A program made the translations under genes and the position numbers. Below are positions 1 through 32,007 of a stretch of 32,007 nucleotides of DNA, one piece after another (position 1 is the first letter of the stretch; every line of letters starts with the position of its first letter). The notes below the pieces were generated by a model, which was not told the origin of the DNA, ran no database searches, and was given only the letters and a program-made list of their open reading frames with translations. Where the stretch lies: the NCBI RefSeq assembly GCF_000385215.1, contig NZ_ARQK01000027.1:1-32007 (forward strand). Direction: 5' to 3'. Source of the DNA: Thioalkalivibrio thiocyanoxidans ARh2. Its GTDB lineage: Bacteria; Pseudomonadota; Gammaproteobacteria; Ectothiorhodospirales; Ectothiorhodospiraceae.

Positions 1-214
1 GGATGCGATCGGGTTACCCCGAGTCCGGTGCGGTCCATGGTAGCGATCCGTGAACCGCAAGACACAAGGATGTGATGAGCGCAGCGAATCGCATCGGGGG
101 TTCGCTCGGCGCAGGGGATGGTGCGTTTCGCGGCGCTCAACAGCACCCTACGAGTGTCGCACTCGATCCCGCGACGCGCTGGCGCGTGCGTGCGTGCGTG
201 AAGAAACAGGGAAA
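1..214. other. Non-coding stretch downstream of tRNA-Ser
   Basis: I see no convincing gene here. Short open frames exist, but they lack family resemblance and a ribosome binding site. A small GCGT tandem repeat (about four units) lies around 183-200, just beyond the 3' end of the tRNA. A GC-rich inverted repeat around 173-187 could help end tRNA transcription, but it has no T tract. Confidence 0.4.
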
Positions 215-304
215 TGGCGGAGGGGGTGGGATTTGAACCCACGAGGGACGTGAATCCCTGCCGGTTTTCAAGACCGGTGCATTCAACCACTCTGCCACCC
301 CTCC
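215..304 (-). tRNA. tRNA-Ser (anticodon UGA)
   Basis: Read on the minus strand, this 90-base sequence folds as a class II tRNA. The acceptor stem GGAGGGG pairs with CCCCTCC, followed by discriminator G and an encoded CCA. The anticodon stem CCGGT/ACCGG encloses the loop CTTGAAA, giving anticodon TGA, which reads UCA-type serine codons. The long variable arm (GGGA...TCCC) is typical of tRNA-Ser. The T arm contains GTGGGTTCAAATCCCAC. It lies about 60 bases downstream of malQ on the same strand and probably has its own promoter. No integrase or duplicated tRNA end was seen, so there is no evidence that it serves as an attachment site. Confidence 0.97.
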
Positions 305-314
305 GGTGGCCGGC

Positions 315-343
315 ATTCTCCGGGATGCGGGGCAGGCTGACAA
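315..343 (-). promoter_or_regulatory. Putative sigma-70 promoter of tRNA-Ser
   Basis: On the minus strand a -35-like TTGTCA (338-343) and a -10-like GAGAAT (315-320) are separated by 17 bases. Initiation would fall a few bases before the mature tRNA 5' end at 304, as expected for a tRNA promoter. The -10 match is only partial. Confidence 0.45.
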
Positions 344-364
344 TGGGCCGGCCCATTCCGTCCT

Positions 365-1834
365 TCACAAACGCTGGGCCTCCTCGGCGAGCCGTCGCAG
401 TTCTGCTGCCCGGTCATCGGGCACCTGCCGCCACGAAAAGCGCCACAGCCAGTTCCCATTTTCCATGGTGCCGGGGCGGTTCATGCGGGCCCGCGTGTCC
501 AGGGCCAGTGCGTCCTGCATGGGCAGGATCGCCAGCTGGGCCACCGAGCGATAAGCGGCGCGGATCATCGGCCACGGCATTTCCTCGGCCGCACCCTCGT
601 TCAGCGTATTGACGACATGCTCCTGCATTTCCGGCGTGAGCGAGTGAAACCAGCCAAGGGTGGTGTCGTTGTCATGTGTGCCGGTGTAGACGGCACTGGC
701 TTCGTCATGGTTGGCCGGAAGGTACGGGTTGTCCTCGCCGCCCTCGAAGGCGAACTGCAGGATGCGCATGCCCGGCAGGTCGAAATGGTCACGCAGCGCC
801 GTGACTTCGGGCGTGATCACGCCGAGGTCCTCGGCCAGCAGCGGTAGCGTGCCCAGCTCGTCCTGCAGATGCCGGAAGAACGGCTCGCCCGGGCCCGGCA
901 CCCAGCGGCCGTTGGTCGCGTCGGGCTCCTCGGCCGGGATCCCCCAGCTCGCCTCGAACCCGCGGAAATGGTCGATGCGTACTGCGTCCGCCGTCTCCAG
1001 CGCCCAGCGCATGCGCTCGATCCACCAGCGGTAACCGGTGGCCTCCAGCCGGTCCCAGCGATACTGGGGATTGCCCCAGCGTTGCCCGGTCGCGGAGAAG
1101 TAGTCGGGGGGCACGCCCGCGACGGTTAGCGGATGCCCGGTCTCGTCCAGGTCGAACAGGTCGCGATGCGCCCAGACATCGGCCGAGTCGTGCGCCACGA
1201 AGATCGGCATGTCACCCAGGATCAGAATATCCAGATCCTTCGCCTGGCGGCGCAGGTCGTGCCACTGGTCGAAAAACACGAACTGGGCAAAGCGCACCCG
1301 TTCCAGCTCGTCCTGCGCCTCGGCATCGAGCCGTTCCAGTGCGTCCGGGTCGCGATCACGCAGATCCGGCGACCACTCCCACCAGGGCCGTCCTTCCTCC
1401 CGTGCCCGGATCACCACGAAGCGGGCATAGTCATCCAGCCAGACGGAGCCCTGCTCCTGACAGAATCGTTGATAGGCCTCCCGCCAGACCGCGGGCGTGT
1501 CATGCAACCGGGCATGCGCCCGCGCCAGCATCGCCGCCCCGGTGCCGCTGTCCGCCGAGAGTCCCACACGCTCGGCCAGCAGCCGGGGATCGATCAGGCG
1601 CGTATCGCCGGCAAAGGCAGAGATGCTCGCGTAGGGCGAGCCATCATCATGCGGCGGGTGCAACGGCAATATCTGCCAGAGAGTGAAGCCCGCCCGACGC
1701 GCCCAGTCGAGGAAGGCGTAGGCTTCGCCCCCCAGGGTCCCGACCGGCTCGGAGCCGGGCAACGAGGTAGGATGCAGCAGCACCCCCGCTCGTCGCCTCT
1801 GCATCAGGGGGTTGGCGTGTTTCTCGCCAACCAT
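365..1834 (-). CDS. malQ: 4-alpha-glucanotransferase (amylomaltase, GH77)
   Basis: This 489-residue protein is a normal-length GH77 enzyme that transfers alpha-1,4-glucan segments between maltooligosaccharides in the cytoplasm. The start HPTSLPG and the substrate-loop region around residues 240-260 (PPDYFSATGQRWGNP) are hallmarks of the family. The three catalytic acids are visible: the nucleophile Asp288 in VRIDHFRG, the acid/base Glu335 in LLAEDLG, and the stabilising Asp388 in GTHDND. Its start codon overlaps the stop of the upstream GH57 gene by one base (TGATG), so translation is probably coupled. Its position last in a glgC-GH57-malQ operon points to a role in glycogen breakdown or remodelling rather than maltose uptake, as no transporter is nearby. 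Confidence 0.96.
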   Translation of the reverse strand: MVGEKHANPLMQRRRAGVLLHPTSLPGSEPVGTLGGEAYAFLDWARRAGFTLWQILPLHPPHDDGSPYASISAFAGDTRLIDPRLLAERVGLSADSGTGAAMLARAHARLHDTPAVWREAYQRFCQEQGSVWLDDYARFVVIRAREEGRPWWEWSPDLRDRDPDALERLDAEAQDELERVRFAQFVFFDQWHDLRRQAKDLDILILGDMPIFVAHDSADVWAHRDLFDLDETGHPLTVAGVPPDYFSATGQRWGNPQYRWDRLEATGYRWWIERMRWALETADAVRIDHFRGFEASWGIPAEEPDATNGRWVPGPGEPFFRHLQDELGTLPLLAEDLGVITPEVTALRDHFDLPGMRILQFAFEGGEDNPYLPANHDEASAVYTGTHDNDTTLGWFHSLTPEMQEHVVNTLNEGAAEEMPWPMIRAAYRSVAQLAILPMQDALALDTRARMNRPGTMENGNWLWRFSWRQVPDDRAAELRRLAEEAQRL

Positions 1835-3576
1835 CAGCCCGTCTGGCCCATGCGCATCGTGCCACCGGCAGCCGGATCGCCACTGCCAACGGACAGCACC
1901 TCTCCAAGGGACTCGGGAACGTTGAGATTGGCAAGCTGATAAAGCCGCGCCAAGTGCCGGCGATAAAGCTGCTCGAAGTCACTGACCGAACCGGCGGGAT
2001 TGTACTCCCCGAACCACCAGCACCAGTCCGAGCCTTCGCAGATGGCCAGCTGCTCGCGCAATTCCGGCGTGTCCAGCGAGGGGTCCTCGTCCACCGCCTG
2101 GTCAACGGCCTCGCGGGCCTCGATCAGACTGTCCCACCCCCGGTTCTTGTCCGGATCGCCGATCCAGGTGGAGAACGTGCCGTATACCCAACTACCGGCG
2201 ACCAGCTCTGGCAACTCGCCCCGGTCGCGCCCCTTTCCACTGCGCCGGCAGATATCGTAAAAGGTACAGAGATTCAGGCCGGTGTGATTCGCGAGACGCT
2301 CGTACAGCGCGCTCAGGAAATAGTAGCCGTTCTCCGGGTAGTACTCCCAGGCGTTCTCGCCATCCAGGACCACCGAAACCACCCCACCCTTCGGCGATAC
2401 GGCGGCGATGTTCTCCAGGTGATGGATGAAATCACCTACCGCGTCATCCGCATGCCACTCCGCATACTGGAAGCCGATGGCATCGGACAGCCCGTCATCG
2501 CGGAAGAACAGCTCGATCTTGCTTCCTTTGAGCTGATAGGGCCGGTGCAGCCAGCCCTCCTCCTCGGCCGACCCCGTATTGGACTCGGCCGTTTCGCCCG
2601 CGGCCGCCAGGCTGTTGGCGAGCACGGTCTGGCCACTGGCCGTCCAGCACAGCTTGTACTCATCCAGCAAGCGGATAGTGGCCTCGCTCAGGCTCCCTTC
2701 GGACGGCCAGCACCCGCGCGGGCGAAAGCCGAAATGCTTCTCGAACACCTCCAGGCCGCGCTCGATATGCCAGCGCACGCGGGCCTCGCCGTCGGGATAG
2801 GCAGGGGCTGCGGGCAGCTCCATCTCCGGCATGGCCTCGCGGGCAGAGGCCAGATCGATCATCAGCGGCATGATCGGGTGCGCATACGGGCTGAACGCGA
2901 GCTCCACCCGGCCGCTGTCCGCCAGCTCGCGATAGCGCGGCAGGATGCCCTTCACCTCGTCGCGGATGAGGGTCAGCAGACGCTGGCGCATGCCGGGCGC
3001 AAAGTTGGTGTCGGTCTTCAGCCAGCCCTGCACCTCGGGGTAGGCGCGCCGGATCGTCTCGCCCAGCCACGCCAGGTGGTAGCAGGTCGCCAGATCCTGG
3101 AAGAAGCGCGCGTCCAGATGCCCCAGAAGCAGCGGTTCCTCCAGCGCCTTGCGGGCGATATCGGCGAGGCGCTGGAACAGCGGAAACGGCTCGATCATGC
3201 GCGGGGCATGCGCCCGCAGGCACACCCGCAGAATCTCCTGGCGCTGCGCCGGATCCGTCGGCACCACATCCATGTGCAGCAGATCCAGCACCGGATCGCC
3301 CACCGGCCGGTGCTCGCGCACGCAGGCATCAAGGCGCTCGCCATAGTCCGCCAGCTGCTCCAGCAGGATCGGTGCAAAGTTGACCACCGCGCGCGCCTTC
3401 GGGCAGGCCTCCAGGTGGGCGGCCATGTCCGTGTAGTCCTTCAGGGCATGGAGGTACGTCCAGGGCAGGGCGTATTCACCGGCCCCGCTCTCGAAATACT
3501 GCGGCTGGTGCATGTGCCAGCACAGCACCACATCGAGCTTGGGTGGGGTAGGCACCAGAGCGGTTCTAGCGCACAT
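1834..3576 (-). CDS. Glycoside hydrolase family 57 protein (alpha-amylase/glucanotransferase-like)
   Basis: A 580-residue cytoplasmic protein of family GH57, a retaining family acting on alpha-glucans. The conserved regions appear in order: HMHQP (residues 21-25), [11 protein letters not shown] (about 228-238), [10 protein letters not shown] (about 289-297) with Glu293 as candidate nucleophile, and [12 protein letters not shown] (about 402-413) with Asp405 as candidate acid/base. The C-terminal half ([25 protein letters not shown]) resembles the amylase-like GH57 subgroup found beside glycogen genes. The ATG start overlaps the 3' end of glgC by 11 bases; a GTG eight codons downstream is an alternative. 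Whether it is an amylase, 4-alpha-glucanotransferase or maltose-forming enzyme cannot be decided from sequence. It overlaps malQ by one base, so the three genes are one transcript. Confidence 0.9.
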
Positions 3577-4831
3577 GGTGTGTGGCCTGCCCGAGCATCT
3601 CGGGCGTTATCACCCGCACGCCTTCGGGCGAGATGTAATAGTCACGGGCGTCTGCCTCGTCATCCACGCCGATCTGGGTCCCGTCCGGTATCTTGCAGCC
3701 CTTGTCGATCACCGCCTTCTGGATCACGCAGTCCTCACCCACCGTCACGCTGGGCAGGATCACCGAGTCCTCCATCGTCGATCCGGCATTCACCTGCACG
3801 TTGGAGAACAACAGCGAGTGGCGGATCGTACTGCCCGAGATGATGCATCCGCCCGAGACCATGGAGTCGATCGCCATGCCGCGCCGGTCGTCGTCGTCAA
3901 ACACGAACTTGGCCGGCGGCAGCTGCTCCTGGTAGGTCCAGATCGGCCAGTCGGAGTCGTACAGGTTCAGCTCCGGCGTCACGCCGATCAGCTCGAGGTT
4001 CGCCTGCCAGTAGGAGTCGATCGTCCCCACATCGCGCCAGTAGCCCTGGCGCACGCCCTGTTCGTCGCGGAACGGATAGGCCATCACCTGATAGCGCTCG
4101 ATGATGCCGGGGATGATGTCCTTGCCGAAGTCATGTGTGGAGAACGTGTCGTCCGCATCCTTGATCAGCTGCTCGAACAGGAAATCCCTGTTGACCACAT
4201 AGATCCCCATCGAGGCCAGCGAGTGCGTGCTCTTGCCCGGGATGCTCGGAGGGTCCTCCGGCTTCTCCGCAAACGAGGTGATGCGGCCGGCGGCATCCAC
4301 CCCCATCACCCCGAACGCCTTCGCCCGGTCGCGCTCCACCTCCAGGCAACCGACCGTCATGTCCGCGCCGCTCTCCACGTGGAAGGCGATCATCTGCCCG
4401 TAGTCCATCTTGTAGATATGGTCGCCGGCCAGGATCAGCACATACCGCGGCTCGTGCTGCCGGATGATGTCGATGTTCTGATAGACCGCGTCCGCCGTCC
4501 CCTGGTACCAGGATGTCTCGATGCGCTGCTGCGCCGGCAGCAGCTCGATGAACTCGCCGAACTCCCCGCGCAGGAAGCTCCAGCCGCGCTGGATATGCTG
4601 GATCAGCGAATGCGCCTTGTACTGCGTCAGCACTGCGACCTGACGGATGCCCGAGTTGATACAGTTGGACAAGGGGAAGTCGATGATGCGGAATTTGCCG
4701 CCAAACGGCACGGCCGGCTTGGCCCGCCAGAGCGTCAGCTGCTTCAGCCGCGAACCCCGCCCACCGGCAAGGATCAGGGCCAGAGTCTCGCGAGTCAGAC
4801 GGCTAACAAAACGTTGCGGTTGCGGATTCAT
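3566..4831 (-). CDS. glgC: Glucose-1-phosphate adenylyltransferase (ADP-glucose pyrophosphorylase)
   Basis: This 421-residue enzyme makes ADP-glucose from ATP and glucose-1-phosphate, the committed step of bacterial glycogen synthesis. The N-terminal nucleotidyltransferase domain carries [15 protein letters not shown] and the [16 protein letters not shown] block. [22 protein letters not shown] and the sugar-phosphate loop FAEKPEDP follow, and a left-handed beta-helix-like C-terminus (about 300-410) contains [14 protein letters not shown] and [13 protein letters not shown]. The length matches GlgC. The ATG is preceded by AAGGA at suitable spacing. It is the first gene of the minus-strand glycogen operon, with glgB divergent 68 bases away. 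Confidence 0.97.
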
Positions 4832-4899
4832 GCACCCATCCTTGCGTTAAAGACCAATCGGGGCCGTGGGCCCAACCCAACACAGAGTGTGATTCGAGT
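4832..4899. promoter_or_regulatory. Divergent promoter region between glgC and glgB
   Basis: This 68-base interval separates two divergent glycogen genes and must hold at least one promoter for each direction, or allow leaderless or overlapping promoters. A small perfect inverted repeat (GGGCC-GTG-GGCCC, 4861-4873) sits near its centre and could be a regulator site. I could not assign clear -35/-10 boxes. Confidence 0.4.
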
Positions 4900-7110
4900 A
4901 TGACAACAGCATCCAGCAAATGCATCACACCCGTCGCCGATACCCTGGCGCGTTTGCCGGAGGCCCGCCTCCATGATCCGCACAGCGTCCTGGGGCTCCA
5001 TGCGCTGGATCAAGAGACTGCCTGCTACCGTGCCTGGCTGCCGCATGCGAGTGAGGTCTGGATCACACTTTCAGAAGGGCCCAACCTGCCGCTCGTCGCG
5101 AGTACCAGAATCCCCGGACTCTTCACCTGGCAGGGCCAGGGCGATGCCCTCCCCGCACACCCGGAGCTCCACTGGACCCCCGAGGGCGGCACGGACACCT
5201 TACGCACCATCGACCCCTGGAGCTTCGCCCCGGACATCCCCGGGTTCGACCGCCACCTGTTTTCCGAAGGCCGCCACTGGCACGCCCACCGGATACTCGG
5301 CGCCCACCCGCAGACCCGCGATGGTATCGACGGTGTGCGCTTCGCCGTCTGGGCGCCGAACGCCGAACGCGCCTCGGTCGTCGGCGACTTCAACCGCTGG
5401 GACGGCCGCTGCCACCCGATGACCGTGCACCCGGGCAGCGGGATCTGGGAGCTTTTCATTCCCGGGTTGGACCACGACACGCTCTACAAATTCGAGATCC
5501 GCAACCGCGACCACGGCACCATCCACGTCCGCACCGACCCCTACGCCCGCGCCTACCAGCTGCGCCCGGACACAGCCGCCCGCATCCAGCCGCAAAGCGA
5601 CTACACCTGGGGCGACGAGGACTGGCTGCACAACCGTGACCCCGAGGGCTGGAAACACCGCCCGATGAGCATCTACGAGGTGCACCTGGGCTCCTGGCAG
5701 CGCAGCCCCGAGGGCCAGTGGCCCAACTACCGCGAGCTGGCCGAACGCCTCGTGCCCTATGCCCGCGACATGGGCTTCACCCATCTCGAGCTGCTGCCGA
5801 TCACCGAACACCCGTTCGACGGCTCCTGGGGCTATCAGAGCACCGGCTTTTTTGCCCCCACCTCCCGCTTTGGCGACCCGGACGACTTTCGCTACTTCGT
5901 CGACCAGGCCCACCAGGCCGGGCTCGGCGTTCTGCTCGACTGGGTCCCCGGCCACTTCCCGCGCGACGAGTTCGCGCTCGCCCGGTTCGACGGCACCGCG
6001 CTGTACGAACACGAAGACCCGCGCATCGGCGAACACCGCGGCTGGGGCACGCTGATCTTCAACTACTCCCGGCCCGAGGTGCGCAACTTCCTGCTCTCCA
6101 GCGCGCTGTGCTGGGTCGAGGACTTCCACATCGACGGCCTGCGCGTCGACGCCGTCGCCTCCATGCTCTACCGCGACTATGACCGCGAACCGCACGACTG
6201 GCTGCCCAACATCCACGGCGGCAACGAAAACCTGGAGGCGATCGACTTTCTGCGTCACCTGAACGAGACCGTGCAGACCACACACCCGGGCGTGGTGATG
6301 ATCGCCGAGGAATCCACCGCCTGGCCCGGCGTCAGCCGCCCGCCGTCCATGGGCGGGCTCGGCTTCACCATGAAATGGAACATGGGCTGGATGCACGACA
6401 CCCTGACCTACTTCGGCATGGACCCGATCTACCGCCACTACCACCACAACCAGCTCACCTTCGGCCAGATCTACGCCTACAGCGAGAACTTCGTCCTGCC
6501 CTTCTCCCACGACGAAGTCGTGCACGGCAAACGCAGCCTGCGCGGCCGCATGCCCGGCAACGAATGGGAGCAACACGCCAACCTGCGCCTGCTCTATGCC
6601 TGGCAGTGGCTCTACCCCGGCAAGAAGCTCCTGTTCATGGGCCAGGAATTCGGCCAGGGCCCCGAGTGGTCCGAGGACCGCGAACTGGACTGGTACGTCC
6701 TGCAATACCCGCTGCACCAGGGCCTGCAGCAGCTCGTGCGCGACCTCAACCGCGTCTACCGCGACCACGCCGCCCTGCACGGCCGCGAATTCGAGCCCGA
6801 CGGCTTCTCCTGGCTGGACTGCAACGACGCCTCGCACTCCACCCTCAGCTTCCTGCGCCGCGACAACCACGGCCGGGAATGCGTCGTCGTGCTCAACCTC
6901 ACCCCCATCGAACGCGGCGCCCACCCGGTGCCCGCCCCGCGCCCCGGCCCGTGGCGCGTCGTCCTCAACACCGACGCCCAGGCCTACGGCGGCGACTCCC
7001 GCGGCCCCGCCCACGCCCACGCCGAACCCATCGAGCGCAACGGCCACCCCGCCACCCTCTACCTCCACCTGCCGCCCCTGACCGCCCTCCTCCTGGAGCC
7101 CGCCGATTGA
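4900..7110 (+). CDS. glgB: 1,4-alpha-glucan branching enzyme (GH13)
   Basis: A 736-residue GlgB of normal two-module length that introduces alpha-1,6 branches into glycogen. An N-terminal module (about 20-115) is followed by a CBM48 domain (about 140-225, with [23 protein letters not shown]) and the GH13 barrel. The catalytic residues are visible: nucleophile Asp417 in [13 protein letters not shown], acid/base Glu470 in VMIAEEST, and Asp538 in [14 protein letters not shown]-terminal beta domain follows (about 630-735). The signature EVHLGSWQR and the block [13 protein letters not shown] are GlgB-typical. It is divergent from glgC. Strong GC-biased third positions create long spurious antisense frames across the gene. 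Confidence 0.98.
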
Positions 7111-7137
7111 TCACGCACGACTACCAGACAGCCCCAA

Positions 7138-7205
7138 ATCGGCCAGAGGGCTGGCCTCCTACAGGAGGTGTCGGCTCGTTGTAGGAGCGCAGCCCCCTGC
7201 GCGAT
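7138..7205. repeat. REP-like palindromic repeats, two copies (inverted then direct)
   Basis: The first copy (7138-7163) is in reverse orientation: ATCGGCCAGAGGGCTGGCC then TCCTACA. The second (7180-7205) is in forward orientation, with TGTAGGA followed by a hairpin GCGCAG-CCCC-CTGCGC and GAT. They lie directly downstream of glgB and could form an mRNA 3' hairpin. The conserved flanks with a variable but compensated stem are the mark of REP elements. Confidence 0.9.
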
Positions 7206-7268
7206 GCGGCGCCGGACATAACCCCATCGGCTAAAACGCTACCCACCTACATGGCGCCGCCCCGCCCC

Positions 7269-7294
7269 TGTAGGAGCCGAGCCCCCTCGGCGAT
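7269..7294 (+). repeat. REP-like palindromic repeat, CCGAG-stem variant
   Basis: Forward copy: TGTAGGAG, stem CCGAG-CCCC-CTCGG, then CGAT. It has the same stem variant as the copy at 31982-32007. It lies between glgB and the convergent endonuclease-like gene. Confidence 0.88.
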
Positions 7295-7326
7295 ACCCAC
7301 GCCCGACCACCCCCAAACCCGCCCAA

Positions 7327-7361
7327 CAAAAAAGGGCCCATCCCAGCAGGACAGGCCCTCT
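7327..7361 (-). terminator. Rho-independent terminator of the endonuclease-like gene
   Basis: On the minus strand, AGGGCC and GGCCCT form a GC-rich stem closing a loop that includes a second short pairing (TCC/GGA). The stem is followed at once by TTTTTT. It lies about 30 bases past the stop codon of the 7390-7821 gene. Confidence 0.8.
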
Positions 7362-7389
7362 TCACACTCGACACAGAACACGCGAATCG

Positions 7390-7821
7390 CTAGCTACGCC
7401 CCTCGACCAGCGCCTGCGTCTCGCCATCCAGCGCACCCCAGTGGCTGCGCAGCCGCTCCGCCAGATCCGCCGGCTCCAGCAGGATCACCGGCATCGCCAG
7501 CTCCGCCGCCTGCTCGCGCGCCTCCGGGGCAAACCCGGCCAGGCTCACATACATCCCGCGATCGCTACCCTCGCGCCCCGCGGCAAAGGCCTCCAGCTCC
7601 GTCGGCTCCACCTCGCTGTCACGATCACGCGCCACCCCCACAATCAGACGCGGCGCATCGTCGCCACCCCGCGCCGGGGCCACCACATACTCCTGCCACA
7701 CATCGCGACCATCCGCCGGCGCATCCACCAGCACATACCCCATCCCGCGCAACAAGCCTTCGACCACGCGCCCAATACTCGCGGTCCCCAACCCCGCCAG
7801 CCGGTCGGCCCACTCGTCCAT
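7390..7821 (-). CDS. Restriction endonuclease-like (Mrr-type fold) domain protein
   Basis: A 143-residue soluble protein resembling the Mrr_cat/PD-(D/E)XK endonuclease-like family. The N-terminal helix VVEGLLRGMGYVLVDAP leads to GRD, the family's G-x-D position. The C-terminal pattern YVSLAGFAPEAREQAAELAMPVILLEPADLAERL matches the family's closing helix-strand-helix (GF...A...A.....LLD...L). The usual Q-x-K after the core strand is replaced by VGVARDRD, so catalysis is doubtful. I chose the ATG at 7819-7821 because GGGAGG lies five bases upstream; a GTG one codon earlier is too close to it. It stands alone, with its own terminator, among REP elements. No methyltransferase or partner is adjacent. 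Confidence 0.6.
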   Translation of the reverse strand: MDEWADRLAGLGTASIGRVVEGLLRGMGYVLVDAPADGRDVWQEYVVAPARGGDDAPRLIVGVARDRDSEVEPTELEAFAAGREGSDRGMYVSLAGFAPEAREQAAELAMPVILLEPADLAERLRSHWGALDGETQALVEGRS

Positions 7822-7891
7822 CACAACCTCCCCGGTTCACAATTCCCCGCACGCTAATCCAAACCCCATCACAAAACCACCCACCCATCCC

Positions 7892-7966
7892 CGTAGGAGA
7901 CCAGCCCCCTGGCCGATGGGGCATTGAACTGGCGTGGGTGATCGGCCAGAGGGCTGGCCTCCTACA
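7892..7966. repeat. REPIN: two REP copies in inverted arrangement
   Basis: A forward copy (7892-7916: GTAGGAGACCAGCCCCCTGG then CCGAT) and a reverse copy (7941-7966: ATCGGCCAGAGGGCTGG then CCTCCTACA) are separated by about 24 bases ending in GGCGTGGGTG. The reverse complement of that spacer end (CACCCACGCC) recurs in the pairs at 8598 and 9542. The pair can therefore fold into one long hairpin, the typical REPIN layout. Confidence 0.88.
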
Positions 7967-8071
7967 CCGAACACCCGGCTGTAGAGGCACGGCACGACGC
8001 GGCCCGTGCGCGATACGCCTTTCATTCGGAAGGAAACGACAGAAACCGAAATTCACACCAAGCCCAATGCG

Positions 8072-8341
8072 CTACTGTCGGTAAACACTGTTCCGGTGTG
8101 CTACCCGGACGACGAGTATCCGCAGCGCTTCGTCCTCGATGGTGGCCAGCACGCGGTAGGGCCCCACTCGATACCGCCAATACTCGCCCAACTCCCCAGA
8201 AGGCGGTTTACCGAACCGGCGAGGATCGTCCGCAGGCGCCAGCCGCTCGGCCAGATACTTCAGAATGCGGTTTACTGCCTGCTTATCGAGCGCTCGCAGG
8301 TCCTTCTCTACGCGTTTGTCGAACTCAATCGTCCAGCTCAA
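8072..8341 (-). CDS. RelE/ParE-family toxin
   Basis: An 89-residue protein with the compact RelE fold. Family features include the opening SWTIEFDKRVEKDLRALDK, the central ERLAPADDPRRFGKPPSGELGEYWRYRVGPYRVLATI and the end LVVRVAHRNSVY. Such toxins cut mRNA on the ribosome (RelE) or poison gyrase (ParE). The basic residues R55 and R61-type positions and the terminal HR...VY favour the RelE side. The start is TTG at 8339-8341, inside the last codons of the antitoxin gene, giving a 17-base overlap. No ATG lies near the conserved N-terminus. Toxin second and overlapping is the usual type II order. Confidence 0.88.
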   Translation of the reverse strand: MSWTIEFDKRVEKDLRALDKQAVNRILKYLAERLAPADDPRRFGKPPSGELGEYWRYRVGPYRVLATIEDEALRILVVRVAHRNSVYRQ

Positions 8342-8549
8342 GTCGACGCTTCATCTCATCCATGGAGACCGTTTCTCCGCTTCCCTTGCGGTGGTCAATC
8401 AGGCGCTGCTCGGCCAAATAAATGTCTTCGAGATCCTCAAGGTGCTGCACGATCGCTTCGCGCGCATAAAAGCTTTTGCTGCGCCCCGTCGCTTTCGCCA
8501 GGGCGGCCAGACGCTTCTCGACATCTTCAGGCAAACGCAAAGCCAACAT
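8325..8549 (-). CDS. RHH-type antitoxin (RelB/CopG-like)
   Basis: A 74-residue antitoxin. Residues 1-45 (MLALRLPEDVEKRLAALAK, then TGRSKSFYAREAIVQHLEDLED) form a ribbon-helix-helix DNA-binding domain. The acidic C-terminal tail (VSMDEMKRRLELDD) is expected to wrap the toxin. I chose the ATG at 8547-8549 because GGAGGAAG precedes it by four to five bases. A longer frame beginning at 8567 would start upstream of that site. It is transcribed ahead of and overlapping the toxin, and a perfect palindrome upstream is a likely autoregulatory operator. Confidence 0.87.
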   Translation of the reverse strand: MLALRLPEDVEKRLAALAKATGRSKSFYAREAIVQHLEDLEDIYLAEQRLIDHRKGSGETVSMDEMKRRLELDD

Positions 8550-8569
8550 GTTTCTTCCTCCAGACAATT

Positions 8570-8585
8570 GCTATACAAGTATAGC
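8570..8585. promoter_or_regulatory. Palindromic operator of the RelE-type TA operon
   Basis: GCTATAC-AA-GTATAGC is a perfect inverted repeat with seven-base arms, lying 21 bases upstream of the antitoxin ATG. Ribbon-helix-helix antitoxins usually bind such palindromes over their own promoter. The same bases contain a TATACT-like -10 element on the minus strand, so binding would block RNA polymerase. Confidence 0.65.
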
Positions 8586-8597
8586 AAACCCCTCCCT

Positions 8598-8720
8598 TGT
8601 AGGAGGCCAGCCCCCTGGCCGATCACCCACGCCAGCCCAACCCCATCCCTGTAGGAGGCCAGCCCTCTGGCCGATGGGGTGTGGGATAGGCCCCATCGGC
8701 CAGAGGGCTGGCCTCCTACA
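8598..8720. repeat. Three REP copies, the last two forming a REPIN
   Basis: Forward copies lie at 8598-8623 and 8650-8675 (TGTAGGAGGCCAGCC, then CCTGGCCGAT or TCTGGCCGAT), and a reverse copy lies at 8695-8720. The stem is GGCCAG/CTGGCC with a CCCC-type loop. The spacer after the first copy (CACCCACGCCAGCCCAACCCC) matches that after the copy at 9542. They fill the gap between the two divergent toxin-antitoxin operons. Confidence 0.9.
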
Positions 8721-8735
8721 CCGAATGCTACACCC

Positions 8736-8760
8736 TGTGGGAGCGGCCTTGGCCGCGAAG
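8736..8760 (+). repeat. REP-like repeat, second subfamily (TGTGGGAGCGG type)
   Basis: TGTGGGA, stem GCGGCC-TT-GGCCGC, then GAAG. It shares the flank logic of the main family but has the TGTGGGAG head and CGAA tail well known from Pseudomonas REP elements. A second member lies at 9629-9653. Confidence 0.8.
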
Positions 8761-8835
8761 CCTCCTAACCACAACCGACGCGCGCAGGCATTTCGCGGCG
8801 AGCCAGCTTCTCGTCGCTTGCCCTGAACCGGATTT

Positions 8836-8858
8836 TGTGTACAGTTTATGTGTACACA
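8836..8858. promoter_or_regulatory. Repeated TGTGTACA motif upstream of the Phd/VapC operon
   Basis: TGTGTACA occurs twice (8836-8843 and 8849-8856), and the second copy extends to the perfect palindrome TGTGTACACA (8849-8858). It ends 17 bases before the antitoxin start. This is the expected place for the operator bound by an autoregulating antitoxin-toxin complex. Function is inferred from position only. Confidence 0.55.
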
Positions 8859-8875
8859 TTGAAATCTGGAGCGAC

Positions 8876-9112
8876 ATGAAAGAGGTCAACGTCCGCGATG
8901 CGCGCGAACAGCTCTCGAGCATCCTGAAAGAGGTGGAACGAGGCGAGGAGGTCTGCATCCTGCGTCGGGGTCGGCCCGTCGCACGCGTGGTACGGCCCGC
9001 GGGAGAGCCCCCGGGGTTTCGTTCCCGTGCAGACTTGCGGCAGAGCGTGCCGGCCATGCAGGAGGCGTCCGTCGATACGGTTCGCACCCTGCGGGATACC
9101 GAGCGCTACTGA
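8876..9112 (+). CDS. Phd/YefM-family antitoxin
   Basis: A 78-residue antitoxin. The N-terminal part (VNVRDAREQLSSILKEVERGEEVCILRRGRPVARVVRP, residues 4-41) is the canonical Phd/YefM DNA-binding and dimerisation domain. The remaining tail is the likely toxin-binding segment. I chose the ATG at 8876 because GGAGCG precedes it. An in-frame upstream start at 8837 would fall inside the operator repeats. Its stop overlaps the toxin start (TGATG). Confidence 0.9.
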   Translation: MKEVNVRDAREQLSSILKEVERGEEVCILRRGRPVARVVRPAGEPPGFRSRADLRQSVPAMQEASVDTVRTLRDTERY

Positions 9113-9546
9113 TGTTCTACGCAGACACCAGTGCAGTCCTGCCGTTTTACCGCAGCGAACCCGCCAGTGACACCATCGAACAACTCTACCTTGCACAGCG
9201 CCAGCCGCCCGTCATCAGTGAGCTGGTGCGTGTCGAGTTTGCTTCGGCACTGGCCCGGTGGGTCCGCACGGGTGAATTGGACGAGGCCCAGGCCAACCGG
9301 ATCGAGTCGGCCTTTCACGAAGACGTTCGCGAGGGGCGTTTTCGCCTCGTTTCGCTGGACCCAAGCGTCTTTGACCGAGCCATGCACTGGCTGCTCACAC
9401 GCCGTACAAGCCTGAGGACGCTGGACGCCCTGCATCTAGCGTGCGCCGAGGCCAGCGAGGCCCCATTACTAACCCTCGATCAGGCACTCCTGGCATCCGC
9501 AGAATTTTTCGGCGTCCCTACATTCTCCGATCTCGATCCCCTGTAG
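9112..9546 (+). CDS. vapC: PIN-domain toxin (VapC family)
   Basis: A 144-residue PIN-domain ribonuclease, toxin of the pair with the preceding Phd-type antitoxin. Acidic metal-binding residues are visible at Asp5 (YADTSAVL), Glu42 (LVRVEFASAL), Asp105 (RTLDALHLA) and Asp123 (LTLDQALL). VapC enzymes usually cleave initiator tRNA or rRNA. The start overlaps the antitoxin stop by one base, so translation is coupled. The stop codon TAG (9544-9546) lies inside a REP element beginning at 9542, so the extreme C-terminus may have been set by repeat insertion. Confidence 0.93.
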   Translation: MFYADTSAVLPFYRSEPASDTIEQLYLAQRQPPVISELVRVEFASALARWVRTGELDEAQANRIESAFHEDVREGRFRLVSLDPSVFDRAMHWLLTRRTSLRTLDALHLACAEASEAPLLTLDQALLASAEFFGVPTFSDLDPL

Positions 9547-9613
9547 GAGGCCAGCCCCCTGGCCGATCACCCACGCCTGGCAACCCCATCGGCCAGAGGG
9601 CTGGCCTCCTACA
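9542..9613. repeat. REPIN overlapping the end of vapC
   Basis: A forward copy (9542-9567) and a reverse copy (9588-9613) flank a 20-base spacer (CACCCACGCC...AACCCC). The TGTAG head of the first copy supplies the vapC stop codon. The pair can form a strong hairpin at the 3' end of the toxin mRNA. Confidence 0.9.
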
Positions 9614-9628
9614 CCGACTGCCACCCCC

Positions 9629-9653
9629 TGTGGGAGCGGGCTCGCCCGCGAAG
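9629..9653 (+). repeat. REP-like repeat, TGTGGGAGCGG subfamily
   Basis: TGTGGGA, stem GCGGGC-TC-GCCCGC, then GAAGC. It is the second member of the subfamily seen at 8736. Read on the minus strand it lies about 30 bases beyond the epimerase stop and may act as a 3' hairpin for the polysaccharide operon. Confidence 0.8.
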
Positions 9654-9682
9654 CCCCCGCCAAACTCGAAAAACCACCAACC

Positions 9683-10630
9683 CTACCCAACCAACGGCAC
9701 AACCGCCCGCCGCAACCCCTCATCCACACTCACAGGAGGCTCCCACCCCAGCGTCTCCCGCGTATGCGAAATATCCACCTGCAACGAATCCAGCAGCCGC
9801 CGCGCCATCTCCCCACGCCCCACCACACGCGCCCCGGCACGCAACAGCCCCGGCGGCACCGGCACCAACCGCGCCCGCCGCCCCATCGCCACCGCCACCC
9901 GCCGCAACAGATCGGTGGTGGAAAGATCCTCCGCATCCCCCGCCAGAAACACCCGATTCGCCGCCGCCGGATGCTCCAGGCACGTCACCAGCAGATCCAC
10001 CAGGTTATCCAGCCCCACCAGCGAACGCCGATTGTCCACCGCCCCCAGCGGCAGCGGCACACCCCGCGCCACCCATTCCATCAACTTGCCAAAGTTCCCT
10101 GGCGCGTTCGGCCCGTAGACAAGCGGCGGCCGAACAACCACCACCTCCATCCCCGTCTCTCGGCCCAGCTCCTCAAGCCCCTGCTCCGCCTCCCACTTGG
10201 ATACCGCATAGTCGTCCTCCGGGGCCGGCGGATCATCAACACGAAAAGGGCGCTCACTCGAGCGCCCCAACACACCAATCGAACTCAGAAAAACAAACCG
10301 CCGCACACCGGTCTGCGCTGCCTGCCTCGCCAGCTCCAGCGTCCCGTCGACATTGCACCGGCGAAACTCGGTCAAAGGATCATCAGCTGCCTCATCCAGC
10401 ACATGCGCCCGGGCCGCCGCGTGGACCACTGCGCTCACCCCTTGCAGCGCCCCGCTCCAATCCGCGCCCGCTTCCAGCGAAGGCGTAACAACCCATTCCG
10501 CGCCACGCGACAACGCCCCACCCCGCCGCGAGCCGGCGCGCGACTCCCAGCGACCGTCCCGCTCCAGGCGATTCACCAGCGCCGATCCGACAAAGCCGCT
10601 CGCACCCGTGACAAGCACTCGCCCCGTCAT
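9683..10630 (-). CDS. NAD-dependent sugar-nucleotide epimerase/reductase (SDR family)
   Basis: A 315-residue extended-SDR protein. The Rossmann nucleotide loop is LVTGASGFVGSALV (about residues 5-18), the catalytic serine region is FLSSIGVLG, and the Y-x-x-x-K pair lies in DDYAVSKWEAEQGL. The sequence resembles WbpV/WbiG-like UDP-GlcNAc 4-epimerases or 4-ketoreductases from O-antigen loci, but the exact substrate cannot be told. I chose the ATG at 10628-10630 because the Rossmann motif follows at once; the longer frame to 10687 would overlap the upstream glycosyltransferase. It lies 13 bases downstream of that gene and is the last gene of the locus. No WecA/WbpL-type initiating transferase follows it. 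Confidence 0.85.
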   Translation of the reverse strand: MTGRVLVTGASGFVGSALVNRLERDGRWESRAGSRRGGALSRGAEWVVTPSLEAGADWSGALQGVSAVVHAAARAHVLDEAADDPLTEFRRCNVDGTLELARQAAQTGVRRFVFLSSIGVLGRSSERPFRVDDPPAPEDDYAVSKWEAEQGLEELGRETGMEVVVVRPPLVYGPNAPGNFGKLMEWVARGVPLPLGAVDNRRSLVGLDNLVDLLVTCLEHPAAANRVFLAGDAEDLSTTDLLRRVAVAMGRRARLVPVPPGLLRAGARVVGRGEMARRLLDSLQVDISHTRETLGWEPPVSVDEGLRRAVVPLVG

Positions 10631-10643
10631 CCCGCACCACCCG

Positions 10644-11495
10644 TCATTGCGAGGACCCGAAAGGCCCGTGGCTATCCACCTCCGCAACCCCCTTCACGGG
10701 ATGCAACCACCCCAATCGCCGGGCCAGTCCGGGCAAACGATTCCGGACCGCGGCCCGCCCCGTCTGATGCGCCAGACAGTAGGCCGATCGAACCCTCGAA
10801 AACCCCTCAAGCTCCCGATACACCCGCCACGTGTAGCCCGCCGTCGTCAGCTTGTTGGAAGAAACCGACCCCGACCGAACCGTATACCGAACCAGCGGCT
10901 CATTCAGCCCATGGCCAAACTCCGCCTGCTTCAGCAGTCGCAGCCACAGCCCGTAGTCCTGGCGCCGATCAATCAGCGGCATCTCCACCTTGCCGAAATA
11001 CCGCGTGTCATACATCGCGGTCGAACAGCCCACATAGTTCGTCTTCAGCAGGTCGTCGTACGCGACGCGATCCGGCACCCCCGCCGCAGACAACCGCCGC
11101 CCCTGCTCGTCGAACCGCTCCATCGCCGTAAAGCTGAACACCACACCTCGCTCCATCAACGCCACCTGCCGCGCCAGCTTATCCGGGGCCCAGGCATCAT
11201 CGCTGTCCAGAAACGCGATATAGCGCCCGCGCGCCGCGCGAATGCCCGTATTGCGCGCCACCGCCGGCCCACCGTTACGCTCCAGCCGCAACACCCGAAT
11301 GCGCGCATCCTGTGCCGCCAGCGCCTCCACCCGCGCCCCCGAGTCATCCGTGGAGGCATCGTCCACCACCAGCAGCTCCCAATCCGCCAGCGACTGGCCC
11401 TGCACCGAGCGCACGCCTTCCATCACCCGATCAGCCGCGTTGTGCAGCGGCATCACCACAGAAACCAGCGGTGTGGACAAATCCGCCGGAGACAT
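10644..11495 (-). CDS. Glycosyltransferase family 2
   Basis: A 283-residue GT-A fold enzyme predicted to add a sugar to a lipid-linked or cell-surface glycan on the cytoplasmic side. The N-terminal VSVVMPLHNAADRV and ELLVVDDASTDDS bind the nucleotide. RNGGPAVARNTGIRAA and the metal-binding FLDSDDAW (Asp97, Asp99, Asp100) follow, and the likely catalytic-base region includes DRRQDYGLWLRLLK. There is no membrane segment. I chose the ATG at 11493-11495; an earlier ATG (11525) would overlap the ATPase gene. Its 5' part is closely related to the truncated copy at 13050-13265, so the two are paralogues. Confidence 0.9.
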   Translation of the reverse strand: MSPADLSTPLVSVVMPLHNAADRVMEGVRSVQGQSLADWELLVVDDASTDDSGARVEALAAQDARIRVLRLERNGGPAVARNTGIRAARGRYIAFLDSDDAWAPDKLARQVALMERGVVFSFTAMERFDEQGRRLSAAGVPDRVAYDDLLKTNYVGCSTAMYDTRYFGKVEMPLIDRRQDYGLWLRLLKQAEFGHGLNEPLVRYTVRSGSVSSNKLTTAGYTWRVYRELEGFSRVRSAYCLAHQTGRAAVRNRLPGLARRLGWLHPVKGVAEVDSHGPFGSSQ

Positions 11496-11514
11496 GCTCC
11501 CACCTGTGGACGGA

Positions 11515-12978
11515 TCACAACCCATCACAGAGTTCCCCAAGGCTCTGCGGAATCGCCCCCTGGCCCCGGATCTCCTCGGCCTCCGCTTCGGTGATTCCGG
11601 GCGCAATCGCCACGTATTCCACATTCCAGCCCTGGTAGGCCTTATGAGCGCTCAGGAACCGGCCCGCCGCGGCCTGCAGAGCCGGAATGGACCTGGCCAG
11701 CTTCTCGCCCTGCCGTTTGCAGGAGCCGAACCGAATAGCGCTCTGATCCTCCGAGACCGCCACCAAATCAATCTCCACGTCCGAGCGATCCCAGTACCCC
11801 CGAATCCGTTCGGACAACGCAAAGTCCCCCAGACCCAGGCGACTGCGCTCCTCATAAAGCTGCGCCACCAGATCCTCCAGGGCATAGCCTTCCACCTCGC
11901 GCAAACGTTCGTCGGCACGGGACACGAGCATGTCCAGCGGCCGAAAGGCCGAGGCCGAAACCGGCTTCTGCAGCGCCGACAGCCACGCGCGCAGGAAATT
12001 GTCGCGAATGTAATAGCGCCCGCTGCGAGCCTTCGGTCGCGCAAAGATCGGCAGTCGTCGCTCGATCATCCGGTACCGCTCGCTGAGGATCTTCAGATGC
12101 CCGCCCACCTGTCGTGCCTCTCCCGGGCCGGAGACCTCCGCCAGGTGGGCCTCGATCGCCGCGTTGTTGCAACCAGGATGCGATGCCAGAAACTGCAGCA
12201 CCATGTCGTAGCGCCCCCGCAGCTCGCGCAGGAACCAGTTATCCGCTTCGTTACGCAGCGGCGACGAACTGGAGAAGAACAGCTTGCGCAGCACCGTCTC
12301 GCGATCCGCATCCAGCACACCCTGCTCGTAGGCATCCCGGTAGAACTTCGGCACCCCCTCGAACAGGTTCCAGAGGAAGAGCAGGCGTTCGGGGTCCTCG
12401 TCCGCATGCGCGCGCAGAATCTCCAGCACCGAGCCGATATCCAGATGCCCCAGCTCGAGCGTGTCCGTGGCCCGGTTGAACAGCGGCGCCTGCCGGTCAT
12501 CCAGCAGCGCCGTCATCTCCGCATGCAGCGACCCCAGCACAATCAATCCGCCAGGCACCTGCCCCGCCCGGGCGCTCAGCCGGTCCACCTCCGCCTGCAG
12601 GAGCGAGCAGAAGTCGAACAGCGGCTTTCGATGGAAGTACTGGAACTCATCCAGCGCCACCACATACCCCGACTCCGCCAGACTCGCGATCAAGCGGGCC
12701 AGCTCGCCCAGACTATGGACACGCTCCTCCAGCCCAAACGTCTCCAGGTAGCCATTGCAAGCCGCGACTACCCCCGCCGGGTCCGAATCCGGAATCTGGA
12801 TGTACAGCGTCTTCGAGACGCCCGCCGTCTGCAGTGCCTGTTGAATCAGCGTCGTCTTGCCAATCCGGCGTCGTCCGGAAATCTGCAGAAAGAACCAGCG
12901 CCTCCGCGACAGGGCCTCCTGCAACTGGCCCAGCTCCGTCTGCCGACCGTAGAACGTCCACTCTCCGGATTCCGCCAC
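11515..12978 (-). CDS. AAA ATPase with DUF234-like C-terminal domain
   Basis: A 487-residue protein of the archaeal-type ATPase group (ATPase_2). It opens with FYGRQTELGQLQEAL, then Walker A (SGRRRIGKTTLIQQ, about residues 34-47) and Walker B (YVVALDEFQYF, about 104-114). A sensor-like ILVLGSLH-type strand and a winged-helix stretch (about 260-330) follow. The C-terminal part (about 340-480) resembles DUF234, a PD-(D/E)XK-like nuclease fold, with VEIDLVAVSEDQSAIRFGSCKR as its core (D...G.CK). The GTG start is preceded by AAGGTG. Its cellular role is unknown; relatives are thought to belong to mobile or defence-type functions. It interrupts the glycosyltransferase series between two paralogous GT2 copies and probably has its own promoter. 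Confidence 0.85.
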   Translation of the reverse strand: MAESGEWTFYGRQTELGQLQEALSRRRWFFLQISGRRRIGKTTLIQQALQTAGVSKTLYIQIPDSDPAGVVAACNGYLETFGLEERVHSLGELARLIASLAESGYVVALDEFQYFHRKPLFDFCSLLQAEVDRLSARAGQVPGGLIVLGSLHAEMTALLDDRQAPLFNRATDTLELGHLDIGSVLEILRAHADEDPERLLFLWNLFEGVPKFYRDAYEQGVLDADRETVLRKLFFSSSSPLRNEADNWFLRELRGRYDMVLQFLASHPGCNNAAIEAHLAEVSGPGEARQVGGHLKILSERYRMIERRLPIFARPKARSGRYYIRDNFLRAWLSALQKPVSASAFRPLDMLVSRADERLREVEGYALEDLVAQLYEERSRLGLGDFALSERIRGYWDRSDVEIDLVAVSEDQSAIRFGSCKRQGEKLARSIPALQAAAGRFLSAHKAYQGWNVEYVAIAPGITEAEAEEIRGQGAIPQSLGELCDGL

Positions 12979-12990
12979 TCGGACACACCT

Positions 12991-13012
12991 TAAGGTAAAA
13001 CTTCTTACCCTA
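12991..13012. promoter_or_regulatory. Inverted repeat upstream of the ATPase gene
   Basis: TAAGGTAA (12991-12998) and TTACCCTA (13005-13012) form eight-base arms with one mismatch around AACTTC. The repeat starts 13 bases before the GTG start, so it covers the translation start region and promoter. It may be an operator or an mRNA hairpin masking the ribosome binding site. Confidence 0.5.
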
Positions 13013-13049
13013 AGTTACGCGGATCGATTCACCTCATCAACACAGCCAC

Positions 13050-13265
13050 TTACGAGCCCTCGTACACGTCCTGCCCTGATCCACGCAAAAAGGCCCGCCG
13101 CCTGGTCTCCACCCGCGCCACGGAGCCATCCGTGGAGGCATCATCCACCACCACCAGCTCCCAATCGGCAAACGTCTGCGCCATCACCGACCAAATGCTC
13201 GCCTCCACGAACCTACCCGAATTGCAGACCGGCATCACAACCGAGACTGCTGGATCGCCCACCAT
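13050..13265 (-). pseudogene. Truncated glycosyltransferase family 2 remnant
   Basis: The 71-residue frame begins like a GT2 enzyme (AVSVVMPVCNSGRFVEASI, then DWELVVVDDASTDGSVARVE). It loses family similarity straight after this nucleotide-binding part and ends in an unrelated 17-residue tail. The metal-binding D-x-D and acceptor regions are missing, so it cannot be an active transferase. The ATG at 13263-13265 has a good AGGGG site upstream, so translation may still occur. At DNA level it matches the 5' part of the intact GT2 gene at 10644-11495, including a shared 16-base run within CATCCGTGGAGGCATC. The adjacent ATPase gene sits between the two copies. Confidence 0.8.
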
Positions 13266-13340
13266 AACCCCTGCTCAACCATCTACCGTGCCACAACTGA
13301 CCGTAATTCCCTTGCCGTTCGTAACCAAGACACTCACCCC

Positions 13341-13378
13341 TAATAAGCGCCTTAACCACTAATAAGCGCCTTAACCAC
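13341..13378 (+). repeat. Tandem duplication of a 19-base unit
   Basis: TAATAAGCGCCTTAACCAC occurs twice in a row (13341-13359 and 13360-13378) with no mismatch. It lies in the A/T-richer gap between the GT2 remnant and the kinase-like gene. It may be a replication-slippage product; I see no gene here. Confidence 0.85.
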
Positions 13379-13512
13379 CCTAACAGCCATGCCTCGCACA
13401 CCTAACCGCGACAAATCCAAGTATCACCCTTGTGGACACCGCCGACAGCCCTCGACACACACGGAATCATTCCACACGCCTACGGATACGCGCTTCTGAC
13501 AAACAGCCCCCT

Positions 13513-14253
13513 TCATCCGAGCCGCACATAGCGATGGGAAGCGAGGATGTCAAACATGTTCGCCTTGGATGCCACCAGCTTCCCACTCTCAATTCGTTTA
13601 TCAATCGACCAATTAAAACTAAGCCCACCCGCTTGGGCGACATCGAAATCAATCACTGTAATATTCCCCTTACTCCCAACTAGCAAATTCTTGCCACTTC
13701 GATGCATATCCAGATGAACTACCCGCGCCCTCTTAAACGTCCGATCAATTTCGTCTAGTTGCTCCCATACGCGCGGAACAACAACCGATTCCTGAAGATT
13801 ATTGACACCGACACCCTCGTACGAATATGTAACTGTTAACGACTTAACATCAAACTGGACCAACCTCGGAAAGTGCCGCCGAATATCACCAGTCTCAAGC
13901 ACCCGATTTATACGTGACATGCAGTCAAGCTCTAGAATGAAATTTTGGTACGCTGTCATCCCATTCCAATTCTGAAAACGAGTGCGAAATTGCTTGGTAT
14001 ACACACGACATTCCATATCACCTTCTTGGACCTCCCGAGCCCTAGGAAGAACAACTTGACGAATATACGACCTGAAACCCTTCTCGAAGGCATAATTAAG
14101 CGATCGCTCGGCCACCGCCAATCTCTTCACTAACTTCTCATTATCCTTCCGCAGTGCCGAGCCATGGAGGGGAAAGCAGTCTACAACCTTCTGCCTCGCG
14201 ACCCTAGACCAATTCGAGACCGCTACAGTTGCTCTCCTCTTTAGGTTCCTCAT
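13513..14253 (-). CDS. Kinase-fold protein (LPS-kinase/aminoglycoside phosphotransferase-like)
   Basis: A roughly 246-residue protein of no recognised family name but with a protein-kinase-like catalytic core. VVHLDMHRSGKNLLV (His180, Asp182, Asn189) matches the H-x-D-x-x-x-x-N loop, and VIDFDVA (Asp202, Asp204) matches the metal-binding DFG position. This resembles small-molecule and lipopolysaccharide kinases such as RfaY/WaaP. The basic N-terminus and DIRRHFPRLVQFD block could hold the N-lobe, although no clear ATP-binding lysine is evident. I chose the ATG at 14251-14253 (GAAGG just upstream). An open frame continues to 14490, but its extra 79 residues look non-coding. A role in phosphorylating a glycan is a guess from context. 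Confidence 0.6.
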   Translation of the reverse strand: MRNLKRRATVAVSNWSRVARQKVVDCFPLHGSALRKDNEKLVKRLAVAERSLNYAFEKGFRSYIRQVVLPRAREVQEGDMECRVYTKQFRTRFQNWNGMTAYQNFILELDCMSRINRVLETGDIRRHFPRLVQFDVKSLTVTYSYEGVGVNNLQESVVVPRVWEQLDEIDRTFKRARVVHLDMHRSGKNLLVGSKGNITVIDFDVAQAGGLSFNWSIDKRIESGKLVASKANMFDILASHRYVRLG

Positions 14254-14495
14254 AGCCTTCGCGCCCCTATCCACGCAATGCATCGTCGCAGGACCGGCTG
14301 GGCCCTTCCAGCAAATTCCATCAACATCGCCAACGCATTTCCCATGCATCCAATTGCACGCCCGCGTTTTCTCACCCGGTCGGAACCAACCGCCGCTGTC
14401 AATGGGCCTCACGGGCACCTTTGCAACACAGGCGGCCCCACCGCCAACCGCTTCCCGTGCGACTTTGCCTTCCAAAAAACAAACCTCCAAGCGCC

Positions 14496-16502
14496 TTACC
14501 TAATCCGGGCCAAAACTCGGCGAAGGGCCGCCCTAGACTGTCGTCCGAGTAGCCGCCATTGCCCTCCGACCGCCATCTCCGCAGCACGGAAAACCCATCT
14601 CATCAGCAACCCAGCGGAAATTGGCTCTGATGAGAATCGCCCGCGACCGAAGAACGACTCATTCCGCCACGTCGCGCCGTTCCCCAACAAAGGAGCAACA
14701 GCCTTGTCTATCCCTGCCTGAATGACACATCCTGAACCGGCAAATGACTCTTCCCCTAAGTGCCCCACCCTACCGCTCAACCAACTCATATACTCCACGA
14801 ACCCTTCCAGACGCTCTGAACTCAGCCGTTCGGTACCGAGGAGTACCGAGACGTAATACTCATCCAAATCCGTCGCTCCCCCCATAATAGCGCGATGAGT
14901 TCGAATCGTCTCCGCCTTCCTAACGTCGATCTGCTCCGCATATTTCGAAGCTGTAATCTGCTGATCATGAAGCCGGTACCAAACCAAAGGCACTCCCGCT
15001 AGCGCACCATCCAAGCCACTCGACCGAACGTTTCGATGTATCCATTCGCAGTCAATCCCTGCGGTCAACGACGAGTCGAAGGCTTCACTAAACTTGCTTC
15101 TTCTAAATGAAAAAGATGGAAAAGGGGCCGGCATCCCAAAGAGCGTTCTGGTCCGAATACTCGCGAAACTGATCAAATGCGGTGCTGCGGGCCCTTTGTC
15201 GAGCACATCCGAGAAATAATAACCTGAAAAACACGCCGCAGCTGGATACATCATAAAAAACCTTGCGGTCCACTCGAGTCGACGACTAACGCTCACGTCA
15301 TCCACGTCTGCGATGACACAGATGTCCGACGCGGCGTTGTTCACGGCGATGTTCAACGCTTCCGCTCGACCCACTCGATCACTTGCAATTATCCTCATAT
15401 TAAGCTGACCGGAATTCAGCTCGCGGAGCCTGTCCACAGTACCGTCGGAAGATCCATCATCGACTACCAGAACTTCAAATCTCTTATACGTCTGCAAGCG
15501 TAAGCTGCGGACATAATCTTCAATGAACGCTTCCCCGTCGCGGACTGTGGTTAAAACAGTCAACCATGGCCCGGCATCAAAGACACTGTGCCCAGCCGGA
15601 TCACGACCCATGGTTGCGTTAAACCAATCCACCTGGAGCCTCGGTACACCCGGACGGTTATACTTCTGAAAGAGGCGAGCGATCCAGTCTTTGTTAAGAC
15701 CCACCTTCAAAAGGTATTCATCAACCTCGAGATGCCTCTTGTCCTTATTTTTTCGTGAGGCATCGTTAGGCGCAAAATCATGACGAAGAATTGCCTGCGA
15801 TGCGTATCGGAATGCGTGCGGTCCGTAGAACCGAAGCATTCTTCCACAAAGCTCGATTCCTTCATGACCGTAAAGAGCTCCGTTAAACCCCCCAAACTCG
15901 AGGAATGCCAGCCGATCCCAACAAGTCCACCCCTCTGTGACGGGCGGCGCCAAGAAGACATTAGAACCTAGATCGTAATGCTTCGGAACATGAGATTCTT
16001 CATCAAAGGGAACTATACGACCTCTAGTGGCAACGGCGCCGGTACTCGCCGTAACTCGCACTAGTTCCTCAACCGATCCATCGTCTGGGATTCCATCGTC
16101 ATCTACAAAAACAACATATCGACCAGCAGAAACATTTGCACCGAGGTTTCGGGCCCTAGAAGGCCCAATATTACATGGTGCCGTTATGACCGTCGCTTGC
16201 TTCAGAACGTGTAGCGCGTCCGTGGCAAAAGCGTCATGTTTGTTATTAACTACGACAAGCTCAACCGCAGACTGGGTAGCAAGACTATCCAGTGCCTGTA
16301 GGAGCTCGACCGTCTTTTCCTCCCACCAATATGTCACAACAACAATCGAATACCTGACTTCCGCGGGATGGGAGCGAGCAACCTTCGAACGGAGGGCACT
16401 CTTCAAGGCCCCCATGATTTGTCGCTCGTTGGCCTGAAGTTCCGATAGAAGACCTGCTTGAAGAAGCGAACGACTTTTTTGTATTAATTCTAGAGTATTC
16501 AT
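14496..16502 (-). CDS. Tandem glycosyltransferase family 2 protein
   Basis: A 668-residue protein with two GT-A domains. Domain 1 (about residues 50-250) has YSIVVVTYWWEEKTVELL, the NIGPSRARNLGA block and metal-binding VDDDG (134-136). Domain 2 (about 312-530) has PWLTVLTTVRDGEAFIEDY, VLVVDDGSSDGT and IADVDDVS (399-402), typical of chain-elongating GT2 enzymes. The C-terminal 130 residues are without clear family. No membrane segments are seen, and a basic helix ends the protein (SRAALRRVLARIR). Two active centres in one chain often mean alternating linkages in a repeating polysaccharide. The gene is A/T-richer than its neighbours, and the 253-base upstream gap may contain its promoter. Confidence 0.88.
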   Translation of the reverse strand: MNTLELIQKSRSLLQAGLLSELQANERQIMGALKSALRSKVARSHPAEVRYSIVVVTYWWEEKTVELLQALDSLATQSAVELVVVNNKHDAFATDALHVLKQATVITAPCNIGPSRARNLGANVSAGRYVVFVDDDGIPDDGSVEELVRVTASTGAVATRGRIVPFDEESHVPKHYDLGSNVFLAPPVTEGWTCWDRLAFLEFGGFNGALYGHEGIELCGRMLRFYGPHAFRYASQAILRHDFAPNDASRKNKDKRHLEVDEYLLKVGLNKDWIARLFQKYNRPGVPRLQVDWFNATMGRDPAGHSVFDAGPWLTVLTTVRDGEAFIEDYVRSLRLQTYKRFEVLVVDDGSSDGTVDRLRELNSGQLNMRIIASDRVGRAEALNIAVNNAASDICVIADVDDVSVSRRLEWTARFFMMYPAAACFSGYYFSDVLDKGPAAPHLISFASIRTRTLFGMPAPFPSFSFRRSKFSEAFDSSLTAGIDCEWIHRNVRSSGLDGALAGVPLVWYRLHDQQITASKYAEQIDVRKAETIRTHRAIMGGATDLDEYYVSVLLGTERLSSERLEGFVEYMSWLSGRVGHLGEESFAGSGCVIQAGIDKAVAPLLGNGATWRNESFFGRGRFSSEPISAGLLMRWVFRAAEMAVGGQWRLLGRQSRAALRRVLARIR

Positions 16503-16755
16503 TTAATATTCCGCGCGATGATGTTCGTTTTCGGCTTCGTGACCATGCGCTTGGCTTTCAGAACTGGCCCGTAGTCTCCTAGAGACGGAGGCGCCGCGCG
16601 GGAACCTAAAGCACGGTACCGAACGGGTATTGGCTTCGCACTTAGCCGCAACGTCGCCATTTATCGTTTATCGGGTTTGTGCTTAGCAGGCTCTTTGCCA
16701 CAGGCAACGATCGAGGAACATTCTTTCAATCACAAACAGAGGAATGGCAAGCAGA
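16503..16755. other. Intergenic gap, no gene seen
   Basis: This interval separates the CgeB-like glycosyltransferase from the double GT2 gene. I find no open frame with family resemblance, no RNA gene and no clear terminator. A small inverted repeat GTCTC-CTA-GAGAC-type lies near 16574-16586. It is the largest gap in the first half of the polysaccharide locus, so it probably holds a promoter. Confidence 0.4.
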
Positions 16756-18264
16756 TCACCCCTTTGAAAACAGCCTCGCCAGGCGCCGCCTCAACGATCG
16801 GCGCTTCAGGGTTTCGTAACGCTGCTCGCATTCCCGAAGCTTCCGTGACACGTCTTCCAGTTCCTGAACACCTCGGGCGGCCTTCGCCCGCCCCAGGATC
16901 GTGCCATCGCGGCCATTGCAGAGCGTCTCGAGTCCTGCCCAGCCCAATGCATCCACGAGGCCACGCTCGTTCTCGCCATCGGGAGAAACCCCCAGAACGC
17001 CCAACATCGACATCGAGCGCGCGAGGCCCTGAGCTGCCACCAAGCGCTCCGCTGGGGAATCATTCATGAGGGTGCCTAATTGCTCGATCCAGACCACGTC
17101 GAACGCGGCCCCTTCCAGTTGCGAGGCCTGGCCATCCAGCGCGACCTGCCATGGGCCATCGCCAAACCCCGCGCTCACATGAGCCACATCGTCATTCGCG
17201 GCCAGCGCCCGCAAGGTCGGCTGCGTTGGATTCACCAGCACTACCTTCTTCCGGCGCCCGCGTCGCTTCAGGTCACTCTGCCGAAGCAGCTCATCAAAGA
17301 AGCCGCGCGCCTCCGGGAAGTCCGGCGTATCCCTTTCAGCTCCAGGTTCCGCGCCCTTGGGCTCCAAGCGGACGATTGCACGCAGAATTTGTTCAGCACG
17401 CGCCGAAAACGAGTAATCAGTACCGTGCTGATCCCACCACGACCGGACTCTCGAGAGTACAGAAGCGTAGGACTCATCCAGCTCCTTCAGCGCACTCTGC
17501 AACTCGTCTGCATTGTTCGCATAAAGCGCAGCATCCCCAACAACCGAGACCAATTCCGCAAAGCTGTCAGTGACCACAGGAACACCGCAAGCCATGCAGT
17601 CGAACACCCGGTTGTTGATGATGCCGAAATGGCGCATATCCGCCCAATGATCATTCAGGCTCGCCTTCGCGCCCTGATAGACCTCCGGCAACTCGCTGTT
17701 CCGAACATGCTCCCGGTACACCAGTTCAGCCAACCCGAACTGATCCCAGTGCCCGCCAATGAGTCTTGGCGGCCGGCCAGCCGCCAACGACCACTGCAGC
17801 ATGTCCCTGCGTACCCCACGGCTGTTTGCCACGAAGACCACGCCTTCTCGGCGCTTCGCGTCCTCTTCCACAGTACAGCCGGGCGGTGCAAACAGAGACA
17901 CATCCGTACATTGACGCATGACCTCCACCGGGGTGGAGGTCAACGGGGCGAATGTCGAATACAGCTTCTCCGACGCAACAAAGGCGACGGAATAACGATT
18001 CAACTCTTCTAACGAGACGGTCGCCGGATGACTGATCACCCAAAGCATCGAGACCTTATCCCTAGGGGGCACATACAAGCGCTTGCCCCGGAGCACCAGG
18101 ATGGCGTCCTCGCCATCATCCCGATCCCAGTCCGGCCAGAAGTGCTGCACCACTTCAATACCCAGTTCCTCAAGCGCACGCTTCAGCGACCCGCCAAAGG
18201 AGTAGTCCCCCCAGAACGTCTGCCTCGAGCCTTCCGGAGCCGGATTCTTGATCGCCAGCTTCAT
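16756..18264 (-). CDS. CgeB/YkvP-type glycosyltransferase (GT4-like) with extra C-terminal domain
   Basis: A 502-residue protein. Residues 1-290 form a GT-B glycosyltransferase of the CgeB/Glyco_trans_1_2 group. The diagnostic part is DMRHFGIINNRVFDCMACG followed by VPVVTDSFAEL (about residues 209-238), the donor-binding segment. Residues about 338-445 resemble a worn-down Rossmann methyltransferase fold (VVLVNPTQ...; FDVVWIEQLGTLMND...LLGVLGVSP) without a glycine-rich SAM loop. The end (about 455-502) is a charged coiled coil finishing in a basic helix (SLRRRLARLF), like other proteins of this locus. The gap to rfbC upstream is about 90 bases. It presumably adds one of the glycan sugars. Confidence 0.83.
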   Translation of the reverse strand: MKLAIKNPAPEGSRQTFWGDYSFGGSLKRALEELGIEVVQHFWPDWDRDDGEDAILVLRGKRLYVPPRDKVSMLWVISHPATVSLEELNRYSVAFVASEKLYSTFAPLTSTPVEVMRQCTDVSLFAPPGCTVEEDAKRREGVVFVANSRGVRRDMLQWSLAAGRPPRLIGGHWDQFGLAELVYREHVRNSELPEVYQGAKASLNDHWADMRHFGIINNRVFDCMACGVPVVTDSFAELVSVVGDAALYANNADELQSALKELDESYASVLSRVRSWWDQHGTDYSFSARAEQILRAIVRLEPKGAEPGAERDTPDFPEARGFFDELLRQSDLKRRGRRKKVVLVNPTQPTLRALAANDDVAHVSAGFGDGPWQVALDGQASQLEGAAFDVVWIEQLGTLMNDSPAERLVAAQGLARSMSMLGVLGVSPDGENERGLVDALGWAGLETLCNGRDGTILGRAKAARGVQELEDVSRKLRECEQRYETLKRRSLRRRLARLFSKG

Positions 18265-18355
18265 GCGTTCCGGCAGCCGCTAACCGCCACGGCACAATCC
18301 GACTCCGTGACAGCCTTTCCCGGCAACGCTCCCTCGACAGCTACACAACCGAGGT

Positions 18356-18904
18356 TCACAAAAACACATCCGCCTCAGAAAGACGCACACCTTCGCGATC
18401 CTTCGCTGAAAGTACCGGTTCGCCGTCAACAGGCCATTCGATGCCCACCTCGGGATCGTCCCAGGCAATGCATCGTTCCAGTTCCCGCGCGTAATAACCG
18501 GAGGTCTTGTACAGAAAGTCAGCCGACTCGCTCAGCGTGACAAAGCCGTGCGCGAACCCTTCGGGTATCCACAGCTGGCGCTTGTTCTCTGCCGACAACC
18601 GGGCACCCACCCAGCGACCGAACGTAGGCGAAGAACGGCGGATGTCCACCGCCACATCAAACACCTCTCCATTCACCACGCGCACCAGCTTCCCTTGTGG
18701 GCAAGGGGGTAGCTGGTAATGCAAGCCCCGCAACACCCCGCGCTGAGAGCGCGAGTGGTTGTCCTGGACAAACGTCGGAGCTAGGCCAGTCGCGTCCTCG
18801 AACGCACGGGCATTGAAGCACTCGAAAAAGAAGCCACGCTCGTCGCCAAAGACACGCGGCTCGAAGAGCACCACATCCGGAATCGCCAGGCGCTGTGCCT
18901 CCAC
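18356..18904 (-). CDS. rfbC: dTDP-4-dehydrorhamnose 3,5-epimerase
   Basis: A 182-residue cupin enzyme of standard RmlC length, catalysing the third step of dTDP-L-rhamnose synthesis. The signature QDNHSRSQRGVLRGLHYQ carries the catalytic His62, and FLYKTSGYY carries Tyr132. PEGFAHGFVTLS is the conserved barrel strand. I chose the GTG at 18902-18904 because GGGAGG stands four bases upstream; a longer frame begins with TTG at 18916, which overlaps that site. It lies 55 bases downstream of rfbA and is the last rml gene. Confidence 0.95.
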   Translation of the reverse strand: MEAQRLAIPDVVLFEPRVFGDERGFFFECFNARAFEDATGLAPTFVQDNHSRSQRGVLRGLHYQLPPCPQGKLVRVVNGEVFDVAVDIRRSSPTFGRWVGARLSAENKRQLWIPEGFAHGFVTLSESADFLYKTSGYYARELERCIAWDDPEVGIEWPVDGEPVLSAKDREGVRLSEADVFL

Positions 18905-18959
18905 GGTACCTCCCAAAGATATTTAGTAGAAACAAACAGAGCAGGCGGCAGCCCCGATA

Positions 18960-19844
18960 TCACGCGACCTGTTCTCGCAATACCCGCAACAGATACTGGC
19001 CATACCCATTCTTTGCCAGCGGAGCCGCCAGCCGTTCCAGCTGCTCCGCATCGATCCACCCCTTCCGGTAAGCGACCTCTTCAGGGCAGGCCACCTTCAA
19101 CCCCTGCCGCCGCTCCAGCGTTGCAATAAAGTGCGAGGCCTCCAGGAGACTGTCGTGTGTGCCGGTATCCAGCCAGGCGTACCCGCGCCCCATCAGCTCA
19201 ACGCTCAACGTGCCTTCCGCGAGATACATCCGATTGAGGTCGGTAATCTCCAGCTCCCCACGTGGCGACGCCTGAATCCGCCGAGCACGCTCCACCACCT
19301 GCTCGTCGTAGAAGTACAGCCCGGTAACCGCATAAGCCGACTTCGGGTTCGCCGGCTTTTCTTCCAGCGACAGCACCTTGCCATCGGCATCGAACTCCGC
19401 CACGCCGTAGCGCTCGGGATCGTGCACGTGATAAGCGAACACGCTCGCACCCTCCTGCCGCGCGGCCGCCCGCTCCAGCAACGGCTGGAAGTCATGGCCA
19501 TAAAAAATGTTGTCGCCCAAAATCAACGCAGCCAGGTCAACACCCAGAAAATCCGCACCAATCAGGAAGGCCTGGGCCAGCCCATCCGGGCTCGGCTGCA
19601 CCGCATACTCCAGCTCGATCCCCCACCGACTGCCATCCCCAAGCATCTGCTCGAAACGCGGCGTATCCTCCGGGGTGGAAATGATCAGGATCTCCCGGAT
19701 CCCGGCCAGCAACAGCGTGCAAAGCGGGTAATAGATCATCGGCTTGTCATAGACCGGCAGCAGCTGCTTCGAGACAGACAACGTCGCCGGATGAAGCCTA
19801 GTCCCGGCTCCACCAGCCAGAATTATACCTTTACGCCGTTTCAT
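18960..19844 (-). CDS. rfbA: Glucose-1-phosphate thymidylyltransferase
   Basis: A 294-residue RmlA enzyme, first step of dTDP-L-rhamnose synthesis (dTTP + glucose-1-phosphate to dTDP-glucose). [18 protein letters not shown] is the nucleotide-binding loop and [16 protein letters not shown] follows. ILGDNIFYG carries the metal-binding Asp, and [20 protein letters not shown] and [13 protein letters not shown] are family signatures. Length is typical. It is separated from rfbB/rfbD by three unrelated modification genes. The sulfotransferase-like gene ends 25 bases upstream, so the two are probably co-transcribed. Confidence 0.97.
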
Positions 19845-19869
19845 GACTGCTCTCGCTTCGAGACCGCCA

Positions 19870-21066
19870 TCACTTCCCCCTCCGCATGCCGGTTCGCACC
19901 CGCCTTACCGACCTCCACAACAGCCGAAACGGCCTCGTGAGACGCCAGCTCCTGGACGCGCGAATCAACTCCACGCGCGCCCTCTCTGCCTCAAGCTTCT
20001 TCCTGGTCCGCCTGCTACGCTCCTTTTCCGCTCGAAGCCGCGCCTTCAGCCTACGCATGTCCTCCGACGAGGCCTGCGCCCCGGCTTCCAGCCCGCGCAC
20101 CTTCCCGTCGAGTTCTCCGATCTGATCACGCAGCCTGCCTATCTCACTCGCGAGCCCCTCGGCAATCACCCTTATTTGCGACTGATCCAGCCGAAACTTC
20201 CCATCATCCGCATCAACCTCCACATGCTCCCGAAAATCCCACTCATAGGCCGCAGTACCCGGCACTCTTTGATTCACCTTTTTCATCGCCGGCGTCAATC
20301 GTTCCAGCAGTTCTTTCTGCACTGTGTGTGACGCCTGTACGTAGTGCGGCTCGATATGCGGCATGCTATTACAAAGCGGGTCCGCGACAAGCTCTCCCGA
20401 CGGCCCCAAGAACTCATTCACCGCTCTTTGAAACTCCAGCTCTGCCAGACTCAGTGACCGATTCACCAAGCCACCGGTCCTGACACGAAGCGTCTCCCCC
20501 GGCAGCCCGAGCCAGGCCTCCACCACGCCAACCAAGTCGCCCTTCTCGCGGCCGTAGTGGTGAACATCTACCTGTGCGTTCAATCCACTCTTCTCGAGGG
20601 CCGATAGAAATCGTTCTACTCGCTCCGGCACATCAAACGTCTGGGCATACTCGTCAATCGACCCACAATATCCCCCCCTCTTCACCATTTGCTGGTAGAA
20701 CGACGCAAGATGGTCAATCGGATCCCTGATAAACAACAATACCTTGACTTGGGAGAATCCGAGATCCTCTACAATCTCCGCGACCCTCTCTAACCCATCG
20801 GGCTCGCCCAGCCATTCGAATAACCATTCATTACTGAAAAGCGCACTAACCCCTGCCTTCAATTTCAAGCGACTAAATTTGCGCGAATCAACGAGAAGCT
20901 TTCCGTTACCCGACGATATTCGTCCATCGGCAGCCTTTCCCATACTTCCCAGCATCGGATACTGAACACCCTGCCGCTCCAATTCTTCTGCATTCAGGGC
21001 GAACACCGACTGGAGGAAGCTTGACCCTGTTTTGAAATGGCCCGGGTGAACAAATAATGTGCACAT
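19870..21066 (-). CDS. Sulfotransferase-like protein with C-terminal coiled coil
   Basis: A 398-residue protein. The N-terminus [16 protein letters not shown] resembles the 5'-phosphosulfate loop of PAPS-dependent sulfotransferases (P-x-x-K-T-G-[ST]). [19 protein letters not shown] (about residues 120-138) resembles the 3'-phosphate-binding R-x-P...S segment. A long charged coiled coil (about residues 305-370) is followed by [11 protein letters not shown] and a 17-residue basic tail, the segment shared with two other proteins of this locus. I chose the ATG at 21064-21066 (GGAG upstream). It may sulfate the rhamnan-type glycan, but relatives also include non-sulfating P-loop proteins, so substrate and reaction are inferred. 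Confidence 0.75.
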
Positions 21067-21140
21067 ATCGTTCTCCAAACCTTCAAGGAACCCCCAACCC
21101 ACACTCGAGGGCCAAGGCGAGTAAGCGCAGACGCGGGACT

Positions 21141-21848
21141 TCAGTTAGGTGGGTAGCCGGGCTCTCTCGTCAAATTCTTCCAAATCGCGCGCTCCGAGTA
21201 TCGAGCAGAACCGATGCCTACAGCAGCGAGAAAAGAAGGTATGACGTCGCCATCGCGCCGCAACGCGGCATCGTAGTCAATTGTAATCAGAGGGCCCACC
21301 CGACCCCAGAATTCGAAGAGCGCTTCCCGATCATAATACCAGACTCCATCCGGACGCTCAGCTTCCTCAAGCTCAGCGCATTGCGCCTGAATACCCATCT
21401 TCCTTATTTGACCCCCGAACGACTTACGCCAAGCTCTCTCCTCTCGCATAACCAGAATCGGAATCACCTCATCGACCAGCTTCAGGACGGTGGCCTCTAG
21501 CTCCCTGCGCTCCCTATCCTCTCTTAGGAAGCTGAACGCTTCTGAACTCAGAAGGAACGATGAATAGCGCGACTCGCCAATAGATTTTCGGACATGGTCG
21601 AGCATCTTGTCCTGCACAGCTCTCTCGACCACCGGCTTCGCCTGCCGTAGCCTCATCGGTGTACGGACTTCCGGTCGGATAAACCTGTGAGCTAACGAAT
21701 ATTGATTTGCCTTTCCGTCCGGGGTCAGAAGCGGAATGACTCCTGCTTCTGTGAAAAGCGACACTCGATCTTCCATGAGCGTTTGAATGGATGTCGTGCC
21801 GGTCTTGTGCGTCCCAACATGCAGGTATAGCCTGGAAGTGTCGTTCAT
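21141..21848 (-). CDS. Sulfotransferase-like P-loop protein
   Basis: A 235-residue protein opening with RLYLHVGTHKTGTTSIQTLM, a clear PAPS-type phosphate loop (HVGTHKTGTTS). LLSSEAFSFL and IPILVMREERAWRKSFGGQI follow; the latter is the probable 3'-phosphate-binding region. It is shorter than the next gene's product and lacks its coiled coil and SWRLT tail. It lies 74 bases upstream of that gene, so the locus carries two different sulfotransferase-like enzymes side by side, perhaps with different acceptor positions. The ATG start lacks a strong ribosome binding site. Confidence 0.75.
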   Translation of the reverse strand: MNDTSRLYLHVGTHKTGTTSIQTLMEDRVSLFTEAGVIPLLTPDGKANQYSLAHRFIRPEVRTPMRLRQAKPVVERAVQDKMLDHVRKSIGESRYSSFLLSSEAFSFLREDRERRELEATVLKLVDEVIPILVMREERAWRKSFGGQIRKMGIQAQCAELEEAERPDGVWYYDREALFEFWGRVGPLITIDYDAALRRDGDVIPSFLAAVGIGSARYSERAIWKNLTREPGYPPN

Positions 21849-21878
21849 GTGCCCGAACCCATCGCCACAACCGCCGTC

Positions 21879-22823
21879 CTATTTCCTAGCCACTAGTCGG
21901 CCACCGGCGTTTCTAAGGCCACGCATCAAGTGGCGCACCGGCGCGGTGAACCTCCAGCTAGCCGACGACCTGAACGCCTGGATCCTTCGCTGCGCATCAA
22001 GCAAACGTTTTCTTATCGCCTTGTTGGTGTCCTGGCACTTCACGAGTTCCCGCTCCAATGCTTCCACCCTACGGCCTACCAGGGCCCCATCATGCGACGT
22101 GAGACCTGAAGTAGTCGAAGCCTCCGGGCCGGATCGGCGACCCTGGTACGCCGGAATCGTCGCTACCCCCGTTTTCAGATGAAACGGCTTTTCAACTGGG
22201 CGCTTCTCGATTACGAGTATACTGTCATAGTAATGCAACGAATGTACCGAGCTGGTGAAATCGGTAACGGCAAGCCTAGCTTCATCTTCCGAATGCCAGG
22301 CGTGCAAAAGGTCAACGAAGTTCTTGCTGTATTCAATAAAACTCCCGGCTCGCCCATATCCTCCACCCCACTTCCGCCAATAGGACGTATGGAGGTCTTC
22401 GCACAGATACACGCCATTAGAGTCAATCGCGGGGAAAAGCTCTTCAAAGGTATTGATCTGCTGTGCCATGGTGTGGCCGCCGTCGTCGATCAATATATCA
22501 ATTCTCGGGATCCGCTCCTTCACCGAATCAAGAAACCGCCGGTCCTCTTGATCACCGATAAGGATCTCCACCTGATCCTCTTCGAGCGCCTTGCAGTTCG
22601 GATTTACATCGATGCCGACTATTTTTGCTTTGGGTCCAAAATACTCTTTCCACATCTGCAGGGACCCGCCCTGCGAGACACCAAACTCCACAACATGGAC
22701 ATCCGTTCCGCGAAACCTAGAGAAATGCCGATCATAGATCTCGAAATAATGCCGCCACTTGTGGATCAGGCGCCCTGTGTTCTCGAAAAACAATCTTTCC
22801 AGGTCGTTTTGGTACTCTTCCAT
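21879..22823 (-). CDS. Class I SAM-dependent methyltransferase with C-terminal coiled coil
   Basis: A 314-residue protein. Residues 40-195 form a class I methyltransferase similar to macrocin/MycE-type sugar O-methyltransferases. HVVEFGVSQGGSLQMW is motif I, AKIVGIDVNPNCKAL binds SAM ribose, IDILIDDGGHTMAQQINTF supplies the metal-binding acidic cluster, and GVYLCEDLHTSYW follows. The C-terminus has a short coiled coil (VEALERELVKCQDTNKAI) and SASWRFTAPVR, placed exactly 17 residues from the end as in the sulfotransferase-like protein. I chose the ATG at 22821-22823 with GAAGG eight bases upstream, rather than the GTG at 22838. It probably methylates a sugar hydroxyl of the glycan. Confidence 0.85.
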   Translation of the reverse strand: MEEYQNDLERLFFENTGRLIHKWRHYFEIYDRHFSRFRGTDVHVVEFGVSQGGSLQMWKEYFGPKAKIVGIDVNPNCKALEEDQVEILIGDQEDRRFLDSVKERIPRIDILIDDGGHTMAQQINTFEELFPAIDSNGVYLCEDLHTSYWRKWGGGYGRAGSFIEYSKNFVDLLHAWHSEDEARLAVTDFTSSVHSLHYYDSILVIEKRPVEKPFHLKTGVATIPAYQGRRSGPEASTTSGLTSHDGALVGRRVEALERELVKCQDTNKAIRKRLLDAQRRIQAFRSSASWRFTAPVRHLMRGLRNAGGRLVARK

Positions 22824-22865
22824 GGCGCATGCCTTCACAATTGTCGTTTTCCTATCCGACCTGCC

Positions 22866-23765
22866 CTATAACGGCTTCTGAACGACCTGCTCCACGACTC
22901 GTTTCACCCCTGCCTCCCATTCGGGAAGCCGAAGGCCAAACGTCGCCTCCAACTTCCGGCAGTCCAGACGCGAGTTGGCGGGCCTTGCCGCGGGCGTAGG
23001 CCACTCACTCGACGTAATCGCGTGGACCGAACGAGTCTTGATGGGCCAACCAAGCGTCTTTGCGTGTTCGATCAGGAGTTCAGCGTAGGCATGCCAGGAG
23101 GTCGCCCCCCTAGGGGCCAAGTGAAAGATGTCGCCGCGCTGCGCTATACGTCCGTTCAAGGCGTCCCGTAGCGCATGGGCGGTCACGTCCGCGATCAGAT
23201 GCGCCGGTGTTGGCGCGCCCATCTGGTCGGCTACCACTTTCAGCTCAGGGCGCTCACGGCTTACCTTCAGCATCGTCTTGAGAAAGTTGTGCCCATGCAC
23301 CCCAAACACCCAGGAGGTGCGAAAGATGAGCGCGGCGGCGCCGCTGGCGATGATTGCTTGCTCGCCTTCCAGCTTGGTGGCGCCGTAAACCGACTTCGGC
23401 CCAATCGGGTCCTCTTCCCGCCACGGCCGTTCGCCGCTACCGTCAAAGACATAATCCGTCGAGTAGTGGATGAGCCACGCGCCGACCGCCTTTGCCTCCT
23501 CGGCGAGAATGCGCACGGCCTGTGCGTTGACCGCCGCCGCAAGGTCCGATTCGCTCTCCGCTTGGTCAACGGCGGTATACGCGGCTGCGTTGACGATCGC
23601 CGCGGGGCGTACCTCCCGTATCCAGCCTCGGAGCGCCTCCGGGTCGGCGAGATCGCAACACGCTCGGTCCAGCAACACCAGCCGCCCGAGTGGAGACAAG
23701 GCCCGTTGCAACTCCCAGCCCACCTGCCCATTGGAGCCGGTCACCAGAATGGCCTGTTCAGCCAT
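22866..23765 (-). CDS. rfbD: dTDP-4-dehydrorhamnose reductase
   Basis: A 299-residue RmlD enzyme performing the last step of dTDP-L-rhamnose synthesis. [18 protein letters not shown] is the NADPH-binding loop, [33 protein letters not shown] is the family block, STDYVFDG and [12 protein letters not shown] carry the catalytic Thr/Tyr/Lys, and [14 protein letters not shown] follows. I chose the ATG at 23763-23765, which overlaps the rfbB stop by eight bases; a longer frame to 23795 would overlap more of rfbB. Translation coupling with rfbB is likely. Confidence 0.96.
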
Positions 23766-24867
23766 GGTTTGCCCCGCCCACCCCTTGTCCGCCATAGTGC
23801 TTTTCCACCCAATCCCGGTAGGCCCCGCTGGTCACGCGCTCGACCCAGTCCCCATTATCGAGATACCACTGCACCGTCTTTCTCAGGCCCGTATCGAAGG
23901 TCTCCCTGGGTACCCAGCCAAGCTCCCGCTCAATCTTGCTCGCGTCAATAGCGTACCGAAGATCATGGCCCGGCCGGTCCGCCACGAAGGTGATCAGGTC
24001 ACGGTAATGCTTCACCCCGTCCGGCTTGTCCGGCGCCAACTCTTCAAGTAGCTCGCAGACACGCTCCACCACCTCGAGGTTCGTCACCTCGTTATGACCG
24101 CCAATGTTATAGGTCTCCCCCACTTCGCCTTCAGTAGCCACCTTGATAAGTGCGCGGGCATGGTCCTCCACATACAACCAATCGCGCACCTGCTGTCCGT
24201 TGCCATACACCGGAAGCGACTTGCCCGCCCGCGCATTGAGAATCATCAAAGGAACCAATTTCTCGGGAAAGTGGTAGGGGCCGTAGTTGTTACTGCAGTT
24301 TGTAATCAACGTCGGCAAGCCATAGGTCCGTTGCCAGGCGCGAACAAGATGGTCGGAGCTGGCCTTGCTCGCCGAATAAGGGGAACTCGGCGCGTATGGC
24401 GTCGTCTCAGTAAAGAGGTCCTCACCGCCGTGGAGGTCCCCGTAGACCTCATCTGTCGAGACATGATGAAAACGAAACCTTTTAGCTTTCTCCGGGTCAG
24501 ACTCTTTCAAATTCTGCCAGTACACCCGTGCCGCCTCTAAAAGAGTATATGTTCCAACGATATTGGTCTCAATGAATGCGGCAGGCCCATCGATGGAACG
24601 GTCTACGTGGCTCTCTGCCGCCAAATGCATCACCACGTCCGGGTGATATGTTTGAAACACATCCCGCATCGTCGCGGCATCACAGATATCCGCGTGAACG
24701 AACGTATATCTTGAATCAGAGGCCATAGAACTCAGCGACTCTAAATTCCCTGCATAGGTGAGTTTGTCGACATTGACGACACCCACCCACGAAAGATCGA
24801 CCAATTCACGAATCACCGCAGAGCCAATAAAGCCCGCACCACCGCTAACAAGAACCGTTCGATGCAT
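23758..24867 (-). CDS. rfbB: dTDP-glucose 4,6-dehydratase
   Basis: A 369-residue RmlB enzyme, second step of dTDP-L-rhamnose synthesis. [16 protein letters not shown] binds [18 protein letters not shown] and [13 protein letters not shown] carry the Asp/Glu pair of the dehydration step, and [15 protein letters not shown] carries the Tyr/Lys pair. [19 protein letters not shown] is diagnostic. The second ATG (24865-24867) has AGGA six bases upstream, while the first ATG at 24873 abuts it, so I favour the second. It lies 46 bases after the giant fusion gene. Confidence 0.97.
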
Positions 24868-24913
24868 TTTCATTCCTAGCTATCACTCAATACTCTAATG
24901 AAGCTTCAGTGGG

Positions 24914-27900
24914 TCAATGATTGAGACTCGAAACCTCATCAACAGGCGCACGTTCACGCGCCGGCTCGGAGTCTAGAACAGGCTTAAAACCCCTGATAAC
25001 TTCTTCCTTGTCCTTTTCACCCTTCCAATCTTTCACTCGAAATCCGTCACTCTTATACATAGGCAGATCATCTGCAACAATATGATTTTTCCAACGCTCT
25101 ACAAACACCCGCCTATTTTGGTCAACGTAACGGCCACGTCCTAGCGTCTTCGACTCAAAATGTACAACCTTACTTTCAGGCACGTAGGCGGCTTCTTTTC
25201 CGGTCCCCTTGTGTAGTCTTAAGCACAAGTCGACATCTTCTTGCCCGTTGATGTAGATCGGATCAAACCCCTCTACGTCGGCAAAGTCTTTCGCTTTTAT
25301 CGCCAAGCATGCGGCTGTGATTGCTCTAAAACGCCTAGGCTTATCCGCAGCGCATTCCTCCGGATGCATGCCTTGATAGATAGGATAACCCAAGGCGCTC
25401 TTTTCCGAAAATACTATGCCCATACACTGCAACGTACCATCAGGGTAGATCAACTGAGGCTGTGCGGCGTAGACCTCCGATTTCTCGATCGGATCTAATA
25501 ATGGTCTCAACCAGTTTTCTTGTACCTCAGTGTCATTGTTAAGAAAGACGCAAAACTCTCCTCTCGATACAGCAAACCCTAGATTCGACCCAAGCGCGAA
25601 ATTCTGGTTTTCGTTTTGCCTAACCACTCGCAACATTCGGTAAGCCGATTGAAGCGCTAATAGCCCTTGCGCCGTTTTATACCCACTACCGTTATCGACA
25701 ACAATCACCTCGTAATCGAAACCTTGCGTATGCCGTATGACTGACTCTACGCATTGCTGTGTCAGGGCTAATCCGTCATAAACCGGGACAATGATAGAAA
25801 TCATTCCCATAGTATGTGGCTTCTCACGTAGGTCTTGCCAATTTATAGCCTTGTTCTTGCTACGCAGGTACCAAGCTTGGGAGCAACCAATCCCACCGCT
25901 AAACTGACCGTAAAGTAGGTAATGAACAATTAGGTCGATGTGCGGGGATACGTACCCACTAAGGCCTTTTTCCTCCAAAAACCTTTGGTAGCAGGATTCG
26001 TCCAGCAACCCCGCCGCACGAAACGTTTTCTGGTAGCTCACCAACGGGTCTGAATTTCGTTTCGCGTCAATTGCATTTTCGAGCGCCCATCTCTGTGCGT
26101 ATAACTCCTTCGCGCGCCGCCGCAACTCGCCAAACAGGGGATTAGCCTGCATGCTTGCGACCGCCCGTTGAACGCGCGCGCGTCCATAGGTGGCGGCGAG
26201 TGTCTCCGAACCCGCCTTCATGAGCGCGATCCGTTCTGGGCCGAGATAGCTTTTTGACTTCGTGTGAAAGACGTACGTGTGCGCCGCCACCACCAGACCG
26301 AATCCGTTATCGACCGCGCGAAAACAGTAGTCATTCTCCTCGCCGTACCCTCTGGGAAATTTTTCCTCATCCATGAATCCAATCGTGTTAATAACCTCCC
26401 GCGTCACACCAAAACAGAAACCGTGAACTAATGGCGTTCTAGGCAAAACGCCTGCTGTGGCCCACTGCTCACAATAGCGATTCAAGTCCTCCGCCGACAT
26501 GTACGGCGGCAACTCGTTAGTTGCTGTCTGGTTATTCGAACCCTGATGCTCGGGAATGGACTGATGGCTGGCTGCACTAGACATAGGCCCCACAATGCCG
26601 GCACCGGGCGTGGAAAATACAGCATCCGCAAGCTTTTCCGCCCAGTCGGCGGTCACGATGGTATCGCTGTTCAGGAGAATGACAAGCTCGCCCGTTGACG
26701 CAGCGAGTCCTTTATTTGCGGCTTTTGTATAGCCACTTGCTTCCTCATGGCGATAAAGTTGAACCCAAGCCTTTTCCGCAAACCCCCTTAGATAGCTGGC
26801 TGTCGCCTCCTCCGAACCATCATCCACAATGATGAGCGTTTGATTTTCACTTGCCCTCGCTCGTGCGATAGAGTCTAGGCAAATCCTCACGTCCTCAAGT
26901 GCATTATGCACGCAGATCACTACGTCTATTTTCCGCTGCCGCTGGGCTTGGACGCGTTCATCCTTCCCGTCGAGAAAACTAGAACCCGCATATGGGTCGA
27001 CCACAGGCGCCTGAAGGCCCCTGACCAGCGTCGAGGCTGGTCCTTGGCCGCTATCATGGCCGACCAGAACAAAGTCAGGATGGTTACGGACGCTGTTGGG
27101 GCGTGCAAACAAACGGTGCCATTCAATTCCCGCTTTGTTCAACGCATAGTTTTTGCTGAGCTGATCGCGCCGGCTGTAACGGTCGATTTCTGCCCACCAA
27201 GTGTTAAAGAATCGCGAACAAAGAGAATGAGCATCCCGCAAGTTACTCATCATTAAGTTGCTTTCGATGAGATCGTCATGGACGAACCCGAGGGCACGAT
27301 AGTGTTCAATTTGATCGTGCATCAGCGACAAGTCATCCTTATTCGCCCGCCCACACGCTTCTACCTCTTCGTAAATAGTCCTCCTTAGTGGATGTGGGAT
27401 CGCTCCGATGGCCTTTCCGGACGAGAGAAACTCATCAATGAGAGGATAGATATCTCCCAGGATCATGATGTTGGAGTCGATCCACACCACGACGTCATAT
27501 TCGGGAAGCAGCCAATGAGGGTGCGTTTTTACGAACCGTGCGGTGCGCGTGGGGTCGTCGTGGAAAAAGGTGATAGGCCGAACCTGCCAGACGCCCGTGC
27601 CGGGCATTTCTGTGTCGGTATACAGGATATAATCAAGGCGCGGATCAACCACCTCCGGTAGTTTAAGCGAGTCATAGCCACCGGAGATCGCCGTATAGAC
27701 TGCAATTCTCGGCTCCCCGCTCGCTTCACGTTGCTGCGCCACGATGGGTCGGGACTGTACGTAGTCGTCGATCTGTGCCTTGTAGCACTCAAGGTTGGCC
27801 ATACGACGGGCCACACTGGTGTACAGCCTTGCTTGCCGTTCCGCCTCACCCCCGGGGCTACATCGGGCTAAGATGGCTTCCCACTGTTCAACAGCTGGTG

Positions 27901-29170
27901 ACCAGTGTTCCGAATCGAACGTTTTGCGGGCTTTTGCGATTGCCTTGGTCAGCGCATCGTCGCCCTTTGAACCGAAGCGTTGCGATACCGGCAAGTGCCG
28001 CTTCGCGGCTCGACGCACCCTTTTGGGAATCATCCTCTTTACACGCAAAGGGACGTAGCGTCGGTAATAGGGGCGTACCGCTTTGGCCGCGCGACGAAAC
28101 TGCCCGGTCATGATCCACCAAAGCAACTTCATTACCCGGACTGCGTTGCGGACCATCCACCTGAAGCCTCTCGACAGAGCCCGAAGAGGGAAGGTGAGAC
28201 GCCAGCTGGCCGAGTTCCTAAGTTCTCGGATGGAGCGCTGACATGCTGATTGTTTGGAGGAGAGCGTGTTCAGTTTCTCTTGCTGTTTTTCCAGCTTGGC
28301 GGAGAGCTGGTTCACCTCCCCTTCCCGCTCTTTCAGTTTCTTGTTAAGTGCGGTTTCCTTCTCATCGGCTCTGTGCTTTTCGGCGCGGTGTTGGAAAGCC
28401 TGTTTCGGAGAGGAACCCAGCCTATTGTAAGCATCCCGAACAGCCACTGTAGCTTGTGGGTCAGAGGCGGCAGCAAACAGTGTTCTGAGACCTGGAGCAA
28501 GTTCCGGGCCATAGCCCAACACCCCCAGTCCGTGGCCATGCAGGAACTCGAAGCTCGGAAATTCGGTACGGAGCTCTTCCCATAGGCGGAAGACCCCAAA
28601 GTTTCGCTCTCGAACGTTGGTATCGTGAAACAGGACCACGGCGCGGTCGGATAACTTTGGAAGCCAACTCTCGAAATCGTGCTTTACGTCCTCGTAGAAA
28701 TGGCGCCCATCGATATGCAGCAGGTCGATGCTGCCGTCGGTGAAGTGCTCGAGTGCGTCATCGAACGATGAGCGGACCAGGCGGGAGAAACTCGAATAGT
28801 GCGTGTCGTTGTGGGACTTCACACGCTCGTAGATGGACTCATCATAAAAACCGGCGTGCTCATCCCCTTGCCAATGATCCACGGCATAGCACCGGGTTTC
28901 GGTACCCAACGCCTGAACAGCCTGGCAGAAAGCGAAATAGGAGTAACCACCGTGCGTGCCCAGCTCCACAACCGTACGGGGCCGGTGTGCGTCGATCAGC
29001 CAGAAGGCAAAGGGGCCGTGGTCCAGCCAAGCCGATGACTCCAGGTAATTCGGCCACCAAAACGATGCCGGCGACAGGCAGTGACGGAGGAGATCCCCCT
29101 CCGCAATGTCGTGGTCGTCCGGCCTTGTCAGGCGTTCCGGGCCCCCCCTTTTATCCATGCTGCGTGTCAC
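24914..29170 (-). CDS. Four-domain methyltransferase / DUF616 / GT2 / GT2 fusion protein
   Basis: A 1418-residue cytosolic enzyme. Residues about 45-250 form a class I methyltransferase (TVVELGTHGGYSYFAF; IDLLHIDGRHFYEDVKHDF; VVLFHDT). Residues 262-315 are a charged coiled coil, followed by SASWRLTFPLR (320-330) and a basic stretch. Residues about 487-705 match DUF616, a glycosyltransferase-like domain (AVYTAISGGYDSL; DVVVWIDSNIMIL; IPHPLRRTIYEEV). GT2 domain 1 spans about 747-975 (IDVVICVHNALEDV, LLNSDTIV, GYGEENDYCFR). GT2 domain 2 spans about 1124-1365 (SIIVPVYDGLALTQQC, LNNDTEV, NGQEDVDLCLRL). The GTG start has GGAG seven bases upstream; an ATG lies four codons later. Three transferase centres suggest it assembles several linkages of one repeat unit. 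Confidence 0.88.
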   Translation of the reverse strand: MTRSMDKRGGPERLTRPDDHDIAEGDLLRHCLSPASFWWPNYLESSAWLDHGPFAFWLIDAHRPRTVVELGTHGGYSYFAFCQAVQALGTETRCYAVDHWQGDEHAGFYDESIYERVKSHNDTHYSSFSRLVRSSFDDALEHFTDGSIDLLHIDGRHFYEDVKHDFESWLPKLSDRAVVLFHDTNVRERNFGVFRLWEELRTEFPSFEFLHGHGLGVLGYGPELAPGLRTLFAAASDPQATVAVRDAYNRLGSSPKQAFQHRAEKHRADEKETALNKKLKEREGEVNQLSAKLEKQQEKLNTLSSKQSACQRSIRELRNSASWRLTFPLRALSRGFRWMVRNAVRVMKLLWWIMTGQFRRAAKAVRPYYRRYVPLRVKRMIPKRVRRAAKRHLPVSQRFGSKGDDALTKAIAKARKTFDSEHWSPAVEQWEAILARCSPGGEAERQARLYTSVARRMANLECYKAQIDDYVQSRPIVAQQREASGEPRIAVYTAISGGYDSLKLPEVVDPRLDYILYTDTEMPGTGVWQVRPITFFHDDPTRTARFVKTHPHWLLPEYDVVVWIDSNIMILGDIYPLIDEFLSSGKAIGAIPHPLRRTIYEEVEACGRANKDDLSLMHDQIEHYRALGFVHDDLIESNLMMSNLRDAHSLCSRFFNTWWAEIDRYSRRDQLSKNYALNKAGIEWHRLFARPNSVRNHPDFVLVGHDSGQGPASTLVRGLQAPVVDPYAGSSFLDGKDERVQAQRQRKIDVVICVHNALEDVRICLDSIARARASENQTLIIVDDGSEEATASYLRGFAEKAWVQLYRHEEASGYTKAANKGLAASTGELVILLNSDTIVTADWAEKLADAVFSTPGAGIVGPMSSAASHQSIPEHQGSNNQTATNELPPYMSAEDLNRYCEQWATAGVLPRTPLVHGFCFGVTREVINTIGFMDEEKFPRGYGEENDYCFRAVDNGFGLVVAAHTYVFHTKSKSYLGPERIALMKAGSETLAATYGRARVQRAVASMQANPLFGELRRRAKELYAQRWALENAIDAKRNSDPLVSYQKTFRAAGLLDESCYQRFLEEKGLSGYVSPHIDLIVHYLLYGQFSGGIGCSQAWYLRSKNKAINWQDLREKPHTMGMISIIVPVYDGLALTQQCVESVIRHTQGFDYEVIVVDNGSGYKTAQGLLALQSAYRMLRVVRQNENQNFALGSNLGFAVSRGEFCVFLNNDTEVQENWLRPLLDPIEKSEVYAAQPQLIYPDGTLQCMGIVFSEKSALGYPIYQGMHPEECAADKPRRFRAITAACLAIKAKDFADVEGFDPIYINGQEDVDLCLRLHKGTGKEAAYVPESKVVHFESKTLGRGRYVDQNRRVFVERWKNHIVADDLPMYKSDGFRVKDWKGEKDKEEVIRGFKPVLDSEPARERAPVDEVSSLNH

Positions 29171-29289
29171 TGAGTCTCTCCTGGTCTTCTCTCTGCTGGC
29201 TTGGTTGCTTGATCTAAATCTGGTGGGAACGCCGCCGTGAATCCGGGGCTGGGCTGAGGGTCGCTGCTTTCTAGACCCTGCTTAACCAT

Positions 29290-30219
29290 CTATTGACGTT
29301 CGCGGCGTGCGGGACGTAACAGCAGCCGAAGCATCTCGTGGAGCTCATGTCCCCAGAGCCGCGACTGGACCGCCAGTGCGATGACCCGGTATCGAAGGCT
29401 ATATTCTCGTGCCATCGCATATCGGTAGTACAGGTGGAGCGGCGGCATCAGCGTCCGCAGGGCCCAGTAGGCGCGCGCATGCATGGTCCCCGATAGCACC
29501 TGCCCTCCCTTGATGCGGCGGGCCTTGGAGACTACCTCTTTCCAGGACTCGCGTGCGGGATGCCGCACCACCGCGTCGCTGACGAACTGGATGGAATAGC
29601 TGCTAGCGCACGCGCGGCGGCAGAAAGCGGCATCGCCTCCCGAATAACGCGTCGAATCGAACCCGCCCAGCATCGCCATTACCGATCGGTGTACCAGAAG
29701 GTTGGCGGTGGCTGCGTAGCCGCGGCGCACATAATGCGCTTGCGGGATTCCGCGGATCAGGTCGTAGATTTCGTAGGCATTGGGGCACGCGGAGTCCGTG
29801 TACATCTCGACGGCGCCGGCCAGAAGAGCTCTTTGTCCCTCCTGCTGAGCTTGGCCGAACATGGCCTCGAGCCACCGGGGATCGGGTCGACAATCGGCAT
29901 CGGTGAAGGCGAGCCAGTCCCCTGCCGCGGCTTCGATACCGATGTTCCGGGCCGCATAGGATCCCGGCGTTTCGCAGTTCAGAATACGAACGTTGTCGGG
30001 AAGGCTTTCCGGCGGCTCGTAATCCGTGGAGCCGTTGTCCACCAGCAGCACTTCAAAGGACTCTTGCGGGAAGGTCTGTGCCTGCAGGCAGTCCAGCAAC
30101 CCCGGAACCAAGCCCCAGTGGTTGTAGACGGGCACGATGACCGAGCAGACCAGCCGAGATGAATCTTCCGCTGCGCTGTTCGAGTGCCGCTTGCTGGGGG
30201 ATAAGGGACTCCCGCTCAT
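29290..30219 (-). CDS. Glycosyltransferase family 2
   Basis: A 309-residue GT-A enzyme. CSVIVPVYNHWGLVPGLLDCL begins the fold at about residue 25, VLLVDNGSTD follows, then GSYAARNIGIEAAAGDWLAFTDADCRPD with the metal-binding Asp107-Ala-Asp109. The GGDAAFCRRACA part resembles the acceptor-side ED motif, with Asp only. There is no clear membrane segment, though the C-terminal region is hydrophobic and aromatic (LMPPLHLYYRYAMAREYSLRY). The ATG overlaps the stop of the upstream membrane-kinase gene by four bases (ATGA), indicating coupled translation and a functional link. Confidence 0.9.
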   Translation of the reverse strand: MSGSPLSPSKRHSNSAAEDSSRLVCSVIVPVYNHWGLVPGLLDCLQAQTFPQESFEVLLVDNGSTDYEPPESLPDNVRILNCETPGSYAARNIGIEAAAGDWLAFTDADCRPDPRWLEAMFGQAQQEGQRALLAGAVEMYTDSACPNAYEIYDLIRGIPQAHYVRRGYAATANLLVHRSVMAMLGGFDSTRYSGGDAAFCRRACASSYSIQFVSDAVVRHPARESWKEVVSKARRIKGGQVLSGTMHARAYWALRTLMPPLHLYYRYAMAREYSLRYRVIALAVQSRLWGHELHEMLRLLLRPARRERQ

Positions 30220-31910
30220 TCCCTTAGCCCCTCGTTAGCGGAAGGCTCAAAGGGCCGCGCGAGCAATCCGACAAGGCGGGGCGCAAGGGCGACGGCAGGG
30301 CTGAACCGTTGGTGGTCAATCAAAGACTCCAGTTCGTGGCTCAACGCGGCCAGTGCCGACGCGGCCGCGTGCTCTTCAAGGATCTGCAGTTGTTCGGGCT
30401 TGGTCGGCGATCCGGCCCCGGCCGGTTCGATCGCCCAGCTTCCCCAATGAAGGAGCGTGGGCGCCCCTGCCTCGGTCATTACGATATTGCCGGGCCGAAC
30501 GTCACGCGTGGTAATCGCCAGGGGCAATGCGGCGAGTTGGTCGCGCCAGTCCTGTAGGCGAGCGCGCAGCTGGGCGAGGGCACTGAGGGCCTGTGAATCG
30601 CTGGCGGCGATCCGGAGGCGTTCCAGCATGCTGTCGTTGACGCGCTGCCACAGCATGGGCCGGGATCGCTGGTAACGGGTCAACAGAGATTGTGGCGGCG
30701 GGACTTGCAGCAAGGCCTGGCGGATCTCTTCGACGCCCTTGGCGGTGTCGCCCTGCCTGATCGGGAGCTCTTCAGCGACCTGCAGTACGTGGCAATGGAA
30801 GCCGCGCACCTGCGTGGCGCCGATCCATTGCGGGCTGGGCAAGCCATTGGGCGGGTCGGCCAGCAGGGTCGCTTCGTGCAGGGCGTAGGCGCTGCGTTTG
30901 GGGGCAAACAGCTTGACGAAGATGCTCGGCTTTCCGGGCGTACGGCAATGCAGCACGCCCACGTTGACCACATCGGTTTGCCACCACTGGATGTCCAGAT
31001 CCTTGGGGGCGGGCTCGCCGTACATCTCGGCGATGAGCTCCGGGACCCATTGCTGGCGTTTTTCCGGCGCAAGGAGGGTCCAGATGGTTTCCTTCTTATG
31101 GTCCTCTTCCGGGATAAAGGCGCTCTTGTGGAAGAACAGCGCATCCAGCTTGGCCTTCTGGCTGCGCTGTTTCACCAGGTCCGAGACGAGGCTCGAAAGC
31201 CGGTTGAAGCCCTGGCGGGAGAGCAGCAGCGCGATGATCGCCGGGATCAGGCCGGGTGGATCGAGGAACAGGAAGTCGATCACCAGGTAGGCGAAGGCCA
31301 GCATGAAGCCGATGCCCGAGAGCACGCCCATCCAGCCGGCCAGGTTGTCCTCGAGGCGTTCGCGGAACACTTCGCTTACGGCTAGGGCGGCCAGGAGTGC
31401 AACGGCTACCAGGAGAACGTATCCGGCAGCCAGGAGCGCAACCCCTTGATACAGCCAGAGCAGGATGCCCAGCGCCAGCAGCAGAAACACGGCTCCCGCG
31501 ATCACCTCGGCATGGCGTTTGTAGGCGCGAGCGGCCAGTTCGTCCTGGTTCTCGAACAGGACCATCTTGCGGCTGCGGGCGAGCAAAGTTCTTGAGCCAC
31601 GTTCGCCGCCGAACTCCACGATGCGTTCGGCTAGCAGGTACAGGGTATAGAAGGCGACTGTGGCGGCACTCAGCCAGACGATCAGGGAGTCACGGTCGAA
31701 CTGCTCGAAGGACGGCGGGAAGTAGCGCGGGATGCCGTCCGAGCCCAGCAGGATGATGACCTTCAACGGGAGGAAGAAGGCCAGCAGCATGGAGAGCTGC
31801 GACACCAGGGTGAAGAACACTACGCCGCTGGTCGCGGTTGGGGCCGCCCAGAAGAATTTGGCGCCCAGGCGGCTGCTCCATTTCAGGCTGTCGAGGATGG
31901 CGCGGATCAA
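30216..31910 (-). CDS. Membrane protein with degenerate kinase-like C-terminal domain
   Basis: A 564-residue protein I cannot assign to a named family. The N-terminal half has about six hydrophobic segments (about residues 27-55, 76-97, 135-157, 158-178, 193-217, 219-235). Its beginning (SQLSMLLAFFLPLKVIILLGSDGIP) resembles the first helices of ABC-exporter transmembrane domains, but there is no ATPase domain. The C-terminal half (about 290-560) looks like an aminoglycoside-phosphotransferase/kinase fold: IFVKLF (Lys333), LHEATLL (Glu346) and TTRDVRPGNIVM (Asp470, Asn475). The metal-binding D-F/W-G position is LLHWGSW, with His488 in place of Asp, so it may be a pseudokinase. Start is TTG; no ATG or GTG lies upstream before the REP element. 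It is first in the locus and overlaps the next gene. Confidence 0.7.
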   Translation of the reverse strand: MIRAILDSLKWSSRLGAKFFWAAPTATSGVVFFTLVSQLSMLLAFFLPLKVIILLGSDGIPRYFPPSFEQFDRDSLIVWLSAATVAFYTLYLLAERIVEFGGERGSRTLLARSRKMVLFENQDELAARAYKRHAEVIAGAVFLLLALGILLWLYQGVALLAAGYVLLVAVALLAALAVSEVFRERLEDNLAGWMGVLSGIGFMLAFAYLVIDFLFLDPPGLIPAIIALLLSRQGFNRLSSLVSDLVKQRSQKAKLDALFFHKSAFIPEEDHKKETIWTLLAPEKRQQWVPELIAEMYGEPAPKDLDIQWWQTDVVNVGVLHCRTPGKPSIFVKLFAPKRSAYALHEATLLADPPNGLPSPQWIGATQVRGFHCHVLQVAEELPIRQGDTAKGVEEIRQALLQVPPPQSLLTRYQRSRPMLWQRVNDSMLERLRIAASDSQALSALAQLRARLQDWRDQLAALPLAITTRDVRPGNIVMTEAGAPTLLHWGSWAIEPAGAGSPTKPEQLQILEEHAAASALAALSHELESLIDHQRFSPAVALAPRLVGLLARPFEPSANEGLRE

Positions 31911-31981
31911 GAGATTGCAGCCTGACTGGATGCCGTCGTTGGTAACCGGCGAATGATTTGGGCGGCGGTGGCTTCGAGACC

Positions 31982-32007
31982 TGTAGGAGCCGAGCCCCCT
32001 CGGCGAT
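31982..32007 (+). repeat. REP-like palindromic repeat at window end
   Basis: TGTAGGAG, stem CCGAG-CCCC-CTCGG, then CGAT. It has the same variant as 7269-7294, which lies on the other side of the polysaccharide locus. It sits 72 bases before the first gene of that locus, so the locus is bracketed by members of this repeat family and contains none internally. Confidence 0.88.

Follow-up and report, generated by a model that had tools for sequence, protein, structure and literature searches.

A candidate mosaic glycan assembler joining a methyltransferase, a DUF616 domain and two GT2 domains in Thioalkalivibrio thiocyanoxidans ARh2

Introduction

When a polysaccharide is exported by an ABC transporter, a polymerase extends the chain, a capping enzyme caps it and the exporter reads the cap. 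Fusion synthases headed by a Methyltransf_24 (MT24) domain unite chain growth and capping in one protein. Several systems bear on this design, as far as excerpts of the cited reports describe them. WsaE, of the S-layer glycan of Geobacillus stearothermophilus NRS 2004/3a, has an N-terminal methyltransferase and two rhamnosyltransferase domains, and its methyltransferase targets alpha-1,3-linked rhamnose, where the methyl is regarded as capping the chain (PMC2943079, PMC3898925). In PBCV-1 A064R, two rhamnosyltransferase domains and a methyltransferase construct the terminal part of an N-glycan and methylate it, and no polymer is formed (PMC9614988). A Sinorhizobium NGR234 cluster was reported as necessary for the rhamnan O-antigen (PMC3732241), and the plant enzyme MUCI70/RGGAT1 of Arabidopsis showed galacturonosyltransferase activity in vitro towards RG-I (PMC10576798).

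In this study, we analyzed a gene in a window of 32,007 nucleotides, the whole stretch of DNA considered, which is an entire contig (contig end at 32007). We regard its product, with about even chances, as a WsaE-like mosaic glycan assembler in which a methyltransferase head and coiled coil are joined to a DUF616-GT2 pair and another GT2 domain. Compared by description rather than by sequence, WsaE shares the N-terminal methyltransferase, two glycosyltransferase (GT) domains per polypeptide and a rhamnose cluster; it is described as a three-domain protein, whereas the fusion protein has an additional DUF616 domain and coiled-coil/basic segment. A064R, likened in the same way, also carries two rhamnosyltransferases and a methyltransferase acting on terminal rhamnose in a single protein, but in the order GT-GT-methyltransferase, in 638 aa and for a viral N-glycan.

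Gene structure and domain composition

The fusion gene had been predicted as one uninterrupted frame of 1418 codons, and its coordinates proved exact, with the gene on the minus strand (Table 1). Counted from GTG the frame was stop-free, it reached 1455 codons when measured from the preceding stop, and a GGAGAG sequence lay 5 bases 5' of the start; the plus-strand reading contained many stops. Codon position 2 had the lowest GC of the three positions in all seven segments of the gene, which is coding-like, and, among ORFs of 100 aa or more, no other that overlaps the gene exceeded 154 aa. A chance ORF was rejected as the identity of this stretch.

Table 1. Coordinates of the fusion gene, its parts and neighboring genes in the window
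Feature	Position	Strand	Details
Fusion gene P0001	24914..29170	minus	1418 aa; GTG start; GGAGAG upstream
Methyltransf_24 domain	28463..29092	minus	residues 27-236, Pfam core 68-184; VELGTHGG, HIDGRH, LFHD motifs
Coiled-coil-like helix	28214..28459	minus	residues 238-319; modelled as single helix 238-318
SASWRLTFPLR motif and basic segment	27971..28213	minus	residues 320-400; 23 K/R, 0 D/E
Helical linker	27731..27970	minus	residues 401-480; structure models
DUF616, PF04765 TOD1_MUCI70 glycosyltransferase-like domain	27056..27718	minus	residues ~485-705
First GT2	26081..26935	minus	residues 746-1030; LLNSDT, GYGEEND motifs
Linker between GT2 domains	25826..26080	minus	residues 1031-1115; no Pfam match
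Second GT2	24917..25825	minus	residues 1116-1418; FLNNDT, QEDVDLCL motifs
Single GT2 gene upstream of fusion gene	29290..30219	minus	Pfam
rmlB, dTDP-glucose 4,6-dehydratase	23758..24873	minus	TIGR01181
rmlD, dTDP-4-dehydrorhamnose reductase	22866..23795	minus	TIGR01214
Separate Methyltransf_24-like gene	21879..22838	minus	3' end codes coiled coil and SASWRFTAPVR
rmlA, glucose-1-phosphate thymidylyltransferase	18960..19844	minus	TIGR01207
rmlC, dTDP-4-dehydrorhamnose 3,5-epimerase	18356..18916	minus	TIGR01221
Glycosyltransferase gene, Glyco_trans_1_2	16756..18264	minus	Pfam
Second tandem GT2 protein	14496..16502	minus	668 aa; Pfam

Pfam analysis revealed Methyltransf_24, PF04765 and two GT2 domains, joined by the coiled coil and the very basic segment. 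This agrees with the module list of the original prediction, by both Pfam and predicted structures for the methyltransferase, helix and DUF616 and by Pfam for the GT2 domains. The GT count changed, however: the GT2 pair is present, but since DUF616 is now described as glycosyltransferase-like, the gene encodes one methyltransferase and three GT domains, not two. Columns invariant in the alignments of relatives stayed invariant once the fusion protein was added, for all four domains.

Methyltransferase and DUF616 folds

The methyltransferase and DUF616 regions were folded from separate alignments; a joint alignment of residues 1-745 placed the starts of DUF616 rows on the methyltransferase. For both regions the expected fold was recovered. 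First, Methyltransf_24 was matched with E=4.3e-28, and the predicted structure of residues 1-480 (10-row alignment) had a mean pLDDT of 71.2, with the methyltransferase core blocks mostly above 80. All 50 listed structural matches to this model were methyltransferases, including Rv0187, which we take to be one, and the top match was the sugar O-methyltransferase MeT1. MeT1 was the closest solved structure by both profile and fold, and an excerpt of its report gives oligomannosides as its methylation substrate (PMC9883506).

Second, PF04765, the former DUF616, currently named TOD1_MUCI70 and described as glycosyltransferase-like, matched residues 525-679 (E=3.2e-16; 60.0 bits against a cut-off of 21.4). 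For prediction, the fusion protein was aligned with 37 loci out of 80 obtained from viral contigs, and across these 38 rows six columns were invariant and nine nearly so; in a five-row alignment, the W-DG position of DUF616 was WIDS in the fusion protein. The resulting model of residues 395-745 (38 rows; mean pLDDT 81.9) retrieved only glycosyltransferases among the 50 PDB matches listed, with E values from 6.5e-6 to 9.6e-5. Its predicted fold is that of a GT-A type glycosyltransferase, at a moderate level of match (TM on target 0.23-0.57, rmsd mostly 5-8 Angstrom). A non-enzymatic role for DUF616 was rejected. MUCI70/RGGAT1, a plant enzyme, is likened to this bacterial domain by Pfam family name. 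In the open PMC literature, as far as excerpted, the plant pectin enzyme accounts for the only tested DUF616 activity in print, and the domain is now placed within a rhamnose-linked bacterial assembler. DUF616 is presumably CAZy family GT116; open PMC gave no match for RGGAT1 paired with GT116.

The GT2 domains matched Glycos_transf_2 (PF00535) in two stretches (E=5.4e-45; 153.8 bits for the whole protein against a cut-off of 23.3), and both copies keep their catalytic motifs (LNSDT/GYGEEND and LNNDT/QEDVDLC). GT2 sequence does not reveal donor or linkage.

Relatives and mosaic composition

Judged by sequence comparison, the fusion protein is a mosaic: relatives of its methyltransferase-coiled-coil head, of its DUF616-GT2 pair and of its last GT2 occur in other arrangements. 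The head is shared with a protein of a Rhodospirillaceae MAG (L027:5899-9051; methyltransferase 76% identical over 205 columns), which has the same MT24-coiled coil-SWR order; where the fusion protein goes on to DUF616-GT2-GT2, this one has RgpF and a weak match of GT2 type. The middle resembles WP_082128383.1 of Hoeflea sp. IMCC20628, in which DUF616 is followed by GT2 (45% identity over fusion residues 459-1024), but this protein has 672 aa, no MT24 and one GT2 stretch only; G381 likewise pairs DUF616 with the relative of the first GT2. The last GT2 was closest, among the proteins compared, to one protein each from NGR234 and Azospirillum Az39, which were nearly tied.

The NGR234 protein (NGR_RS31785, WP_240545287.1, presumably y4gI) is an MT24-GT2-GT2 fusion encoded beside rmlA/D/B in pNGR234a, between a rhamnan-synthesis-F gene and rmlB. 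Its methyltransferase and last GT2 were 59% (205 columns) and 32% (269 columns) identical to those of the fusion protein, but it has 902 aa, lacks a PF04765 match, showed no SWR motif and is only 23% identical to the first GT2. In Azospirillum oryzae, an MT24-GT2-GT2 gene of 1145 aa follows an ABC permease/ATPase pair and precedes rmlC, B, D and A.

The combination had been called unusual, which holds in part. Fusion of MT24 to a GT domain or to RgpF is not exceptional (ten such proteins were seen), but none of the ten contained DUF616. The suggested search for the same architecture gave, in the samples searched, no second protein that unites MT24 with DUF616 and a pair of GT2 domains; fusions of this general sort are already known, and this particular assortment was not found in the collections sampled. 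Among the matches listed from 58 kin genomes (own included), none was full-length, the best other spanning residues 46-330. The DUF616 fragment matched three others among 369 class genomes, and PF04765 three others among 398 phylum genomes (one under the cut-off; own genome included in both sets) and none of 14 control genomes. In the same 398 genomes, the methyltransferase fragment matched 12 others at E≤1e-20, five of which were scanned for architecture. Six short peptide patterns scanned against genome contigs gave eight loci. Coverage of 80% was reached by none of the plasmid matches (303 of 72,556 records by protein, 23 records by DNA) and none of the phage matches (31 of 50,697). Because these collections are samples and the peptide-pattern scan is insensitive, absence of the architecture elsewhere is not proven. 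Open PMC matches to the SWRLT motif concern a rule language, not biology.

The lack of a full-length relative in these collections is what an artefact, in which a sequencing error or misassembly fused separate genes, would predict, but we consider this very improbable. The frame is single and clean, with coding-like GC across all segments. Furthermore, there is no sign of a frameshift, because the methyltransferase-coiled-coil-SWR block and the DUF616-GT2 block are each contiguous in other proteins (L027, 58% over 332 columns; Hoeflea, 45% over 568 columns), and the only junctions without a counterpart among the proteins compared were SWR-DUF616 and GT2-last-GT2. A frameshift origin was therefore rejected.

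The mosaic pattern also bears on a second alternative, namely that methyltransferase head, coiled coil and SWR segment form a module for recruitment or regulation that was exchanged onto a DUF616-GT2-GT2 synthase of unrelated origin, with methylation perhaps not at the chain end. The GT sets attached to SWR-motif heads differ among L027, L205 and L207, and the head in L030 shares its frame with no GT. GC3 drops from 0.69 at the methyltransferase to 0.49 at the last GT2, consistent with mosaic origin. However, the conserved methyltransferase motifs are retained and the nearest relative of solved structure, MeT1, has sugar substrates according to the same excerpt (PMC9883506), so this explanation appears unlikely.

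Gene cluster and export context

The expected link to rhamnose was supported by rmlB, rmlD, rmlA and rmlC, all on the strand of the fusion gene. Three more GT genes, which together encode four GT domains, also lie in the cluster; because of these, the term 'all-in-one' assembler was too strong, and part of the chain building could be performed by other proteins.

A WsaE-type system would be recognized by an N-terminal methyltransferase with at least two GT domains, rml genes, Wzm/Wzt with Wzt_C, homology, and rhamnosyltransferase plus 2-O-methyltransferase activity. Here, the N-terminal SAM methyltransferase, its fusion to two or more GT domains and the dTDP-rhamnose genes (rmlB, D, A, C) were found. 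Wzm/Wzt with Wzt_C was not found nearby: WsaE is described, in the excerpts, with wzm and wzt directly upstream, whereas the host genome, rated 100% complete, had no Wzt_C match, and its four ABC2_membrane matches all lie on other contigs. Cap-dependent ABC export is therefore unsupported in the host, which lacks the domain that, in relatives, is linked to recognition of completed chain ends. A Wzx route of the PF01943 family is also unsupported, since this flippase had no match in the host genome, compared with 13 of the 14 controls.

On the other hand, the ABC ATPase scanned at MT24-headed loci contained Wzt_C in eight of ten cases (L027, L029, L039, L053, L204, L205, L206 and L207), which fits export of capped chains in these relatives; among control genomes, a Wzt_C match of any kind occurred in 2 of 14. 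Thus, a recurring design is suggested rather than a peculiarity of WsaE. The ATPases were chosen by eye, and L028, L030, L203 and L208 lay outside the ten. The two loci without Wzt_C (L055 and L210) include NGR234, the best-documented rhamnan case, where the ABC protein that was scanned belongs to a different type and carries fused membrane and ATPase domains.

Proposed function

The fusion protein probably assembles a portion of a surface glycan chain. As a WsaE-like assembler, it would oligomerize through the coiled coil and be seated by the basic segment on the inner membrane face, where the three GT domains would add sugars to a surface glycan linked to a lipid. One or more of these domains may transfer L-rhamnose from dTDP-rhamnose made by the neighboring rml genes. 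The methyltransferase would then methylate a hydroxyl on the newly added end sugar, and this methyl would block further addition, so that chain growth would end or be limited. The earlier idea of chain-ending methylation is plausible by analogy with WsaE and with the Wzt_C loci, although the host genome itself lacks Wzt_C; such a genome would offer a clean setting for testing whether the methyl alone halts growth.

The same lack of Wzt_C would also suit a decorator that does not terminate chains, in which the GT domains build a defined oligosaccharide once per acceptor and the methyltransferase adds an ordinary O-methyl group, with no control of length. A decorated glycan is further suggested by the second MT24-like gene and by two genes that we take to be sulfotransferase-like by motif (no Pfam match). 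A064R offers a precedent for end methylation without a polymer, as excerpted (PMC9614988). However, the missing PF01943 match and the Wzt_C at most of the relatives' loci, which points to capping, argue against it, and we consider such a decorator possible but doubtful.

Finally, returning to the WsaE-like assembler, a more specific version appears rather improbable: a rhamnogalacturonan-like chain made by one polypeptide, with L-rhamnose added by the GT2 domains, a uronic acid added to rhamnose by DUF616 like RGGAT1, and the chain ended by the methyltransferase; as export would proceed without Wzt_C, chain length would be set within the one protein. NDP-sugar dehydrogenase matches above the cut-off numbered three in the host genome and at least one in 13 of the 14 control genomes.

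Domain composition of the fusion protein

Analysis of the fusion gene (24914-29170, minus strand) revealed a single frame of 1418 codons that runs from a GTG start, with GGAGAG 5 bases upstream, to a stop codon, and GC content by codon position was coding-like in all seven segments checked, which bears out the uninterrupted frame of the original prediction. The host genome (2.77 Mb, 61 contigs) has a completeness rating of 100%; the window is a complete contig (C27; 32,007 bases), and the cluster is readable only between its ends.

Pfam analysis of the product, P0001, identified Methyltransf_24 (MT24) at residues 68-184 (E 4.3e-28), PF04765 at residues 525-679 (E 3.2e-16) and two Glycos_transf_2 (GT2) stretches (E 5.4e-45). 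Formerly called DUF616, PF04765 now bears the description 'TOD1/MUCI70, glycosyltransferase-like domain'; because of this description, P0001 has three likely glycosyltransferase (GT) domains. An AlphaFold model of residues 395-745 with 37 relatives (mean pLDDT 81.9) gave 151 PDB matches at E≤0.001, and all 50 listed were glycosyltransferases with moderate TM scores; 4ayj, a blood-group-type enzyme from a bacterium, and WbbM stood first among those listed. Searched against PDB sequences, the DUF616 profile gave one match, which was not meaningful (E 0.51). For residues 1-480, modeled with 9 relatives (mean pLDDT 71.2, confident methyltransferase core), the first PDB match was MeT1 of Mycobacterium hassiacum, also top in a methyltransferase profile search of PDB sequences (E 7.8e-7; IDGxH and HD motifs aligned). 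MeT1 methylates oligomannosides, according to the part of the source consulted (PMC9883506). The predicted enzyme-like modules were recovered by Pfam, and structure prediction backed the methyltransferase, DUF616 and helical regions.

A recurrent coiled-coil and basic segment

Residues 238-318 form a single long helix in the AlphaFold model. SASWRLTFPLR (SWR motif) and a basic segment come next: residues 320-400 (81 in all) contain 23 K/R and lack D/E. No Pfam match covered this module in P0001. Coiled coil, SxSWRxTxPxR and basic tail also form the C-terminal end of two other products of the cluster (see table). At the DNA level, the SWR pattern matched three times in the host genome, all in these three genes of the glycan cluster (reversed control, one), and at 22 places in 58 genomes, the host's included (control, 4). 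By eye, 12 of the 22 lay in frame after a coiled-coil-like stretch, and the other 10 were chance-like. A looser form, [ST]xSW[RK]x[TS]xP[LIVMF]R, was present in 19 distinct proteins among the loci examined, including methyltransferase, GT1 and GT2 proteins. The segment may have a membrane or docking role.

The module also occurred at L027, L030, L031, L033, L053, L055, L141, L142, L147, L151, L152, L155 and L156 (loci examined outside this cluster); MAGs of Terriglobales (one) and of Clostridia also had it. Coiled coil, SWR motif and a mostly basic stretch recurred as linker or tail in methyltransferases and glycosyltransferases.

Features of the cluster (window positions)
Feature	Position	Strand	Basis or remark
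SWR motif, fusion gene	28182-28207	-	Pattern match
SWR motif, 21879-22838 gene	21934-21959	-	Pattern match
SWR motif, 19870-21102 gene	19925-19950	-	Pattern match
Gene without Pfam match	19870-21102	-	N-terminus presumably sulfotransferase-like by motif
Gene without Pfam match	21141-21848	-	N-terminus presumably sulfotransferase-like by motif
Kdo kinase candidate	13513-14490	-	Weak match, below cut-off
Gene without Pfam or NCBIfam match	30216-31910	-	Membrane helices and kinase-like part by eye

Occurrence and origin of the domain combination

Ten of the proteins scanned joined MT24 with either a GT domain or RgpF (L027, L039, L053, L054 and L203-L208), and none of them contained PF04765. Few genomes of the class sample carry DUF616 (4 of 369, the host included). 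MT24-GT2-GT2 and DUF616-GT2 fusions are each ordinary, but MT24, DUF616 and two GT2 domains in one protein were not found elsewhere in the genome, plasmid and phage samples searched.

DUF616 relatives were frequent in IMG/VR contigs (228 stretches, 80 of them listed, L058-L137). Forty frames were measured and 10 long ones domain-scanned: all 10 had PF04765, accompanied by a GT-type domain in six (GT2 in three), DUF5672 in one, a TupA domain in one and nothing further in two.

Blast comparison with chosen relatives showed P0001 to be a mosaic whose parts have relatives in other combinations. The methyltransferase was 76% identical over 205 columns to that of a Rhodospirillaceae protein (L027), which shares the methyltransferase-coiled coil-SWR head but carries RgpF behind it. 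A Hoeflea protein of 672 aa shares 45% identity with residues 459-1024 (DUF616 and first GT2), and a 1403 aa protein in another genome (G381) has DUF616 and GT2 in reversed order. Copies of the first GT2 (41-43% identical) lie behind SWR segments in two genomes (G012, G032), with no PF04765 match there. Among the relatives compared, the last GT2 was nearest, almost equally, to the NGR234 and Azospirillum Az39 proteins (~32% each). GC3 fell from 0.69 at the methyltransferase to 0.49 at the gene's end.

Gene neighborhood, possible capping and export

On the minus strand, a GT2 gene (29290-30219) comes before the fusion gene. Then follow rmlB and rmlD, a gene resembling MT24 methyltransferases, the two putative sulfotransferase genes that lack Pfam matches, rmlA and rmlC, one further GT gene, a gene with tandem GT2 domains and the Kdo kinase candidate. 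The set looks like a cluster for a surface glycan that contains rhamnose. The 30216-31910 gene had no Pfam or NCBIfam match.

In Geobacillus, the sections of the sources consulted describe WsaE as an N-terminal methyltransferase plus two GT domains in one protein (PMC2943079), methylating α1,3-linked rhamnose as a presumed chain cap (PMC2943079, PMC3898925); the methylated chain is predicted to be bound by Wzt. The nearest traceable case is the pNGR234a protein, located between a rhamnan-synthesis-F gene and rmlB, in an rgpF-rmlB cluster reported, in the portion consulted, as necessary for rhamnan O-antigen (PMC3732241).

ABC ATPases at ten MT24-headed loci, selected visually in ORF lists or through annotation and leaving out L028, L030, L203 and L208, were scanned for Wzt_C, which was present at eight (L027, L029, L039, L053 and L204-L207) and absent from the ATPase scanned at L055 (E. 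coli plasmid). The NGR234 ABC protein (L210) is of another type, with a fused membrane domain and no Wzt_C. As a baseline, any Wzt_C match occurred in 2 of 14 control genomes. A further Wzt_C, outside the ten-locus count, lay close to a putative methyltransferase gene at L057. The eight loci suggest a recurring cap-and-export design. The original interpretation, in which methylation times or ends chain growth, is partly supported: these loci favor it, but the host genome itself had no Wzt_C match. It also had no PF01943 flippase match (present in 13 of 14 controls), and its four ABC-2 permease matches all lie on other contigs. P0001 differs from the WsaE type in the exporter expected of a strict member; our best reading is that it may work like WsaE, and we do not claim that it is a WsaE.

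The E. coli plasmid pPSJ-12_1 (L055) carries polysaccharide export and synthesis genes, with an unfused counterpart: a 912 aa MT24 protein (methyltransferase 65% identical) and a separate tandem GT2 gene.

Possible donor of the DUF616 domain

Plant MUCI70/RGGAT1 has galacturonosyltransferase activity on rhamnogalacturonan I, as stated in the excerpt consulted (PMC10576798). Because of this activity and the adjoining rhamnose genes, a rhamnose-uronate chain is allowed, and the host may supply a uronic acid donor, given its three NDP-sugar dehydrogenase matches above cut-off. Such dehydrogenases also occurred in 13 of 14 control genomes, and we consider a rhamnose-uronate product quite improbable.

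Elsewhere on the contig, glycogen/maltodextrin-type genes occupy 365-7110 (GH77, GH57, a GlgC-like nucleotidyltransferase and GlgB), and a PIN-domain gene (9112-9546, plus strand) possibly encodes the toxin of a toxin-antitoxin pair.
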